Assembly (NCBI RefSeq): GCF_025506355.1 | Contig: NZ_JANZYP010000061.1 | Location: forward strand, 1 to 64,000 | Origin: Sphaerisporangium corydalis | Lineage (GTDB): Bacteria > Actinomycetota > Actinomycetes > Streptosporangiales > Streptosporangiaceae | Direction of reading: 5' to 3' | Length of the DNA stretch: 64,000 nucleotides | Made by a program: the position numbers and the translations under genes | Notes under the pieces: generated by a model | The model's database searches: none | Told to the model about the DNA's origin: nothing | Seen by the model: the letters and a program-made list of their open reading frames with translations, nothing else | In this document: in pieces, positions 1 to 64,000 of the stretch | How positions within the stretch are numbered: the stretch's first letter is position 1 | Layout of the letters: the number at the start of each line of letters is the position of its first letter

Positions 1-54
1 GGCGGGCGGGAACATGGTCCGTGACTGGTGGGGCGGTGGAGGCGAGGTGGGCGC

Positions 55-486
55 ATGGGACGGAAGGCTCATATCGACCGGGATGAGCTGCGGCGGCTCG
101 TCGGGAAGGGGCGGTCCAACGCGGAGCTGGCCGCGCACTTCGGGGTGACCGAGTCCGGGATCCTGCAGGCGAAACGGACGGCCGGGCTGGCCAAGCCGAT
201 GCTCGACCACGGCAGGGCCATCCCGTGGAAGCTGAACCGGGCTCACAACCAGACGGGGCCGGCGACCAACCTGCGGAACCTGTCGGCGATCGCCCAGGGT
301 GGGGACGTACCCCCGACGAAGGTCAACACGGCTCTGCGCTGGGCGCGGCGGCTGGTGGACGGGGGTCTGGACATCGCCTACGACCACGAGACCGGGTTCC
401 ACGAGACGCCCGCCGCCGAGACCTCCCACGTGCGGTCCGTCCTCGAAGACGCTCTTGAGGCGTTGCGCGAGAGAGAACCCCAGTAA
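55..486 (+). CDS. HTH-domain hypothetical protein
   Basis: A 143-residue soluble basic protein. Residues 9-40 read as a resolvase/phage-regulator type helix-turn-helix (DELRRLVGKGRSNAELAAHF then GVTESGILQAKR). The rest is a mixed helical region with no motif I recognise. I chose the ATG at 55 because GAGGTGG lies 4 nt upstream; an in-frame GTG at 28 would add nine residues. Proteins of this look are common as small DNA-binding proteins in actinobacteria and their phages, but nothing phage-like adjoins it here. The product is probably DNA-binding; the target is unknown. Confidence 0.6.
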   Translation: MGRKAHIDRDELRRLVGKGRSNAELAAHFGVTESGILQAKRTAGLAKPMLDHGRAIPWKLNRAHNQTGPATNLRNLSAIAQGGDVPPTKVNTALRWARRLVDGGLDIAYDHETGFHETPAAETSHVRSVLEDALEALREREPQ

Positions 487-688
487 ACGGCCAACCGGGC
501 GCGTGGTCCTGTGGGTGGGTCGAAGCCTTGTGGATGACCGGGCCGGTGCTGGGTCGCAGGTGGTTTGAGGCTTGGGGTGGAGGGAGGGGGTGGTGGGGGT
601 TTGACCAAACGTGTGCCTGGTTGCTGTTTTGGGGTCGTCATCCAGGGCAGTCGGCCAATTACAAAGGCACACATAACCGGAGGCAGAC
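487..688. other. intergenic region, G-rich, no gene seen
   Basis: Upstream of the repeat-protein operon. It contains a G-rich tract (about 570-600) followed by TTGACC at 601-606, which could be a -35 element, but I see no convincing -10 partner. The AT-richer end (655-675) leads to a good ribosome-binding site (GGAGG) for the gene starting at 689. Confidence 0.3.
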
Positions 689-1684
689 ATGACCATCACC
701 TGGGTGGCCGTCGTTGTAGCCGCGGTGGTGGCGATCTTGGCCGTCGGCTACCTCGTGACGCAGCAACAGCGCAGGCGCCGGCTTCAGGAGCGCTTCGGCC
801 CCGAGTACGAGCGGACCGTGGGTGAACGCGAGAACCGTCGTGCGGCGGAGCAGGAGCTGCGCGAGCGAGAGCAGCGTCACGCCACGCTGGACATCAAGAC
901 GCTCGCCCCGGAGGTCCGATCTACCTATACGAAGAAGTGGGCCGAGGTCCAGGAGCGGTTCGTCGACGCTCCGGGCTTCGCCGTGACCGAGGCCGACCAC
1001 CTCGTGACCGCCGTCATGGCGGACCGGGGTTACCCGACCGAGGGGTTCGAGCAGCAGGTGTCCGACCTGTCTGTCTCCTACGCTCCGACGCTGGACCACT
1101 ACCGCAAGGCGCACGAGATCAGCAGCCGCGCGGCCAGGCAGGAGGCGTCGACCGAGGAGCTGCGGCAGGCGATGGTGCACTACCGCGCCCTGTTCGAGGA
1201 GCTGCTCGAGGACACCACCGGCTCCGGCCGTGAGCGGGAGAACGGCCACGGGCGGCACGACCACACGGAGTCCGTGAACGACGACGATGGCCGGACGGCG
1301 ACCGACGACGGGCGGACCGTGACCCACGACGGGCGGACCGTGACCGATGACGGGCGGACGCTGACCGACGATGGGCGGACCGTGGGCGGCTCTGGCCGCG
1401 GGACGATTACCGGGCCTGAGGGTACGGCCGCCGTCGACACCGGTCGGGGAACGGTCAGCGGGCCTGAGGGTTCGGCGGCCGTGGACACCGGTCGAGGGGT
1501 CGCTGAGCCGGATCGCCGGTCTGTGGTGGACCCGGATGGGGCGGTCGTGGACCCGGAGCGCCGGGCCGCTGTGGACGCTGAACGTGAAGAGACCGTGGAC
1601 CCCGATCGACGGGGACCCGTGAACAACGATGACGCTCGTCTGGCCGAGGACCGTACCTCGCGTCGCAACACCCAGGGAGGCTGA
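689..1684 (+). CDS. membrane-anchored repeat protein with helical domain
   Basis: A 331-residue protein with one N-terminal transmembrane segment (residues 4-22) and then an arginine-rich stretch, so the rest probably lies inside unless the anchor is inverted. Residues 80-175 form a helical domain that begins KKWAEVQERFVDAP and ends with ELRQAMVHYRALFEELL; the same domain occurs at the C-terminus of the next gene. Residues 199-232 are five 7-residue repeats of the type TDDGRTV. Then come two 16-residue repeats (GRGTITGPEGTAAVDT type) and degenerate DPERRAAVD repeats. GGAGG precedes the ATG. The function is unknown; the low-complexity tail is acidic and hydrophilic. It is probably co-transcribed with the next gene, 6 bp away. 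Confidence 0.75.
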   Translation: MTITWVAVVVAAVVAILAVGYLVTQQQRRRRLQERFGPEYERTVGERENRRAAEQELREREQRHATLDIKTLAPEVRSTYTKKWAEVQERFVDAPGFAVTEADHLVTAVMADRGYPTEGFEQQVSDLSVSYAPTLDHYRKAHEISSRAARQEASTEELRQAMVHYRALFEELLEDTTGSGRERENGHGRHDHTESVNDDDGRTATDDGRTVTHDGRTVTDDGRTLTDDGRTVGGSGRGTITGPEGTAAVDTGRGTVSGPEGSAAVDTGRGVAEPDRRSVVDPDGAVVDPERRAAVDAEREETVDPDRRGPVNNDDARLAEDRTSRRNTQGG

Positions 1685-1690
1685 CCCGCG

Positions 1691-2845
1691 ATGGAATCCT
1701 ATCGCCGCGACACCGATGGCGAACCGCTCCGTGACCCGGAGACGGGCGAGGTGCTCCGGGACCCGGAGACCGGTGAGGTGGTGCAGGGCCAGGACGCCGA
1801 TGGCGTGGCCCGGGACCCCGAGACCGGTGAGGCAGTGCACGGACGGGACACCGGCGACGTGGTCCTGAACCCGGAGACGGGCGACGTGGTGCACGGACCG
1901 GATGAGCGTGATGTGCTGCACGGAACGAACGACGGTGACGTGGTCCACGGATCGGACGAGCGTGACGTTGCGCGCGGAACGGACGACGGTGACGTGCTCA
2001 GGGATCCGGACACCGGCGCTGTGGTTCATGGTCAGGACACCGATGCGGTGGTTCATGGTCAGGACACCGGCGGGGTGCTGGGCTCCCCCGGCGGCGAGCG
2101 GCCGGGATTCGGGCGGCCGGGGTTCGGGCGGGATGATCTGAATCATGCCGACCCGGATGACGCCGCGGCCCGCGAGCGGGACGAGAACGGCGTGGGCGGG
2201 CTCACCGCGACCCCCGATGTGGCGCACACCTCAGGCACGCTGGGCTCTCCGGACGCCTCCGAGCCGATCCACGCCGCCGATCCCCTGCACTCCGCCGAGC
2301 GGGACGACCTGCGGGACGACCTGTCCGACGGGGACGAGCGGGACGGGGCGGCCGAGCGGGTCAAGGCGGACGAGCAGTCGGACCTCATCGTGTACCCGGA
2401 GGAAGCGGACTACCCGACCCGGTCGAGTGACGATTCGAGCCTGACGGCCGGCGTCCCCGGCCTGGAGCCGGAGCCCGTGCTCGCCACGAACGACCACCAC
2501 AACGACGTGCTCGCCACGAACGACCACGACGTGCCCGGCACCACGACCGGCGAGGACGCCGGTTCGATCGACTACCAGCAGCGCTGGCGCGAGGTGCAGG
2601 CCGGGTTCGTGGACGACCCGAGGGACGCCGTCGAGCAGGCCGACCAGCTCGTCGAGGAGGCCGTGACGGCCCTCACGACCCGCAGGCAGGCGCTCGTCGA
2701 CCGCTGGAAGAACAGCGACCACGGCGACACCGAGCAGCTCCGGCTGGCGCTGCGCGACTACCGTTCCCTGCTCCAGGAGCTCGTGGGACTCTCCTACGCC
2801 ACCCCCGGGCACGAGAGCTTCTCGGCTCGAAACGAAACGAGGTAA
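1691..2845 (+). CDS. repeat protein sharing the helical domain
   Basis: A 384-residue hydrophilic acidic protein without a signal peptide or membrane segment. Residues 13-130 are about thirteen 9-residue repeats of the type RDPETGEVL / HGPDERDVL. A middle acidic linker (130-290) holds a short duplication (VLATNDH twice). Residues 295-366 repeat the helical domain of the preceding gene (RWREVQAGFVDDPRDAVEQA, then TEQLRLALRDYRSLLQEL). The order of parts is reversed relative to its neighbour, which has domain then repeats. The ATG follows GGGAGG by about 10 nt. I recognise no enzymatic motif. The pair may be scaffold or surface proteins, which is inference only. Confidence 0.75.
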   Translation: MESYRRDTDGEPLRDPETGEVLRDPETGEVVQGQDADGVARDPETGEAVHGRDTGDVVLNPETGDVVHGPDERDVLHGTNDGDVVHGSDERDVARGTDDGDVLRDPDTGAVVHGQDTDAVVHGQDTGGVLGSPGGERPGFGRPGFGRDDLNHADPDDAAARERDENGVGGLTATPDVAHTSGTLGSPDASEPIHAADPLHSAERDDLRDDLSDGDERDGAAERVKADEQSDLIVYPEEADYPTRSSDDSSLTAGVPGLEPEPVLATNDHHNDVLATNDHDVPGTTTGEDAGSIDYQQRWREVQAGFVDDPRDAVEQADQLVEEAVTALTTRRQALVDRWKNSDHGDTEQLRLALRDYRSLLQELVGLSYATPGHESFSARNETR

Positions 2846-2848
2846 TCG

Positions 2849-3040
2849 ATGCTCGCCATCGCCGCGGCGATCGTTTTCGGGATCGCCTTCCTGTTCAGTC
2901 TCATCGGCACCAGTATCGGCATCTCGACCACGGCGCTGCTCGCGCTCGGCCTGTGCCTGCTCGCCCTGCACCAGGGCGGGATCGGCACCAGGAGTGTCAG
3001 CGGCGGCAACTGGCGCAGCAGCCGGCGTACGCGCCGCTGA
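2849..3040 (+). CDS. small membrane protein
   Basis: A 63-residue protein starting 4 bp after the preceding stop, with GAGG upstream. Two hydrophobic stretches (residues 2-23 and 27-42) can form a membrane hairpin, followed by a basic tail (NWRSSRRTRR) expected to stay in the cytoplasm. It resembles the small DUF-type membrane proteins often found beside the previous gene's helical domain in actinobacteria, but I cannot name a family. Position and spacing place it in the same operon. Confidence 0.6.
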   Translation: MLAIAAAIVFGIAFLFSLIGTSIGISTTALLALGLCLLALHQGGIGTRSVSGGNWRSSRRTRR

Positions 3041-3078
3041 GCCTGCGGCCCGGCGGAGAACGAGAAGGGGTGTCCACG

Positions 3079-3498
3079 ATGAGCCAGAAGGTCCGCGACG
3101 TCATGACGCACCGGCCGATCTGCCTGCCGGCCGACGCGTCGGTGGCCAAGGCGGCTCGCCTCATGCGCGACCAGGCCATCGGGGACGTGCTGGTGACCAA
3201 GGACGACCGGCTGTGCGGTGTGGTCACCGACCGCGACATCGTCGTGCGCGCGGTCGCCGAGGGCCGGGACGCCGAGTCGACGCCCCTCGGATCGCTCTGC
3301 AGTTCCGATCTGTTCACCGTCCGGCCCGATCAGAGCGCCGACGAGGTCGTCCGTCTGATGCGGGAGAAGGCGGTCCGCCGGGTCCCGGTCGTCGAGGACG
3401 GCCGGCCCGTCGGCATCGTCTCCCTGGGGGACATGGCGCTCGAACGCGAGCCCATGTCGCCCCTGTCCGAGATCAGCGGGGCTCCGCCGAACGGCTGA
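3079..3498 (+). CDS. CBS-domain protein
   Basis: A 139-residue protein made almost entirely of two CBS domains (about residues 5-62 and 70-125), starting SQKVRDVMTHRPICLPADAS with the characteristic GVVTDRDIV and VGIVSLGDMA ends of each repeat. Stand-alone CBS pairs bind adenine nucleotides and act as energy or redox sensors in actinobacterial stress regulons. The ATG at 3079 lies about 10 nt after AGAAGG; a GTG at 3070 is in frame but too close to that site. A second CBS-pair gene occurs at 48422-48850. It is the last gene of the operon begun at 689 and lies just before the partner-switching block. Confidence 0.85.
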   Translation: MSQKVRDVMTHRPICLPADASVAKAARLMRDQAIGDVLVTKDDRLCGVVTDRDIVVRAVAEGRDAESTPLGSLCSSDLFTVRPDQSADEVVRLMREKAVRRVPVVEDGRPVGIVSLGDMALEREPMSPLSEISGAPPNG

Positions 3499-3821
3499 GC
3501 CGGTTCGTACGCGGCCCCGCCGGGGATCCGCGGGGACCGGGCGGCCGGGAGCTCCACCAGACGCCGTGTGCGCCCCCTCGGGCCTCGGGTCCACACGGTT
3601 TTGAGAGAGAGGGGGGCGGGCCCCCCGGCCGGCGGCCGCGCCCCAGCGCGGGGGCCCCCCCTCGGCCCTGGGGTCCCCCCGGTTTGGATCGCGCGGGCGC
3701 CGCCCCCCCGGGCGGGCGCCCTCTCGCATGCCGGAGTCCCCCAGGACGTGCGAAACCCCCTGGGAGGTAGTCCCCCAGGACGCGCGAAACCCCCTGGGAG
3801 GTGTGCACCAGGGGGCGAGGG
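3499..3821. other. GC-rich convergent intergenic region with duplications
   Basis: No gene is supported here. The region is almost pure G and C, lies between convergent genes, and contains two imperfect copies of a roughly 30-bp segment (near 3572 and 3652; both have a CCCCTCGG-GGGTCC core and end in GGTTT), then two 34-bp tandem repeats (see 3735-3802). It probably serves as a transcription end zone for both flanking genes. Confidence 0.4.
3735..3802. repeat. two 34-bp tandem repeats, hairpin-forming
   Basis: 3735-3768 and 3769-3802 are identical except for one base. Each unit holds the inverted pair CCCAGG/CCTGGG around a 12-13-nt loop. A third partial arm (CCAGGGGG) follows. It lies 20 bp beyond the stop of the minus-strand kinase gene, so it is a candidate double hairpin terminator. 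Confidence 0.6.
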
Positions 3822-4364
3822 TCAGAGGGGGAAGCGCATGGTCACGTTCGTACCGGACAGGCCGGTGCGCAGGCTCAGCGCGCTGGCCAGGCGGCGGGCC
3901 ACCCATAGGCCCATGCCGCTGGTCGAGTAGTCATGGGGGGCGATCATGCCCTGGGGGCCGTCCGGCGCCCACTGGCCGTCGTCGTGGACGTCGACCATGA
4001 GGTCGCCGCGGTCGGACCACACGCGCAGCCGCGCCTTGGCCGCTCCGTGGGTCACCGCGTTGGTGGCGACCTCGTTCACGGCGACGAGGTAGTCGCCGAT
4101 CTCCGCCTCCGCCATGCCGGCCCTGCGGGCCTGGAGTGCGGCGAAGTCCCGGACGTCCGGGAGGTCGCCCACGCAGAAGGTCATCTCCCTGACGGCCGCC
4201 CCGGGCGAGAGCGGCAGCCCGGCGGACAGGGTCGCGGCGGGGTCGCCCGCGCTGGACGAGAGCGGCACGGAGCCGCTCCCGTCCGTGAGGAAGCGGGGAG
4301 GAGGGACTTCGTCCTCTTTCACCCGATAACCGCCTCCAAGAGCGATCAGCCGTTGAGGATGCAC
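3822..4364 (-). CDS. RsbW-like anti-sigma factor kinase
   Basis: A 180-residue protein whose residues 55-178 are a GHKL-type ATPase. The N box is NEVATNAVTHG, the G1 box HDDGQW and the G2 box GMGLWVARRL. In the RsbW/SpoIIAB family such proteins bind a sigma factor and phosphorylate a STAS antagonist. It lies 121 bp downstream of a SigB/F-type sigma gene on the same strand, with a STAS gene divergent from that, so the partner set is complete locally. A GTG start is used, with AGGTGCAGG just upstream. GGGTAT at 4399-4404 (minus strand) would suit a sigma-B-type -10, but the -35 is weak. The roughly 50-residue N-terminal extension is low complexity. Confidence 0.8.
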   Translation of the reverse strand: MHPQRLIALGGGYRVKEDEVPPPRFLTDGSGSVPLSSSAGDPAATLSAGLPLSPGAAVREMTFCVGDLPDVRDFAALQARRAGMAEAEIGDYLVAVNEVATNAVTHGAAKARLRVWSDRGDLMVDVHDDGQWAPDGPQGMIAPHDYSTSGMGLWVARRLASALSLRTGLSGTNVTMRFPL

Positions 4365-4485
4365 CCTGCACCTGGGCTGCCGATTTACACCGATGAAGAT
4401 ACCCCGGGTTGCCGGTTCGTGAGGGAAGTGGCCCCTGCACGTAACATCTGCTCCGCGGTTGAGTGCCCCAGGAGGGGCGGCTTAA

Positions 4486-5268
4486 TCAGCATGTCGCGAC
4501 GAGCTGGTCCCGGAGCTGGTCGAGAACCTTGCGCAGGATGCGGGATACGTGCATCTGGGAGATGCCGAACTCGGCGGCGATCTCGGCCTGGGTCATGTTG
4601 CCGTAGTAGCGCAGGAGGAGGATGTTGCGCTCCCGCTCGGGAAGCTGGTCGATGAGCGGCTTGATGGCCTCGCGGTCCACCAGCGTGGCCAGCTCGTCGT
4701 CCTCGTCGGGGATCAGGTCGCCCAGCGCGGCCGCGTCGTCGTCGGCGCCCATCGGGGCGTCCAGCGACAGGGTGCTGTAGGCGGCGGAGGCGTCCATGGT
4801 GAGGAGCATGTCCTCCTCGGAGATGCCCATCCGCTTGGCCAGCTCGGCGACGGTGGGGAACCGGCCGAGCTCCTGGGTGAAGTCGGCGACCAGACGGTTG
4901 AGCTCGGAGCGCCGCTCCTGGTAGAGGCGCGGGACCCTGACCGCCCAGGTCCTGTCGCGGAAGTGCCGCTTCACCTCGCCGGTCATGGTCACCATGGCAT
5001 AGCCTCTGAAGCTGTGCCCAAGCTCGGCGTCGAATCCGTTGATCGCCTTCATCAGGCCGACGTACGCGGCCTGGAGCAGGTCCTCCATGGGCTCGCCCCG
5101 GTGGAGGTACCGGCGGGAGATCTCCCGGGCCATGGGGAGGTGCATCTCGACGATCATCTCGCGAAGTCGTGCGCGCCTGGCCTCGGTGGTGCCGGCCTCG
5201 GCGAGCTCACGCAGAAGGTCCTCGGCGGTGAGGTCGGTCTGGGGGAAAGTACGGTCCTCGGCAGCCAT
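4486..5268 (-). CDS. SigB/SigF/SigG-family RNA polymerase sigma factor
   Basis: A 260-residue alternative sigma factor. Region 2 (about 45-115) contains EDLLQAAYVGLMKAINGFD and GEVKRHFRDRTWAVRVPR, region 3 follows (about 120-190), and region 4 (about 205-255) contains LPERERNILLLRYYGNMTQ and an HTH with ISQMHVSRILRKVLDQL. This pattern is that of the general-stress/sporulation SigB-F-G subgroup, normally held inactive by an RsbW-type kinase. The ATG at 5268 was chosen because GAGGGA lies 6 nt upstream; open frame further upstream lacks a site and family similarity. The kinase gene at 3822-4364 follows it and a STAS gene is divergent. Confidence 0.93.
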   Translation of the reverse strand: MAAEDRTFPQTDLTAEDLLRELAEAGTTEARRARLREMIVEMHLPMAREISRRYLHRGEPMEDLLQAAYVGLMKAINGFDAELGHSFRGYAMVTMTGEVKRHFRDRTWAVRVPRLYQERRSELNRLVADFTQELGRFPTVAELAKRMGISEEDMLLTMDASAAYSTLSLDAPMGADDDAAALGDLIPDEDDELATLVDREAIKPLIDQLPERERNILLLRYYGNMTQAEIAAEFGISQMHVSRILRKVLDQLRDQLVATC

Positions 5269-5418
5269 TGCTGCTCCCTCGTATGCCTTGCAAGCGAGGC
5301 GGAACCGGCAATGCGCATGCAGAGCCGCCACGCCTCGCGTACTACTGTCGAGACGAGGCCCTCTGCTGGACCTCGGCTCCAGTATTCCCCAGAAATCAAG
5401 AGTATTGCTACCCCCCAG

Positions 5419-5434
5419 GCAACAGTAATGTTGC
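5419..5434. promoter_or_regulatory. 16-bp perfect palindrome in divergent promoter region
   Basis: GCAACAGTAATGTTGC has 6-bp perfect arms with a 4-nt centre. It lies between the divergent sigma gene (start 5268) and STAS gene (start 5493). Its position suits an operator; no binding protein can be named. Confidence 0.5.
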
Positions 5435-5492
5435 GAATGACCCCCCGATGGGGTTGGCGCCATGCGCCAGGGATGCGGCGAGGAGGCGCGTG

Positions 5493-5861
5493 GTGACCGT
5501 TCCAGATAGGGCAGATTCGGCCCTGACCCTTACTTCGGCGGTTGCCGAAGGAGTGCCGGTCGTGCGCGTGGGAGGCATCCTCGATGCCACCACGCGGCAG
5601 CAGTTCACCGACCGGCTCGCCGAGATCGCCGATGATCATGGCCCTGACCTGGTACTCGACCTGGCAGAGGTCACCTTCATGGACTCACGGGCGCTCGGGC
5701 TGATCGTGCACCACTGGCAGCGCACGATGGCGGCGCAGGGCCATTTCGCCCTGGTCGGGGTGCAGTACTCCAACTCCAAGGTGATGTGGGTGACCGGGCT
5801 GGCGCAGCGGCTCCCCCTGTACGACACCCTCGACGAGGCGCTCGCGGCCTTCAACGCCTGA
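5493..5861 (+). CDS. STAS-domain anti-sigma factor antagonist
   Basis: A 122-residue single STAS domain of the SpoIIAA/RsbV family. The phosphorylation loop is intact (VTFMDSRALGLIV, with Ser in the MDSRALG position), so an RsbW-type kinase can phosphorylate it; when dephosphorylated it would sequester the kinase and free the sigma factor. The GTG at 5493 sits 6 nt after AGGAGG; the GTG at 5490 is in frame but closer. It is divergent from the sigma factor and is the obvious third partner of the set. Confidence 0.88.
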   Translation: MTVPDRADSALTLTSAVAEGVPVVRVGGILDATTRQQFTDRLAEIADDHGPDLVLDLAEVTFMDSRALGLIVHHWQRTMAAQGHFALVGVQYSNSKVMWVTGLAQRLPLYDTLDEALAAFNA

Positions 5862-5921
5862 CCCGCCGCCGGGGACGCGCCCCGGAACCAGAAACCCGCC
5901 CCGGACGCGAAGCCGGGACCC

Positions 5922-5977
5922 GAACCCAGGACCCAGACCCGAACCAGGACCCAGACCCGAACCCAGGTCCCGGACCC
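5922..5977. repeat. three 18-19-bp tandem repeats
   Basis: Three near-identical units of the type GAACCCAGGACCCAGACCC (5922-5940, 5941-5958, 5959-5977) follow the STAS gene, between it and the convergent ANTAR gene. They do not resemble the gene's end. The rest of 5862-6063 shows no gene. Confidence 0.7.
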
Positions 5978-6063
5978 GGACACGCCCCGGATCGCCCGCC
6001 GCCCCGCCGCTACCGCTAGAGTCCTGCGGACTATGGACAAGCTCGTGGCGGCGGACCCGCCGG

Positions 6064-6795
6064 TCAGGACGGCGCGGCACCGCCGTGTTTGCTCTGGTGC
6101 TCGCTGACCAGCAGGCGCGCCAGATCGGCGACCTTGACCTGGTGGTGCTGCGACAGCCGGCGCAGCTCGTCGAACGCCGCCTCGGCCGAGCAGCCGCTCG
6201 CGTGCATGATGATGCCCTTGGCCTGGTCGATCACCGCGCGGCCCGCGAAGGCCTCCTGGAGCTGCGCGGCGTCGGTGAGCACGTCGTCGTAGTCGGAGAT
6301 GTTGGCGAGCGCGACGGTGAGCTGCTCGGTCAGCAGGGTGGCCAGGGCGTCGGCCGAGCCGCCGGAGAACGCGCCCGGCCGCACGGCGTACAGGCCGAGG
6401 ACGAGCGTGGCGCCCTCGATGGCGATCGGCAGCACCAGCGTGGAGCGCACCCCGTGCTTGACGGCGGTGGCGGCGTAGCGGGGCCAGCGGGCGTCGAGCA
6501 GCACGTCGGTGACCAGCACGTTCCTGCCGGTGGCCAGCGCCTCGGACGAGGGCCCCTCGCCGAGGGCCTGCTCGCGGTCGACCAGGGCGATCAGGTCGCT
6601 GTGGGAGGCGGACAGCATCAGCCGCTCCTCGCCCCGCCGCAGCTCGACCGTGCCGCCCGCGCATCCGGGCACGCCGACCGCGACGGCGCCGGTGATGCCG
6701 CGCAGCACGCTCTCCATCGAGGTGCCCTCGTGGACGCGGCCGAGGGCCGCGAGGTCCCGCGCGAGCGCGGGGCTGAACATGCTCATCGTCTCCAT
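6064..6795 (-). CDS. GAF and ANTAR domain RNA-binding regulator
   Basis: A 243-residue protein with a GAF sensor domain (about 25-165) and a C-terminal ANTAR domain (about 178-232: AFAGRAVIDQAKGIIMHAS, then AAFDELRRLSQHHQVKVADL). ANTAR domains bind paired hexanucleotide hairpins in mRNA and act as antiterminators; GAF-ANTAR proteins are frequent in actinobacteria. It is convergent with the STAS gene and divergent from the SpoIIE-like gene. The start ATG is followed by MSMFSP, with a second ATG six bases later; either is possible. The ligand and RNA targets are not evident. Confidence 0.9.
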   Translation of the reverse strand: METMSMFSPALARDLAALGRVHEGTSMESVLRGITGAVAVGVPGCAGGTVELRRGEERLMLSASHSDLIALVDREQALGEGPSSEALATGRNVLVTDVLLDARWPRYAATAVKHGVRSTLVLPIAIEGATLVLGLYAVRPGAFSGGSADALATLLTEQLTVALANISDYDDVLTDAAQLQEAFAGRAVIDQAKGIIMHASGCSAEAAFDELRRLSQHHQVKVADLARLLVSEHQSKHGGAAPS

Positions 6796-6926
6796 ATGGA
6801 CCTTCCGCTGCCCTTGATTGCCAGGTTAATTCCAACTACGAGGTGCTCATCCTTGGGGAGCGCCTTCTTGACGTACGGTCTAGCAAGGGGAACTCACGTT
6901 CTCCTCGGCCATCCGAAGGACCTCAA

Positions 6927-8822
6927 TTGACCGACCCCAATGATGTCCCCGCGCTCGAACAGGCGCTGAGCGGGCTCACGGCCCGCATCTCGTCCCTGCG
7001 CGACGCCCGCTCGGGGTATCCCGGCGACCCGGGGCCGACGCTGGACGCCGCCCTGGTGGAGCTGGAGACCGCCCGCGACCTGCTGCGGGCCTCGATCGGC
7101 GAGCTGAGCAAGTCGCGCCGCAGGTCGGGCGGCAAGGAGAGCAGCTCCAACCGCGAGCTCAAGCTGCTGCGCACGATCTACCGTACGATGCCGGTCCCGG
7201 TGATCGTGCTGGACACGGCCGGCACGGTGCGCCGCGTGAACGCCGAGGCATCCCGCCTGCTCGGCAGCCCGGACGGGTACCTGACCGGCCGCGCGTTCCC
7301 CCTGCTGGTGGACGTCTCCCGGCGGGCCGCCTTCCGGTCCCACCTGACCTCGGTGCTGCACACCGGCGAGACGGCGGCCTTCCCGACGCGGCTGGCCCAC
7401 CAGGGCCGGGCCCACAACGTGCGGCTGGTGCTGACCCAGCTCCGCATGCCCGGCGAGCCGCAGGAGATGATCGCCGCGGTGGCGCTCCCCGTCGAGGTGC
7501 GCGTGCCGGAGACCGAGCAGGAGGCGGCGCCGGAGTCCGCGCCCGAAGAGTCGATCGTCATGGGCACCGCCCGCCGCCAGGAGCTGATGTCGCAGCTCAC
7601 CCGCCTGCTGCTGGACGAGGAGAGCCTGAGCGAGCCGGTCGCCCTGATCCGGGCCGGGCGCCTGCTGGCCTCGCGGACCGCCGACTGGGTGTTCGCCGAC
7701 GTCGTGCGGGACGGCAGGGCGCAGCGGTCCCTGGTGATCGGGCCCACCAACCAGCCGGTGTCCCGCCTGCTGCAGACCCTGGAGCGCATGGACCCCTCGG
7801 CGGCCCCGCTGGTCGCGCGGGTGCTCGCGGGCACGGGCGGCGTGGTGCACGAGATGGTCGAGGACGACTCGCTGCTCGGCGTCCTGCCCGACGGCTCCGC
7901 CGTCCTGCACGCGACGCGCGCCGGGTCGGTGCTGAGCGTCCCCATCCAGTCAGGCGAGGAGACCCACGGGGCCCTGACCCTGCTGCGGCTGCGTGAGCGG
8001 CCCCCGTTCGGCATGGCCGACCTGGCGCTCCTGGAGGACGCCGGCGCCCACATCGGGCTGGCGCTGCGGGCCCAGCGGATCTTCCAGGGCCGTTCCCAGA
8101 CCGCCGACACCCTGCAGACCGGCGTCCTGCCGCGCACGCTGCCGGAGGTCCCGGGGTACGACACCGCGGCGGCCTACCACACCGGGGCGGGGCCGAGGGC
8201 GATCGGCGGCGAGTTCTACGACGTCTTCCGGGTGAAGGACGGCTGGGGGTTCGCCGTCGGCGGGGTGGTCGGCCAGGGCGAGGAGGCCGCGTCGGTGACC
8301 GCCATGGTGCGCGGCGGCCTGCGCACGCTCAGCGTGTGGGAGGACGACCCCGGCCAGGTGGTGGCCAAGCTCAACGACGCCCTGGTGATGCAGGACACCG
8401 GCATGTTCGTCATGGTGGCCGCCGGGTTCCTCACCCCCGGCAGGCGCGGGGGCCGCGTCCGGCTGGCGTCGGCGGGCAACCATCCGCCCGCGCTGCTGAG
8501 GGCGGACGGCGGGGTGCGCTTCACCTCCGGCGGCGGCATGCCGCTCGGCATCGAGACCGGCGCGGAGGTCCCCGTCGAGGAGATCAGCGTCGCCCTGGGC
8601 GAGACCCTGGTGCTGTACTCCGACGGGCTGGCGGGGTCGCGGGGCCGGTCGGGGCAGGCCGAGCTGGCGTACGGCGAGGGCCGGCTCACCGAGGTCCTGG
8701 CGCGCTGCACGGGCCAGTCGGCCACGGCGGTGGTCAAGGCGGTCGAGGAGGATCACCAGGCTTTCAGCGGCGGCCGCGTGCTGGACGAGACCACGATCCT
8801 GGCGCTGCGCCGCACCCGATGA
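6927..8822 (+). CDS. PAS-GAF-SpoIIE protein, possibly catalytically degenerate
   Basis: A 631-residue soluble protein: an N-terminal helical part (1-75), a PAS domain (about 80-195), a GAF domain (about 225-385) and a C-terminal SpoIIE/PP2C-like domain (about 400-630). The family dephosphorylates STAS antagonists. Active phosphatases carry GGDxYD and GDVxGxG. Here they read GGEFYDVF and VGGVVGQG, so one metal-binding Asp is Glu and another is Gly, although YSDGL and TTILALR remain. It may therefore be a weak phosphatase or a pseudoenzyme scaffold. I chose the TTG at 6927 (GAAGGA 6 nt upstream); a GTG at 6843 is in frame. Its last codons begin the 20-bp tandem repeat at 8801-8900. Confidence 0.85.
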   Translation: MTDPNDVPALEQALSGLTARISSLRDARSGYPGDPGPTLDAALVELETARDLLRASIGELSKSRRRSGGKESSSNRELKLLRTIYRTMPVPVIVLDTAGTVRRVNAEASRLLGSPDGYLTGRAFPLLVDVSRRAAFRSHLTSVLHTGETAAFPTRLAHQGRAHNVRLVLTQLRMPGEPQEMIAAVALPVEVRVPETEQEAAPESAPEESIVMGTARRQELMSQLTRLLLDEESLSEPVALIRAGRLLASRTADWVFADVVRDGRAQRSLVIGPTNQPVSRLLQTLERMDPSAAPLVARVLAGTGGVVHEMVEDDSLLGVLPDGSAVLHATRAGSVLSVPIQSGEETHGALTLLRLRERPPFGMADLALLEDAGAHIGLALRAQRIFQGRSQTADTLQTGVLPRTLPEVPGYDTAAAYHTGAGPRAIGGEFYDVFRVKDGWGFAVGGVVGQGEEAASVTAMVRGGLRTLSVWEDDPGQVVAKLNDALVMQDTGMFVMVAAGFLTPGRRGGRVRLASAGNHPPALLRADGGVRFTSGGGMPLGIETGAEVPVEEISVALGETLVLYSDGLAGSRGRSGQAELAYGEGRLTEVLARCTGQSATAVVKAVEEDHQAFSGGRVLDETTILALRRTR

Positions 8823-8900
8823 AGCTGTGACGCACCCGATGAGGCTGTGGGGCACCCGATAAGGCTGTGGGGCACCCGGTGAAGCTGCGGCGCACCCGGT
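8801..8900 (+). repeat. five 20-bp tandem units spanning a stop codon
   Basis: Five consecutive units of exactly 20 bp (8801, 8821, 8841, 8861, 8881), each of the type gaggctgtggggcacccgat. The first unit codes for the last residues of the SpoIIE-like protein (ALRRTR) and the other four lie beyond its stop codon. Confidence 0.9.
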
Positions 8901-9021
8901 GAGACGGTCGTGACCTGCGGCTGTCCATGAGGCATGGTTGTGTTTCACAATGGCACCGAGGGCCGCCCGCCGTTCCCGGCGGGCTCCGCCGGAGACATCA
9001 CGCCGCCGAGGAAGAGACCAT

Positions 9022-9351
9022 ATGGACCTCGAGTCCGACGGTGCGAGCCTGAGCGTTCGCCGCATCGCCGACCCGCCCGGCCTTCGCGTCGGCGGGGAGG
9101 TCGACACGACGACCGCCGGCGAGTTCGGTGAGGCGCTCGCGGCCGTGGTGCGGTGCTGCGACGGCGACGTCCGCGTGGACCTGGCGGGCGTGACGTTCAT
9201 CGACCTCGCGGGGCTGCGGGTGCTGGCGGACACGGCGGCGGAGCTGGGGCCGGGCCGCGCCCTGGTCCTCGGCCCGATGGCCGGCCATGTCGAGCACCTC
9301 ATCCGCCTCGTGGGCTGGGACACCGCGCCAGGACTGCGGCTCGCCGGGTAG
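9022..9351 (+). CDS. STAS-domain protein lacking the phosphoserine
   Basis: A 109-residue single STAS domain (VRVDLAGVTFIDLAGLRVLA). The residue normally phosphorylated (Ser in FIDSSGL) is Leu here, so an RsbW-type kinase could not act on it in the usual way. Such variants could bind constitutively or serve as adaptors; this is inference. The ATG at 9022 follows GAGGAAGAG by about 6 nt. It lies downstream of the SpoIIE-like gene, which has its own active-site substitutions. Upstream, TTGTGTTTCACAA (8938-8950) is a small inverted repeat. The region after its stop codon consists of degraded copies of its own 3' end. Confidence 0.85.
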   Translation: MDLESDGASLSVRRIADPPGLRVGGEVDTTTAGEFGEALAAVVRCCDGDVRVDLAGVTFIDLAGLRVLADTAAELGPGRALVLGPMAGHVEHLIRLVGWDTAPGLRLAG

Positions 9352-9521
9352 GGCGGACGGTCGCCTGGGTCACGGCTTGGCAGGCTGATGCGAACGCTCG
9401 GCGGGGACCTGGATCGCGGCTCGGCGGGTGAGGTGGACGCTCGGCGGGGACCTGGATCGCGGCTCGGCGGGTGATGTGGACGGTCGCCGGAGGCCTGGAT
9501 CGCGGCTCGCGGGGTAGGGCG
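9319..9521 (+). repeat. degenerate tandem copies of the STAS gene 3' end
   Basis: 9319-9355 (37 bp, including the stop codon) is followed by a diverged 36-37-bp copy (9356-9391/2), a 44-bp unit (9392-9435) and two 43-bp units (9436-9478 and 9479-9521). The 44-bp unit and the first 43-bp unit are nearly identical; the last ends in GGGTAGGGCG like the gene end. Confidence 0.8.
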
Positions 9522-9789
9522 GATGGTGACCGGCCGTGGCCGTCACGCCGGATTTTTGACCATATGGGGAGGCATTCCACCACGACTTGTTCCCTGGGCC
9601 GCCCGAGATCGCCCAGGTCAGGGGCTGGTGAACGGCTCCGGTACAAGCTTGTTTAAGATTTCTTTGCCCCAAGGGGTTTCCCTGGTTCGTCAGGTCGGTA
9701 CACTCAGTTACAGATCCCGTGCCTAAGACGCAGGCACAACTCAGTACGTCTTTGGGCCCTTTCGTGGCCCGACTCCCCTGAGGTGTGCC
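9522..9789 (+). promoter_or_regulatory. AT-richer, structured 5' leader of the glycosyltransferase
   Basis: No gene is seen. The stretch around 9640-9790 is unusually AT-rich for this window and holds the palindrome CCCCAAGGGG (9667-9676), a hairpin GTGCCT-7nt-AGGCAC (9719-9737), a hairpin GGGCC-7nt-GGCCC (9754-9770), and the direct repeat ACTCAGT (9702 and 9740 regions). The gene's ribosome-binding site follows directly. It could be a promoter with a regulatory leader; no known riboswitch class is recognised. Confidence 0.4.
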
Positions 9790-10971
9790 ATGAACATCGC
9801 CATCGTCTCCGTGCACGAACTTCCCGCCGACCTTCCGGCCATCGCCCGTGAGTTGAGCGGTACCCACCGAGTAACGGTCTACACCCGTCGCAACGCCGCC
9901 GACCGCAAGCCCAAGGTCAAGGTGGCCACCGGCGTGACGATCGAGTACCTCACGGCGGGCCCGGCCGAGTCGCTGGCGGAGAACGAGCTCATGCCGCACA
10001 TCGCCGAGTTCAGTGAGCAGCTCAAGCAGCGGTGGGGCAAGGACCGCCCCGACGTCGTCCACGCGCACTCCTGGACCGGCGGCCTGGCCGCGATCGCCGG
10101 GGCCGCCGACCTCGACGACGTGCCGATCGTCCAGACCTTCCACAACCTCGGCTCCTCCCGCATCCGCCCCGGCGCCGACCAGGGCCGTGCGGCCAGGATC
10201 CGGCTGGAGCGCGCGATCGGCCGCAGGGCCGACGCGGTCATCGCCTCCTGCGACGACGAGGCCGACGAGCTGATCCGCATGGGCGTGCCGCGCAAGAAGA
10301 TCGCGGTGGTCCCGCACGGCGTCGACGTCGAGCGCTTCCGCCGCCAGGGCCCGTCCCTCCCCCGCACCGACCGCCCGCGCCTGGTCCACGTCGGCCACAT
10401 CACGCCCGGCGGCGGCGCGTACACCGCGATCCGCGCCCTGGACGGCATCCCCGGCGCCGAGCTGCTGATCGCCGGCGGCCCGGTCGCGGGCTCCCCGGAC
10501 ACCGAGGCCGACCTCGAGCGCCTGCGCATCGTGGCCAAGGAGGCCGGTGTCGAGGACCGCGTCACGCTGCTCGGCCACGTCCCGCACAACTCGATCGCCA
10601 AGCTGATGCGCAGCGCGGACATCGTGCTGTCGCTGCCGGTGGCCGTCCCCAACGGCAAGGTGGCCCTGGAGGCCATGGCCTGCGGCACCCCGGTGATCGC
10701 CTCCGCCGTCGGCGCCCACATCGACTCGGTGGTGGACGGGGTGACCGGCCTGCTGGTCCGGTCCGACAACGCCGCCGCGCTCGCCCTGCGCACCCGCCAG
10801 CTCCTCGGCGACCTGACCCGCAGGACCGCGCTCGGCTTCGCCGCCGCCGACCGTGCCAGCTCCCGCTACTCCATGGAGCGCATCAGCCGCGAGCTGGTCC
10901 GCGTGTACGACAACGTGACCGGCCGCCTGCAGCCGGTGGAGGCCGAGGAGTCCGAGGCCGAAGCCGCCTGA
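9790..10971 (+). CDS. GT4-family glycosyltransferase
   Basis: A 393-residue protein with a GT-B fold of the GT4 type. The N-terminal acceptor half contains DVVHAHSWTGG and QTFHNLGSSR, and the nucleotide-sugar half contains HVGHITPGGG, LLGHVPHNSIAKLMRSADI and the family EX7E-like segment in GKVALEAMACGTPVIAS. It transfers a sugar from an NDP donor; the acceptor is unknown. It is a single gene between a long leader and a strong hairpin (10991-11021). The ATG follows GAGGTG. The C-terminus is acidic (EAEESEAEAA). Confidence 0.88.
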   Translation: MNIAIVSVHELPADLPAIARELSGTHRVTVYTRRNAADRKPKVKVATGVTIEYLTAGPAESLAENELMPHIAEFSEQLKQRWGKDRPDVVHAHSWTGGLAAIAGAADLDDVPIVQTFHNLGSSRIRPGADQGRAARIRLERAIGRRADAVIASCDDEADELIRMGVPRKKIAVVPHGVDVERFRRQGPSLPRTDRPRLVHVGHITPGGGAYTAIRALDGIPGAELLIAGGPVAGSPDTEADLERLRIVAKEAGVEDRVTLLGHVPHNSIAKLMRSADIVLSLPVAVPNGKVALEAMACGTPVIASAVGAHIDSVVDGVTGLLVRSDNAAALALRTRQLLGDLTRRTALGFAAADRASSRYSMERISRELVRVYDNVTGRLQPVEAEESEAEAA

Positions 10972-10990
10972 GCCCCGCTCACCAGGCCCC

Positions 10991-11021
10991 GAGCCCGTGC
11001 CGCCTCCGGTGGCACGGGCTC
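10991..11021 (+). terminator. hairpin terminator after the glycosyltransferase
   Basis: GAGCCCGTGCC (10991-11001) and GGCACGGGCTC (11011-11021) form a perfect 11-bp stem with a 9-nt loop, 20 bp past the stop codon; there is no U tract. Apart from this hairpin, 10972-11221 shows no gene. Confidence 0.75.
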
Positions 11022-11221
11022 TCGCCATTCCTGACGAAAGTTCGCCCGAGGGGGTGGCCGGAGGCGTGTTGAGTGTTCATGAACGCTGCCAGTACCCTGA
11101 TCTTTGTCTCATGTCCGGCGAACCCGCCGTTCAGGGGACAAAGGCGGCATCGGGGACGATCGGCGGGTGGCGGGACGTCGTCCGATCTCCGTGAGCCAGG
11201 GGAGCCTGGGAAGGATGCACG

Positions 11222-11554
11222 GTGCCAGAACAGACCGACGGAGTCGTCGAATGGTCTCCGGGTGATCTGCGGCGAGCCGCCGCGGAACTCGACGGAGTGA
11301 CCCGCCAGGTCGGCGGGATGGCCGGCGGCGACCGCTGGACGGGCGCGGCGGAGTTCGGCGACGACCTGCTGGGGACGCTGATGCGCACCCTCTACGAGCG
11401 TAAGGCGGGGCACCTCGCCGACGACCTGACCTGTCTGACGGCGGCGGTGAGCGATCACACCGACGGCCTGCTGACGATGGCCGCACGGCAGGTCACCACC
11501 GAGGACGCCGTCCTCGCGGACGTCGATGACGTCCGACGCCACCTTCGCGCGTAG
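11222..11554 (+). CDS. WXG/EspC-like small protein
   Basis: A 110-residue all-helical hydrophilic protein. The first half (PGDLRRAAAELDGVTRQVGG, then GDRWTGAAEFGDDLLG) resembles the helical hairpin of actinobacterial WXG100/EspC-type proteins linked to type VII secretion, with the helix-turn at about residues 35-42. A canonical WXG motif is absent; DRWTG sits in the turn. The GTG at 11222 follows GGGAAGGA. It is immediately upstream of another WXG-like gene. No ESX machinery is present in the window, so the secretion link is inference. Confidence 0.6.
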   Translation: MPEQTDGVVEWSPGDLRRAAAELDGVTRQVGGMAGGDRWTGAAEFGDDLLGTLMRTLYERKAGHLADDLTCLTAAVSDHTDGLLTMAARQVTTEDAVLADVDDVRRHLRA

Positions 11555-11579
11555 GTACGGGCCGGGACGGGGATTCGAC

Positions 11580-12278
11580 ATGGTGGAGCTGACGGGGAAC
11601 GCCCTGGCCTCACTCCTGCTCACCTACTGGCCGACGGCGGACGTGCCCCGGCTGGAGGAACGGGAGACCCAGGTGCGGGCGCACGCGGAGTCGCTGCGCC
11701 GCGCGGCGGACGCGGTCCAGAACGCGGCACGCACGGCGGTGTCCGGCAACAGCGGGCCCGCGGCGCGTACCGTGCAGCAGGTGTCGGCCGGCTCGGGAGG
11801 GCACGCCGAGAACCTGCTGCACGCCGCCGCACGGGCCGACCGGCTCGCCAACGGCCTCCGGTTGCACGCGAACGCGGTGCGCGCGATCAGGGCGGTCGTG
11901 CTGGTCGGCACCACCGCCGTGGTCGCGGCCAGTTTCCTCGGCCCGGGAGCGGGCGTCGCACGGCTGCTCGCCTTCCAGACCCGGGCCAGCGGGATGACCA
12001 ACGCCGCCGCCAAGCGGCTGGCCCATCTTCTCGGCGGGGCCGAGAAACCCGGCAACGCCCTCATGACCATGGGCAAGAAGGACGGCTGGGTCGCCAAGAA
12101 GGGTGAACCGAGCGCGACGGCCAAGGGCGTCGCGGACCAGGTGGCCCTTTACGACCAGGGGCAGGCCGCGGTGCGGGCCCGCAAGCTGGAGGAGGCCGCC
12201 CGCAGGGAGGTCAGCGAGCAGGCCGCGCGGCAGAGGCGCGCGGAGGCCGAACTGAAGAGGACCGGCCAGGAGAACTGA
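11580..12278 (+). CDS. WXG-like protein with internal hydrophobic segment
   Basis: A 232-residue protein. Residues 1-105 are helical (ADVPRLEERETQVRAHAESL and so on), as in the N-terminal domains of polymorphic or type VII-associated toxins. A hydrophobic segment follows (about 105-130: AIRAVVLVGTTAVVAASFLG), then a basic, coiled-coil-prone tail. No toxin domain follows, so it may be a stand-alone remnant or an effector with a short tail. I chose the ATG at 11580 (GGGACGGGG upstream, 25 bp after the previous stop); an ATG at 11526 overlapping the previous gene is in frame. The function is not known. Confidence 0.55.
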   Translation: MVELTGNALASLLLTYWPTADVPRLEERETQVRAHAESLRRAADAVQNAARTAVSGNSGPAARTVQQVSAGSGGHAENLLHAAARADRLANGLRLHANAVRAIRAVVLVGTTAVVAASFLGPGAGVARLLAFQTRASGMTNAAAKRLAHLLGGAEKPGNALMTMGKKDGWVAKKGEPSATAKGVADQVALYDQGQAAVRARKLEEAARREVSEQAARQRRAEAELKRTGQEN

Positions 12279-12286
12279 GCCGGCGG

Positions 12287-12314
12287 GACGTACCCCGCGC
12301 CGGCGGGGTACGTC
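12287..12314. terminator. bidirectional hairpin terminator
   Basis: GACGTACCCC and GGGGTACGTC form a perfect 10-bp stem around an 8-nt loop, between convergent genes ending at 12278 and 12328. Confidence 0.8.
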
Positions 12315-12327
12315 GCCGCCCGGGCGG

Positions 12328-13731
12328 TCATTCGGCGAAGCGGGCCATGCGGCGGATCTTGTTCATGGCGTCCAGCGCCGCGACCTTGTAGGACTCGGCC
12401 AGGGTCGGGTAGTTGAACACCGCGTCGACCAGGTAGTCCACGGTGCCGCCGCAGCCGATGACCGCCTGGCCGATGTGGATCAGCTCGGTGGCCCCGGTGC
12501 CGAAGACGTGCACCCCGAGCAGGGCGCGGTCCTCGGGTGACACCAGCAGCTTGAGCATGCCGTAGGTGTCGCCGATGATCTGGCCCCTGGCCAGCTCGCG
12601 GTAGCGGGAGATCCCCACCTCGAACGGGATGAGCGACTTGGTGAGCTCGTCCTCGGTCTTCCCGATGAAACTGATCTCCGGGATGGTGTAGATGCCGATG
12701 GGCTGGAGGTGCGACATGGCGTGCAGCGGCTCGTCGCAGGCGTGGTGCGCGGCGATGCGCCCCTGCTCCATGGAGGTCGCGGCCAGGGACGGGAAGCCGA
12801 TGACGTCGCCCACCGCGTAGATGTGCGGCGCCGCCGTCCGGTAGTGCTCGTCGACGGGGATGCGGCCCCGGTCGTCGGCGGACAGGCCGGCCGCCGCGAG
12901 TTCGAGGCCCTCGGTGACGCCGTGCCGGCCCGCCGAGTACATGACGGTCTCGGCGGGGATCTTCTTGCCGCTCTCCAGCACCGTGACGCAGCCGCGCGCC
13001 CGGCGCTCGACGGCGGCGACGGTCTCGCCGAACCGGAAGGTGACCGCGAGGTCGCGAAGGTGGTACTTCAGGGCCTCGACGACCTCCAGGTCGCAGAAGT
13101 CCAGCATGCGCTCGCGGCGCTCGACCACGGTGACCTTGGTGCCGAGCGCGGCGAACATGGAGGCGTACTCGATGCCGATCACCCCGGCGCCGACCACGAC
13201 CATCGAGTCGGGCACGCGCTCCAGCCGGATCATGCCGTCGGAGTCGATGACGGTGCGGTCGTCGAACTCGACGGTGGCCGGGCGGGCGGGGCGGGTCCCC
13301 GTGGCGATGATGACCTTGTCTGCGGTGACCTTGGTGCCCTTGCCGTGCTCGTCGACGACCTCGATGGTGTGCGGGTCGAGGAAGCGGCCGAGCCCGGTCA
13401 GCACCGTGACGTGGTTGCGGGAGAGCTGGCTCCTGATCACGTCGACCTCGCGCCCCACCACGTGGGAGGTGCGCATGGTGAGGTCGGCGACGGTGACGTC
13501 CTCCTTGAGCCGGTAGCTCTGGCCGTACATCTCGCGCTGGTTCAGGCCCGTGAGGTAGAGCACGGCCTCGCGCATGGTCTTGGAGGGGATCGTGCCGGTG
13601 TTGATGCACACCCCGCCGATCATGTTGCGGCGTTCGACGATCGCCACGCGGCGTTCCATCTTGGCGGCCGCGATGGCGGCCTTCTGGCCACCGGGCCCGG
13701 AACCGAGAACAAGAAGCTCATAATCCGACAC
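12328..13731 (-). CDS. sthA: Si-specific NAD(P)+ transhydrogenase
   Basis: A 467-residue flavoprotein of the pyridine nucleotide-disulfide oxidoreductase fold. The FAD-binding [10 protein letters not shown] is at residues 10-19. The usual redox-active CxxxxC is CINTGT (in [17 protein letters not shown]), that is, the second Cys is Thr as in soluble transhydrogenase. A second Rossmann motif ([15 protein letters not shown]) binds NAD(P), and the dimerisation domain follows (about 345-465). It equilibrates NADPH and NAD+ in the cytoplasm. Length and motifs match the SthA family better than dihydrolipoamide dehydrogenase. Single gene, convergent with the WXG-like pair. Confidence 0.92.
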
Positions 13732-13841
13732 AACGCCAAGTGTGCAGCTAACAGGCGGATCCGTGAAGCGGTGCGAGAGGCCGGGGACGCCAAATCGCTA
13801 TAACCCTGTGAACCGCGCACGATGCTTGCTTTCATGGGCGC

Positions 13842-14939
13842 ATGTCGATTCGTAACGCATACATGATCGTAGCGGCGACGACGTTAGGCCTGTGTCCCGG
13901 CCCGGGGCACGACGGCCGCCCCAGCGCCGAGGCGCGCCCGCCCGGCGTGCACGCCGGCGCCTCCCCGTCGGCCGGGGCCCAGGGCTACCCTCCGCACGCC
14001 GGCCCGGTCTCCAGCCGGCCGCCCGGCGCGGGCCCGTACGGGCGCGGGGACGCCCCCGCGGTCCCGCCGCCGCCGGTCTACGACCACCGTTACGGGCGCG
14101 TCTCCCCCTCCCCGACCGGCGACGGCACGTCCTTCGGTCCCGGCTCGCCCCCGCCCCCGGGCGGCCGTACGCCCGTCCCGCCCTCGGGCCAGGGCACCCC
14201 GCCCGCCCCGCCCTCGGATGACCGGACGCCGCCCGCCGCGAGCGAGCCGCCGGCGTCCCGGCCCGGGGCCACGCCCTCGGCGCTCACCGCGCCCGACGCG
14301 CGCTGGGGCACCCCGGTGCTGGTGGAGGACTTCGACGGCACCCAGATCGACCGGGGCAAGTGGGAGGTGTACGACTCCCCCGACGCCCAGGTGAACCCGC
14401 GCACCGCCCAGGCCACCACGGTCCACGACGGCATGCTCCACATGAAGGGCGGCTTCTACGGCGGCAAGGACCTGTCCGGCGGCGTCGCCAGTCACCTGTC
14501 CCAGGCCTACGGCCGGTGGGAGGTGCGGTTCCGTGGCGAGAAGGGCGCCGGGTACTCACTGGTCACGCTGCTGTGGCCGAGCAGCCAGGCCGGCGAGTAC
14601 GCCGAGGTCGACTTCGCCGAGGTGATCGACGCGACCCGGCAGACCGGCGGCATCTACATCCACCGTGGCGAGGCCGAGCAGGCGCAGAGCCAGATGCGCG
14701 CCGACTTCACCCAGTGGCACACCGTGGCCGTCGACTGGCTGCCCGGACGACTGACGTTCTGGCTCGACGGCAAGCAGACCTGGGACTACACCGGGCCGCG
14801 CGTCCCCTCCAGCCGGCCGATGCACCTGACGTTGCAGAACGACGTGGTGTGCAACCAGTGGTCGCCGTGCCGTAACGCCTCGACGCCCGCCACGGTGTCG
14901 ATGTTCATCGACTGGGTCAAGATCTACCGGGCGCCCTGA
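13842..14939 (+). CDS. secreted GH16-family glycoside hydrolase
   Basis: A 365-residue protein: a short N-terminal hydrophobic segment (3-17), a Pro/Gly-rich linker (20-140) and a GH16 concanavalin-like catalytic domain (about 150-363). The catalytic signature ExDxxE is present as EVDFAE (Glu255, Asp257, Glu260). The family hydrolyses or transglycosylates beta-glucans and related polysaccharides; the substrate cannot be read from sequence. The signal peptide looks short, so export should be tested. The start is uncertain because no strong ribosome-binding site precedes 13842. Its 3' end overlaps the convergent PucR gene by 16 bp. Confidence 0.85.
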   Translation: MSIRNAYMIVAATTLGLCPGPGHDGRPSAEARPPGVHAGASPSAGAQGYPPHAGPVSSRPPGAGPYGRGDAPAVPPPPVYDHRYGRVSPSPTGDGTSFGPGSPPPPGGRTPVPPSGQGTPPAPPSDDRTPPAASEPPASRPGATPSALTAPDARWGTPVLVEDFDGTQIDRGKWEVYDSPDAQVNPRTAQATTVHDGMLHMKGGFYGGKDLSGGVASHLSQAYGRWEVRFRGEKGAGYSLVTLLWPSSQAGEYAEVDFAEVIDATRQTGGIYIHRGEAEQAQSQMRADFTQWHTVAVDWLPGRLTFWLDGKQTWDYTGPRVPSSRPMHLTLQNDVVCNQWSPCRNASTPATVSMFIDWVKIYRAP

Positions 14940-16015
14940 CCTCCTCCGGGAGGCCGCAGGAGCTCGGCCGCCTTCAGCCCGAGGTGCAGCGCGAGGCGGC
15001 TCTCGCCGTCGGCGAGGTCGAGCCCGGTGAGCCGCCCGGCCTTGGCCAGCCGGTAGTAGAGCGTCTGGCGGTGCACGCCGAGCCGTGCGGCGGTCTCGCG
15101 TGCCTGGCCGCCCCGGTCGAGGTAGGTCTCGACGGTGCGGGACAGTTCCGCGTCCAGCGCGGACACCTCGGCGGCGAGGTCGGCCAGCTCGGCGGCCGAC
15201 AGCCGCACCAGCAGGCGGTACGCGCCGAGCGCGGACCAGTCGGCGACCGGGGCGAACCTCGGCACCCGCTGGGCGGCGCGCAGGGCCAGCGTGGCCTCCC
15301 GCCAGCTTCGCCACGCCTCGCCCGGGTCCTCCCGCGCGCCCCCGACGCCGGCGGCCGTGCCGTACATCTCCTGGACGCGGGTGGCGACGGACCTGGCCTG
15401 GGCGGCGGGGGCCAGGACGGCGGTGAGCGGGTCGCCCGCGCCGGCGAGCACGCCGCGCGGCAGCGTCCACAGGGGCACGACCTGGCCCGAGGCGCTCTGG
15501 ACGGCGATCGCCGCGACCGGGCCCGGCAGGTCGAGGCCGGCCCCCGCGCGGACCTCGGGGTCGGCCGACAGCAGGTCGCGCAGCCGCGCGCCGAGGTCCT
15601 GGCGGCTGCGCGCCTCCTGGGCGAGCGCGGTGGCGGCCCGGCCGACCAGAGGGGCCACGGTCGCGAGGCGCCCGTCGTCCAGGTCGCCCGAGTCGAGCAG
15701 CCACAGGTACCCGTAGGTCACCTCGCGGTGCCGGAGCGGGACGCAGACCCGGGCCAGCACGCCGAGGCCGTCGTCGGCGGGGATGCGGACCGGGCCGGTG
15801 GCCGTGGCGATGCCGTAGCCCTCGAAGTAGGAGCGGACCTCGTCGGAGGCGCGGCGGCGCAGGATCGACTCGCGGCGGACCGTGTCGATGTCGCCGCTCT
15901 GCGCCGCGTAGGCCAGGAGCTGGAAGGTCCGGTCCTCCAGGGTGGCCGAGGCGTCCAGGACGCGGGCGATGTCGTCGACGATTTCCTGCAGGTCCACCCG
16001 CTCATTGTCATACAT
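14924..16015 (-). CDS. PucR-family transcriptional regulator of proline catabolism
   Basis: A 363-residue protein with an N-terminal GAF/PAS-like sensing half and a C-terminal PucR-type HTH_30 (ETYLDRGGQARETAARLGVH, RQTLYYRLAK). It is divergent from proline dehydrogenase, and PucR-type activators commonly control proline use in actinobacteria. The ATG at 16015 is inside a perfect 16-bp palindrome (16008-16023), which implies autoregulation. No ribosome-binding site precedes that ATG; an in-frame GTG at 15998 is the alternative start. The gene ends overlapping the convergent GH16 gene by 16 bp. Confidence 0.85.
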   Translation of the reverse strand: MYDNERVDLQEIVDDIARVLDASATLEDRTFQLLAYAAQSGDIDTVRRESILRRRASDEVRSYFEGYGIATATGPVRIPADDGLGVLARVCVPLRHREVTYGYLWLLDSGDLDDGRLATVAPLVGRAATALAQEARSRQDLGARLRDLLSADPEVRAGAGLDLPGPVAAIAVQSASGQVVPLWTLPRGVLAGAGDPLTAVLAPAAQARSVATRVQEMYGTAAGVGGAREDPGEAWRSWREATLALRAAQRVPRFAPVADWSALGAYRLLVRLSAAELADLAAEVSALDAELSRTVETYLDRGGQARETAARLGVHRQTLYYRLAKAGRLTGLDLADGESRLALHLGLKAAELLRPPGGGQGAR

Positions 16016-16023
16016 CTGTATGA
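16008..16023. promoter_or_regulatory. perfect 16-bp palindromic operator
   Basis: TCATACATCTGTATGA has 7-bp perfect arms and a 2-nt centre. It lies in the divergent pucR/proline dehydrogenase region and overlaps the pucR start codon, so it is a likely PucR binding site. Confidence 0.75.
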
Positions 16024-16091
16024 AGGGGGTAGCCGTAGGCCGTGGCGGATGTCCATGGAAGCCACTGAACTGCGGATTTATGGTGGTGAAC

Positions 16092-17009
16092 ATGCTCGGT
16101 TCTGTACTTCTCGCGGTGTCGCGAAGCCCGCTCGCGCGCCGTACCGTCTCCGGTTTCCCGGTGACCCGGCACGTGGTCGACCGGTTCGTCGCCGGTGAGG
16201 ACGCCGGGGACGCGCTGTCGGCCGTCCAGCGCCTCACCGACGCCCGGCTCGCGGTCACCCTCGACCACCTGGGCGAGGAGACCAAGGACGCCAGGGCCGC
16301 CGCCGCGACCGTCAAGGCGTACGTGACGATGCTCGACGCGCTGCGCCCCCTCGGGCTCGGCGGGCGCGCCGAGGTATCGGTCAAGCTGTCGGCGGTCGGC
16401 CAGGTGCTCGGCCACGACATCGCCCTGGAGCACGCGCGGGAGATCTGCGCCGCCGCGCGGGACGCGGGCACGACCGTGACCCTGGACATGGAGGACCACA
16501 CCACGGTCGACTCCACGCTGAAGATCCTTCGCGAGCTGCGCGGCGACTTCCCCTCGACGGGCGTCGCCGTCCAGGCCTACCTGTTCCGCAGCGAGTCCGA
16601 CCTGCGGGACCTGTCCGACGAGGGGTCCCGGGTCCGCCTGGTCAAGGGCGCGTACGCCGAGCCGGCCTCGGTGGCCCACCAGAGCAGGGGCGAGGTGGAC
16701 AAGGCGTACGTGCGGTGCCTGCGGATCCTCATGGAGGGGAAGGGGTACCCCATGGTGGCCACGCACGACGACCGGCTGATCTCCATCACCGAGGCGCTGG
16801 CCGGGCGCACCGGGCGCGGGAGCGACACCTTCGAGTTCCAGATGCTCTACGGCATCAGGACCGACAAGCAGGAGGCGCTCGCCCGCGCCGGATCCTCGGT
16901 CCGCGTCTACGTTCCCTACGGTGACGACTGGTACGGCTACTTCATGCGCCGCCTCGCCGAGCGCCCGGCCAACGTCGCCTTCTTCCTGCGTTCACTCCGC
17001 TCCAAGTGA
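16092..17009 (+). CDS. proline dehydrogenase (monofunctional)
   Basis: A 305-residue FAD enzyme of the PutA/ProDH barrel. It contains the family motifs VSVKLSAVG, TLDMEDHTTVDSTL, RLVKGAYAEP, FEFQMLYGIR and VRVYVPYGDDWYGYFMRRLAERPAN. It oxidises L-proline to delta-1-pyrroline-5-carboxylate and passes electrons to quinone. It is followed 8 bp later by P5C dehydrogenase, so the two-enzyme route is one operon. The ATG at 16092 (MLGSVLLA) matches family N-termini; an in-frame ATG at 16080 is possible. Control by the divergent PucR gene is likely. Confidence 0.92.
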   Translation: MLGSVLLAVSRSPLARRTVSGFPVTRHVVDRFVAGEDAGDALSAVQRLTDARLAVTLDHLGEETKDARAAAATVKAYVTMLDALRPLGLGGRAEVSVKLSAVGQVLGHDIALEHAREICAAARDAGTTVTLDMEDHTTVDSTLKILRELRGDFPSTGVAVQAYLFRSESDLRDLSDEGSRVRLVKGAYAEPASVAHQSRGEVDKAYVRCLRILMEGKGYPMVATHDDRLISITEALAGRTGRGSDTFEFQMLYGIRTDKQEALARAGSSVRVYVPYGDDWYGYFMRRLAERPANVAFFLRSLRSK

Positions 17010-17017
17010 GGTCTTGT

Positions 17018-18643
<1,626 letters not shown>

Positions 18644-18657
18644 CATTGGCCGGACCT

Positions 18658-18687
18658 TTGGCCGGTATTCCGGCCAGAGGGTAGCCT
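18658..18687 (+). promoter_or_regulatory. leaderless toxin-antitoxin promoter with palindrome
   Basis: TTGGCC (18658-18663) and TAGCCT (18682-18687) fit a -35/-10 pair 18 bp apart, with the -10 ending 6 nt before the antitoxin ATG. The perfect palindrome TGGCCGG-TATT-CCGGCCA (18659-18676) covers the -35 and spacer, as expected for antitoxin autorepression. It might also terminate the upstream operon. Confidence 0.6.
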
Positions 18688-18693
18688 GGTGTC

Positions 18694-18981
18694 ATGGAGC
18701 TCATACCGATCAGCGAAGCCAAGGACCGGCTGACCGAGCTGGCCGACCGGGCCGCCCGGGAGCATGACCATTTCACCCTGACCCGTAACGGCCGGCCGCA
18801 CGCCGTCATCCTGTCCGTGGCCGAGTGGGACTCCCTGCAGGAGACGCTGGAGATCCTCACCGACCCGGAGATGCGCGCCGACCTGGTCGAGGCCGCCGCG
18901 GCCGAGGCGCGCGGCGACGTGACCACCGAGGAGGAGATGGCGGCCGCGATCGCCGCCCGCTTCGGCAAGGCGAGCGCGTGA
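18694..18981 (+). CDS. Phd/YefM-type antitoxin
   Basis: A 95-residue protein with the Phd/YefM fold at residues 1-60 (PISEAKDRLTELADRA, then LTRNGRPHAVILSVAEWDSL) and an acidic C-terminal toxin-binding tail. It would repress its own promoter and neutralise the toxin encoded next, whose GTG start overlaps its last codon. No ribosome-binding site precedes the ATG and a -10-like TAGCCT ends 6 nt upstream, so it is probably read as a leaderless message. Confidence 0.9.
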   Translation: MELIPISEAKDRLTELADRAAREHDHFTLTRNGRPHAVILSVAEWDSLQETLEILTDPEMRADLVEAAAAEARGDVTTEEEMAAAIAARFGKASA

Positions 18982-19262
18982 GCGAGCGCGAAAGCGACCG
19001 CCACACCGTCCTGCTCGCCCCTCCCGCGCGCCGCGCGCTGGCGTCCGGCCTGCCCGAGGCCGTCGCCGCGGCGGCCTGGGAGCTGATCACCGGCGCGCTC
19101 GCCCGCGATCCGTGGCGGGTGGGGAAACCCCTCAGCGAGCCGTACGAGGGACTGCACGTCGCCCGGCGCGGCACCTACCGCGTGGTCTACCGCATCGACG
19201 ACGACAAGTACACCGTGACGGTTCTGACGGTGAAGCATCGGCGGGACGCGTACCGGCCTTAG
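18978..19262 (+). CDS. RelE/ParE-family toxin
   Basis: A 94-residue protein with the RelE/ParE fold: an N-terminal helix pair (PARRALASGLPEAVAAAAWE), then GKPLSEPYEGLHVARRGTYR and VVYRID, and KHRRDAYRP at the C-terminus. RelE-type members cleave mRNA on the ribosome; the Arg and Tyr residues near the end are consistent with that. It overlaps the antitoxin by GTGA (4 bp), which indicates coupled translation. Its stop overlaps the convergent acyltransferase gene by 4 bp. Confidence 0.88.
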   Translation: MSERESDRHTVLLAPPARRALASGLPEAVAAAAWELITGALARDPWRVGKPLSEPYEGLHVARRGTYRVVYRIDDDKYTVTVLTVKHRRDAYRP

Positions 19263-19993
19263 TCGCCGCGGGGGCCGGGGGTGTCGAGGGTGGTGGCCTG
19301 GGTGGGGGTGGGGGCGGTGCCGCCGAGGTGGGCGGGGTGCCACCATGCGCCTTCGCCGGGGTCGGGGTAGCTTCGCTGGACGGCGTCGAGTCGTTCCGAC
19401 ATCCGGGCGCGCAGAGTCGCCGTCAGCTCGGCGATGTCCTGGCCGGGTTTGGGGAACAGGGGCTCGCCGACGTCGATCGTGACGGGCACGTGCCGCTGGG
19501 TCAGGCGGCGGGGACGGCCCTTGGTCCACATGCGTTGCGTGCCCCAGACGGTGACCGGGATCAGCGGCACCTCGGCCTCGGCGGCCATGCGCACGGCGCC
19601 GTTCTTGATCTCCTTGATGGTGAAGGACCGGCTGATGGTGGCCTCGGCGAACACGCCGACCACCTCCCCCGCCCGCAGGTCGGCCACCGCCCTGTCGTAC
19701 GCCCCCGAGCCCGCCGACCGGTCCACCGGGATGTGGCGCATGCCCCGCATCAGCGGCCCGGAGACCGGGTGGGCGAACACCTCGTGCTTGGCCATGAACC
19801 GCACCTTGCGGCGCGACGCGTAGGCGCCGTAGCCGACGAAGACGAAGTCGAGGTAGCTGACGTGGTTGCTCACGAGCACGGCGCCGCCGGTGACGGGCAC
19901 CCGCGCGGACCCGCGCACGTCGAGCCGGATGTCGAGCGCCTTGAACAGCCCGCGCGCGGTCGCGATCACCAGCGGATACACGATCTCAGCCAT
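19259..19993 (-). CDS. 1-acylglycerol-3-phosphate acyltransferase-like protein
   Basis: A 244-residue PlsC-family acyltransferase with the catalytic HX4D box in VSNHVSYLDFVF, the substrate motif VGVFAEATISRS and the VPLIPVTVWGTQRMW block. The family acylates lysophosphatidate at the membrane surface; exact substrates vary. The start is at ATG 19993 (MAEIVYPL); upstream in-frame codons have no ribosome-binding site. The C-terminal 40 residues are Pro/Thr-rich and poorly conserved. Single gene, convergent with the toxin. Confidence 0.85.
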   Translation of the reverse strand: MAEIVYPLVIATARGLFKALDIRLDVRGSARVPVTGGAVLVSNHVSYLDFVFVGYGAYASRRKVRFMAKHEVFAHPVSGPLMRGMRHIPVDRSAGSGAYDRAVADLRAGEVVGVFAEATISRSFTIKEIKNGAVRMAAEAEVPLIPVTVWGTQRMWTKGRPRRLTQRHVPVTIDVGEPLFPKPGQDIAELTATLRARMSERLDAVQRSYPDPGEGAWWHPAHLGGTAPTPTQATTLDTPGPRGD

Positions 19994-20108
19994 GCCAGCA
20001 CCGTAACCCGCGCGGAGACGACGCGCGCGGCCCAAGGAGCGACGGCCGGAACGCGAGCGCCGCTTCGCGCGCGACCAGGCTCGTGGCGCCTCACCCGCCG
20101 GTCACCGG

Positions 20109-21824
20109 TCAGTGGCCGTGGAAGGCTTCTTCCAGCCACCAGGAGCCGTGGTCGGCGGTCACCTTGGCGTGGACGAGGAGCGGGCGGTCGCGCGGGCCGT
20201 CCAGCCAGGTGGACACCGCCGCGAGGTCGGCGCGTTCGCGCACGGTCACCGCCGCGCAGCCGAACCCCCGCCCGATCGCGGCGATGTCGACGGGCGGGAA
20301 CCTCACCTGGTCCAGCGGGTACCCGCCCGGTTGGAAATGGTGCACCTCGGCGCCGTACGCCTCGTCGTCGTAGACCACGATCACCATGGGCAGGCCGAGG
20401 CGGACGACGGTCTCCAGCTCGGCGGCGGCCATGAGCGCGCCGCCGTCCCCGAGGGCCGCCACGGGCAGCCGGCCGGGCTGGGCCAGGGCGGCGCCGACGG
20501 CGGTGGCGAGGCCGAGCCCGACGGACTGGAAGCCCTGGGTGAAACAGAAGCCGTACTCGTCGGGCACCGACAGGAACATCGCCGGGTAGCCGAGGAAGTT
20601 GCCGGAGTCGACGCTGACGACGCGCTCGGCGGGCAGCAGGTCGTCCAGCCCGATGGACAGCGTGCGCGGGTCGACGCGCCCGCCGCCGGACTCGTCGGTG
20701 TACGGCACGTCCCGCCAGGCGATCTCGCGCGCGATCCGGTCCGCCGTCTCGGGGGTGCGCCTGCCGGGCGACGGGGCCGCCTGGGTGGCGGCGAGCAGGC
20801 CGGTGACCTCGCGGGCGACGGCCGCGGTGTCGCCGACGACGCCGAGGCCGACGGGGCGGTGCGCGCCGATGGCGCCGGCCTCCAGGTCAACCTGGACGAC
20901 GGTGGTGGACGGGCCGATCAGCGCGCCGTGCCGCATGGTCCACATGTTGAGCGCGCACCCCCAGCCGACCAGGACGTCGGACTCGCGGATCAGCTCGGCG
21001 GCCAGTGGGGAGGCGAACCCGCCGCTGACGTCCAGATCCCACGGCGAGCCACGGAACAGGCCTCGGGCGACGGCGGAGGTGGCCAGGAGCGCGCCGCAGC
21101 GGCCGGCGAGCGCCTCCAGTTCCGCGCGCGCGTGCCGTGCGCCGCGCCCGGCGACGAAGATGGGCCGCCGCGCCCCGCCGAGCACCTCTGCCAGCTCGGC
21201 GATCGTCCCGGCGGCCACCCGCGAAGCGGTCCCGGGGCCGGGCAGGGAGGCCACACCGGGGACGGGCCTGGCGCTCGCCTGGGAAGCGGGCTCGGGCGAG
21301 GTCGTGGCGGCGGTCGCCAGGAGGAGGGGAAAGTCGGTTTCGAGGGGCTGGTTCTGGACGGCCAGGGGAAGGTTGAGCAGGACGGTGCGCCGGTCGCGGG
21401 TGGCCAGGTGGAAGGCCCGTACGGTGTCGGCGACGGCGGTGGCGGCCGACTCCACGCGCATCGCGACCGCGCCCACCGCCACGGCCAGCGCCGCCTGGTC
21501 GATGTGGAAGTTGGAGAGGGGCTCCGCCGCCTCCCCCGCCAGGACGATCATCGGCGTGCGGCTCTTGGCGGCCTCGGTGATCCCGGTCATCGCGTTGGTC
21601 AGGCCGGGCCCCTGGTGGACGCTGAGCACGCCGACCGTGCCGCCCATCCGGGCGTAGGCGTCGGCCATGGTGGCGGCGCCGCCCTCGTGGCGGGCGGCGA
21701 CGAACCGCACGCCGTGCTCCACCAGGGCGTTGGTGACGTGGAAGTTGCCACTGCCGACCACGCCGAACGCGACGCGCGCGCCGAGCTCGGCGAGGGCCCT
21801 GCCGACGGCCTGGGCGACGATCAT
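20109..21824 (-). CDS. thiamine pyrophosphate-dependent decarboxylase-type enzyme
   Basis: A 571-residue enzyme with the three-domain fold of the acetolactate synthase/benzoylformate decarboxylase family. The PYR domain has the catalytic Glu in RHEGGAATMADAYARMG, the middle domain spans about 190-330, and the PP domain has GDGGALMAAAELETV ending YDDEAYGAE. The second metal-site residue, usually Asn, is Asp or Glu here. Its ATG overlaps the stop of the cyclase-family gene (ATGA), so the two are translated together. With that hydrolase it could be an isatinate-type decarboxylase, but the substrate is not proven; acetolactate synthase proper is unlikely because no small subunit or ilv neighbours occur. 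Confidence 0.75.
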   Translation of the reverse strand: MIVAQAVGRALAELGARVAFGVVGSGNFHVTNALVEHGVRFVAARHEGGAATMADAYARMGGTVGVLSVHQGPGLTNAMTGITEAAKSRTPMIVLAGEAAEPLSNFHIDQAALAVAVGAVAMRVESAATAVADTVRAFHLATRDRRTVLLNLPLAVQNQPLETDFPLLLATAATTSPEPASQASARPVPGVASLPGPGTASRVAAGTIAELAEVLGGARRPIFVAGRGARHARAELEALAGRCGALLATSAVARGLFRGSPWDLDVSGGFASPLAAELIRESDVLVGWGCALNMWTMRHGALIGPSTTVVQVDLEAGAIGAHRPVGLGVVGDTAAVAREVTGLLAATQAAPSPGRRTPETADRIAREIAWRDVPYTDESGGGRVDPRTLSIGLDDLLPAERVVSVDSGNFLGYPAMFLSVPDEYGFCFTQGFQSVGLGLATAVGAALAQPGRLPVAALGDGGALMAAAELETVVRLGLPMVIVVYDDEAYGAEVHHFQPGGYPLDQVRFPPVDIAAIGRGFGCAAVTVRERADLAAVSTWLDGPRDRPLLVHAKVTADHGSWWLEEAFHGH

Positions 21825-22594
21825 CGCTCGACGAGCGCGAGCACGCGGACCGGGCTGCCGGAACCGCCCACGATGGGCAGCGGCGGGGCGACCAGGACGG
21901 CCCCGGTGGCGGGGAGCCGGTCGAGGTTGCGGAGCTGGGTGAGCCCGTACTTGCCGGCGCCGAGCAGGAAGGAGTGGCAGGGGAAGGCGGGGTCGAAGGA
22001 GTGCGCGGTCCCGGCGTCGGTGCCGACGGTCTCCACGCCGAGGCCGAGGATCGGCGCCTCCTCGGCCAGCCACCGGGCGCATTCGACGGAGATGCCCGGC
22101 GTGTGCGGCCCGGTCTCGTCGGCGTTGAGGAAGCTCGCCTGGTCGGGGGCGCGCGCGTCCCACCCGGTGCGGTACAGCAGCCACCCGCCGCCGGGCAGCG
22201 GGCCGTTCGCCTTCTGCCACTCCTCGACGTGCTCGATCTGGAGCAGGAAGTCGGGGTCCGCGGCGGCGCGGGCGGCGAAGTCGAGCACGACGGCGGGGCC
22301 GATCAGGCTGGTGGCGGGCACCTGGGAGACGTCCTCGCCGTCGCGCCCGGTGACCCAGTGGACCGGGGCGTCGAAGTGGGTGCCGGTGTGCTCGCCGGTG
22401 GTGATGTCGTTCCAGTACCAGGCCGGGCCCCGGTCGTCGTACCGGCTGATCTCGGTGAGCCGGAACGGCACGGTGTTCCCGAACGGCTCGGGGAGCATCA
22501 GGATCGGCGTCTCGGCGCTCAGCGGCGCGGTGAGGTCGATCACCTCGATCGCCCCGTTCCGGATGCTCTCGACCAGACTGCTCAACACCGACAT
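21821..22594 (-). CDS. cyclase/kynurenine formamidase-family hydrolase
   Basis: A 257-residue Mn/Zn hydrolase of the cyclase family, with the metal motif HXGTHXDXPXH as HTGTHFDAPVHW and a distal GVETVGTDAG. Members include kynurenine formamidase, isatin hydrolase and antibiotic-synthesis cyclases, which open or close lactam or lactone rings. The ATG at 22594 has GGGAGGCG about 6 nt upstream. It is the first gene of a two-gene unit with the TPP enzyme (4-bp overlap). The pairing suggests ring opening followed by decarboxylation of a 2-oxoacid. Confidence 0.82.
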   Translation of the reverse strand: MSVLSSLVESIRNGAIEVIDLTAPLSAETPILMLPEPFGNTVPFRLTEISRYDDRGPAWYWNDITTGEHTGTHFDAPVHWVTGRDGEDVSQVPATSLIGPAVVLDFAARAAADPDFLLQIEHVEEWQKANGPLPGGGWLLYRTGWDARAPDQASFLNADETGPHTPGISVECARWLAEEAPILGLGVETVGTDAGTAHSFDPAFPCHSFLLGAGKYGLTQLRNLDRLPATGAVLVAPPLPIVGGSGSPVRVLALVER

Positions 22595-22664
22595 CGGACG
22601 CCTCCCGCTCATGGTGGTTCGGACAGATCCTCCCGCCCTGGGGCGCCGGGCGCCATCTCCGGTG

Positions 22665-22788
22665 TCACTTCAGCCTCGAGAAACCCATCGTCCCGCGATC
22701 ACTTCAGCGCCGAGAAACCCAGCGTCCCGTGTCACTTCAGCGCCGAGAAACCCAGCGTCCCGTGTCACTTCAGCCCCGAGAAACTCAT
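22665..22788 (-). repeat. three extra copies of the permease gene's 3' end
   Basis: 22665-22698, 22699-22731 and 22732-22764 (34, 33 and 33 bp) all begin TCACTTCAG and continue CGAGAAACCC. The same sequence at 22765-22788 is the end of the ABC permease gene (codons for MSFSGLK and stop on the minus strand). The copies therefore lie just downstream of the stop codon, each carrying its own TGA. Confidence 0.92.
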
Positions 22789-23670
22789 GGTGGCCACGAA
22801 GTGCCGCTGGGCCACCAGGAAGACGAGCACCAGGGGCAGGGTGGCGACCAGGTTCCCGGCCATCAGCGCCGACCACTCGGTGTGCCGCGCCCCGGCGAAG
22901 GTGGCCAGCCCCATCTGGATCGTGTAGGTGTCCTCTGAGCTGATGGCGATCAGCGGCCAGATCAGGTCGTTCCACGCGCCGAGCAGCGTGAACACCGTGA
23001 GCGTCGCCAGGGCCGGCCGGGCGAGCGGGAGCACGATGCGGAAGAACACCCCGAGGCGCGAGCACCCGTCGATGGTCGCGGCCTCCTCCAGTTCGCGCGG
23101 CAGCGACAGGAAGAACTGCCGCATCAGGAAGACGCCGAACGCCGAGGCCAGCCAGGGGACGAACGCGGCGCCGAGGGTGTCGATCAGCCCGAGGTTACGG
23201 AACATCAGGAAGGTCGGGATCATCAGCACCTGGGTGGGCACCATGACCGTCGCCATGACGAGGGCGAACGTCAGCGTCCTGCCCCGGAACCGCAGGCGGG
23301 CGAAGCCGTACCCGGCCAGCGAGCACAGGACGAGGTGCCCGGCCAGGGCGACGGCCGAGACGATGACCGTGTTCGCCAGCCAGCGGGGGTAGTTGTCCTC
23401 GGTGAAGATGCGGACGAACCCGTCGAGCGTGAAGTGCGAGGGCCACAGGCGGGGCGGGTAGCGGTTGATGTCGGTGTCCGGCATGAACGCCGTCAGCGTC
23501 ATCCACACCAGCGGCGCGGCGAAGACCAGCGCGGTGGGCATCAGGATGAGGTGGGCCAGCCACGGCCGCTTCGGCCCTCCCGACACGCCGGCCGTCCTCG
23601 GCCTGGGCGCCTTCGGCCGCCCGGTCGTGTCGCCGGCCGGCGGCGCGCCGGTCACGGTGGACAGGGTCAT
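22765..23670 (-). CDS. sugar ABC transporter permease (MalG type)
   Basis: A 301-residue integral membrane protein with six hydrophobic segments and the permease EAA loop (ELEEAATIDGCSRLGVFFRI and following). It is the second permease of a CUT1-type sugar importer and ends with the C-terminal signature VATMSFSGLK. The ATG overlaps the stop of the first permease by 4 bp (ATGA), so expression is coupled. The substrate is probably a galactoside or other sugar processed by the GH4 enzyme upstream in the operon. Confidence 0.92.
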   Translation of the reverse strand: MTLSTVTGAPPAGDTTGRPKAPRPRTAGVSGGPKRPWLAHLILMPTALVFAAPLVWMTLTAFMPDTDINRYPPRLWPSHFTLDGFVRIFTEDNYPRWLANTVIVSAVALAGHLVLCSLAGYGFARLRFRGRTLTFALVMATVMVPTQVLMIPTFLMFRNLGLIDTLGAAFVPWLASAFGVFLMRQFFLSLPRELEEAATIDGCSRLGVFFRIVLPLARPALATLTVFTLLGAWNDLIWPLIAISSEDTYTIQMGLATFAGARHTEWSALMAGNLVATLPLVLVFLVAQRHFVATMSFSGLK

Positions 23671-24581
23671 GCGGTCGCCTCCCCTCGGCGCGAGTACCAC
23701 AGGGTGATCGACGAGACCACGAGCGTCAGGATGAAGAGCCCGTACGCCACCGCCGCGCCGTATCCGGAGTGGAAGAGCTGGAACGCCTGCTGGTACAGGT
23801 AGTAGACGATCACCGTGGTGGAGTCGAGCGGCTGGCCCTTGGTGGTGGTGTAGACGAGGTCGAACAGCTGCAGGGCCTCGATCGTCTGCCAGATCACCAG
23901 GAAGGCCGTGGCCGGGCGGAGCTGCGGCACGATGACGTGCCGGAAGACGTGCCACCCCGACGCCCCGTCCACCCGGGCGGCCTCGGTCAGCTCGCGCGGG
24001 ATGTCCTGCAGCGCGGCGAGGTAGACCACGGCGGGGAGGCCGACGCCGCCCCACAGCGAGATGACGACGAGCACGATCATCGCCTGGCCGGGTTCCTGGA
24101 GGAAGCCCAGCCGGGGCAGCCCGACCGCCTGGAGCAGCGTGTTCGCGACGCCGAACTGCGGGTCGAAGACGAAGTTGGCCAGGATGCCGGTCGCGGCGGC
24201 CGACACCACGTACGGGACGAAGATGCAGGTCCGGTAGAAGCCGATGAGGCGGATCGGCTGGTTGAGCGCGAGGGCCAGCGGCAGCCCGATGACCACAGAG
24301 CCGGGGACGAACAGGACCGTGTAGAGCAGGGTGTGCCCGGTGGCGGAGAGCAGGTCCGGGTCGTCCAGCATGTCCCGGTAGTTCTGCAGGCCCACGAACG
24401 CGCCGCCGGTGATCAGGTCGCCGTCGCGCAGGGACAGCAGCAGCGCCCAGACCGCAGGGAACAGCGACAGCCCGACGATCACCAGCGTGGCCGGCAGGAC
24501 GAACCCCCAGCCGGTGAGGTCGGGGAGCAGCCGGCGCCGGCGTGCGGCGGGCGCCCGCCGCACGCCCAGGGACACGGTCAA
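23667..24581 (-). CDS. sugar ABC transporter permease (MalF type)
   Basis: A 304-residue integral membrane protein with six predicted helices and the EAA loop (ELTEAARVDGASGWHVFRHV). It forms the translocation pore with the MalG-type partner. The start is a TTG overlapping the stop of the binding-protein gene (TTGA), with GAGG just upstream; a GTG two codons later is the alternative. It is the fourth gene of the kinase-glycosidase-transporter operon. Confidence 0.92.
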   Translation of the reverse strand: MTVSLGVRRAPAARRRRLLPDLTGWGFVLPATLVIVGLSLFPAVWALLLSLRDGDLITGGAFVGLQNYRDMLDDPDLLSATGHTLLYTVLFVPGSVVIGLPLALALNQPIRLIGFYRTCIFVPYVVSAAATGILANFVFDPQFGVANTLLQAVGLPRLGFLQEPGQAMIVLVVISLWGGVGLPAVVYLAALQDIPRELTEAARVDGASGWHVFRHVIVPQLRPATAFLVIWQTIEALQLFDLVYTTTKGQPLDSTTVIVYYLYQQAFQLFHSGYGAAVAYGLFILTLVVSSITLWYSRRGEATA

Positions 24582-25882
24582 CGCGACCTCGCGAGCACCC
24601 GGTCGCCGTCCTTGACCGCCTGGTCCAGCGCCTGCTGGACGGGGGCGCCGGCGATCAGCACGTGGGCGATGGCGTCGCCGACCTTCTCGGAGAACTCCGG
24701 GTAGGCCTCCAGCGCCGGGCGGGCCTGCTTGGCGTTGTCGAGGTTGGCGGTGAAGACGTCCACGTCGGGGAAGTCCTGGACGAACTTCTTGTACGCCGGG
24801 AGCGCCATCGTGGCCTTGCGCACGGGCAGGTTGCCGAGGCCGAGCGTCCAGCGGGCGTCCTGCTCGGGCCGGGTGAGCCAGGTCAGGAAGTCGGTGGCGG
24901 CCTTGGAGCGGCGCGCCCCGTTGTCGAAGACCACCCAGTTGTCGGGGCCGGCGATGGTCTCGTGGTTGCCGCCGTACCCGGGCAGGACCTGCACGCCGTA
25001 GTCGATCTTGTGGTCGATGAAGTCGAAGAGCGCCCACGGCCCGGCGATGACCATGCCGGTCTTCCCGCTCTGGAACAGCGGGAGGAACTTCTCCCCGTTC
25101 TGGTCGAGGTAGACGGACTTGTCCTCGCGGGCCATCTGCTGCCACAGGGTCAGCGCCTGCGCGGCCTGCGGGGTGTCGAATGCGGACTTCTTGCCGTCGG
25201 GGGACACGATCGCGCCGCCCTGCTGCCACAGCATGGGCCAGAACCGCCAGACGGTGTCCTCGCTCCCGGTGACCGGGTACGAGGTGCCGTACACGCCCTT
25301 CTCCGGCGAGGTCAGCTTCTTGGCGGCGGCGCGGAAGTCGTCCCACGTCCAGTCCTTGGACGGGTACGCGAGGCCGGCCGCGTCGAACAGCTTCTTGTTG
25401 TAGACCACCGCCAGGTTGTCCACGATCGCGGGGATGCCGATGACCTTGCCGTTCACCTCGGCCACGGCGCGCTCGGAGGGCCAGAAGTCGTCCCAGCCGA
25501 ACGCCGGGTCCTTCACGATCTTGGTGAGGTCGACGACCTTGGGGCTCTTGGCCAGGTGCGCCGACCACGAGCCGTACATGTAGGCGATGTCGGGGGCGTC
25601 CCCGCCGGCCAGCGCCGCCTGCACCTTCTGCAGCATGTCGTCCACGTTCGTGGTGCCGACCGCCGGGACGACCTGCACGCCGGGGTGGGTGCGGTTGTAG
25701 TCGGCGACCAGGTTCTGGATCACCTTGGCCTGGTTCTCCACCTGGCCGTGCCACCAGACCACCTTCACCGGGCCGGTGGCCTCCTCGGCCTTGCCACCGC
25801 CGCAGGCCGTGAGCCCGGCGAGCGCGGCCACCAGCGCCGCCGCCGCGGCGTACCTCGCCCCTCGCGAGCGGGCCCGCCTCAC
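24578..25882 (-). CDS. sugar ABC transporter substrate-binding lipoprotein
   Basis: A 434-residue extracellular solute-binding protein of the MalE/CUT1 class. The lipobox LTAC places the lipidated Cys at residue 27 after a basic n-region and hydrophobic core. It shows family segments GDAPDIAYMYGSW, NLAVVYNKKLFDAAGL and GPWALFDFID. No ATPase gene is present; actinobacterial CUT1 importers usually share one multi-sugar ATPase. Its GTG start and GAGGAG site lie in a segment resembling the 27-bp repeats that follow the GH4 gene. Confidence 0.93.
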   Translation of the reverse strand: MRRARSRGARYAAAAALVAALAGLTACGGGKAEEATGPVKVVWWHGQVENQAKVIQNLVADYNRTHPGVQVVPAVGTTNVDDMLQKVQAALAGGDAPDIAYMYGSWSAHLAKSPKVVDLTKIVKDPAFGWDDFWPSERAVAEVNGKVIGIPAIVDNLAVVYNKKLFDAAGLAYPSKDWTWDDFRAAAKKLTSPEKGVYGTSYPVTGSEDTVWRFWPMLWQQGGAIVSPDGKKSAFDTPQAAQALTLWQQMAREDKSVYLDQNGEKFLPLFQSGKTGMVIAGPWALFDFIDHKIDYGVQVLPGYGGNHETIAGPDNWVVFDNGARRSKAATDFLTWLTRPEQDARWTLGLGNLPVRKATMALPAYKKFVQDFPDVDVFTANLDNAKQARPALEAYPEFSEKVGDAIAHVLIAGAPVQQALDQAVKDGDRVLARSR

Positions 25883-26002
25883 CGGGCACTCCTCGGTTCG
25901 CTCACGGCGACCTTCCTCGTCGGCTCGCTCAACGGGACCTCCTCGATGACTCGTTCACACTGCGCCGCTCATATGACCCGTTCACACCGGGCTCCTCAGC
26001 GA
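25870..26002 (-). repeat. 27-bp tandem repeats between glycosidase and binding-protein genes
   Basis: Units at 25895, 25922, 25949 and 25976 are each 27 bp. The last (25976-26002) is the end of the GH4 gene including its stop. On the minus strand each keeps a TGA, and most keep a GAGGAG-like run. The adjoining 25870-25894 is similar and supplies the GAGGAG site and GTG start of the binding-protein gene. Confidence 0.8.
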
Positions 26003-27292
26003 TTCGGGAAGCAGGTCGCCGTGCGCCCGCACCATGTCGTCGCACAGCGCCCAGATCTGCTCGACCGTCAGCGTCGCGGAGGCGTTGGGGTCGGCCATCA
26101 CGGCGTGCCGGATGTGCTCGGGCCGCCCCTCGACGGCGGCGCGCACGGTCAGCTCGTTGACGGCGACGTACGCGCGGTTCAGCGCGGCGAGCTGGGGCGG
26201 CAGGTCGGGCACGGCCATCGGCGTCACGCCGAGCGCGTCGGCCACGCACGGCACCTCGACCACGCACCCGGGCGGGAGGTTGCCGATCAGGCCGCGGTTC
26301 ACGACGTTGCCGTGGATCACCCGCCGGGTGCCGGTGGCGACGCTGTGGATGATCTGCGGCGCGTACTCCATGGTGGCCTCGACGGGGATGGGACGCCCGG
26401 CGCGCAGCGCGTCGCGGGTCTCCTCGTACCGGCGCACGTTGTCCTCGCTGATGCCGATGTAGTCGCCCACCGGGATGCGCAGGCGCTCGATCTCCGCGTC
26501 GCTGTGCAGGTACCAGGGGACGTACTCCGAGGAGTGCTCGCTGCTCTCGGTCGGGAAGACGCCGAGCCGCCGGTACATGTCGACGCGCACCCGCCGCAGC
26601 AGGCCGGGGTCCCGCTCGATGGCCGCGTCCAGCAGGGGGTACAGGCTCTCGCCCGCCCGCTCGAACCGCAGCACCCACGCCTGGTGGTTGACCCCGGCGG
26701 CCAGGAACGACACCTCGTCCATCGGCACGCCGACCAGCTCCGACAGGTCGTGGATGGTCCAGTGCACCGAGTGGCACAGCCCGACGACGTTCTTGACCGG
26801 GGTGGCCGCGCTGAGGTACCAGACGTTCATGGCCATCGGGTTGGTGTAGTTGAGCAGCCAGGCGTCGGGGCACACCTCCGCGATGTCCCGGCCGATCGCC
26901 TCCAGCACCGGGAAGGTGCGCAGGGCACGGAAGATCCCGCCGACCCCGAGGGTGTCGCCGATCGTCTGGCGCAGGCCGTACCGGGCGGGGATCTCGAAGT
27001 CGGTGCGGGTGGCGCCGATCATCCCGACCTGGATGATGTTGATGACGAAGGCGGCGCCCTCCAGGGCGGGCCGCCGCTCCAGGTGCGCCGTGATCTTCAC
27101 CGGTCCGGCGCCCTGGCCGGTCCCGGCGATGTAGTGCGCGGCCGCCTCGGCCGTGCGCAGGCGCTCGGGGTCGATGTCGTGGAGCGCGATCTCCAGCCCG
27201 CCGGCCTCGCGAAGCTCGGGGAAGCCGAGCAGGTCGGCCAGCAGCCCCTGGGTGAACTCGACGCTCCCGGCGCCGAGAAATGTGATCTTCAC
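25982..27292 (-). CDS. GH4-family glycosidase (alpha-galactosidase/6-phosphoglycosidase type)
   Basis: A 436-residue NAD- and metal-dependent glycosidase. The N-terminal Rossmann motif is KITFLGAGSVEFTQGLL. The GH4 metal/substrate region contains LLNYTNPMAMN, GLCHSVHW (Cys, His) and GVNHQAWVL (His). Family members oxidise C3 of the glycoside transiently and then eliminate the aglycone; alpha-galactosidase MelA is the closest in pattern. It starts with GTG overlapping the kinase stop (GTGA). In this operon it would process an imported alpha-glycoside. Confidence 0.88.
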   Translation of the reverse strand: MKITFLGAGSVEFTQGLLADLLGFPELREAGGLEIALHDIDPERLRTAEAAAHYIAGTGQGAGPVKITAHLERRPALEGAAFVINIIQVGMIGATRTDFEIPARYGLRQTIGDTLGVGGIFRALRTFPVLEAIGRDIAEVCPDAWLLNYTNPMAMNVWYLSAATPVKNVVGLCHSVHWTIHDLSELVGVPMDEVSFLAAGVNHQAWVLRFERAGESLYPLLDAAIERDPGLLRRVRVDMYRRLGVFPTESSEHSSEYVPWYLHSDAEIERLRIPVGDYIGISEDNVRRYEETRDALRAGRPIPVEATMEYAPQIIHSVATGTRRVIHGNVVNRGLIGNLPPGCVVEVPCVADALGVTPMAVPDLPPQLAALNRAYVAVNELTVRAAVEGRPEHIRHAVMADPNASATLTVEQIWALCDDMVRAHGDLLPESLRSPV

Positions 27293-28230
27293 GGGGTTCG
27301 TACCTCGTTCCAGGTGGGCTGGGCGGCGGTTCCGCCCGGCGCACGGGTCGACAGGGATCCGCAGGCCACGGCGACCCCGAGGCTGCGCGCGAGGTCAAGG
27401 CCGCGCAGCCGGGCCGCGATGAACCCGGCGTTGAAGGAGTCGCCGGCGCCGACGGTGTCGGCGAACTCGGCGGCGGGCGCGGGGGGCGGGGATACCCGTA
27501 CGACAGTACCGTTCTCCCAGGTCAGAGCACCGGCGGCGCCGTCTTTGACCACGGGCAGCACGCCCCGCGCGGCCAGGGCGCGTACCGCGCGCTCGATGCC
27601 GGGCTCACCGGTGATCGCCATCGCCTCGGCGGCGTTCGGCAGCAGCACGCCGGCCTCCTTGAGCACCTCGTCCAGCCCGCGCCACTCCCCCGCCGGGTCG
27701 TCGTTGGTGTCCAGGGAGGTCGTGGCGCCCGCCTGGCGCGCCTCGCGGAACAGGGCGGGGAGGCCGGCGGCCAGGCCGGGCTGGAGGAAGTACGACGACA
27801 CGTGCACGTGCCGGGAGGCCTGGACGAGCGCGGCGGGGACGTCGCCGGCCGTGAGGTAGGGCAGGCAGCCCGGGGCGGTGAGGATGGCCCGCCCGCCGCC
27901 GCCGGTCGCGTCGCCGTCGTCCACCAGGACCACGGTCAGCGCCGTCGGGCGCTCATCGATGACGCAGTGGCGGGTGTCCACGCCGCGCTCGGCGAGCATC
28001 CCGAGTACCAGGCGCCCGGCCGCGTCGTCGCCGACCCGGCCGGCGAACGCCGTACGCAGCCCGAGGCGCGCGGCGCCGCACGCGGTGATCGCGCCGGACC
28101 CGCCGAGGACCAGCTCGCCCCGGTCGACCAGTTCCTCGCGCTGGCCGTACGCCGGCCGGCGCGGGGCTCCGGAGATCACCACGTCGGGGTTGGCGTCACC
28201 GACGACGAGCAGGTCGTAGTCAGGCGTCAT
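27289..28230 (-). CDS. PfkB-family carbohydrate kinase
   Basis: A 313-residue ribokinase-like kinase. The sugar-binding lid and GG motif are in ELVLGGSGAITACGAARLG, and the catalytic loop DTVGAGDSFNAGF holds the Asp base and anion hole. It phosphorylates a sugar or sugar acid; the substrate is not evident. It is the first gene of the five-gene operon running toward lower coordinates, with a 4-bp overlap to GH4. The ATG at 28230 was chosen from family N-termini (MTPDYDLLVVGDANPDV). Divergent from dhaK. Confidence 0.88.
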   Translation of the reverse strand: MTPDYDLLVVGDANPDVVISGAPRRPAYGQREELVDRGELVLGGSGAITACGAARLGLRTAFAGRVGDDAAGRLVLGMLAERGVDTRHCVIDERPTALTVVLVDDGDATGGGGRAILTAPGCLPYLTAGDVPAALVQASRHVHVSSYFLQPGLAAGLPALFREARQAGATTSLDTNDDPAGEWRGLDEVLKEAGVLLPNAAEAMAITGEPGIERAVRALAARGVLPVVKDGAAGALTWENGTVVRVSPPPAPAAEFADTVGAGDSFNAGFIAARLRGLDLARSLGVAVACGSLSTRAPGGTAAQPTWNEVRTP

Positions 28231-28300
28231 GAGGCGTGACCCGGCAAAAGGGAGGACGCATGGACGAGGTCTCCTTCCCTGGACCACCGCGAACGGGTTC

Positions 28301-28340
28301 AGACTTGCGCGTTTCTGCGCGAAGTTCAACCTTTTCGCGC
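28301..28340. promoter_or_regulatory. divergent promoter with GCGCGAA/TTCGCGC inverted repeat
   Basis: On the minus strand TTGAAC (28324-28329) and AAGTCT (28301-28306) sit 17 bp apart, fitting a promoter for the kinase operon. GCGCGAA (28317-28323) and TTCGCGC (28334-28340) form a perfect 7-bp inverted repeat that overlaps its -35, with a further TTGCGCG at 28305. The rest of 28231-28440 has no gene. Confidence 0.55.
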
Positions 28341-28440
28341 ATTAAGAGTCGATTACGCAGGACCTGGGGTCGGCGTCCGCTTGCGCGCGCCCGCGAAGGG
28401 GGAGAGATTGGGGACCATCACCTCCGACCGAGGAGCGGCC

Positions 28441-29433
28441 GTGAAGAAGCTCATCAACAGCGCCGACTCCGTCGTGACCGACGCGCTCGCCGGAATGGCG
28501 GAAGCCCACCCCAGCCTTCGGGTGGACGTGGACAACAAGATCATTTATCGGAGGTCCGCGCCGGTCGCGGGCAAGGTCGGGCTGGTGTCCGGCGGCGGTT
28601 CCGGCCACGAGCCGCTGCACGGCGGCTTCGTCGGCCACGGGATGCTCGACGCGGCCTGCCCGGGCGAGATCTTCACCTCCCCCGTCCCCGACCAGGTCAT
28701 CGAGGCCACCAAGGGCGTCGACGGCGGCGCCGGGGTGCTGCACATCGTGAAGAACTACACCGGCGACGTGCTGAACTTCGAGATGGCGGCCGAGCTGTGC
28801 GCCGAGGAGGGCATCGAGGTCGCCGTCGTGCTCGTCAACGACGACGTGGCCGTCAAGGACTCGCTGTACACGGCCGGCCGCAGGGGCACCGGCGCGACCG
28901 TCTTCGTGGAGAAGATCGCCGGGGCGCTCGCCGAGACCGGGGCACCGCTCGCGGAGGTCGTGCGCGTCGGCACCGAGGTCAACGCCCGCAGCAGGTCGTT
29001 CGGCGTGGCACTGTCCCCGGGCACCGTACCGGCGGCCGGGAAGCCGAACTTCGACCTCGCCGACGACGAGATCGAGCTGGGCATCGGCATCCACGGCGAA
29101 CCCGGGCGCACCCGCGCGCCCGCCGCGCCCGCCCGCGAGATCGCGCGCATCGCCATGGACGCCGTCCACGCCGACATGCCGCTCACCGGCGACGTCCTGG
29201 TGATGGTCAACGGCATGGGCGGCACCCCGCTCATCGAGCTGTACGTGGTCTTCGCCGAGGTCGCCGCCTACGTCCGCGACAAGGGCGCGACGCTCACGCG
29301 CAGCCTGGTGGGGAACTACGTCACCAGCCTCGACATGCAGGGGTTCTCGGTGACGGTCTGCGCCCTGACCGACGAACTCACCCGCCTGTGGGACGCCCCC
29401 GTGGAGACCCCCGGCCTACGCTGGGGCCGCTGA
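28441..29433 (+). CDS. dhaK: dihydroxyacetone kinase subunit DhaK
   Basis: A 330-residue PTS-type dihydroxyacetone kinase K subunit. The substrate loop GSGHEPLHGGFVGHGML contains the His that binds dihydroxyacetone covalently, and CPGEIFTSPVPDQ and LHIVKNYTGDVLNFEMA are family signatures. With DhaL and DhaM it phosphorylates dihydroxyacetone using phosphoenolpyruvate-derived phosphate. The GTG at 28441 follows AGGAG by 5 nt. It is divergent from the sugar operon. Confidence 0.96.
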   Translation: MKKLINSADSVVTDALAGMAEAHPSLRVDVDNKIIYRRSAPVAGKVGLVSGGGSGHEPLHGGFVGHGMLDAACPGEIFTSPVPDQVIEATKGVDGGAGVLHIVKNYTGDVLNFEMAAELCAEEGIEVAVVLVNDDVAVKDSLYTAGRRGTGATVFVEKIAGALAETGAPLAEVVRVGTEVNARSRSFGVALSPGTVPAAGKPNFDLADDEIELGIGIHGEPGRTRAPAAPAREIARIAMDAVHADMPLTGDVLVMVNGMGGTPLIELYVVFAEVAAYVRDKGATLTRSLVGNYVTSLDMQGFSVTVCALTDELTRLWDAPVETPGLRWGR

Positions 29434-29484
29434 CCCCGGCAGCCCCACCGGCCCGCACCGTGATCATCGAGGAGCCGTAGCCTC

Positions 29485-30114
29485 ATGGACGTCCAGTTCT
29501 TCACCGCGTGGATCGAGGAGATCGCGCGTGCCGTCGCCGACGGCCGCGATCACCTGACGCGGCTCGACGCCGCGATCGGGGACGCCGACCACGGCTCCAA
29601 CCTCGACCGGGGCTTCACCGCCGTCCTCGCGGCCCTGGCCGCCACGCCGCCGGAGACCCCGGGGGCCGTACTCACGCTCACCGGCACGACGCTGATCCGC
29701 AAGGTCGGCGGCGCCTCCGGCCCCCTGTACGGCACCGCGTTCCGCCGGATGGGCGCGGCCCTCGGCCAGGGCGACGCCGACGTCACCCTGGCGGGGCTGG
29801 CGGCGGCCCTGGACGAGGCCCTCGCCGGGGTGCGCAAGCTCGGCGGCGCCACCGAGGGCGACAAGACCATGGTCGACGCCCTCGGCCCCGCGACGCGCGC
29901 GCTCGCGGAGGCGGCGGACAAGGGGATGGACGCCGAGGAGGCGCTCGACGCCGCCCGCGACGCCGCCGAGGAGGGTGCCAGGGCGACGATCCCGCTCCAG
30001 GCACGCAAGGGGCGCGCCAGCTACCTCGGCGAACGCAGCGTCGGCCACGAGGACCCTGGCGCCGCGTCCACCGCCCTGATGTTCCGCGCCCTGCGCGCGG
30101 TGGCCGGCCGATGA
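29485..30114 (+). CDS. dhaL: dihydroxyacetone kinase subunit DhaL
   Basis: A 209-residue ADP-binding L subunit. It has the nucleotide/Mg motif RLDAAIGDADHGSNLDRGF, then IRKVGGASGPLYGTAF, GDKTMVDALGPA and the C-terminal GRASYLGERSVGHEDPGAAS. It relays phosphate from DhaM to dihydroxyacetone on DhaK. It begins 51 bp after dhaK. Confidence 0.96.
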   Translation: MDVQFFTAWIEEIARAVADGRDHLTRLDAAIGDADHGSNLDRGFTAVLAALAATPPETPGAVLTLTGTTLIRKVGGASGPLYGTAFRRMGAALGQGDADVTLAGLAAALDEALAGVRKLGGATEGDKTMVDALGPATRALAEAADKGMDAEEALDAARDAAEEGARATIPLQARKGRASYLGERSVGHEDPGAASTALMFRALRAVAGR

Positions 30115-30184
30115 CCCGGGCGACCCGCTCAGGCCCGCACGGCCCCCGCCGGGCCCCGTCACCGAGCACCGCGATGGTGCGCTG

Positions 30185-30577
30185 ATGACCGAGCCGGGGG
30201 CGCTCGTCGGCATCGTCCTGATCTCGCACAGCGACGCGCTGGCGAGGGAGGCGGTGGCACTCGCCGTCCAGATCGCCGGGGCGGACGTACGGGTGGCCGC
30301 CGCGGGCGGGACCGACGACGGGGGGCTCGGCACCAGCGTGGACAAGGTCTCCTCGGCCGTCGAGGCCGTGGACCAGGGGGCGGGGGTCGTCCTCATCCCC
30401 GACCTGGGCAGCTCGGTGCTCACCGCGCGCCTGCTCGAAGAGCCCGGCTCGGTGGTGATCGCCGACGTGCCGTTCGTCGAGGGCGCCATCGCGGCGGCCG
30501 TGGCGGCGGGCATGGGCGCCACCCTCCAGGGCGTCCTGGACGCCGCCGAAGACGCCAGGACCTACCGCAAACTCTGA
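30185..30577 (+). CDS. dhaM: PTS-dependent dihydroxyacetone kinase phosphotransferase DhaM
   Basis: A 130-residue protein with only the EIIA-Man-like domain of DhaM. The phospho-accepting His is in VGIVLISHSDALA. The HPr- and EI-like domains found in longer DhaM proteins are absent, so it must be phosphorylated by the general PTS proteins encoded elsewhere. It lies 70 bp after dhaL; the gap (30115-30184) could encode at most a 24-residue peptide and I do not call it. Confidence 0.92.
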   Translation: MTEPGALVGIVLISHSDALAREAVALAVQIAGADVRVAAAGGTDDGGLGTSVDKVSSAVEAVDQGAGVVLIPDLGSSVLTARLLEEPGSVVIADVPFVEGAIAAAVAAGMGATLQGVLDAAEDARTYRKL

Positions 30578-30602
30578 CCTCCCGCGAAACTCCGTCTCCC
30601 GG

Positions 30603-30710
30603 CCCGGACACCGGCCCGCCACCCAGCCCGGACGCTGGCCTGTACCCGGACATCGGCCTCTATCAGCCTGGACGCCGGTCTCTCGCTCAGCCGGGTGGGC
30701 GGTCCAGGAG
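30603..30710 (-). repeat. degenerate 19-24-bp repeats after the FAD/Fe-S gene
   Basis: Units 30603-30626, 30627-30645, 30646-30666 and 30667-30690 all carry a CCGGAC-x-CCGGC-like core, and the adjoining gene end (30691-30710) is a weaker match. They fill the space between convergent dhaM and the FAD/Fe-S dehydrogenase gene, just past the latter's stop. Confidence 0.65.
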
Positions 30711-33632
30711 TTCGGCCAGGTGCAGGGATGGTGTGCCCGCGAGCTGGGCGAGTTGCGTGCGGCAGGAGAAGCCGTCGGCGAGGACGATGGTGCCCTCGCG
30801 GGCCCGCCGTACCGCGGGCAGGAGCCGGGTCTCCGCGACCGCCACCGACACCTCGTAGTGTCCGCGCTCGACACCGAAGTTCCCGGCCAGGCCGCAGCAG
30901 CCGCCGACCGAGGTGACCGTGGCGCCCGCGCGGGCGAGCAGCTCCCGGTCGGTCTCCCAGCCCATCACAGCGTGGTGGTGGCAGTGCGGCTGCGCCAGCA
31001 CCTCCACGCCGGCCAGGCCGGGCGGCGTCCAGTCCGGCAGCCCGGTCAGGAACTCGGCGAGCGTGCGGACGGACCCGGCGACCCGCTTCGCCGCGCGGTC
31101 GTCGTCGCCGAGCAGTTCGACGGCGTCGGAGCGGAGCACGGCGGCGCAGGACGGCTCCAGCGCGACGATCGGTGTCCCCGCCTCGGCGTGCGCGGCCAGC
31201 GCGTCCACGGTCCGCCGGAGCCTGCGCCTGGCCGCGTCGAGCTGACCGGTGGAGATCCACGTCAGCCCGCAGCACAGGGCGGCGGGCGGGAAGGTCACCG
31301 AGAACCCGGCCCTGGTCAGCACCCGCACCGCGGCCCGCGCGACATCAGGCGAGAAGTACCCGGTGAACGTGTCCACCCAAAGCACGACATCCCGCGATCC
31401 TCCGGCGCCGACACCCGCACCGGGAACCGACCCCGGGCCCACCCCGGCACTCATCGCTGCCCCCGGGACCCCAGTCACGTCCTTTGCCGCGCCCAGGGTC
31501 GTGATGGTGTCCGGGGTCGTGGGGGTGGTGTGGAAGGGGTGGGGGGCGAAGGGTGGGAGGGGGCGGCGGGGGTCGATGCCGCCCAGGCGCTTGACCAGCG
31601 CGGCCACCAGTCCGATCCGCAGCGCCGCGTTGACGGCGCGGGGCGCCAGGGCGGCCAGCCGGGCCCAGCGCGGCAGCCAACCGAGCGAGTAGTGCGCCAC
31701 GGGACGCGGACGGCGGCGGTAGGTCTGGTGGAGCACCTCGGCCTTGTAGGTGGCCATGTCGACCCCGGTGGGACAGTCGGACCGGCACCCCTTGCAGGAC
31801 AGGCACAGGTCCAGCGCCTCGCGTACCTCCGGCGCGCGCAGTCCGCCGGGCAGCGACCCGTTCACCGCCTCCTGGAGCACCCGGGCCCGGCCCCGGGTCG
31901 AGTCCTTCTCGTCGCGCGTCGCCAGGTACGACGGGCACATGACGGTGTCGCTGCCGGGCACGTCGGACCGGCACCGCGCGACGCCGGTGCAGCGGTGCAC
32001 GGCGGCCGTGAGGTCGCCGCCGTCGTGCGGGTAGCGGAAGGCCGTACCCCTGGTGACCGGCGGCGGAGGCTGGAGCCGCAGGTCGGCGTCCACCGCGGCG
32101 GGTCGTACGATCACGCCGGGGTTGAGCACCCCGCCGGGGTCGAACACCGCCTTGGCGGCGGCGAAGGCCGCCAGCGCGGCGGGTGAGTACATCAGCGGCA
32201 GCAGCTCGCCGCGCGCCCGCCCGTCCCCGTGCTCCCCCGACATCGAGCCCCCGTGCGAGGCGACCAGGCGGGCGGCGTCCAGCAGGAAGCGCCGGAAGAC
32301 CTTCGCGCCGTCGTCGCGCCCGAAGGGGAAGTCGACGCGGACGTGCAGGCACCCGTCCCCGAAGTGCCCGTACGGAACGCCGGTCAGCCCGTGGGCGGCC
32401 AGGAGTGCCTCGAAGTCGCGCAGGTAGGCGCCGAGCCGCTCGGGCGGGACGGCCGCGTCCTCCCAGCCCGCGTGCGCGGGCGCGCCCGCGACCGTGCGCG
32501 CGACCAGCCCGGCGCCGTCCTCCCTGATCCGCCAGACGGCGGCGGCGTGGGCCGGGTCGGTGACCAGCAGACTCGCGACCGCACCCGAGTCCGCCACCAA
32601 CGCGCCCGCCGCCGCCACCAGTTCCGCCGCCGACACCGATCTCGCCGCCGGGCCGCTGCCGAGTTCGGCGAGGAGCCAGCCGCCGCCCGCCGGGAGGGGC
32701 GGCACGCGGGCCGTCCCGTGCCTGGCGCGCACCACGTCCACCATGCGCGCGTCGATGCCTTCGAGCGTGATCGGCCGGTGCGGCAGCAGAGCGGGGACGG
32801 CGTCGGCCGCCGCGGCCATGTCCGGGTAGCCGAGCACGACCAGCAGGGTGCGCGCGGGCGTCTCGACGAGGCGGACCCCCGCCTCCAGCAGCACGCCCCA
32901 CGTGCCCTCGGTCCCGACGGTGGCCCTGGCCACGTCGAAGCCGTGCTCGGGGAGCAGGTGCTCCAGCGAGTATCCCGAGATCTGGCGCCGGAACCGTCCC
33001 ATTTCGGTCCGGATCACCGCGAGGTTGTCCTGGACCACCTGCCGCAAAGCGACGAGCGTCGGCGACCCGCCTCCCGTCCCGGCGAAAAGATCCCGGCCGC
33101 CCCTGGTCACGAGGCGTTCGCCGGTCCCGGTCAGCATGTCGAGTGTGAGGACGTTGTCGGCGGTGCGGCCGTAGGCGAGGGCGCGGGATCCGCAGGCGTT
33201 GTTGCCGATCATCCCGCCGATGGTGCACCGGCTGTGCGTGGAGGGATCGGGGCCGAAGCGCAGCCCGTACGGCGCCGCCTGACGCTGGAGCGCGTCGAGC
33301 ACGACCCCGGGCTGGACGGAGGCGGTGCGGGCCTCCGGGTCCAGCGAGATGATCTGTCCCATGTGACGGGAGAAGTCCAGCACGAGGCCCGGCCCGACGG
33401 CGTTGCCCGCGATGGAGGTCCCCGCCCCCCGCGCGGTCAGGGCGACCCCCTCGGACCGGCAGAGCGCGAGTGCGGCGGCGACCTCCTCCCCGTCGCGGGG
33501 GAAGGCGACCGCCGCCGGCGGCACCCGGTAGAGCGAGGCGTCGGAGGAGTACTCGGCCCGGCGCCTCGGCGAGGCGTCGACGTCGCGTACCCCGGCCCGG
33601 CGCAGCGCGTCGGCGAGCTCGGACGGTCTCAG
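30687..33632 (-). CDS. FAD/Fe-S D-2-hydroxyacid dehydrogenase (YdiJ-like)
   Basis: A 981-residue fusion: an FAD-binding type 4 domain (about 35-215, with ARGAGTSIAGNAVGPG and IGGMIGNNACGSRALAYG), a FAD-oxidase C domain (about 240-530, HFGDGCLHVRVDF and SGEHGDGRARGELL), a ferredoxin-like cluster (CLSCKGCRSDCP) and CCG/heterodisulfide-reductase domains (AALCCGLTW, QPHCHHHAV, GGCCGLAGNFG). This plan matches bacterial D-lactate/D-2-hydroxyglutarate dehydrogenases. The only start at the conserved N-terminus is a CTG overlapping the previous stop (CTGA) with GGAGGGGG upstream. As last gene of the lactonase-transhydrogenase operon it probably reoxidises D-2-hydroxyglutarate to 2-oxoglutarate. Confidence 0.85.
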   Translation of the reverse strand: MRPSELADALRRAGVRDVDASPRRRAEYSSDASLYRVPPAAVAFPRDGEEVAAALALCRSEGVALTARGAGTSIAGNAVGPGLVLDFSRHMGQIISLDPEARTASVQPGVVLDALQRQAAPYGLRFGPDPSTHSRCTIGGMIGNNACGSRALAYGRTADNVLTLDMLTGTGERLVTRGGRDLFAGTGGGSPTLVALRQVVQDNLAVIRTEMGRFRRQISGYSLEHLLPEHGFDVARATVGTEGTWGVLLEAGVRLVETPARTLLVVLGYPDMAAAADAVPALLPHRPITLEGIDARMVDVVRARHGTARVPPLPAGGGWLLAELGSGPAARSVSAAELVAAAGALVADSGAVASLLVTDPAHAAAVWRIREDGAGLVARTVAGAPAHAGWEDAAVPPERLGAYLRDFEALLAAHGLTGVPYGHFGDGCLHVRVDFPFGRDDGAKVFRRFLLDAARLVASHGGSMSGEHGDGRARGELLPLMYSPAALAAFAAAKAVFDPGGVLNPGVIVRPAAVDADLRLQPPPPVTRGTAFRYPHDGGDLTAAVHRCTGVARCRSDVPGSDTVMCPSYLATRDEKDSTRGRARVLQEAVNGSLPGGLRAPEVREALDLCLSCKGCRSDCPTGVDMATYKAEVLHQTYRRRPRPVAHYSLGWLPRWARLAALAPRAVNAALRIGLVAALVKRLGGIDPRRPLPPFAPHPFHTTPTTPDTITTLGAAKDVTGVPGAAMSAGVGPGSVPGAGVGAGGSRDVVLWVDTFTGYFSPDVARAAVRVLTRAGFSVTFPPAALCCGLTWISTGQLDAARRRLRRTVDALAAHAEAGTPIVALEPSCAAVLRSDAVELLGDDDRAAKRVAGSVRTLAEFLTGLPDWTPPGLAGVEVLAQPHCHHHAVMGWETDRELLARAGATVTSVGGCCGLAGNFGVERGHYEVSVAVAETRLLPAVRRAREGTIVLADGFSCRTQLAQLAGTPSLHLAELLDRPPG

Positions 33633-34036
33633 GACACCCCCTCCCCACCCGCACGACCATGCCCGTGGCCGGGAGCCGAGGGCGGCGGGGAGGGGTCGCC
33701 CGCGCGCAAGGGCGCGTCCTCGTAGCGGCCCTCGTGGGCGAGGATCGGTCTGCGGTCGCCCGCCAGTTCGGGGTGGCGTTCCTCCAGGTCGCGCCGGGCC
33801 TCGGCCGTGCGTCGCAGCGCGGTGACGTACTCGCGGTCGGCCCCGTACGTCCCCCGCCAGGTCTGCGGCATCATGTCCGAGGGCGGCGGCGTGGCCGCCC
33901 GTCCCGACAGCGCGAACCTGCTGGGGATCTTGCCGGTCTCGGTGCCGCACCGGGGGCAGGCGGGCAGGGGCGCGGTGAAGGACTGGACGACCTCGAAACG
34001 ATGTCCCTCGCGGCAGCGCAGTTCGTATATCGCCAC
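33629..34036 (-). CDS. FmdB-type zinc-ribbon protein with long tail
   Basis: A 135-residue protein. Residues 1-45 resemble the FmdB/CxxC regulatory zinc ribbon (IYELRCREGHRFEV, then PACPRCG). The first knuckle, normally CxxC, is CREGH, so one Cys is lost and His may replace it. The remaining 90 residues are a charged, Pro-rich tail. It starts with GTG after GAGGTGAGAAC and overlaps the next gene by 4 bp. It is embedded between the transhydrogenase and the FAD/Fe-S enzyme, so a role with those enzymes is likely but unproved. Confidence 0.75.
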   Translation of the reverse strand: MAIYELRCREGHRFEVVQSFTAPLPACPRCGTETGKIPSRFALSGRAATPPPSDMMPQTWRGTYGADREYVTALRRTAEARRDLEERHPELAGDRRPILAHEGRYEDAPLRAGDPSPPPSAPGHGHGRAGGEGVS

Positions 34037-34045
34037 GTTCTCACC

Positions 34046-35332
34046 TCACCACAGCCGGATGGATCGGGTCAGGATGCCGGCGACGTCGTCCTCGGTGACC
34101 GGCCGGGGCGCGGTGGCGAGCAGGCGCCGCTGCTTCATCGCGCCCTCCACCAGCCCGGGGACGTCGGCCTCGCCGTACCCGACGCCGCCGATGCCGTTGG
34201 GGATGCCGATGTCCCGCATCAGCCTCAGCAGCACGCGGGGCAGGAACCCGGCGAGGTCGTCCGGCCGGCCGGCGGCGGGGTCGAGCAGTTCGGCGGCCCG
34301 CAGGTGCCGCTCCGGCCCGGCCTCGAAGGTGAAGCGGAACGCCTCGGGGGCGGTCAGCGCGACGGCCATGCCGTGCGGCACCATCGGCTCGTCCTTCGGG
34401 TACCCCTCGGGGTGGAAGTCCCTGACCCGCCCGGCGATGGGATAAGCGTTGGCGTGCGGGATGTGGACGCCGGCGTTGCCGAACCCGAGCCCGGCGAACG
34501 TCGCCGCCAGCGCCATCTCCCCCCTGGCCCCGGCGTCGTCCCCGTGCCGCACCGCCCTGCGGAACGACCGCGAGAGCAGGTGCAGGGCGCGCTCGGAGAA
34601 CATGTCGGCCACGGGGTTGGCGCCGCAGTACGGCACCCGTTCCTCGGGCCGTTTGCGCTCGTAGGAGGCGTACGGCCGGGCGGTGTAGCTCTCCAGGGCG
34701 TGGCACAGGATGTCCATCCCGGCGGCGGCGGTCACCCCGGCGGGCTGGGTGAGGGTGAGATCGGGGTCGACGACGGCGAGGACCGGGCGCAGCCGTACGT
34801 GGCTGATCCCGGTCTTGACCTTCTGGTCCAGCACGTCGAGGACGCAGATCGTGGTGCTCTCCGCGCCGGTGCCCGTGGTCGTGGGCACCGCGACCAGCGG
34901 CTTGAGCGGCGCGTTGGGGGCCAGGCCGCCGCCCACCGGGGCGTTGACGTAGTCCATCAGCTCGCCGGGGTTGGTGGTGAGCAGGTTGACCGCCTTGGCG
35001 GTGTCGATGCTCGACCCGCCGCCGACGGCGACGAAGGCGTCCCACGGGCCGGTGGCGCGGGCGTGCTCGATGGCCGCGAGCAGGCTGGCGTCGGTCGGCT
35101 CGACGTGCGCGCCGTCGTACACGGCCGCCTCCATGCCGTACCCGGCGAGGTGCGCGGCGATCCGCTCGGGGGCGCCGGTGGCCGCCACCCCGGGGTCGGT
35201 GATGACCAGGACGCGATGGACGCCGTACTGGGCGAGGTCGAAGCCGATCTCGGCCGAGGCGCCAGGGCCGAACTTCAGCGCCGGGGCCCCGTAGGTGAAG
35301 ACGGATTCGGGATTGCTCGGGGCGGTGTACAC
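34046..35332 (-). CDS. hydroxyacid-oxoacid transhydrogenase (iron-containing ADH family)
   Basis: A 428-residue type III alcohol dehydrogenase. NAD-binding GGGSSIDTAKAVN and metal ligands in GMDILCHALESYTARP and MVPHGMAVALTAP are present. The segments PHGMAVALTAPEAFRFTF, PERHLRAAELL and GYGEADVPGLVEGAM match the ADHFE1/HOT branch rather than ordinary ethanol or lactaldehyde enzymes. HOT oxidises 4-hydroxybutyrate to succinate semialdehyde while reducing 2-oxoglutarate to D-2-hydroxyglutarate, with tightly bound cofactor. GTG start with GAGGCGGGCG upstream. It lies 13 bp after the lactonase gene. Confidence 0.82.
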   Translation of the reverse strand: MYTAPSNPESVFTYGAPALKFGPGASAEIGFDLAQYGVHRVLVITDPGVAATGAPERIAAHLAGYGMEAAVYDGAHVEPTDASLLAAIEHARATGPWDAFVAVGGGSSIDTAKAVNLLTTNPGELMDYVNAPVGGGLAPNAPLKPLVAVPTTTGTGAESTTICVLDVLDQKVKTGISHVRLRPVLAVVDPDLTLTQPAGVTAAAGMDILCHALESYTARPYASYERKRPEERVPYCGANPVADMFSERALHLLSRSFRRAVRHGDDAGARGEMALAATFAGLGFGNAGVHIPHANAYPIAGRVRDFHPEGYPKDEPMVPHGMAVALTAPEAFRFTFEAGPERHLRAAELLDPAAGRPDDLAGFLPRVLLRLMRDIGIPNGIGGVGYGEADVPGLVEGAMKQRRLLATAPRPVTEDDVAGILTRSIRLW

Positions 35333-35345
35333 GGTCGCCCGCCTC

Positions 35346-36146
35346 TCACTCGTAGAAACCGTCGGGGGCGGTGCGCATGGACCTCAGCTGGGCCGCGTCG
35401 TGCCCGAAGACCACGTTCGCGCCGGACCGTTCCGCGATCGCGCGGATCTTCTCGACGGAGCCGTACCAGGCGCTCAGGTCGTTCACGATCGAGGCGGGGG
35501 TGGCGGGCGGGCCGTAGGAGTCGCCCAGGTAGACGGCGTCGGAGGTGAAGATCATGGTGCCGGACTCGGGCAGGTCGACGCGCATGGCCATCGTGCCGGG
35601 GGTGTGGCCGGGCGCCTCGATGAGGGTGACCCCCGGGAGGATCTCGGTGTCGCCGGAGACGGTCTCGAAGTCGAGGCCCTCGTAGTCGGCCTTGAGATGC
35701 GCCCCGGCGAACTCCCCCTCGAACCCGAAGGCGAACTCCTTCTCCTTGTCGTTGCACACCAGCCGGGCGCCGGTGCCGGCGAACTGCCGAACGTTGCCGG
35801 CGTGGTCGAAGTGCAGGTGGGAGAGCACCACGTAGTCGAGGTTCTCCGGGCTCACGCCGAGCCGACCGAGCTGGTTGTCGAGGTACTGCTCCTCGGTCAC
35901 CTGGTCGTAGGGGAAGAACTCCTGCAGGCCGGTCGGGATCCAGCGGGTCTCCCAGTCGCGCGGGCAGCTCGTGTCCCACAGCAGGGTGCCCTCGCCGGTC
36001 TCCACCAGGACGGCGTGCGTCGTGCACGGGTACCACTCGACGGGCCTGTCCCGCTCGGACCTGGGCCTGATGGTGCGTCCCGGCTTCAGCAGCAGCCAGG
36101 TCAGGTCGCAGCTCATCGCCCCGCAGTCGAGGACGTGCAACTTCAT
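35346..36146 (-). CDS. metallo-beta-lactamase-fold lactonase
   Basis: A 266-residue cytoplasmic enzyme of the AHL-lactonase/AttM type. The dinuclear metal motif is SHLHFDHAGN, followed by EAPGHTPGTM, FTSDAVYLGD and VFGHDAAQ. Such enzymes open gamma-butyrolactone or acyl-homoserine lactone rings. The ATG at 36146 has GGAGGA at good spacing, whereas the in-frame ATG at 36152 abuts that site. It is the first gene of the operon and is divergent from a GntR regulator. Neighbouring hydroxybutyrate-type genes favour a gamma-lactone substrate over signal quenching. Confidence 0.85.
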   Translation of the reverse strand: MKLHVLDCGAMSCDLTWLLLKPGRTIRPRSERDRPVEWYPCTTHAVLVETGEGTLLWDTSCPRDWETRWIPTGLQEFFPYDQVTEEQYLDNQLGRLGVSPENLDYVVLSHLHFDHAGNVRQFAGTGARLVCNDKEKEFAFGFEGEFAGAHLKADYEGLDFETVSGDTEILPGVTLIEAPGHTPGTMAMRVDLPESGTMIFTSDAVYLGDSYGPPATPASIVNDLSAWYGSVEKIRAIAERSGANVVFGHDAAQLRSMRTAPDGFYE

Positions 36147-36188
36147 GGCCATTCCTCCCTCTCACCCCCGGCCGACGGCAGATTTCAG

Positions 36189-36217
36189 AATCTGGCATGT
36201 AGCATGCTGCATGTCAA
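36189..36217 (-). promoter_or_regulatory. lactonase operon promoter filled by a GntR-type operator
   Basis: On the minus strand TTGACA (36212-36217) and CAGATT (36189-36194) are exactly 17 bp apart. A 24-bp near-palindrome (36193-36216, centre AGCATGCT, 20 of 24 positions symmetric) overlaps both elements and the whole spacer. It is the best operator candidate for the divergent GntR protein. The rest of 36147-36350 has no gene. Confidence 0.75.
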
Positions 36218-36350
36218 CGATCGGCGAGCAGGCGTCCCCCCGGCGATAGGGTCCTCTCAGTCAAGGTCGATTCCGAAAACCCGCCCCCCACCGGGCCGCC
36301 GGGTCCACAGGAATCCAGGTCTCGGGAATCCAAGCGAGGGGAGACCCACG

Positions 36351-37055
36351 ATGCGAGCGGTCGGCGGCGCGTCCAGCCTGACGGAACAGGTCATCGAGGC
36401 CGTCCGCGAGGCCATCCACTCGGGCGAGCTCCGCCCCGGAGAGCTCTACTCGGTGTACCAGCTCTCCGCCCAGCTCAACGTGTCCCGCACCCCGGTACGG
36501 GAGGCCATGCTGCGGCTGGCCGAGGCCGGAATGGTGCGGTTCGAGCGCAGCCGGGGCTTCCGTGTGCTGCGGAGCGACCCCAAGGAGATCGCCGAGGTGT
36601 TCCAGCTCCGGCTCCTGCTGGAGGTGCCCGCCGCCCGCGTGGCCGCCCGCCGGGCCGGTCCCGCGCTGGTCGAGGCGATGCGCGCCGAGCTCGAGGCCAT
36701 GCGCGGGGCCGCCAAGGAGCACGACGAGCGCGCCTTCATGCGCCACGACCGCGCCTTCCACGGCCTGCTCCTCGCCGCGGGCGCCAACCGCAAGCTCGTC
36801 GGCATCGTCGGCAACCTGCGCGACGCCACCACCACCCTGGGCGCCTCCACCGTCGACCGCTCCCGCTCCCTGGCCGACATCGCCGCCGAGCACGAGCCCA
36901 TCCTCACCGCCGTGGAGTCCGGCGACCCGGCCGCCGCCGCCGAGGCCATGCGCACCCACATCGCCCACACCGGCGAACTCCTCCTCACCCAGTCCGCCAC
37001 CGAGAACGGCACCACCCCCACCCCCGAGGACCTGAGCCTCATCCACGGCCTCTGA
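36351..37055 (+). CDS. GntR-family (FCD) transcriptional regulator
   Basis: A 234-residue regulator: an N-terminal winged HTH (LTEQVIEAVREAIHSGELRP, then YQLSAQLNVSRTPVREAMLR) and a C-terminal FCD ligand domain with metal-type residues (FMRHDRAFHGLLL, IAAEHEPILTAVESGD). FCD regulators usually bind small carboxylic acids and repress adjacent catabolic genes. It is divergent from the lactonase operon; a lactone-derived hydroxyacid would be a logical inducer. The ATG at 36351 follows GAGGGGAG by 7 nt. Confidence 0.9.
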   Translation: MRAVGGASSLTEQVIEAVREAIHSGELRPGELYSVYQLSAQLNVSRTPVREAMLRLAEAGMVRFERSRGFRVLRSDPKEIAEVFQLRLLLEVPAARVAARRAGPALVEAMRAELEAMRGAAKEHDERAFMRHDRAFHGLLLAAGANRKLVGIVGNLRDATTTLGASTVDRSRSLADIAAEHEPILTAVESGDPAAAAEAMRTHIAHTGELLLTQSATENGTTPTPEDLSLIHGL

Positions 37056-37137
37056 CCCCCGTCGCGCTTGCTGGTCCGCGACGCGGGAGGCGACGGGCGT
37101 CTTTCGATGATCTGTGATGAACGCCATGGTCAGGGAG

Positions 37138-37169
37138 TAGACACGGCATGTATACGTGGTGTGTATAGT
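37138..37169 (+). promoter_or_regulatory. leaderless padR promoter with TATAC/GTATA inverted repeat
   Basis: TATAGT (37164-37169) ends 7 nt before the padR ATG, and no ribosome-binding site is present. TATAC-7nt-GTATA (about 37151-37167) covers the -10, as expected for PadR autorepression. The -35 is unclear. Confidence 0.55.
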
Positions 37170-37176
37170 CTCTGGC

Positions 37177-37701
37177 ATGTCAGTCGGACAGGCGTTTCTG
37201 GGGCTTCTCGAATCGGGGCCCCGGCATGGGTACGACCTCAAGAAGACCTACGACGATCGGTTCGGGCACGCCCGGCCGTTGCACTACGGGCAGGTGTACG
37301 CGACGTTGTCGCGGCTGCTGAAGGACGGGCTCGTCGAGCTGGACGGGGTCGAGCCGGGCGGGGGTCCTGAGCGCAAGCGGTACGCGGTCACCTCCGCCGG
37401 GGTGACCGACGTGGAGAAGTGGCTCGGGAGCGCGGAGAAGCCCGAGCCGTACCTGCAGAACACCCTGTACACCAAGGTCGTGCTCGCGGTGCTGACCGGG
37501 CGGCCCGCCGCCGGCCTGCTGGACGTCCAGCGCGCCGAGCACCTCCGGCTCATGCGCGAGCTGACCCAGCGCAAGATCACCGGCGACCTCGCCGAACAGC
37601 TCATCTGCGACCACGCGCTCTTCCACCTCGAGGCGGACCTCCGCTGGCTCGAACTGACCGCCGCCCGCCTCGACGACCTGGCGAAGGTCGTGCGCCCATG
37701 A
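37177..37701 (+). CDS. PadR-family transcriptional regulator
   Basis: A 174-residue regulator: an N-terminal winged HTH (AFLGLLESGPRHGYDLKKTY, YGQVYATLSRLLKDGLVE, KRYAVTSAGVTDVEKWL) and a C-terminal helical dimerisation domain. PadR proteins typically repress an adjacent efflux pump and release it on binding the drug. The ATG overlaps nothing upstream, but its TGA overlaps the ABC ATPase ATG (ATGA), so regulator and exporter form one operon. It appears leaderless. Confidence 0.9.
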   Translation: MSVGQAFLGLLESGPRHGYDLKKTYDDRFGHARPLHYGQVYATLSRLLKDGLVELDGVEPGGGPERKRYAVTSAGVTDVEKWLGSAEKPEPYLQNTLYTKVVLAVLTGRPAAGLLDVQRAEHLRLMRELTQRKITGDLAEQLICDHALFHLEADLRWLELTAARLDDLAKVVRP

Positions 37702-38402
37702 CCGCGCCGCACACGCCTGCCGGCGGGACGCCGTTGCTGGTGGGTGAGGGGTTGTGCAAGGCGTTCGGGCCTACGGCGGCGCTCGATGGGGCTTCGGTGG
37801 CGATTCGGGCCGGGGAGGTGGTCGCGATCATGGGGCCGTCGGGGTCGGGGAAGTCGACGTTGCTCCACTGCCTGGCCGGGATCACGCGGCCGGACTCCGG
37901 TCGCGTGCTCTACCAGGGCCAGGAGGTGTCGGCGATGTCGGACTCCGAGCGCAGCGCCCTGCGCCGTACGCGGTTCGGGTTCGTCTTCCAGTTCGGCCAG
38001 CTCGTCCCCGAGCTGACCTGCCTGGAGAACGTGGCGCTGCCGTTGCGCCTGGAGCGGGTCCGCAGGCGCGAGGCGGAGCGGCGGGCCGCCGAATGGCTGG
38101 AGCGGCTGGAGGTGACCGACGTGGCCGGGAAGCGGCCCGGCGAGATCTCCGGCGGCCAGGGGCAGCGGGTCGCCGTGGCCCGGGCCCTGGTCACCGGCCC
38201 GCAGGTGGTGTTCGCCGACGAGCCGACCGGCGCGCTGGACTCGCTCAACGGCGAGCGGGTGATGCGCCTGCTCACCCAGGCGGCCCGCGAGACCCGCGCC
38301 GCCGTCGCGCTGGTCACCCACGAGGCCCGGGTGGCGGGCTACTCCGACCGCGAGGTCGTGGTCCGCGACGGCCGCACCCGCCACATGGAGCACACCCGAT
38401 GA
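37698..38402 (+). CDS. ABC exporter ATPase (LolD/MacB type)
   Basis: A 234-residue ATPase with Walker A GPSGSGKST, the Q loop in FGFVFQFGQLVPELTCLENV, signature SGGQGQRVAVARAL, Walker B QVVFADEP and the H loop VALVTHEA. This is the MacB/LolD subgroup, which works with FtsX-type permeases in mechanotransmission or drug and lipid export. It is coupled by 4-bp overlaps to padR upstream and the permease downstream. Confidence 0.94.
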   Translation: MTAPHTPAGGTPLLVGEGLCKAFGPTAALDGASVAIRAGEVVAIMGPSGSGKSTLLHCLAGITRPDSGRVLYQGQEVSAMSDSERSALRRTRFGFVFQFGQLVPELTCLENVALPLRLERVRRREAERRAAEWLERLEVTDVAGKRPGEISGGQGQRVAVARALVTGPQVVFADEPTGALDSLNGERVMRLLTQAARETRAAVALVTHEARVAGYSDREVVVRDGRTRHMEHTR

Positions 38403-40822
38403 GCGAGAAGCACACGGATCGGGCGGACATGACCGCGCGCCGGGATGACGTGGCGCGGGATGGCGGGAGGCGCAGGGAATTCCCGGAGAGCGCGGATGCG
38501 ATGCCCGGGAAGCGGCGGGGGGTTTCGCGGGGGGCGGACCTGGTGCTGGGGGCGCGGCTGGCGTTCGCCGGGGGGCGGGACGGGTGGACGCGTACGGTGC
38601 TCACGGCCGTCGGGGTGGGGATCGGGGTGGCGCTGCTGCTGCTCGCCGCCGCCGTACCCGGCGCGTTGCAGGCACGGCACGACAGAGGGGACGCCCGCGA
38701 CGACACCCGGTTCAGCGCGCCGCCGCTCCACGCGGGCCCCGGCACCGTACTGGTCGCACAGGTCGACACCTCCTTCCGCGGCACGCCGGTCCGGGGACGC
38801 CTCGTGCGCGCGGAGGGGCCGAAGGCGCCGGTCCCTCCGGGTGTCGCGGCGCTTCCCTTGCCCGGTGAGGTGGTCGTCTCCCCGGCGCTGAGGGACCTGC
38901 TCGGCTCCCCCGACGGCCGCCTGCTGGCCCCACGGCTGGGCGGCGCGCGCGTCAGCGGGACGATCGGGGACGCGGGCCTGGCCGGCCCGAACGAGCTCGC
39001 GTACTACCTCGGCAGCGGCACACTGCCCGCCGGCCGGGCGACCCGGATCGACGCGTTCGGCGGGGGCGGCTCCCCCAGCAGCGAGTACGGGCCCGTGCTC
39101 GACGTCCTCATCGTGATCATCTTCGTCGTGCTCCTGCTGCCCATCGCGATCTTCCTCGGCGCGGCCGTGCGGTTCGGCGGTGAGCGCCGCGACCGGCGGC
39201 TCGCGGCCCTGCGGCTGGTCGGCGCCGACCGGCGGATGACCCGGCGCATCGCCGCCGGGGAGGCGGCGGTGGGCGCGGTACTCGGGCTCGCCGTCGGCGG
39301 CGCGCTGTTCCTCGCCGGCCGCCGGCTGGTGCCGCTGGTGACCCTCTGGAACCTCAGCGTGTTCGCCGGCGACGTGCGCCCCGCCCTCCCGCTCGTCGTG
39401 GTGATCATGCTGGCGGTGCCGGCGCTCGCGGTCGTGGTGAGCCTGGCCACGTTGCGCGGCGTCGCGGTCGAGCCGCTGGGCGTGACCCGGCGGGCCGTGG
39501 CGCCCCGCCGCCGGCTCTGGTGGCGGCTGGTCCTGCCCGGCGCCGGCCTGGCCCTGCTCCTCCCGCTGCTCGGCGGGCTCCGCCAGGACGGCGCCGCGCG
39601 GATCGACTACCAGGTCGCCGCGGGTGCCGTCCTGCTGCTCGTGGGCGCGGTCACGCTGCTGCCGTGGCTGATCGAGCTGGTCGTCGGCCGGATCCACGGG
39701 GGCCCGGTCGGCTGGCAGCTCGCCATCCGCCGGTTGCAACTCGACAGCGCCACCTCGGCCCGCCTGGTCAACGGCATCGCCGTCGCGGTCGCGGGCACGA
39801 TCGGCCTGCAGATGCTGTTCGCGGGGGCGCAGGACCTGTCCACCTCGGCGACCGGGCACGACGTCTCCCGGGCGCAGGTGATGGTGCACGCGCGCCCGTC
39901 CTCCGGCGCGGCGCCGATGGCCGGCCTGCTGCGGACGACCCCGGGGGTGGCGGGCGCCGCCGGGACGCTCCAGGCGCAGGCGACCACGAAGTCCCCGTCC
40001 GCCGGGGAGCCGGTCTACACGGATCTGCGGATCGGCGACTGCGCCTCACTGGCCGAGTTCGGCACCCTCGGCAGGTGCGCCGACGGCGACGTGTTCCTCA
40101 CGCGCGCCGGGGACGGCGACGCGGCGGCGCGGGACGCCTTCCGTCCGGGCACGCGGGTGTCGGTCGGGGACGGCGGCCCTCGGTGGGCGCTGCCGCGCGG
40201 CACCCGGACGGTCGCGGCCCGCGAGGACGCCTCCGGCTCGATCGGGGACGCCATCCTGGTCACTCCGGGGGCGATCGACGCGGCCGGGCTGCCCGATCTC
40301 ACCTCTGTCACGTTCGTCCGGCTCGACCCCAAGGACACCGACGCGGTGGAGCGGGTGCGCAACACGGTGGCGCGGGCCGATCCGCTCGCGTCCGTCAGCA
40401 CCCTGAGCGCCACCGAGGAGGCGACCAGGTTCACCGGCATCCGGCGCGGCCTGTACGCGGGGATCGTGGTGACCCTGCTGCTGATCAGCGCGAGCATGCT
40501 GGTCGGGATCCTGGAGCAGCTCCGCGAGCAGCGCAGGCTGCTGGCGATGCTCGTCGCGGTCGGCACCCGCCGCGGTTCGCTGACCTGGTCGGTGATCTGG
40601 CAGACCGTCATCCCGGTGCTGATCGGCCTGGTGCTCGCCGTGGTCTTCGGGCTGGGCCTGGGGCTGGTGCTGCTGCGCGTGGTCTCGATGCCGTTGTCGG
40701 TCGACTGGACGGTGGTCGGCCTGTCGGCGGGGATCGGCGCGGCGGTGGTGCTGCTGGTCACCGGGCTGAGCCTGCCGGCCCTGTGGCGCCTGACCCGCCC
40801 GGACGGCCTGCGCGCCGAGTGA
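38399..40822 (+). CDS. FtsX/MacB-type ABC permease
   Basis: An 807-residue membrane protein with a cytoplasmic N-terminal 50 residues, one helix (about 63-83), an extracytoplasmic region (about 85-230), helices around 235-380, further helices at about 410-470, a second extracytoplasmic region (about 480-670) and a final FtsX core (about 680-800: YAGIVVTLLLISASMLVGIL and others). The duplicated layout is that of actinobacterial MacB-like exporters. The substrate is unknown; PadR linkage suggests antimicrobial or cell-envelope stress defence. Confidence 0.9.
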   Translation: MSEKHTDRADMTARRDDVARDGGRRREFPESADAMPGKRRGVSRGADLVLGARLAFAGGRDGWTRTVLTAVGVGIGVALLLLAAAVPGALQARHDRGDARDDTRFSAPPLHAGPGTVLVAQVDTSFRGTPVRGRLVRAEGPKAPVPPGVAALPLPGEVVVSPALRDLLGSPDGRLLAPRLGGARVSGTIGDAGLAGPNELAYYLGSGTLPAGRATRIDAFGGGGSPSSEYGPVLDVLIVIIFVVLLLPIAIFLGAAVRFGGERRDRRLAALRLVGADRRMTRRIAAGEAAVGAVLGLAVGGALFLAGRRLVPLVTLWNLSVFAGDVRPALPLVVVIMLAVPALAVVVSLATLRGVAVEPLGVTRRAVAPRRRLWWRLVLPGAGLALLLPLLGGLRQDGAARIDYQVAAGAVLLLVGAVTLLPWLIELVVGRIHGGPVGWQLAIRRLQLDSATSARLVNGIAVAVAGTIGLQMLFAGAQDLSTSATGHDVSRAQVMVHARPSSGAAPMAGLLRTTPGVAGAAGTLQAQATTKSPSAGEPVYTDLRIGDCASLAEFGTLGRCADGDVFLTRAGDGDAAARDAFRPGTRVSVGDGGPRWALPRGTRTVAAREDASGSIGDAILVTPGAIDAAGLPDLTSVTFVRLDPKDTDAVERVRNTVARADPLASVSTLSATEEATRFTGIRRGLYAGIVVTLLLISASMLVGILEQLREQRRLLAMLVAVGTRRGSLTWSVIWQTVIPVLIGLVLAVVFGLGLGLVLLRVVSMPLSVDWTVVGLSAGIGAAVVLLVTGLSLPALWRLTRPDGLRAE

Positions 40823-40880
40823 CACCGGACGCTGGGAGCGGCGCCGCCGGCCGGGCAGGAAGAACGGCGCCGTCAGGGCG

Positions 40881-41573
40881 TCATTCCATGCCCTTCTTGC
40901 CGGGGGTCCAGAAGGGCTTGGTGAGCACCAAGCGGCGGGGCCAGCCGCGCTCGCGTACCAGGTGCTCGCGGACGGCCTGGACGGTCCGCGCCTCCCCCGC
41001 CACGTACGCGGTGCCGGGCTCGTCCGGCAGTCTCAGGGCGCGCACCGCCTCGACGAGCGACGCCGAGGAGGCCGCAGGCGCGCCGTCGCGGTGGCGCCAG
41101 GTGAGGTCCAGGGGCAGCCGGTCCGCCGGGCCGTCCACCTCGACGACGCCGTACACCGGGGCCTCGCCGACCGCCCGGATCATCGGGCCGAAGGCCACGG
41201 CGGCGGTCTCCTCACCGGCGAAAAGGTGGTAGGAGGAGGGCCGGGTCACGAAGGAGCCCTCGGGCTTCCTGAAGGCCACCTCCTGGCCGGGCCGCACGTC
41301 GCGGGCCCAGCGGGCGCCCGGCCCGTCCCCGTGGTCGAGGACGCACAGACGCAGCACCGACCCGTCGTACTCCCAGATCGAGTACGTGCGGCGGGTCATC
41401 GGCCCGTCCACGGCGACGCGGACCTGCTGGCCGGGCGTCCAGGACAGCCCCGGCGCGGTGATCGCGATCATGCGTGTGCGCGGGGTGAGGTGCCCGACCT
41501 CCTCGACCACGCCGTGGACGAACAGGCGGTCGATCATGGTCCTGCCGATGGTGCGTGCCCGTGCGGTGGCCAT
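40881..41573 (-). CDS. siderophore-interacting protein-type FAD reductase
   Basis: A 230-residue ferredoxin-reductase-like flavoprotein of the SIP family. The FAD-binding motif is RRTYSIWEYDG, and the C-terminal NAD(P)-like half contains HLFAGEETAAVAFGPMIRA and AYVAGEARTVQAVREHL, ending KPFWTPGKKG. SIP proteins reduce ferric siderophores in the cytoplasm. The ATG follows GGGAGGG. The promoter region has TACAAT and the palindrome CGATATATCG. No siderophore genes adjoin. Confidence 0.85.
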   Translation of the reverse strand: MATARARTIGRTMIDRLFVHGVVEEVGHLTPRTRMIAITAPGLSWTPGQQVRVAVDGPMTRRTYSIWEYDGSVLRLCVLDHGDGPGARWARDVRPGQEVAFRKPEGSFVTRPSSYHLFAGEETAAVAFGPMIRAVGEAPVYGVVEVDGPADRLPLDLTWRHRDGAPAASSASLVEAVRALRLPDEPGTAYVAGEARTVQAVREHLVRERGWPRRLVLTKPFWTPGKKGME

Positions 41574-41589
41574 CCCACCCTCCCTTTCA

Positions 41590-41607
41590 CGATATATCGC
41601 GATTGTA
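41590..41607 (-). promoter_or_regulatory. promoter and palindrome of the SIP gene
   Basis: On the minus strand TACAAT (41602-41607) is a good -10, and the perfect palindrome CGATATATCG (41590-41599) lies at the expected transcription start. ATCGCGAT (41596-41603) overlaps it. The type resembles PadR-like or other small-repressor operators; no regulator gene adjoins. Confidence 0.55.
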
Positions 41608-41696
41608 GGGTGTTTCCCGGACGGAAAGGAAGCGGGTGATCCTCTCGGGGATCAGGGTGGGCGGGAGGCGGCGGGATCGGGAGCGCGCGGGCCGGG

Positions 41697-42326
41697 TCAG
41701 GGGGTGCGGTACAGGCGGGTGGCGTATTCGGGGCCGTAGTAGCGTTCGAGCTGCTCCAGGCTCTCCTCGGTCTCCTGGACGCTCTTCACGATCTGCGCGT
41801 GGGACGGCAGCGCCTCGGGGTTCCAGGTCTCCGGCTTCCACAGGGCCGACCGCAGGAACGACTTGCCGCAGTGGAAGAAGATCTGCTCGATCTCCACGAG
41901 CAGGGCCAGCACGGGCCGGTGGCCCTTGACGATCATCTGGTCGAAGAACGGCGCCTCGCGCACCAGCCGGGCCCTGCCGTTGATCCGCAGCGTCTCGGTG
42001 CGCCCGGGGACGACGTACACGAGCCCGACGTGCGGGTTCTCCAGGACGTTGCGGAAGCCGTCCACGCGGCGGTTGCCGGGCCGGTCGGGGATGGCGATCG
42101 TGACCTCGTCCACGACGTGGGTGAACCCGGGCGGGTCGCCCTTGGGCGAGACGTCGCACGAGCCGTCCGCGCCGGAGGTGGCGATGAGGCAGAACGGCGA
42201 GGACGCGAGCCACTCCCGGTCGCGGTCGTGCAGCACCACCCGCTCCTTGGACAGCGCCCTCGGCATCGGCGCGCCGAGCAGTTCACGCAGTTCGTCCTTG
42301 GAAGTGATCTCCACCAGGTCCGCCAT
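41697..42326 (-). CDS. pyridoxamine 5'-phosphate oxidase-family FMN protein
   Basis: A 209-residue split-barrel flavoprotein of the MSMEG_1061 type: FCLIATSGADGSCDVSPKGD, then VTIAIPDRPGNRRVDGFRN, LVYVVPGRTETLRINGRARL and EIEQIFFHCGKSFLRSALW. These proteins bind FMN or F420 and reduce small substrates; true PdxH motifs are absent. GGAGACC precedes the ATG at 42326. Single gene with no informative neighbours. Confidence 0.85.
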   Translation of the reverse strand: MADLVEITSKDELRELLGAPMPRALSKERVVLHDRDREWLASSPFCLIATSGADGSCDVSPKGDPPGFTHVVDEVTIAIPDRPGNRRVDGFRNVLENPHVGLVYVVPGRTETLRINGRARLVREAPFFDQMIVKGHRPVLALLVEIEQIFFHCGKSFLRSALWKPETWNPEALPSHAQIVKSVQETEESLEQLERYYGPEYATRLYRTP

Positions 42327-42459
42327 CTCCGGGTCTCCTCACCGTCACACGCCCACGTCCGCCGCCGTCCAGCGTAACCGGCGCCTTTCCGGCCCGCCCC
42401 CGCCGGTGCCATCCCAGGTGCCGGCCGCGATCGCCGGACCCGCCGCATAAGCTGACCTG

Positions 42460-43191
42460 GTGAGTGAGACATTCCATCGTCAGCGTCTGTCGTTCGGGGC
42501 GGCCGCGGACGCCTACGAGAAGGTCCGGCCGTCCTACCCGGTGCGGGCGCTGGAGTGGTCGCTGGGCGTCTCGCCCCTCAAGGTCGTCGACCTGGGCGCG
42601 GGGACCGGGCTGCTGACCCGCCTGCTGGCCGAGGCGGGTCATGAGGTGACGGCCGTCGAGCCCGATCCGCTGATGCGGGAGAAGCTGGCGGAGCGGCTGC
42701 CGGGACGCGTCGTCGTCGCGGGGTCGGCGGAGGAGATCCCCCTGGCCGCCGGCGAGGCGGACGCCGTCGTCGCCGGTCAGGCCTATCACTGGTTCGATCC
42801 CGAGCCCGCGCACGCCGAGATCGCCCGGGTGCTCAGGCCCGGTGGCGTGTTCGCGCCGCTGTGGAACCTCCGCGACGAGTCCGTCGCCTGGGTGGCCCGG
42901 CTCTCCCGGCTCGTCGACGAGTATCGGGACGGGTCCACGATGGGCGCCGTCCTGTCGGACACGGCGTTCGGCGACGCCTTCGGCCCGGTCGAACGCCGCG
43001 AGTTCCGGCACAGCCAGCCCCACACGGCGTCCTCGCTGCTCGCCCTCGTGCACTCCCGATCCTGGTACCTCACCGCGGAGCAGGACCGCCGCCGGGAGAT
43101 CGACGACGCCGTCCGGTCGATCACCGATGACCTCCCGCCGTCCTTCGACCTGCCGTACGTCGCCAGGGTCTACCGCGCGCGTCGCCGCTGA
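42460..43191 (+). CDS. class I SAM-dependent methyltransferase
   Basis: A 243-residue UbiE/methyltransferase-11 protein. The SAM-binding motif I is KVVDLGAGTGLLTRLLAEAG, then TAVEPDPLMREKL, and motif IV GEADAVVAGQAYHWFDPEPA. The substrate is unknown. It starts with GTG without a clear ribosome-binding site; TAAGCT (42448-42453) ends 6 nt upstream, so it is probably leaderless. Confidence 0.88.
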   Translation: MSETFHRQRLSFGAAADAYEKVRPSYPVRALEWSLGVSPLKVVDLGAGTGLLTRLLAEAGHEVTAVEPDPLMREKLAERLPGRVVVAGSAEEIPLAAGEADAVVAGQAYHWFDPEPAHAEIARVLRPGGVFAPLWNLRDESVAWVARLSRLVDEYRDGSTMGAVLSDTAFGDAFGPVERREFRHSQPHTASSLLALVHSRSWYLTAEQDRRREIDDAVRSITDDLPPSFDLPYVARVYRARRR

Positions 43192-43259
43192 GCGGGGGCC
43201 GGCGTCAGGCGAGAGGCCGGGTTAGGGGGGTACGGCCGCAGGCAGGCCGGGCGCCCGCC

Positions 43260-43514
43260 TCACTTGTAGCGGAAATAGACGAACAGGCGGCCGTGGTTCT
43301 TGGCGTCCTTGTCGATGCGGTGGTAAAGCGCCTTGATTTCCTTCTGGTCGAGGAAGCGCAGGACCTTCTTCTTGAGCTGGCCCGATCCCTTGCCGGGAAT
43401 GATCTCCACCTCGGTCGCCTTCTTCTGCAGCGCCTCCTGGATGATCCCGCGCAGCGCCTTGTCGATCTCGCCGCCCTTGTTGTAGATGTCGTGGAGATCC
43501 AATTTCAGCTTCAC
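43260..43514 (-). CDS. Smr-domain protein
   Basis: An 84-residue small MutS-related domain: KLDLHDIYNKGGEIDKALRG, then EVEIIPGKGSGQLKKKVLRF and RLFVYFRYK. Smr domains bind or nick branched nucleic acids; the Cys-free HGKGxG loop reads IPGKGSG here, with Pro in place of His. It is Lys-rich and lower in GC than its neighbours. TACAAT ends 7 nt before the GTG, which indicates leaderless translation. Confidence 0.85.
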   Translation of the reverse strand: MKLKLDLHDIYNKGGEIDKALRGIIQEALQKKATEVEIIPGKGSGQLKKKVLRFLDQKEIKALYHRIDKDAKNHGRLFVYFRYK

Positions 43515-43810
43515 GCCCGCGATTGTACGTCCCTGGAGTTTGGAACGTTCTCCTAACTGCGGCGATCACACCAATTAACCGGATCGGGTCTGTATTTGGT
43601 CACATATTGCCGCAGATCCAAGCATGGACCGATCTAGGCGGACCTGTAGTCCGCGCCTAGACTCCGTCTGTGTTTGGTCACCCCGACACGGGTGATCAGG
43701 CACGTGTCGCCCAACGGGGAGGGTGGGGTCCCTTCCCGTGCGCCTCGGCGGGTGACGCGGCTCCTCCATGCCCGCTGGGCGGCCGTCCACGTGGTTCTTC
43801 TGGAGGTGTC

Positions 43811-46800
43811 GTGCCAAGTAAGCCCCCGCCCACCCTCTTATCCCGAGCGCGCCGCATCGCGGCGGTCGGCGCGAGTCTCGCGGTCATCAGTGTGATGAGT
43901 CCCGCCGTCCCCGCGTCCGCGGCCCCCACTCCCTCCCCCGCGACCGGCTCGACCAGCAAGTGGAAGGCGACCCCCCTCACCGTCGCCGGCCGCGTCCAGG
44001 GGGCCAAGTCCCCGAGCGGCAAGCTGGCCAAGAGCGACGAGGCGCTTTTCAAGGCGACGACCGGCAAGCCCGTCAACGTGGTCGTCAAGCTCGACTACGA
44101 CTCGCTCGCGGCCTACAAGGGCGGGCTCACGGGGCTCCCGGGCACCAGCCCGCAGGTCACCGGCAAGAGCCTCGACGTCACCAGCGCGCCCGCCAAGCAG
44201 TACACCAAGCACATCGAGGGCATCGAGAACACCTTCCTCGGTGAGCTGGCCAAGCGGATCCCCGGCGCCAAGGCGGGCCAGAAGCTCCGCACGGTCTACG
44301 GCGGCATCGCCCTCAGCCTGCCCGCCGACAAGGCGGCGGAGCTGCTCAAGCTGCCGGGAGTGGCCGCCGTCCAGGAGGACAAGCTCCAGCAGCCGCTCAC
44401 CGACGCGAGCTCGGACTTCATCGGCGCCCCCACGATCTACAACCAGCTCGGCGGCAGCTCCTCCTCGGGCAAGGGCGTGATCTTCGGCAGCCTCGACTCG
44501 GGCGTCTGGCCCGAGCACCCCTCCTTCGCCGACCCGGGCAACCTGCCCGCTCCCCCGCCGACCACAGACGGCAGCCCCCGCGTGTGCAACTTCGGGGACA
44601 ACCCGCTGACGCCCGCGAGCGACACGTTCGTGTGCAACCGCAAGCTGGTGGGCGGCCAGCCGTTCCTCGCGACGTACAACGTCGTGTTCGGCGGCGAGGT
44701 CTACCCCGACAGCGCCCGTGACTCCAACGGGCACGGCACCCACACCGCGTCCACCTCCGCCGGCGGCCCGGTGGCCGACGCCAACCCGCTCGGCATCAGC
44801 CGGGGACCGATCCACGGCATCGCCCCGGCGGCCGCCGTGTCGGTGTACAAGGTCTGCGGCGCCGAGGGCTGCTTCCCCTCCGACTCCGCCGCCGCCGTCG
44901 CCCGCGCGATCATCGACGGCGTTCGCGTGATCAACTTCTCGATCTCGGGCGGCAGCGACCCCTACAGCGACCCGGTCGAGCTGGCCTTCCTCGACGCGTA
45001 CGCGGCGGGCGTGTTCGTGTCGGCGTCGGCGGGCAACTCCGGCCCCGGCGCCGCCACCACCGACCACCGCAGCCCGTGGGTGACGACCGTCGCCGCCTCC
45101 ACCCAGACCCGTACGTTCCGCTCGACCGTGACGCTGACCGGGACCGGCGGCGCCACCGCCACCGTCTCGGGCGCCTCGATCACGGCGGGCATCGCCTCGC
45201 CGCTGCCGGTGGTGTCGGCCGCCGCCCCGCCGTACTCCGACCCGCTGTGCGTGAACCCGGCCCCCCCTGGCCTGTTCGCCGGCAAGATCGTCGTCTGCCA
45301 GCGCGGCCCCAACCGCGTGCTGAAGGGCTTCGCCGTCAAGCAGGGCGGCGCGGCGGGCATGATCCTTTACAACGCGACGCCGCTCGACGTGATGACCGAC
45401 AACCACTGGCTCCCCACGGTCCACATCGATCAGCCCGACAGCACGACCCTGCTGAACTTCCTCACCGCCAACCCGGGCGCCAAGGCGAAGTTCACCCAGG
45501 GCACCAAGACGACCTGGCAGGGCGACGCCATGACCTCGTTCTCCTCGCGGGGACCGGGCGGCGACTTCCTCAAGCCGGACGTCACCGCGCCCGGCCTGCA
45601 CATCCTGGCGGGCCAGACCCCGACGCCCGAGTCCCCCCTGGAAGGCCCTCCGGGCAACCTCTACCAGGTGATCGCCGGCACGTCGATGTCCTCACCGCAC
45701 GTGGCCGGGGCCGGCGCGCTGCTGTTCGCGCTGCACCCGACCTGGTCGCCCGGCCAGGTCAAGTCGGCGCTGGAGACCACGGCCAAGACCTCGGTCACCA
45801 AGGAGGACCGGGTCACCCCGGCCGACCCGTTCGACTACGGCGGCGGCCGGATCGACCTCACCAAGGCGGGCGACCCGGGGCTCACCCTGGACGAGACCGC
45901 CGCGAACTACCTCGCCTCCGCGACCGACCCGCTGAACCGGATCGACCTCAACATCCCGTCGGTGAACGCGCCGACCATGCCGGGGATCATCACGGCCAAG
46001 CGCACCTTCACCAACGTCACCAGCAAGACGCTCACCTACACCGCCACCGGGACCGCGCCCAGCGGGGCCGGCATCGCGGTGCTGCCCCCGATCTTCAGCG
46101 TCAAGGCGGGCAAGAGCGTCAAGCTGACCATCGTGATCACCGCGCCGGAGCTGCCCGACGGTCAGTACTTCGGCCAGGTGAACCTGAAGCAGACCGGCGG
46201 CAGCCACAACCTGCACCTGCCCGTCGCGTTCTTCCGCCAGGAGGGCGCGGTGCCGGTCGACCAGACCTGCACGCCGAGCACGATCGTCAAGAACACCGGT
46301 GAGTCCACCTGCACGGTCTCGGTGGAGAACACGACCCTGAAGGACGCCGAGGTCACCGCGCTCACCACGCTCGACGGCAGGCTGCGGCTCAACAGCGTGA
46401 CCGGGGCCACCAAGATCGGCACCCAGATCGCGACGACCAAGACCACGCTGGCCGCGCGCCAGCCCGACAAGCCGGGCATCGCCCCGGGCACCGGCCCCGC
46501 GGGCTACCTGCCGCTGGACGCCTTCGGCATCACGCCGACCCCGATCGGCGACGAGGAGTCGGTCAACTTCACCGTCCCCGCCTTCACCTACGCCGGCAAG
46601 AGCTACACCCGGATCGGCATCGTCTCCGACGGCTACAGCGTCGTGGGCGGGACCAACGGGTCGGCCGACGTCAACTTCCAGCCGCAGACGCTGCCGGACG
46701 TGGACCCGCCCAACAACGTCCTGGCCGGTTACTGGACGGACCTGGACGGCACCGGGGCGCCGGGCATCTACGCCAGTACGCTCACCGATGGCGTGGACAC

Positions 46801-47176
46801 CTGGCTCGTCATCGAGTGGCGTGTGCACCTGTTCGGCGAGACCGGGCTGAAGGTGTTCCAGCAGTGGATCGGCGTCAACGGCGCCGAGGACATCACCTAC
46901 GCCTACGACCCGTCCAACCTGCCCGGTGACCCGGGGCCCTCGTTCGGGCTGACCGTGGGCGCGGAGAACGCCGACGGCACCGCCGGCGGCCAGATCTCCG
47001 GGCCGCCGACCCAGGACTACCGCGTGAGCAGCACCCCGGGCGCGCCCGGCGGCAAGCTCACCTACACCCTGAAACTCAAGGGGGTCAGCACGGGGACCGG
47101 CTCGGTCACCACGGCCACCTCGACCCCTGAGGTGAAGGGCATCACCATCGAGGTGGACAAGATCACCGTCCAGTGA
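43811..47176 (+). CDS. secreted subtilisin-like serine protease with PA domain
   Basis: A 1121-residue exported protease. It has a signal peptide (about 1-38, ending PASAA), an I9-type prodomain (about 85-195, ending LPGVAAVQEDKLQQPL), an S8 catalytic domain with Asp229 (SLDSGVWPEH), His308 (NGHGTHTAS) and Ser625 (GTSMSSPHVAG), a PA insert (about 460-590) and Fn3-like and jelly-roll C-terminal domains. The plan matches cucumisin/C5a peptidase-like secreted proteases. The GTG at 43811 follows GGAGG by about 5 nt. A strong hairpin terminates it at 47211-47239. Confidence 0.93.
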   Translation: MPSKPPPTLLSRARRIAAVGASLAVISVMSPAVPASAAPTPSPATGSTSKWKATPLTVAGRVQGAKSPSGKLAKSDEALFKATTGKPVNVVVKLDYDSLAAYKGGLTGLPGTSPQVTGKSLDVTSAPAKQYTKHIEGIENTFLGELAKRIPGAKAGQKLRTVYGGIALSLPADKAAELLKLPGVAAVQEDKLQQPLTDASSDFIGAPTIYNQLGGSSSSGKGVIFGSLDSGVWPEHPSFADPGNLPAPPPTTDGSPRVCNFGDNPLTPASDTFVCNRKLVGGQPFLATYNVVFGGEVYPDSARDSNGHGTHTASTSAGGPVADANPLGISRGPIHGIAPAAAVSVYKVCGAEGCFPSDSAAAVARAIIDGVRVINFSISGGSDPYSDPVELAFLDAYAAGVFVSASAGNSGPGAATTDHRSPWVTTVAASTQTRTFRSTVTLTGTGGATATVSGASITAGIASPLPVVSAAAPPYSDPLCVNPAPPGLFAGKIVVCQRGPNRVLKGFAVKQGGAAGMILYNATPLDVMTDNHWLPTVHIDQPDSTTLLNFLTANPGAKAKFTQGTKTTWQGDAMTSFSSRGPGGDFLKPDVTAPGLHILAGQTPTPESPLEGPPGNLYQVIAGTSMSSPHVAGAGALLFALHPTWSPGQVKSALETTAKTSVTKEDRVTPADPFDYGGGRIDLTKAGDPGLTLDETAANYLASATDPLNRIDLNIPSVNAPTMPGIITAKRTFTNVTSKTLTYTATGTAPSGAGIAVLPPIFSVKAGKSVKLTIVITAPELPDGQYFGQVNLKQTGGSHNLHLPVAFFRQEGAVPVDQTCTPSTIVKNTGESTCTVSVENTTLKDAEVTALTTLDGRLRLNSVTGATKIGTQIATTKTTLAARQPDKPGIAPGTGPAGYLPLDAFGITPTPIGDEESVNFTVPAFTYAGKSYTRIGIVSDGYSVVGGTNGSADVNFQPQTLPDVDPPNNVLAGYWTDLDGTGAPGIYASTLTDGVDTWLVIEWRVHLFGETGLKVFQQWIGVNGAEDITYAYDPSNLPGDPGPSFGLTVGAENADGTAGGQISGPPTQDYRVSSTPGAPGGKLTYTLKLKGVSTGTGSVTTATSTPEVKGITIEVDKITVQ

Positions 47177-47210
47177 TCCCGATCCGCCTCACGACCGTGA
47201 ACTGATCAAC

Positions 47211-47239
47211 GGGCCGTCCGGTACCCATCCGGACGGCCC
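47211..47239. terminator. bidirectional hairpin terminator
   Basis: GGGCCGTCCGG (47211-47221) and CCGGACGGCCC (47229-47239) form a perfect 11-bp stem with a 7-nt loop, between the convergent protease and kinase genes. Confidence 0.85.
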
Positions 47240-47244
47240 GCCGG

Positions 47245-47802
47245 CTACGCCGTGACCTGAAACCAGACCGTCCTGCCCATTTCCCCGTCGTGACGCGACC
47301 CCCACGCGGTCGCGATCATGTCGACCAGCCACAGGCCCCTGCCGCCGTCGCTGTCGGCCGCCGCGATGCCGGCGACCGGCGCGCTCGTGGCCGACCCGGC
47401 GTCGGCGACCTCCACGTGGACCGCGCGGGAGGCGCAGGCCACCCATATGGTCACCTGCCCGCCCGCCGCCCGCCCCGACGTCGAGTGCGCCACCGCGTTG
47501 GTCACCACTTCGCACAACAGGAGCTGGACGTCGTCGAGGGCAGCGCCCGCGACGTGCCCGGCTAACAACTCGCGCACCCAGGCCCGGGCCGCCGGTACGG
47601 AGGCGGCCTCCCCGGGGAACCGCCGGCGCCATTCGCCCGAGGGCGGCTCACCGTGCCGTGGCGCGTGCTCGTCCGATCTCGTCTGGCCGCCGCCCGAGAC
47701 GACCGCCCGCCGCAGGCTTTCGGGGTACGACGGGCCCCCACCCGGCACCACCATTCGGTACAGGCCTCCCGGCTGTGGAGGGCCGCCGCTTCGATCACGC
47801 AT
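47245..47802 (-). CDS. RsbW-like ATP-binding anti-sigma factor
   Basis: A 185-residue GHKL ATPase-type protein. After a 55-residue variable N-terminus come RRRFPGEAASVPAARAWVRE, the N box LCEVVTNAVAHS, G1 ADAGSA and G2 GGRGLWLVDMIATAWG. It is a second RsbW-like kinase in the window, without an adjacent sigma gene. GGGTAT with GTTC 15 bp upstream on the same strand (47959-47983) looks like a SigB-type promoter. The start may be further in (MVVPGG), because no good site precedes 47802. Confidence 0.8.
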   Translation of the reverse strand: MRDRSGGPPQPGGLYRMVVPGGGPSYPESLRRAVVSGGGQTRSDEHAPRHGEPPSGEWRRRFPGEAASVPAARAWVRELLAGHVAGAALDDVQLLLCEVVTNAVAHSTSGRAAGGQVTIWVACASRAVHVEVADAGSATSAPVAGIAAADSDGGRGLWLVDMIATAWGSRHDGEMGRTVWFQVTA

Positions 47803-48181
47803 TACTCGTCCCCGTCCGTGGAATTATGGACCAGCCACTTTCTTTTCGGCCTGCCAGAGAAACCAGGCACGTGCTGATATCGCCCCCGTGACCGAGTGCT
47901 CTTCGACCGGTCCGGCAACCCGGAAGATGACCGGTAAATGACAGGCACTGGTTTATCGATACCCGTGACCGGCATTACCGAACAAGGTAAAAAGCCCGTT
48001 TCAATTTTTTTCTCGCGGGACGCGATGGGCACCGGGCCTTCGCCCGGTTCATGATCCCGCGCGCGCTCCGGTGCCGGGACGTCCGCCCGCGGGAGCGGCG
48101 GACCTCTTTCCGACCACCATGACCCCCCGGCGGGCCGGTCCTCCACCCCTACCGGCCCCCGGTCCACGGCACGGGGGCCGT
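47803..48181. other. intergenic region with SigB-like promoter and hairpin
   Basis: No gene is supported. It is less GC-rich than average, has a T-run (48004-48011), a perfect hairpin ACCGGGC-CTTC-GCCCGGT (48031-48048) that probably ends the minus-strand unit before it, and the promoter candidate at 47959-47983. Confidence 0.45.
47959..47983 (-). promoter_or_regulatory. candidate SigB-type promoter
   Basis: On the minus strand GTTC (47980-47983), 15 bp, GGGTAT (47959-47964) fits the actinobacterial sigma-B/F consensus (G-x-x-T/C, 14-16 bp, GGGTAY). It is about 160 bp upstream of the RsbW-like gene. Confidence 0.5.
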
Positions 48182-48370
48182 TCAGGCGAGATGTTCCGGG
48201 CGGTCCTCCCGGACGGCGGTGACCCCGGGCAGGGCCCACAGGGCGCGGGCCTGCGACCGGGATCCGAGCACGACGACCACAGCGTGGCGCGGCAGCTCCT
48301 GGACCAGGACCGCGCCGGGGATCGCGGCGAGCCGCTCCCGGAACTCCTCGGCGGGGACCGATATCGACAC
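48182..48370 (-). CDS. small I9-propeptide-like protein
   Basis: A 62-residue protein whose pattern (AAIPGAVLVQELPRHAVVVV, then LWALPGVTAVREDRPEHL) resembles the beta-alpha-beta-beta-alpha-beta I9 fold of subtilisin propeptides; the end matches LPGVAAVQEDKLQQPL of the secreted protease at 43811. It may be a stand-alone inhibitor or chaperone, but the likeness is by eye only. The GTG at 48370 has a weak site. The same frame stays open upstream (encoding GGRAYIV) to the stop codon of the CBS gene, so the true start may be a rarer codon. It could also be a fortuitous ORF. Confidence 0.45.
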   Translation of the reverse strand: MSISVPAEEFRERLAAIPGAVLVQELPRHAVVVVLGSRSQARALWALPGVTAVREDRPEHLA

Positions 48371-48421
48371 GATGTAGGCCCGCCCGCCGGGACCGGTGTT
48401 CCTCTCGGGGCCGATGGGGGG

Positions 48422-48850
48422 TTACCTGTGCAGGTAGTCGACGAGGGCCGCCTTCTCGGTCTCCAGTTCCTCGATGGCGCTCTTGACCACGTCGCCGATG
48501 CTGACGATGCCCGCCAGCCGCCCCTCGCTGACGACGGGCAGGTGCCGGATCCGGTGGTCGGTCATGGTCCTGCGCAGGTCCTCGACGTCGGCGTCGGGCG
48601 GGCAGGTCCGCACGGCCGTGGTCATGATCGTGGACACCGGCTCGTCGAGGACGCCGGGGCCGCGCAGGTGCAACTGGCGGACCACGTCGCGTTCGGAGGC
48701 GATGCCGACGATGGTCATCCCGTCCTCGGACACCACGACGGCGCCGACGTTGTGCTTGGACAGAGCCGCCAGCAGCTCGGTCACGGTGGCCTGCGGCCGG
48801 ACCGTGGCCACCGTTGTTCCCTTACCTCGCAGGATCGCGCTGATGAGCAT
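48422..48850 (-). CDS. CBS-domain protein
   Basis: A 142-residue protein of two CBS domains (about 8-62 and 75-130; VGIASERDVV and AGIVSIGDVV end each repeat). The C-terminus ends in a charged helix (EELETEKAALVDYLHR). It is the hibernation/stress type often found in SigB- or DosR-like regulons. The ATG at 48850 follows GAGGTGG. The reading frame continues past its TAA into the small I9-like protein. Confidence 0.9.
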   Translation of the reverse strand: MLISAILRGKGTTVATVRPQATVTELLAALSKHNVGAVVVSEDGMTIVGIASERDVVRQLHLRGPGVLDEPVSTIMTTAVRTCPPDADVEDLRRTMTDHRIRHLPVVSEGRLAGIVSIGDVVKSAIEELETEKAALVDYLHR

Positions 48851-49031
48851 CGACACCACCTCGTCAAACTCGGAGGCCGGGCTAGAGTACCTCTGACTTC
48901 CCCACCTAACGCCGCCGCTAAGCACATGTAGCGATAAAGACCGTTTTGATCAGAGACGGCCGGGCGGGCGGTTCCGTGCCGGGAGGCGATGAGTAGCATG
49001 CCTCAGGCCACTTCCCCGCACGAGGACCGCG

Positions 49032-50429
49032 ATGCGCCACGAACTGAACACCGGAAGCCACGACCTGCCCGTCTCCGAGGCCCTGGCCGCGTTCATGAAG
49101 GACGGCTGGGAGGACACCCCCCTCCCCGCCCCGGCACGGCCGCCGCTGGCCGCCTACACCGCCGAGCGCCGGGCCGCGCTCGTCCGGCGCTTCCCCGGGG
49201 AGCGGCTCGTCGTCCCCTCGGGGACGCTCAAGACGCGCAGCAACGACTCCGACCACCGCTTCCGCGCCCACAGCGCCTTCGCCTACCTCACCGGGGCCAG
49301 GGAGCCTGACGACGTGCTCGTCATCGCCCCCTCGGGCGAGGCCACACTGTTCACCCGCCCCCGCTCGCCCCGCTCGGCCGAGGGCACCGCCGGGCAGGAG
49401 TTCTACCGCGACCGCAGGTACGGCGAGTTCTGGGTGGGCGCCCGGCCCACGCTGGAGGAGGCCGAGGCGCTCTACCAGATCGGGTGCGCCCCGATCGGCC
49501 GCCTGCCGGAGGCGCTCACCGGCCCGGCGCGGGTGCTGCGGGGCGTCGACGCCACGGTGGACGCCCTGATGGCCCCGCACGACGGCGACGACGAGCTCGC
49601 CTCGTTCCTGTCGGAGACGCGGCTGGTCAAGGACGAGTGGGAGATCGCCGAGCTCCAGCACGCGGTGGACGCGACCGCGCGCGGCTTCGAGGACGTGGTG
49701 CGGGCCCTCCCGCAGGCCCTGGCGCACCCCCGTGGCGAGCGGTACGTCGAGGGGATCTTCGGGCTGCGGGCCCGGCTGGAGGGGAACGCGACCGGCTACG
49801 ACTCGATCGCCGCCTCCGGGGCGCACGCCTGCGTGCTGCACTGGATCCGCAACGACGGCCGCCTGTCCCCCGGCGAGATGCTGCTGCTCGACGCGGGCGT
49901 GGAGAGCGACGGCCTGTACACCGCCGACGTCACCCGCACCCTGCCGGTCTCCGGCCGGTTCGGCCCGATCCACCGGCAGGTCTACGAGCTGGTGTACGAG
50001 GCGCAGACGGCCGCCATCGCCACCCTGCGCCCCGGGGCCCGGTTCCGCGACTTCCACCGGGCCGCGATGGCCGTGATCGCCGAAGGACTGCGCGAGTGGG
50101 GGGTGCTGAAGTCCACCGGCGACGACCTGCACCGCCGCTACACGCTGTGCAGCAGCGGGCACATGCTCGGCCTGGACGTGCACGACTGCGCCAAGGCCCG
50201 CTCGTCGGTCTACCTCGACGGCGTCCTCGCGGCCGGCCAGGTGCTCACCGTCGAGCCCGGCCTGTACCTCCAGCCGGACGACCTCACGCTGCCGCCGGAG
50301 TTCCGGGGCATCGGCGTGCGCATCGAGGACGACCTGGTCGTCACCGAGGACGGCGCCCGGCTCATGTCGTCGGCCCTGCCTCGCCGTCCCGGCGAGGTCG
50401 AGTCGTGGATGGGCGGCCTGCTGGGCTGA
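49032..50429 (+). CDS. pepP: Xaa-Pro aminopeptidase
   Basis: A 465-residue M24 metallopeptidase. The N-terminal creatinase-like domain (about 40-170) has the AMP-N pattern FRAHSAFAYLTGAREPDDVL. The catalytic domain carries the five metal ligands in LLLDAGVESDGLYTADVTRT (two Asp), SSGHMLGLDVHD (His), TVEPGLYL (Glu) and IGVRIEDDLVV (Glu). It removes N-terminal residues preceding proline in the cytoplasm. GAGGA precedes the ATG. The 3' end overlaps the convergent cation-efflux gene by 68 bp. Confidence 0.94.
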   Translation: MRHELNTGSHDLPVSEALAAFMKDGWEDTPLPAPARPPLAAYTAERRAALVRRFPGERLVVPSGTLKTRSNDSDHRFRAHSAFAYLTGAREPDDVLVIAPSGEATLFTRPRSPRSAEGTAGQEFYRDRRYGEFWVGARPTLEEAEALYQIGCAPIGRLPEALTGPARVLRGVDATVDALMAPHDGDDELASFLSETRLVKDEWEIAELQHAVDATARGFEDVVRALPQALAHPRGERYVEGIFGLRARLEGNATGYDSIAASGAHACVLHWIRNDGRLSPGEMLLLDAGVESDGLYTADVTRTLPVSGRFGPIHRQVYELVYEAQTAAIATLRPGARFRDFHRAAMAVIAEGLREWGVLKSTGDDLHRRYTLCSSGHMLGLDVHDCAKARSSVYLDGVLAAGQVLTVEPGLYLQPDDLTLPPEFRGIGVRIEDDLVVTEDGARLMSSALPRRPGEVESWMGGLLG

Positions 50430-51396
50430 CCTCGGGCGGCCCGCCGTTCGCCCGCCCCGCGTCGCGCCCGGGGGTGGGGTCGAGGAACACGTGGGAGATC
50501 TCCGGGAAGCGCTCGGTGAGCCGGTGTTCGATCTGGTCGGCCACCTGCTCCAGCCGCTCGCCGGTGCACTCGTCCACGAAGTCGACCTTCGCGGCCACCA
50601 GCACGTCGTTGGGGCCGAGCATCATGGTCAGCAGCTCCTCGACCCCGCTGACCTCCGGGCGGGACTCCAGCTCCTCGCGCACCTCGCGCTGGATGACCGG
50701 CGGCGCCGCCTGGCCGATGAGCAGCGAGGCGTTCGCGGCGATCAGGTGCAGGGCGACGCCGAGCAGCAGCACGCCGATCAGCACCGACGCCACCCCGTCC
50801 CACAGCGGCGAGCCGGTGAGCTGGAAGCCCAGGAGCCCGAACGCGGCGATGACGATGCCCACCAGGGCCGCGGAGTCCTCGAAGACGACCGCCTTGACCG
50901 CCGTGTCGGGCGTGTGGGCGACGTACCGCCGCGGGGTGACGCTCCAGCGCCTGGCCTCGGCGCGCACCTGGTGGACCGCGCGGAAGAACGAGATGCCCTC
51001 CAGCACGAAGGAGATCGCCAGGACGATGTAGGAGACGACGAGGTCGCCCAGCTCCTCCCCGTTCCTGATGGTCTGCACGCCGTGGGTGATCGAGAAGCCG
51101 GCGCCGATCACCAGCGTCGCGCCCGCCGCCATCAGCGCCCAGAAGAACCCGGCCTTGCCGTACCCGAAGGGGTGCCGGCCGTCGGCGGGCTGCTCGCCGC
51201 GCTTGACGGCGACCAGCAGCAGCACCTCGGTCACCGTGTCGGCGGCGGAGTGCGCCGCCTCGGACAGCATCGCGGAGGAGCCGCTGAGCAGCCCGGCCAC
51301 CAGCTTGGCCATCGCTATCGCGAGATTGATCCCGGCCGCCACCAGAACCGTGAGGAAGCTGCCGCCCCCGTCACCCGCCTCCGCCTTGTCGCTCAT
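50362..51396 (-). CDS. cation diffusion facilitator family transporter
   Basis: A 344-residue CDF transporter with six transmembrane segments (within about 12-235) and a cytoplasmic domain (about 235-315). Metal-site residues are in HSAADT and FEDSAALVG. The family exports Zn2+, Fe2+ or Mn2+ by proton antiport. The C-terminal 40 residues are low complexity and encoded in the 68-bp overlap with pepP. The ATG at 51396 was preferred; ATG 51417 is an alternative with a very close GGAAGG. Confidence 0.88.
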   Translation of the reverse strand: MSDKAEAGDGGGSFLTVLVAAGINLAIAMAKLVAGLLSGSSAMLSEAAHSAADTVTEVLLLVAVKRGEQPADGRHPFGYGKAGFFWALMAAGATLVIGAGFSITHGVQTIRNGEELGDLVVSYIVLAISFVLEGISFFRAVHQVRAEARRWSVTPRRYVAHTPDTAVKAVVFEDSAALVGIVIAAFGLLGFQLTGSPLWDGVASVLIGVLLLGVALHLIAANASLLIGQAAPPVIQREVREELESRPEVSGVEELLTMMLGPNDVLVAAKVDFVDECTGERLEQVADQIEHRLTERFPEISHVFLDPTPGRDAGRANGGPPEVSPAGRPSTTRPRRDGEAGPTT

Positions 51397-51533
51397 TCCG
51401 CCCGTCTTCCCTCCCATGCCCTTCCGTACCAGTTGTACGGGGGAAAGTTTGTTCCCGGACATATCCCGGCAATCACGGCGTTTGGCCAGCGGGATGCACG
51501 TGGTTGACCTCCGGGAGATATAGATTCACATGC

Positions 51534-52028
51534 ATGAGCACGGCTGAATCCGACGACCTCGACCCCAACTGGCTGAGCAGCGGTGAGCAGCGTGCCTGGC
51601 GTGCCCACCTGGCCTCGCACAAACTGCTGGAGCACCGGCTCGACCGCGAGCTCCAGGAGTTCGGGTTGTCGCTGAACGACTACGAGATCCTGGTCAACCT
51701 GTCCGAGAGCCCCGGGCACCGCCTGCGGATGAGCGATCTCGCCGAGGCGACGATCCAGTCACGCAGCCGGCTGTCCCACCAGATCGCCCGCATGGAGGCC
51801 ACCCGCCTGGTGAGCCGGGAGAGCTGCTCCGACGACCGCCGGGGCACCTTCGCCGTGCTGACCGAGCACGGCTGGGAGACCATCCAGCGGGTCGCCCCCA
51901 TGCACGTCGCCAACGTCCGCTACCACTTCATCGACCGGCTGGCCCCCGAGCTGATCGACGCGCTGGAGACGGCGTACGCGCCCGTCGTGGACCACCTCAT
52001 GCGCCTGCGGGCCGAGGAACGGGCCTAG
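51534..52028 (+). CDS. MarR-family transcriptional regulator
   Basis: A 164-residue winged-HTH regulator: LLEHRLDRELQEFGLSLNDY, recognition region RLRMSDLAEATIQSRSRLSH, wing DDRRGTFAVLTEHG. It is divergent from the cation efflux gene; MarR members often control an adjacent transporter, but the ligand is unknown. No ribosome-binding site precedes the ATG; TAGATT (51521-51526) ends 7 nt upstream, which suggests leaderless translation. Confidence 0.9.
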   Translation: MSTAESDDLDPNWLSSGEQRAWRAHLASHKLLEHRLDRELQEFGLSLNDYEILVNLSESPGHRLRMSDLAEATIQSRSRLSHQIARMEATRLVSRESCSDDRRGTFAVLTEHGWETIQRVAPMHVANVRYHFIDRLAPELIDALETAYAPVVDHLMRLRAEERA

Positions 52029-52130
52029 CCCTCCGGTGAGGGCGGACGCCGAGGCCCTGGCGGGGGACGACCCCAAACCGATACCCGGAACAGTGCTGCG
52101 GCCCGGCCAACGGTCGCTAGCATCCGGGCT

Positions 52131-52877
52131 GTGGTGAAAAGGTCGCTCCCCTCGTGGCTGCCCCGCTTCCGCCTACCCGTTACGGGAATGCCCCGTTCCC
52201 GGGTGCCGTGGATCCTCGCGCAGCTCCTCGTCCCCCTCTGCGTCGTCGTGGCGTGCACCTCCGCGCCCGGCGCGGCGGCCCTGCCCGGCGGGCCGGACCT
52301 GATGAAAAGGTCCGCGGAGGCGACACGGGCGGTCAAGACCGTCGCCTTCACGATCGCGACCGAGGGCAAGCCCCCCGTGCCGGTCAAGCACGCAGAAGGC
52401 TCCCTCACCCGGCAGGCCGACGCCAAGGGCACCATCCAGATCGACGTCCTCGGCAGCCTCCAGGAGCTCGCCTTCGTCCTGACCGGTGACACCGTCTACT
52501 TCAAGGGCCCCACCGGCGGCTACCAGACGATGACCCGCAAGGAACTGGCCGCCATCTACGACCCCTCGGCCATCCTGGACCCCGACCGGGGGGTGGCGCG
52601 GCTGCTGTCCAGCGCCTCCGAGGCCAAGACCGAGGCCGAGGAGGCCGTCGGCGGCGTGGACGCCTACCGCGTCGCGGTCACCCTGCCCCAGCAGGTCGTC
52701 GTCACCCTGGTGCCGGGGGTGAACCAGGGGGTGAACGGCAAGGTGTGGGTCGACAAGGCGACCGCTCGCCTGCTGAAGGCCAGCCTGCCCCTCGGAGGCG
52801 GCGCCAACAGCGGCACGGTGATCGTCACCTTCGCCGACTACGACGCGCCCGTGACGATCACCGCCCCGGCGAAGTGA
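52131..52877 (+). CDS. LprG-like (LppX_LprAFG) lipoprotein
   Basis: A 248-residue exported lipoprotein with hydrophobic core about 27-41 and lipobox VVAC (Cys42), then the LppX/LprA/F/G fold with alternating beta strands ([37 protein letters not shown]). In mycobacteria LprG binds triacylated lipids and is paired with the P55 efflux pump; here an MFS exporter starts 5 bp later. The GTG at 52131 is probably leaderless (TAGCAT 52118-52123); ATG 52188 would give a shorter signal peptide. Confidence 0.85.
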
Positions 52878-52882
52878 GCCCG

Positions 52883-54433
52883 ATGACCGCGTCCGGCCGC
52901 ACCGGCCCCTCCGACCGGACCGCCGCGCCCGTCCGCTCCCCGGAGGCCGCCCGGCGGGTGGCGCTGGGCGTCGGCGGCACCGCCGTGCTGCTGGCCGCGC
53001 TGGACGCCTACGTCGTGGTCACAGTCCTGATCGACATCGCCGAGGACGTGGGGGTGCCGCTCAACCACCTCGAACGGGCCACCCCGATCGTCACCGGCTT
53101 CCTGCTCGGCTACATCGCGGCGATGCCGCTGCTCGGCCAGCTCTCCGACCGGTACGGCCGCCGCCCGCTGATCCACGCGTGCCTGGCCGGCTTCGCGGCC
53201 GGCTCGGCGCTGACCGCGGTCGCCGCGTCCGTCCCGATGCTCACCGCCGGCCGCACCCTCCAGGGCATCGCGGGCGGCGCCCTGCTGCCCATCACGATGG
53301 CCCTGGTAGGGGACCTGTGGGACGAGCACGCCCGCCCGGTGGCCCTCGGGGCGGTGGGGGCCGCGCAGGAGCTGGGAAGCGTCCTTGGGCCCCTGTACGG
53401 GGCCGGGGTGGCCGCCCTCGTCGGCTGGCGCGGCATCTTCTGGGTGAACATCCCGCTCGCACTGCTCGCCGCGGTCGCCGTCCACCGGACGGTGCCGCCC
53501 AAGGCGCCGGGGGACGGCCCACGGGCGCGCGTCGACGTCGTGGGCGGGCTGCTGCTCGCGCTGGCGCTCGGCCTGCTGGTGGCCGGGCTGTACAACCCCG
53601 AGCCCGACAAGGCGGTCCTGCCCGCCTGGGGCGTGCCCGCCCTCGCGGCCGGAGTGGTGGCGATCGTGGTGTTCGTCCTGTGGGAGCGGCGCTCGCCGAC
53701 GCGGCTGATGGACATGACCGGCGTGCGCAGGGGCCCGTTCGCCGCGTCGCTGACCGCCGCCTTCCTCACCGGCGCCGCGCTGCTGGTCACCCTGGTCGAC
53801 GTGCAGTTCACCGCGCAGACGCTGCTCGGGAAGGACACCGTGGGCGGGGCGCTGGTGCTGTCGAGGTTCCTGGTGGCGCTGGCCGTCGCGGCGTTCGCCG
53901 GCGGCGTGCTGGCCCGACGTCTCGGCGAGCGCGCCGTCGCGGTCGCCGGCCTGGCGCTCGCCTTCGCCGGGTACCTGCTGATCTCGCGCTGGCCCCTCGA
54001 CCTGGCCTCGGCCACCTACCCGCTGGGCATCCCCCGCGTGGACGCCGACCTGATCATCGCCGGGCTCGGCCTCGGCGCCGTCATCGCGCCGATCTCCTCG
54101 GCCGTGCTGCGCGTGACCCCGCCCGACCGGCACGGGGTGAGCTCGGCCTCGGTCGTGGTGGCGCGCATGATGGGCATGCTGCTCGGGCTGGCCGGGCTCT
54201 CGGCCTGGGGCTTCCACCGCTTCCAGTCGCTGACCGCCCACCTGGACACCCCGCTGCCGTTCGGCGTGGAGCCCGCGGAGTACGCGCGGCTCCTGGCCGC
54301 GTACACCGCCAAGGTCAGCGCGGCGCTGCACACCGAGTACACCGAGATCTTCCTGCTGACGGCGATCCTGTGCGCCGCCGGCGCCGTCGTCGCCCTGGCG
54401 CTCCCCGGACGCGCGGCCCCGCCCGCGTCCTGA
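52883..54433 (+). CDS. P55-like MFS exporter
   Basis: A 516-residue major facilitator of the 14-helix type (DHA2 layout). It has the motif A loop [15 protein letters not shown] and a proline/glycine-rich motif C region ([15 protein letters not shown]). The length is close to mycobacterial P55. Downstream of the LprG-like gene by 5 bp, it should export lipids or drugs together with the lipoprotein. Confidence in MFS membership is high; function by analogy is moderate. Confidence 0.88.
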
Positions 54434-54477
54434 CCCCCCGGGGACCCGGGGCGGTCATCGCGCGGCGGGCCGTGCGG

Positions 54478-55923
54478 TCACTTCCTCTTCGGGGCGCCGC
54501 GCTTCTCGCGGATCCGCATCGTGACCTCGACCGGGGACCCGGCGAAGCCCCACTCCTCGCGGATGCGGCGCTCGATGAAGCGGCGGTAGGGCTCCTCAAG
54601 GAAGCCCGAGGTGAACAGCACGAACTTCGGCGGCTCGGTCGACGCCTGCGTCGCGAAAAGGATCTTGGGCTGCTTGCCGCTGCGGACCGGCGGCGGGGTG
54701 GCCGCGACCAGCTCGGCGAGGAAGGTGTTCAGCCGCGCGGTCGGCACACGGGTGCTCCACGAGTCCAGGGCGCGCTCGATCGCCGGGACCAGCCGGTCGA
54801 CGTGCCGCCCGGTCTTGGCGGAGATGTTGACCCGCAGCGCCCACGGGACGCGGACGAGCTGGCGGTCGATCTCGCGCTCCAGGTAGTAGCGCCGGTCCTC
54901 GTCGACCAGGTCCCACTTGTTGAACGCCACCACCATGGAACGGCCCGACTCGATCACCATGCTGATGATCCGCAGGTCCTGCTCGGTGAGCACGTCGGAG
55001 GCGTCGATGAGCACGACGGCCACCTCGGAGCGCTCGAGCGCGGCCTTGGTGCGCATGCCGGCGTAGAAGTCGGCGCCCTGCAGCACGCGCTCGCGGCGCC
55101 GGATACCGGCGGTGTCCACGAAACGCCAGGGTTTGCCGCCCAGCTCGATCAGCTCGTCGACCGGGTCGCGGGTGGTGCCGGCCATGGGGTCGACCAGCAC
55201 CCGCTCCTCGCCCGCCAGCTTGTTCAGCAGGGAGGACTTACCGACGTTGGGCTTGCCGACCAGCGCGATCCTGCGGGGGCCGCGCTCGACGCCGAACCGC
55301 TGCGGCGGCGCCTCGGGCATGATGTTCAGCAGGATGTCGAGCAGGTCGCCGCTGGAACGGCCGTGCAGGGCCGAGACCGGCTGCGGCTCGCCGAGGCCGA
55401 GTGACCAGAGGCTGGCGGCCTCCAGTTCCATGCGCTGGTCGTCCACCTTGTTGGCGGCCAGCACCAGCGGCTTGCCCGAGCGGCGCAGCACGGCCGCCAC
55501 GGTCTCGTCGGCGTCGGTGACCCCGACCGTCGCGTCCACGACGAAAAGGATCACGTCGGCCAGCTCGACCGCGACCTGGGCCTGCTCGGCGATGCGCAGC
55601 GCCATGCCCGTGGCGTCGGGGTCCCACCCGCCGGTGTCGACCAGGGTGAACCGGCGGCCCCGCCAGGTGCCCTCGTAGGTGACGCGGTCGCGGGTCACGC
55701 CCGGCACGTCCTCCACGACCGCCTCGCGGCGGCCGATGATGCGGTTGACCAGCGTGGACTTGCCCACGTTGGGCCGGCCGACGACGGCGACCACCGGCAG
55801 CGGGCCGGAGTCCGGCTCCTCTTCCAGGGCCGCCCCGTCGTCGTCGAATTCCGCGATGTGGGCCTCGATCCAGCCGGCCTCGTCGCCGTAGTCCCCCGTC
55901 ACGTCACGCACGTCCGTTTCCAT
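54478..55923 (-). CDS. der: ribosome biogenesis GTPase Der (EngA)
   Basis: A 481-residue double GTPase. The first G domain has [14 protein letters not shown] and DTGGW, with NKVD; the second has [19 protein letters not shown] and NKWD. The KH-like C-terminal domain ends in KRGAPKRK. It matures the 50S subunit. The start is at ATG 55923; the first 30 residues are acidic ([10 protein letters not shown]). It is the last gene of the conserved actinobacterial string with cmk and tyrA. Confidence 0.97.
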
Positions 55924-56025
55924 TGGTGCCCACCCTTTCGGCGGCTCGGCGGGGTGGTGGCGTCTCCACCCGCCCCGCGGCGTCACCGATTCAGGTGCGC
56001 TTTTCCACAAATACCGGCACCCGGT

Positions 56026-56682
56026 TCAGGTGCGTTCTTTCACAAGTCTCAGCACTTCGGAGATCACCTCGTCGAGGTTGAGCTCCGTGGTGTCCAGCTC
56101 CACCGCGTCGGCCGCCATCACCAGGGGATCGGCCTTGCGCGTCGAGTCCAGCGTGTCACGGCGGGCCATCTCGGCCCGCTGCGCCTCGACGGTGGTGCCG
56201 GCCAGCTCGGCGTTGCGCCGCCGGGCGCGGGCCTCGGGGCTCGCGGTGAGGTAGACCTTGACCGGCGCGCCGGGGGCCACCACCGTGCCGATGTCGCGGC
56301 CCTCCACCACTATGTCACCGTCGCCGATGAGCGCGCGCTGCTCGGCGACCAGCCGGGCGCGGACCTCGGGGACGGCGCTCACCGCGGACACCGCGGAGGT
56401 CACCTCGCGGGTGCGGATCGCGGCGGCCACGTCGGTGCCGCCGACGGAGACGCCCGGGGCATCGGGGTCGGTGCCGATGGCCAGCACGGGCTCGCCGGCG
56501 CGGCCGGCGATCGCGGCGGGGTCGGCCAGGTCGACGCCCTGCTCCAGCATCCACCACGTGATCGCGCGGTACATCGCCCCGGTGTCGAGATAGCGGAAGC
56601 CCAGCGCGCGCGCCACTCCGCGCGACGCACTCGACTTGCCCGACCCCGAAGGGCCGTCCATGGCGACGACCAGTGCGGTCAC
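56026..56682 (-). CDS. cmk: cytidylate kinase
   Basis: A 218-residue CMP/dCMP kinase with P-loop MDGPSGSGKSSASR, CMP site RYLDTGAMYRAITWW, VVEGRDIGTVV and the LID RDTLDSTRKADPL. The GTG at 56682 follows AGAGGGAG. Followed 102 bp later by der. Confidence 0.96.
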   Translation of the reverse strand: MTALVVAMDGPSGSGKSSASRGVARALGFRYLDTGAMYRAITWWMLEQGVDLADPAAIAGRAGEPVLAIGTDPDAPGVSVGGTDVAAAIRTREVTSAVSAVSAVPEVRARLVAEQRALIGDGDIVVEGRDIGTVVAPGAPVKVYLTASPEARARRRNAELAGTTVEAQRAEMARRDTLDSTRKADPLVMAADAVELDTTELNLDEVISEVLRLVKERT

Positions 56683-56760
56683 GGCATCTCCCTCTTGCGT
56701 CCCGATTGAGTTGTCCGCAAAAGGGTACCGGGAATCCTCGACCACCCGGGCATCGACGGC

Positions 56761-57852
56761 CTAAGGCACGTGCCATCCGTGCGCGCGGAGGGCCTCGGCG
56801 AGGACCTCGGCCGCCTCGGGCTGGACGTACAGGTCGGCGGCGCCCAGCGGCAGGCCCGGGGTGTGCTCCAGGCGGACGTCCTCGATGTTGACCCCGGCGT
56901 CCTTGGCCACCTGGAACAGGCGGGCCAGCTCGCCGGGACGGTCGCCCACCAGAACCTGGACCACGGCGTACGCCCGGGGCGGGCCGCCGTGCTTGCCGGG
57001 GATCCTGCTCTGGCCGGCGTTGCCCCGCGTGAGCAGGTCGGTGACCCGGCCGATGGCCGCGCCGTCGACCGACACCGCGCGCAGGGCGGCGGCGACGGTG
57101 GACAGGTCGTCGGCGACCGCCTCAAGGATCTCCGCCACGGGGCGGGCGTTACCCGACAGGATGGCGGTCCACATGCCAGGATCGCCGCCGGCGACGCGGG
57201 TGACGTCCCGCACGCCGGGCCCGGCCAGGCCGAGCGCGGTCTCCGAGGCGCCCGCCAGGCGGGCGGCCATGGCCGAGGCCGCAACGTGCGGGGCGTGCGA
57301 GACCAGGGCCACCGCCTCGTCGTGCACGACCGGGTCGACCTGGACGGCGTTGCCGCCGCACAGATCGATCAGGGAGAGCACGGCCGCGACCGCCCCGCCG
57401 GAGGTCTCCGGCCCCGGGCAGTACGCCCAGGAGCGGCCGAGGAAGACGTCGGCGCGGGCGGCGGCAGGACCTGACCGCTCGCGACCGGCGAGCGGGTGTC
57501 CGGCGACGTAGGTGGTCATGTCGCAGCCGAGCTGGGCGGCCTGGGCGATGGGCAGCGCCTTGACGCTGGCCACGTCGGTGTAGAACCGGGCGGCCTCGGT
57601 CTTCTGCAGGTCGAGCAGCCACTGCGCCACGAACTGGGGCGGCACGGCGATCACGGCGAGGTCGACGCGGGCGCCGCCCGGCGCCCACTCCTCGCCGGCG
57701 CCGAGCTCCCGCGCCAGCCGCACGGCACCGGGGTCCTGGTCGGCGATCATGACGGTCACGCCGTGCCCGCGCAGGGCCAGGGCGACCGAGGTGCCGATCA
57801 GGCCGGTGCCGACGACCAGGACGCTCCCGAGGCCGGCTGGCTGCCCGCTCAC
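56761..57852 (-). CDS. tyrA: prephenate dehydrogenase
   Basis: A 363-residue enzyme: a NAD-binding Rossmann domain (VLVVGTGLIGTSVALALRGH), a prephenate-binding helical domain (TYVAGHPLAGRERSG, DPVVHDEAVALVSHAPHV) and a C-terminal ACT domain (about 290-360, VLVGDRPGELARLFQVAKDA) for tyrosine feedback. It makes 4-hydroxyphenylpyruvate. Its ATG overlaps the chorismate mutase stop by 4 bp, so successive steps are coupled. Confidence 0.95.
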   Translation of the reverse strand: MSGQPAGLGSVLVVGTGLIGTSVALALRGHGVTVMIADQDPGAVRLARELGAGEEWAPGGARVDLAVIAVPPQFVAQWLLDLQKTEAARFYTDVASVKALPIAQAAQLGCDMTTYVAGHPLAGRERSGPAAARADVFLGRSWAYCPGPETSGGAVAAVLSLIDLCGGNAVQVDPVVHDEAVALVSHAPHVAASAMAARLAGASETALGLAGPGVRDVTRVAGGDPGMWTAILSGNARPVAEILEAVADDLSTVAAALRAVSVDGAAIGRVTDLLTRGNAGQSRIPGKHGGPPRAYAVVQVLVGDRPGELARLFQVAKDAGVNIEDVRLEHTPGLPLGAADLYVQPEAAEVLAEALRAHGWHVP

Positions 57853-58208
57853 TGGGCGATGTCCACCCTCAGGGCCGCCGCCCCGCGCAGGTAGACGTGG
57901 TGGACGTCCTGGCGGGGCCGATCGGTGTCGACATGGGCCATCAGGCGCACCACGCGCGGGAGCGCGCCCGGGACGTCGATCTCGCTCGCGCAGATCAGCG
58001 GCACGTCGTGGAAGCCGAGCTTGCGGGCGGCGAGGGCGGGGAACTCCGCGGTGAGGTCGGGCGTGGACGTGAAGATCACGCTGATCACGTCGTCGGTGGT
58101 CAGCCTGTTCCGCTCCATGACCTCGCCGACCAGCTCGGTCACCCCTGCGAGGATCGCCTCCCGATCGTTCGAGTCGATCTGGGTGGCGCCCCGGATGGCC
58201 CGCACCAT
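57849..58208 (-). CDS. aroH: chorismate mutase (AroH type)
   Basis: A 119-residue trimeric AroH-class chorismate mutase: MVRAIRGATQIDSNDREAIL, then TEFPALAARKLGFHDVPLICASEID-type segment (AEFPALAARKLGF) and HHVYLRGAAALR. It supplies prephenate to the overlapping tyrA. AroH enzymes are typical of Gram-positive bacteria. Confidence 0.95.
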   Translation of the reverse strand: MVRAIRGATQIDSNDREAILAGVTELVGEVMERNRLTTDDVISVIFTSTPDLTAEFPALAARKLGFHDVPLICASEIDVPGALPRVVRLMAHVDTDRPRQDVHHVYLRGAAALRVDIAQ

Positions 58209-58258
58209 GTCATCCCCTTTTCACCGTGCCGCCCGGTCCGCTTGTGCCTCTGGCCAGG

Positions 58259-60517
58259 TTACATTCCCACGACGGCGTAAAGGTCGCCGACCTCCTTGAG
58301 CGTGAGCGTGCGCACCGTGCCCGGCTTGAGCCGCCCGAGCTTGACCGGCCCGAACTCGATGCGGGCCAGGTCGATCACGGAGTGCCCCTCCTGCTCCAGC
58401 ATCCGCCGGACGACGTGCTTGCGGCCCTCGTGGATCACGATCTCCACCAGCGCCTGCTGGCCGTGCTCCTGGACGACCTTGAAGTCGTCGGCCTTGACGG
58501 TGCCGTCCTCCAGCTCGACGCCCTTCTTCAGGCGCCGGGGCAGGTCGCGCGGAATCGGGCCGGGGACCTTGGCCCAGTACTTCTTCTGCACGCCGAAACT
58601 CGGGTGGGTCAGCCGGTGGGCCAGCTCACCGTCGTTGGTCAGGATGATCAGGCCCTCGGTCTCGGTGTCGAGCCGCCCGACGTGGAACAGCCGCTCGGTG
58701 CGGTCGGCCACGTAGTCCGACAGGGCGGGCCGCCCCTCGGGGTCGGACATCGTGCTGACGACGCCGATCGGCTTGTTGATCGCGAAGTAGACGAGGTCGG
58801 GCGCGGTCGGGATGCGCTTGCCGTCGACGTGGATGACCTGCTTGGCGGGGTCGACCCGGGCGCCGAACCTGCGCACCACCTGGCCGTCCACCGTCACGCG
58901 GCCCTCGCCGATCAGCTCCTCGCACGTGCGGCGCGCCGCCACGCCGGCGGCGGCGAGCACCTTCTGCAGCCGGACGCCGTCCGGCACTTCGGTGGTGTCG
59001 CGCTCGTCCGCGTAGTCGGAGGGGAAGAACGCGGGGTCGCGCACCGGCTGGCGGGAGGTCTTGAACGCCCCGCCGGTCTTGATCGCCCCGCCGGGTCCGG
59101 TGGCCGGGCCCTGCGTCCCGGAGCCGCCACGGCTCGCGGGGGCCCCGCTTCGGCCCGCGAAGCCGCCACGGCCCGCGGAGGCTCCGCCACGGCCCGCCGG
59201 AGCTCCGCCACGCGTCACCTTGCCACGGCCCGCCGGGGCGCCGCCACGGCCGGCCCTGGCGTCCGGACGGCCCTGCTCGGGCCTGCCGTACCGGCTGCGG
59301 GAGTCGCCGCCGGTCACCTCGCCGATGGTCTGCACCTCGTCGCTCCGGTCGCCGCGCCCGAAGCCGCCACGGGGGCCACGGTCGTCGCGGGCCGGGCGGC
59401 CGGAGTCGTCCCTGCCGTACCGCTCACGGGAACCGCCGCCCCGGAACGCGCCACCCTCACGGGAGGCGCCCCGGTCGTCACGGGAGGACCCGCGATCGGC
59501 ACGGAAGGGGGCGCGGTCGTCGCGGGAAGGCCCGCGGTCGTCGCGGAACGAGCTCCCGCGGTCGTCACGGGAAGGGCCCCGGTCGTCGCGGAAGGAGTCC
59601 CGCGTGTCACGGGCGGGGCCGCGGTCATAGGAGCCGCGGTCGTCACGCGAGGGACCGCGATCGTCACGGAACCCCCGGTCGTCGCGCGAAGGCCCGCGAT
59701 CGTCGCGGGAAGGGGCGCGGTCGTAGGAGCCGCGCGTGTCGCGGGCGGGGCCACGGCGGTCGCCGGAAGGCCCGCCACGGTAGGAGCCGCCACGGTCGCC
59801 GCCCGCCGAGCCCGTGCGGGACGAACCCGGGCGGTCGCCACGGAACCCACCCGGACGGTCGCCGCGAGGCGCGCCCGCGCGGTCGGAGCGGAACGAGCCA
59901 CCACGGTCGTCGCGGGGACCCCGGGCGCCGGCGCGGAAGGAGGAACCCCGGTCGCCGCCGGAGAAGGAGCCCCGGTCGTCACGGGAGGAGGACCGGTCGT
60001 CACGGGGGGCGCCGCGGCGGTCGTCGCCGCCTGGGCGCTCGAAGCGGTCGCGTGTTCCGCCCCGGCCGGCGCGGAAGGAGGAACCCCGGTCGCCGCCGGA
60101 GAACGAGCCCCGGTCGTCGCGGGACGGGCCGCCCGGCCTGCCCTGCCGGCCCCGGGAGGCGTCAGAGGAGCCTCCGGAGCCGCGGTAGCCGCCGGAGTCG
60201 GCGCGGTATCCGCCGCGCGAGCCGCTCGGGGACTCTCCACGGGAGCCGCCCTCGGCGCCTCCTCGCGAGCCCTGCCGGAAACCTCCGGAACCACTGGAAC
60301 CACTGGAACCGCCGGACCCTCCGGATCGGAAACCGCCGGAGCCGCCGGAACGGAAGCCCCCTGAACCGCCGGAGCCGCCGCTGCCGCCGGAACGGAAGCC
60401 TCCGGAGCCGCCACGGGCTCCAGAGCCGCCGCGCGAGGAGCCTGAGGCTCCGCCCGCGGCGCCGCCGCGTCCTCGACCGCGTCCATCACCGGACGGGGTA
60501 CCACGCCTGTTGTTCAC
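58259..60517 (-). CDS. rluB: RluB-type pseudouridine synthase with giant RGG/RDDRG extension
   Basis: A 752-residue protein. The C-terminal 238 residues are an S4 domain (about 515-555, VRLQKVLAAAGVAARRTCEE) and a RsuA/RluB catalytic domain with Asp617 in GRLDTETEGLIIL. It isomerises a uridine in 23S rRNA. Residues 1-510 are low complexity: GGSGGFRSGG repeats (1-95), then RDDRG/SRDDRG repeats (about 125-360), then GRGGAPAGR types. The extension is unlike the short one in most homologues and is probably disordered and RNA-binding. Starts with GTG overlapping the scpB stop (GTGA). Confidence 0.92.
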   Translation of the reverse strand: MNNRRGTPSGDGRGRGRGGAAGGASGSSRGGSGARGGSGGFRSGGSGGSGGSGGFRSGGSGGFRSGGSGGSSGSSGSGGFRQGSRGGAEGGSRGESPSGSRGGYRADSGGYRGSGGSSDASRGRQGRPGGPSRDDRGSFSGGDRGSSFRAGRGGTRDRFERPGGDDRRGAPRDDRSSSRDDRGSFSGGDRGSSFRAGARGPRDDRGGSFRSDRAGAPRGDRPGGFRGDRPGSSRTGSAGGDRGGSYRGGPSGDRRGPARDTRGSYDRAPSRDDRGPSRDDRGFRDDRGPSRDDRGSYDRGPARDTRDSFRDDRGPSRDDRGSSFRDDRGPSRDDRAPFRADRGSSRDDRGASREGGAFRGGGSRERYGRDDSGRPARDDRGPRGGFGRGDRSDEVQTIGEVTGGDSRSRYGRPEQGRPDARAGRGGAPAGRGKVTRGGAPAGRGGASAGRGGFAGRSGAPASRGGSGTQGPATGPGGAIKTGGAFKTSRQPVRDPAFFPSDYADERDTTEVPDGVRLQKVLAAAGVAARRTCEELIGEGRVTVDGQVVRRFGARVDPAKQVIHVDGKRIPTAPDLVYFAINKPIGVVSTMSDPEGRPALSDYVADRTERLFHVGRLDTETEGLIILTNDGELAHRLTHPSFGVQKKYWAKVPGPIPRDLPRRLKKGVELEDGTVKADDFKVVQEHGQQALVEIVIHEGRKHVVRRMLEQEGHSVIDLARIEFGPVKLGRLKPGTVRTLTLKEVGDLYAVVGM

Positions 60518-61101
60518 TTCTGTTGCTCCTCTAGGGTTTCCACGTCGTCGGGGAGGAAGGGGGCGAGCGCGGGGAGCTCTTCGAGACTCCGCAGCCCCAG
60601 CCTCTCCAGGAAGTACGAACTCGTGCGGTAGAGCACCGCCTGGCTCTCGGGATCGGTGCCGGCCTCTTCGACCAGCCCGCGCGCCGTGAGCGTGCGCATG
60701 ACGCCGTCACTGTTGACGCCCCGCACGGCGGCGACCCTGGCCCGGCTCACCGGCTGGCGGTAGGCCACGACGGCCAAGGTCTCCAGAGCGGCCTGCGTCA
60801 GCCTGGCCTGCTGCCCGTCACGGACGAAGCGCTCCACGAGGGCGGCGCACTCGGCCCGCGTGTATAGACGCCAGCCGCCGGCCACCTCTCGCAGATCGAA
60901 ACCCCGCCCGGCCTCGGTGTATTCCGCCGACAGGCCCGCCAGCGCCTCGGCGATCTTCCGCGAGGGACGTTCCAGCACCTGGGCCAGGGTGACCTCGGCC
61001 ACCGGTTCGTCGACGATGAGCAGGATCGCCTCCAGCGCCGCCCGCAGGCTCGGCTCGGACCCGGCGGTCACGCCCGTGTCCTCAGGACTGGTCTGCTGCA
61101 T
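60514..61101 (-). CDS. scpB: segregation and condensation protein B
   Basis: A 195-residue two-winged-helix protein (LRAALEAILLIVDEPVAEVT, LTQAALETLAVVAYRQPVSR, GVNSDGVMRTLTARGLVEE). It binds SMC with ScpA in chromosome condensation. The ATG at 61101 lies inside the 3' end of scpA; ATG 61140 is an alternative. Overlaps rluB by 4 bp. Confidence 0.95.
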   Translation of the reverse strand: MQQTSPEDTGVTAGSEPSLRAALEAILLIVDEPVAEVTLAQVLERPSRKIAEALAGLSAEYTEAGRGFDLREVAGGWRLYTRAECAALVERFVRDGQQARLTQAALETLAVVAYRQPVSRARVAAVRGVNSDGVMRTLTARGLVEEAGTDPESQAVLYRTSSYFLERLGLRSLEELPALAPFLPDDVETLEEQQK

Positions 61102-61960
61102 GTTCGCTCTCTCGGCTGTCGGCGCCCGGTGGGCTGTCACGGCTCTCCGGCGCGTCGTCGCCCGGGGAGCCCTCGTCGTAGTCGTCGGCCACCGCGACGT
61201 CTCCGTCGTCGGCGCCGGTCCAGGTCACGTGCAGGTCCCCGAGCGGCTCGATCTGCTCGAAGGACACCGCGCCCTCCCGGAACAGCTCCAGGACGGCCAG
61301 GAAGCGTGCGATGACCTCGAAAGTGCCGGCGCAGTCGGCGGTCAGGGCCCTGAACGTCGCCCTGCGCATGCGCCGGAGCCGTGCGACAAGGATAACCGCT
61401 TGTTCACGGACGTTGGCGACCGGCTGGTAAATGTGCGCGGTGGAGACGGTGGGCGGGAGCTTCGGGGTGAAAGCCCTGGCGGCGATGAGGGCGAAGCGCT
61501 CGGGGCCGACGCCGAGCACCAGCTCGGGCAGCAGCCCCGCGAACCGCGGCTCCATCGGGACCACGCGGGGGAAGCGCAGCGCCTCCTCCGCCATGCGCCC
61601 GGCGAAGACCTTCGCCACCTCCTTGTAGGCGCGGTACTGCAGCAGGCGGGCGAACAGCAGGTCACGCGCCTCCAGCAGGGCCAGGTCCTCCTCGTCCTCC
61701 ACCTCGCCGGTGGGCAGCAGCCGGGCGGCCTTCAGGTCCAGCAGGGTGGCGGCGACGAGCAGGAAGTGGCTGGCCAGGTCGAGGTCCCACTCGGGACCCC
61801 GGCCCCGGATGTGCGCGATGAACTCGTCGGTCACCTGGTGCAGGGACACCTCGGTGATGTCGAGCTTGTGCTTGGAGATGAGCCCGAGCAGCAGGTCGAA
61901 CGGGCCCTCGAAGACCTCCAGGTGCACCTGGAAGACGTCGGAGGCGGGCTGGTCGGTCAC
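61082..61960 (-). CDS. scpA: segregation and condensation protein A
   Basis: A 292-residue kleisin: the N-terminal SMC-binding helices (HLEVFEGPFDLLLGLISKHK, SHFLLVAATLLDLKAARLLP) and a C-terminal winged helix (SFEQIEPLGDLHVTWTG). The acidic C-terminal tail carries a short overlap with scpB. The GTG at 61960 begins 29 bp after parA. Confidence 0.95.
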   Translation of the reverse strand: MTDQPASDVFQVHLEVFEGPFDLLLGLISKHKLDITEVSLHQVTDEFIAHIRGRGPEWDLDLASHFLLVAATLLDLKAARLLPTGEVEDEEDLALLEARDLLFARLLQYRAYKEVAKVFAGRMAEEALRFPRVVPMEPRFAGLLPELVLGVGPERFALIAARAFTPKLPPTVSTAHIYQPVANVREQAVILVARLRRMRRATFRALTADCAGTFEVIARFLAVLELFREGAVSFEQIEPLGDLHVTWTGADDGDVAVADDYDEGSPGDDAPESRDSPPGADSRESEHAADQS

Positions 61961-61989
61961 CGCCCCATTGTCGCGCACCCCGAACGCGG

Positions 61990-62916
61990 TCAGTCGCCGA
62001 GCGACCACCGTGCGAGCACCTCGCGGGCCAGCTCGCGGTAGGCGGTCGCACCCATGGACGCGGAGTCGAACTGGGTGATCGGCTCACCGGCCAGGGTGGC
62101 GTCGGGGAACCGGACGGTGCGGTTGATGACGGTGTGGAACACCTTGTCGCCGAACCCCTGCATGATCGTCTGAAGGACCTCCCGCGCGTGCAGCGTGCGC
62201 GGGTCGTACATCGTGGCGAGGATGCCGTCGATCTCGAGGTTCTTGTTGAGGCGCTCCTGCACCTTGGTGATCGACTCCATCAGCAGCGCGACGCCGCGCA
62301 GCGCGAAGAACTCGCACTCCAGCGGCACCATGACGCTGTGGGCGCAGGTCAGCGCGTTCACGGCCAGCAGGCCGAGGGACGGCTGGCAGTCGATCAGGCA
62401 GATGTCGTAGTGCGGCAGCAGGGGCTCAAGCGAGCGGCCCAGGGCGTACTCCCTGGCCACCTCGTTGACGAGCCGGATCTCCGCGCCGGACAGGAAGATG
62501 TTGCTGGGGAGCAGGTCCATGCCCTCGACGCTGGTGCTCAGCAGGACGTCCTCCGCCGCGACGTCGGACTCCTCCATGATCAGGTCGTAGACGGTCGACT
62601 CCAGCGGGCGCGGGTCGATGCCGAGGCCCACCGACAGGGCGCCCTGCGGGTCGAAGTCGACGAGCAGCACCCGCTGCCCGCACTCCGCCAGCGAGGCCCC
62701 GAGGTTGATCGTGGTGGTCGTCTTGCCGACGCCGCCCTTCTGGTTGACCATCGCGACGACCCGTGCGGGGCCGTGCGTGGTCGGCGGGATCGGATCGGGG
62801 AAGACGGGACGCGGACGCCCGGTGGGACCCAGAATGCCCTCGCTCCTGGTCTCGCCCCAGGGGCCGTCGGGCGCACCAGGAACCTCCCGAATGGAAGCGT
62901 CTGTGGTCGCAGTCAC
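61990..62916 (-). CDS. ParA-family chromosome partitioning ATPase
   Basis: A 308-residue deviant Walker ATPase with the P-loop VNQKGGVGKTTTTINL, VDFDPQGALSVGLG and LIDCQPSLGLLAVNAL. In actinobacteria this ParA gene sits between xerD and scpA, distinct from the origin-proximal parAB. It probably acts in segregation or positioning with the Scp proteins. The GTG at 62916 follows GGGAGG. The first 55 residues are a variable extension. Confidence 0.93.
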   Translation of the reverse strand: MTATTDASIREVPGAPDGPWGETRSEGILGPTGRPRPVFPDPIPPTTHGPARVVAMVNQKGGVGKTTTTINLGASLAECGQRVLLVDFDPQGALSVGLGIDPRPLESTVYDLIMEESDVAAEDVLLSTSVEGMDLLPSNIFLSGAEIRLVNEVAREYALGRSLEPLLPHYDICLIDCQPSLGLLAVNALTCAHSVMVPLECEFFALRGVALLMESITKVQERLNKNLEIDGILATMYDPRTLHAREVLQTIMQGFGDKVFHTVINRTVRFPDATLAGEPITQFDSASMGATAYRELAREVLARWSLGD

Positions 62917-63006
62917 CAGTTGAACCTCCCTGACGGCCCCGAACCGGACCGTCCGGACGGACACTATGGGGTCGGCACGTATGCGGCAAGGCGACGCGCC
63001 CTAGAG

Positions 63007-63936
63007 CTATGAAGTTGGATGCCTGGCCCCTGAACGGGCCGCCGCGTACGCCTCTCGGAGCCTGTCGACGCTGACCGAGGTGTAGACCTGGGTGGTCGAC
63101 ACCGAGGCGTGTCCGAGCAGTTCCTGGACAACCCTAACGTCCGCCCCTCCGTCGAGGAGGTGAGTTGCGAACGAATGGCGCAACATGTGCGGGGAGACCC
63201 CGGCCAGCCCGGCGCGCTCGGCGGCGGACCTGAGGACCTCCCAGGCCCCCTGGCGGGTGAGGCGCCCGCCCCTGGCGTTGAGGAACAGGGCGGCGGTGCC
63301 CCGGCCGTGCGCGGAGATGACCGGGCGGGCGCCGGCCAGGTACGCCCCGAGCGCCTCACGGGCGAAGCGGCCGAGCGGGACGACCCTGGACCTGCCCTGG
63401 CCGCGCAGCCGGACCTGCCCGGCCTCGACGTCGTCCACGGTGAGCCCCACGGCCTCGGAGATCCGCGCCCCCGTGCCGTACAGCACCTCGAGCAGGGCCC
63501 GGTTGCGGTGGGTCAGCGGCGCGCCCTCGGGGCCCGAGGCGGCGATGAGCCGCTCCACCTCGGCCACGCCGATGGCCTTCGGCAGGTGGCGCAGGCGGGT
63601 GGGCGGGTGCACCTCGTGGGCGGGGTCGTGGGCGGCGAAGCCCTCGCGCACCGCGAACCGGTGCAGGCCGCGCACGGCGGACACGGCCCTGGCGGCCGAG
63701 CTGGCCACCAGGGCCGGATGCTGTTCGTCGCCCTGCCCCAGCGCGGTCAGGAACGCCAGGACGTCGGCCTCCGACACCTCGGCGAAGGACGGGCATCCGC
63801 GCGAGCGCAGGTGGAGGAGGTAGCGGCTGAGGTCACGCCGGTAGGAGGCGAGCGTGTTGGCCGCCAGCCCCCGCTCCACCGCGAGGTGGGCGAGGTAACC
63901 GGCGAGCACGGCCTCGATGTCGGCGTGGGGGCTCAG
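63007..63936 (-). CDS. xerD: site-specific tyrosine recombinase XerD
   Basis: A 309-residue tyrosine recombinase. The SAM-like core-binding domain is at about 10-100, the catalytic domain shows Arg in [21 protein letters not shown] (His, Arg), [15 protein letters not shown] (His and the nucleophile Tyr). It resolves chromosome dimers at dif with XerC. The best start is a CTG at 63936 (AGGAGG 7-8 nt upstream, family-length N-terminus); the GTG at 63909 would remove the first helix and has a weak site. Confidence 0.94.
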
Positions 63937-63951
63937 GACGGGGACCTCCTG

Positions 63952-64000
63952 TCAGGCCTCCTCAGCGTCGGCGGGACGCAGGGCGGAGAAACCGTCCGAC
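63952..64000 (-). CDS. partial NUDIX hydrolase, C-terminal end
   Basis: Only the last 15 codons are in the window (ending SALRPADAEEA, then stop). The LRPAD ending and position next to xerD match the ADP-ribose pyrophosphatase-type NUDIX gene of actinobacteria. The start is beyond the window. Confidence 0.6.
   Translation of the reverse strand, partial: SDGFSALRPADAEEA

Follow-up and report, generated by a model that had tools for sequence, protein, structure and literature searches.

The window (the whole 64,000-nt stretch of DNA analysed) includes a four-gene operon on the minus strand and, divergent from it on the plus strand, a gene for a GntR-family FCD regulator (36351–37055, 234 aa; PF00392 and PF07729), an organization confirmed from the coordinates, open reading frames (ORFs) and bases. 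The operon encodes a metallo-beta-lactamase (MBL)-fold lactonase (35346–36152, 268 aa), an iron-containing alcohol dehydrogenase (Fe-ADH) of the hydroxyacid-oxoacid transhydrogenase (HOT)/ADHFE1 type (34046–35332, 428 aa), an FmdB-type zinc-ribbon protein with a C-terminal extension (33629–34036, 135 aa) and a YdiJ-like FAD/4Fe-4S dehydrogenase (30687–33632). A palindromic, putatively operator-like site, TGGCATGTAGCATGCTGCATG (36193–36213), lies between the lactonase and regulator genes. All five ORFs are where the first-pass annotation had placed them, and the spacing it gave (a 13 bp gap, a 9 bp gap and a 4 bp overlap) agrees with the coordinates and bases. The 981-residue FAD/Fe-S protein that it listed exists as a reading but does not begin at ATG, GTG or TTG; it begins at a CTG (33632) within the CTGA overlap. 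The ORF that has a listed start codon is longer, at 1087 aa, and starts well upstream (33950); the exact start of this gene is, thus, uncertain. For the lactonase, GGAGG sits 7 nt ahead of the second ATG (36146), which appears the more likely start and would give a protein of 266 aa.

The Fe-ADH matches PF00465 and PF25137. The HOT subfamily (cd08190) is defined in a 2016 survey by two insertions, which in human ADHFE1 are 19 and 13 residues long (PMC5125639), and both are present in the window enzyme, which has approximately 17 extra residues near 220–236 and 13 near 302–314 when compared to three solved Fe-ADHs. The HOT-type loops are 24 and 29 residues long versus 7–22 and 16 in nine non-HOT controls, and the second loop separates HOT enzymes better because four of these controls have a first loop of 21–22 residues. 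D207, H211, H293 and H320, which from established knowledge of Fe-ADHs we take to be metal ligands, are invariant among 28 aligned sequences, as is the nicotinamide-binding motif (G104–S107, I109–T111 and K113). We assign this protein to the HOT subfamily and propose that it would act as a 4-hydroxybutyrate:2-oxoglutarate transhydrogenase.

The YdiJ-like protein follows the YdiJ domain order, with an FAD domain (FAD_binding_4 and FAD-oxidase_C) preceding the 4Fe-4S and CCG domains (Fer4_8 and CCG). Its score against the YdiJ model NF049975 (413.4 bits, E 1.8e-123) is under the equivalog cut-off of 1350, and E. coli YdiJ itself scores 1727.9 bits. The active-site Arg, His, His, Glu and His of E. 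coli YdiJ, a demonstrated and strictly specific D-2-hydroxyglutarate dehydrogenase (PMC9504171), are all present, and the position of human Asn443 is occupied by Arg in both proteins; counterparts of Thr390 and Lys401 could not be matched in the window protein. The active-site residues also occur in homologues from genomes that lack HOT, and pocket residues did not discriminate between homologues with and without linkage to HOT. The top seven homologues in the class sample (63–67 % identity) are from genomes with no HOT match at E 1e-60. Being far under the YdiJ cut-off and having its best homologues in HOT-less genomes, the protein looks like a recruited general enzyme, and we propose that it would serve here as a D-2-hydroxyglutarate dehydrogenase that regenerates 2-oxoglutarate. 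Around the YdiJ-like genes of the HOT-less genomes examined, there were no lactonase, HOT, FmdB or regulator matches. At two HOT-less loci (L155 and L159), an aldehyde dehydrogenase gene adjoins the YdiJ-like gene.

The lactonase matches PF00753 and includes the HxHxDH metal motif of the MBL fold (residues 112–117). Its closest solved structure is the GcL lactonase (E 7e-44), and it reaches no named-family cut-off among the NCBIfam models, which included AhlS (157.6 bits, cut-off 475), AttM (105.4, cut-off 390) and AiiA (103.2, cut-off 375). The earlier label 'AttM-type' is a loose one, as AhlS is the top-scoring model and AttM only the third. The FmdB-type protein exceeds the TIGR02605 cut-off (37.6 versus 31.3 bits), and we propose that it may have an accessory role. 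When the lactonase was counted as found at E 1e-40, it and the FmdB protein were in the identical four of 246 genomes, with HOT always at the locus, and the lactonase gene adjoined that for HOT in every one of the four sampled genomes that had it. At two loci (L068 and L071), this adjacency is retained although there is no YdiJ-like gene nearby.

Twenty-four genomes include a HOT with at least 63 % identity to that in the window, and in 15 of them a YdiJ-like gene lies no more than 1 kb away, in four arrangements (adjacent, with the FmdB gene between, with the regulator gene between, or divergent). The two genes are unlinked in eight, and the locus in the ninth (G020) is interrupted by a contig end. 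As the chance of a given gene falling within 3.5 kb is approximately 0.2 % per genome (for a 4 Mb genome), the proximity exceeds chance; the genomes are related and no formal P value is, therefore, attached. YdiJ-like genes were also present in 25 of 27 genomes with HOT versus 102 of 219 others (Fisher P=2.4e-6, uncorrected for kinship). The HOT/YdiJ-like linkage is recurrent, but three loci with lactonase, HOT and FmdB genes (two in Streptomyces and one in Actinomycetospora, the lactonase being a fragment in one of the three) have no YdiJ-like match within approximately 8 kb. HOT also lacks a YdiJ-like neighbour at L034 and L035. At some loci HOT adjoins thioesterase genes, making other hydroxy-acids possible. 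Further genes recurring near HOT in one family (f26) were attributed to shared chromosomal synteny: Pfam identified genes for RNA polymerase, topoisomerase and acyltransferase, and others looked by eye like Nudix and methyltransferase genes. An apparent 1495-codon HOT-YdiJ fusion (L045) was a frame artefact, the coordinates placing the two genes in different frames.

Plasmid-borne relatives bear on the likely substrate. In the dioxane degrader M. dioxanotrophicus PH-06, a plasmid carries a HOT gene (74.5 % identity) that overlaps a YdiJ-like gene by 4 bp and a succinate semialdehyde dehydrogenase (SSADH) over its cut-off (819.5 versus 730). A plasmid of R. pseudokoreensis also includes HOT and an SSADH over cut-off (817.5 versus 730), with no YdiJ-like gene in that stretch; these SSADH-linked HOT homologues share 73–75 % identity with the window enzyme. 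Plasmid pYYL1.1 of Rhodococcus ruber YYL encodes di-iron monooxygenase components, an aldehyde dehydrogenase, a homologous regulator (49 % identity over 158 aa to that in the window), HOT and a YdiJ-like protein. Strain YYL is reported to degrade tetrahydrofuran (THF), and the proposed THF pathways pass through 4-hydroxybutyrate (PMC7464125). In Halobacterium hubeiense, lactonase, HOT-like and SSADH-like genes are consecutive, though the lactonase-linked HOT-like enzymes of haloarchaea are without the second HOT insertion. As noted in the first-pass annotation, SSADH is missing from the window, none of the operon genes encoding one, and in the whole genome none was over cut-off, all 26 and 25 matches to the two models applied (NF006915 and TIGR01780) falling below.

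The core of the operator-like palindrome is also found at the R. ruber YYL HOT locus and at the HOT operons L035, L054 and L055 and, with one mismatch, L036. It is missing, even with one mismatch allowed, from six loci that have a regulator homologue. A scan of seven chosen genomes (six with a regulator homologue by HOT, and G141 without) returned 20 matches (4 exact, 16 with one mismatch) versus 24 for a reversed-pattern control, in which exact matches were not listed apart; one-mismatch sites are at background level. One such site near the best SSADH-like gene of the window's own genome (C24:74659) lies inside a called ORF and was set aside as a chance match.

The observations cover the genes and their order, the features of each family, the linkage and the common operator sequence; the substrates, the direction of the reactions, the electron acceptor, binding at the operator and the part played by FmdB are inferred. 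We consider it fairly probable that the locus is a lactone-catabolic operon in which the Blc route of Agrobacterium is varied by a HOT/YdiJ-like 2-oxoglutarate cycle. The substrate of the lactonase would be a small lactone, gamma-butyrolactone being the most likely, and ring opening would give 4-hydroxybutyrate. With its nicotinamide cofactor bound, the HOT-type enzyme would pass a hydride from the hydroxy-acid to 2-oxoglutarate, yielding succinate semialdehyde and, as the second product of the HOT reaction, D-2-hydroxyglutarate. The YdiJ-like enzyme would oxidize the latter back to 2-oxoglutarate and send electrons onward, probably towards quinone, so that 2-oxoglutarate would be a catalytic carrier. 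Succinate semialdehyde would be converted to succinate by an unlinked aldehyde dehydrogenase, and the FCD regulator may act at the palindrome in response to substrate or product. The hydroxy-acid is probably 4-hydroxybutyrate because SSADHs over cut-off lie near HOT homologues and the operator core is present at the THF degrader's locus. The division of labour first suggested for the three enzymes is partly supported, by these two observations together with the HOT/YdiJ-like linkage and the adjacency of the lactonase to HOT in actinomycetes and to a HOT-like enzyme in haloarchaea, and comparative genomics favours the proposed cycle.

It is conceivable, though unlikely, that the same shuttle serves another lactone, such as delta-valerolactone, a gamma-lactone with substituents or a lactone that an SDR forms from a lactol. 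This would fit a lactonase that falls under all named-family cut-offs and the S. antioxidans locus, where there are also an MHS-type symporter (416.2 bits, cut-off 443.45) and an ORF that by eye is SDR-like. It would also fit the distant HOT loci L058 and L059: both have a thioesterase and a Baeyer-Villiger-type monooxygenase (202 bits to NF045818, cut-off 1100) nearby, and at one of the two there is an HSL-type esterase as well. However, the SSADHs near the 73–75 % identical HOT homologues and the operator core in common with the THF degrader both point to 4-hydroxybutyrate. Ordinary Blc-like catabolism, with an NAD-dependent 4-hydroxybutyrate dehydrogenase and a YdiJ-like enzyme that clears stray D-2-hydroxyglutarate or oxidizes, for example, D-lactate, seems improbable: the recurrence of the HOT/YdiJ-like linkage in different orders and the presence of both HOT insertions argue against it, even though YdiJ-like genes are frequent without HOT (102 of 219 genomes), the nicotinamide-binding motif is intact and L034 and L035 lack the YdiJ-like neighbour.

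An operon for 2-hydroxyglutarate, the lactonase opening 2-hydroxyglutarate gamma-lactone, the YdiJ-like enzyme oxidizing the product and HOT being a side activity, is very doubtful. By established chemistry the steps could converge on D-2-hydroxyglutarate, and a GntR-family regulator governs D-2-hydroxyglutarate dehydrogenase in Achromobacter (PMC8651671), but the lactonase adjoins HOT in four of four genomes, even where no YdiJ-like gene is nearby, and the SSADH neighbours fit nowhere in such a route. Quorum quenching, in which the lactonase would destroy acyl-homoserine lactones (AHLs) and the rest of the operon would serve to salvage the product, is hardly credible, as the lactonase, despite having the AHL lactonases AhlS and GcL as top matches, is under the AHL-lactonase cut-offs and its adjacency to HOT fits catabolism.

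Beyond this locus, HOT and the YdiJ-like enzyme may form a portable bacterial redox module for hydroxy-acid oxidation that is neutral for free NAD and in which the soluble pair 2-oxoglutarate/D-2-hydroxyglutarate would carry hydride into respiration, an interpretation on which we are evenly divided. Different upstream sets would feed it (lactonase and FmdB; di-iron monooxygenase and aldehyde dehydrogenase; transporter and SSADH), and the lactonase form would be a lactone operon of a new type, in which FmdB is a dedicated accessory protein. The supposition that the arrangement was undescribed agrees with our literature search: among the matches listed, titles and abstract starts mentioned no bacterial HOT-lactonase or HOT-YdiJ operon, most subscription journals being outside the coverage. 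The 2016 survey states the activity of HOT proteins beyond animals as unknown (PMC5125639). The operon and its relatives offer a concrete, testable role for such proteins and link HOT to the recycling of D-2-hydroxyglutarate in bacteria. They also suggest which two enzymes may carry out the 4-hydroxybutyrate step when THF and lactones are broken down, a process in which D-2-hydroxyglutarate would be an ordinary intermediate with high flux instead of a by-product. The related gene sets in solvent-degrading bacteria likewise hint at the purpose of these little-understood enzymes.

Among known systems, E. coli and Pantoea YdiJ have the same FAD domain, Fe-S/GlpC-like part and main active-site residues as the window protein, which differs in its score (413.4 bits, cut-off 1350) and its linkage to HOT. 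Agrobacterium BlcABC (AttKLM) is a gamma-butyrolactone operon of an MBL-fold lactonase, an Fe-ADH and an SSADH, with BlcR as an IclR-type regulator. As there, a lactonase adjoins an Fe-ADH in the window and the expected product is succinate semialdehyde, but in the window the Fe-ADH belongs to the HOT subfamily, the operon has no SSADH and includes genes for a YdiJ-like dehydrogenase and an FmdB protein, and the regulator is of the GntR/FCD type. Agrobacterium H15 was rejected as a Blc comparator; this Fe-ADH is without either HOT insertion and adjoins a thioesterase and gabD. The R. ruber YYL and PH-06 plasmid loci share the HOT/YdiJ-like pair, and YYL also the homologous regulator and operator core, but in neither was there a match to the lactonase up to 3.5 kb from HOT, and their neighbours are unlike those in the window: PH-06 has an SSADH and an MFS transporter, and YYL a monooxygenase and an aldehyde dehydrogenase. 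In mammals, HOT converts 4-hydroxybutyrate and 2-oxoglutarate to succinate semialdehyde (PMC5125639) and D-2-hydroxyglutarate is then reoxidized (PMC7801405). The operon would follow the same two-enzyme logic as mitochondrial HOT (ADHFE1) and D2HGDH, but its dehydrogenase belongs to the YdiJ-like FAD/Fe-S type instead of that of mitochondrial D2HGDH, and the bacterial genes lie in one operon with a lactonase.

As described in the first-pass annotation, four genes lie together on the minus strand, namely those for a lactonase (35346-36152), an iron-containing alcohol dehydrogenase (Fe-ADH) of the hydroxyacid-oxoacid transhydrogenase (HOT) type (34046-35332), an FmdB-type zinc ribbon protein (33629-34036) and a YdiJ-like FAD/Fe-S protein (ending at 30687), and a GntR/FCD regulator gene (36351-37055) diverges from them. 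The reported spacing was also recovered, with gaps of 13 bp and 9 bp followed by a 4 bp overlap (CTGA) and, hence, the FAD/Fe-S gene would start with CTG if the 981-residue reading holds. Elsewhere in the window (25982-30577), minus-strand genes for a GH4-like glycosidase and a PfkB-like kinase adjoin divergent genes resembling DhaK, DhaL and DhaM, all identified by eye from ORFs.

Compared with three solved Fe-ADHs, the window enzyme includes approximately 17 and 13 extra residues at the sites described for HOT, and the loops in the alignment are 24 and 29 residues long versus 7-22 and 16 in nine non-HOT Fe-ADH controls. Because four of the nine controls also carry a long first loop, the second is the better mark of HOT. 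The window genome (9.48 Mb, 162 contigs) includes a second HOT-type gene (G000:C90:79102-81848, locus L060; 50 % identical) directly followed by an aldehyde dehydrogenase gene, and this pair, also seen at L057, represents a possible second hydroxy-acid route. On another contig (G000:C95:64655-66604; L001 and L201), a GabD-like aldehyde dehydrogenase gene, whose product scores 546.7 bits against TIGR01780 and is below the model cut-off, precedes a gene for another Fe-ADH, which has a long first loop and lacks the second HOT insertion.

The FAD/Fe-S protein has the domain order of YdiJ and has the same active-site residues as E. coli YdiJ (Arg, His, His, Glu, His). A further Arg, as in E. coli YdiJ, occupies the place of Asn443 in human D2HGDH, a residue that contributes to binding of the far carboxylate (PMC7801405); no counterparts of human Thr390 and Lys401 were matched in the aligned window protein. 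The active-site residues and the further Arg are present in all 39 other homologues aligned (37 distinct, with three rows from one Nocardioides locus), including those from genomes without HOT, and, as judged from sequence, are compatible with D-2-hydroxyglutarate as substrate but do not single it out. Against the YdiJ model (NF049975) the protein scores 413.4 bits, well below the cut-off of 1350. The lactonase includes the metal motif, and scores below every cut-off of the named-family models used.

The class of the window genome is taken to be Actinomycetes, since one genome sampled from it (G237) coincides in contig and coordinates with a named Nocardioides aequoreus locus. In this class sample, HOT matches (E 1e-60 or better) were found in 27 of 246 genomes, the best sharing at least 63 % identity in 24 and 48-52 % in three, and the surroundings of the HOT loci in all 27, the window included, and of the window genome's paralogue were examined. 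Four of the 246 genomes have a lactonase match (E 1e-40), and these four alone also have an FmdB protein match (E 1e-12), both adjoining HOT each time. A YdiJ-like gene lies within 1 kb of HOT in 15 of the 24 genomes with a close HOT, and in none of the three with a distant one; in eight of the 24 the two are unlinked. In one more of the 24, G020, the contig breaks off within the FmdB gene and the YdiJ-like match of that genome begins at base 175 of a different contig, which fits an operon split by assembly. The arrangement of HOT and YdiJ-like genes varies: they are adjacent, separated by FmdB or by a regulator (L039), or divergent (L046). YdiJ-like genes (E 1e-120) are present in 25 of the 27 HOT genomes versus 102 of the remaining 219, and the seven top-scoring homologues, the window's own aside, are all in genomes without HOT. 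The FmdB protein, seen in this sample only together with the lactonase, has an extension beyond the zinc ribbon that is common to its homologues. At L058 and L059, in genomes of family f4, the distant HOT adjoins genes for a 4HBT-type thioesterase, a Baeyer-Villiger-type monooxygenase and a FadD5-type ligase, with an HSL-type esterase also nearby in L058, and these sets may represent a route from a ketone via a lactone to a hydroxy-acid.

Named relatives were drawn from a search of genome contigs (80 of at least 592 confirmed stretches). The context of 29 (L061-L089) was compared with the full probe set, and for 50 of the other 51 only YdiJ-like, lactonase, FmdB and aldehyde dehydrogenase matches were covered. 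Seven of the 29 have a lactonase match beside HOT (two Streptomyces, Actinomycetospora, a Rubrobacter MAG and three haloarchaea); that in Streptomyces niphimycinicus (L061, approximately 6764-7140) is only a 71-residue fragment before a full HOT-FmdB pair. Five have a YdiJ-like gene (55-57 %) beside HOT, one of them at the Nocardioides locus already counted as L038; a sixth has a divergent one at 28 %. No YdiJ-like match was found at the Streptomyces and Actinomycetospora lactonase-HOT loci. In S. antioxidans, an MHS-type symporter gene and an SDR-like ORF lie upstream of the lactonase gene, and an ORF on the opposite strand resembles, by eye, an FMN hydroxy-acid dehydrogenase. The other 51 stretches, mostly Fe-ADHs at 26-36 %, include a single YdiJ-like match, weak and partial (26 %, L124), and in Pelagibacteraceae (L122, approximately 8001-10000) a weak lactonase match (26 %) directly after an Fe-ADH without close HOT kinship, perhaps another pair like that of the Agrobacterium Blc operon.

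A plasmid search returned 180 records at E 1e-30, ordinary Fe-ADHs among them, and 11 were examined from the 40 matches listed, the eleventh being an Agrobacterium comparator. In the dioxane metaboliser Mycobacterium dioxanotrophicus PH-06 (PMC5743803), the order is succinic semialdehyde dehydrogenase (SSADH; other strand), FAD oxidoreductase, MFS transporter, HOT and YdiJ-like, the last two genes overlapping by 4 bp; this YdiJ-like protein (442.2 bits) is likewise below the YdiJ model cut-off. The Rhodococcus pseudokoreensis plasmid carries SSADH (other strand), MFS transporter and HOT genes, with no YdiJ-like match in the 25 kb stretch examined. Both SSADHs exceed the NF006915 cut-off. Haloarchaeal enzymes include the first HOT insertion and are termed HOT-like here, though the records say HOT, because the second is absent. 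Of five haloarchaeal plasmids, three have a lactonase gene directly before the HOT-like gene and two have none there; in Halobacterium hubeiense, one of the three, an SSADH-like gene (603.7 bits versus a cut-off of 730) directly follows. Two Deinococcus plasmids were among the eleven, one with a thioesterase gene after HOT.

The plasmid of Rhodococcus ruber YYL carries genes for a soluble di-iron monooxygenase, an aldehyde dehydrogenase that by score is not an SSADH, GntR, HOT (62 %) and a YdiJ-like protein. Its regulator shares 49 % identity over 158 residues with that of the window. A palindrome with the core GGCATGTARCATG, a putative operator, lies between the window regulator and lactonase genes, and the core recurs upstream of HOT (L035) and of the lactonase (L054, L055); L036 has a copy with one mismatch. 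In seven whole genomes (approximately 53 Mb), each of the four exact matches falls at a HOT operon, and one-mismatch matches, of which there are 16 including the L036 site, occur at background level. Around its GntR gene, the YYL locus has two exact sites and two more with one mismatch, and the core was not found, within one mismatch, at six loci with regulator homologues (L037, 61 %; L039, L042, L045, L063 and L065, 46-49 %). Tetrahydrofuran degradation is reported for YYL, and the pathways proposed for this compound reach 4-hydroxybutyrate, then succinate, by way of gamma-butyrolactone or 4-hydroxybutyraldehyde (PMC7464125, PMC7758286). This link to a tetrahydrofuran degrader, through a homologous regulator and the putative operator core, is the strongest hint as to the substrate.

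In the proposed route, the lactonase would open a lactone, HOT would move hydride from the hydroxy-acid to 2-oxoglutarate and the YdiJ-like enzyme would restore 2-oxoglutarate; from its Fe-S/CCG part only, we infer that it may pass electrons to respiration. The completing aldehyde dehydrogenase must be encoded outside the operon, elsewhere in the genome, where the best SSADH match (C24:71117-72460) scores 572.3 bits versus a cut-off of 646.35.

The chemistry of HOT and D2HGDH is established in mammals. That of YdiJ is established in E. coli and Pantoea (PMC9504171). No description of a bacterial HOT-lactonase or HOT-YdiJ operon was found among the literature matches listed, and the commonest neighbours given in a survey of D-2-hydroxyglutarate dehydrogenase neighbourhoods are GntR, ETF, SerA, CdaR, LldP and GlcF, with HOT not named among these (PMC8651671). 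Each of the steps has precedent; within the literature searched, no report appears to exist of their being combined in a bacterial operon and shared redox module.
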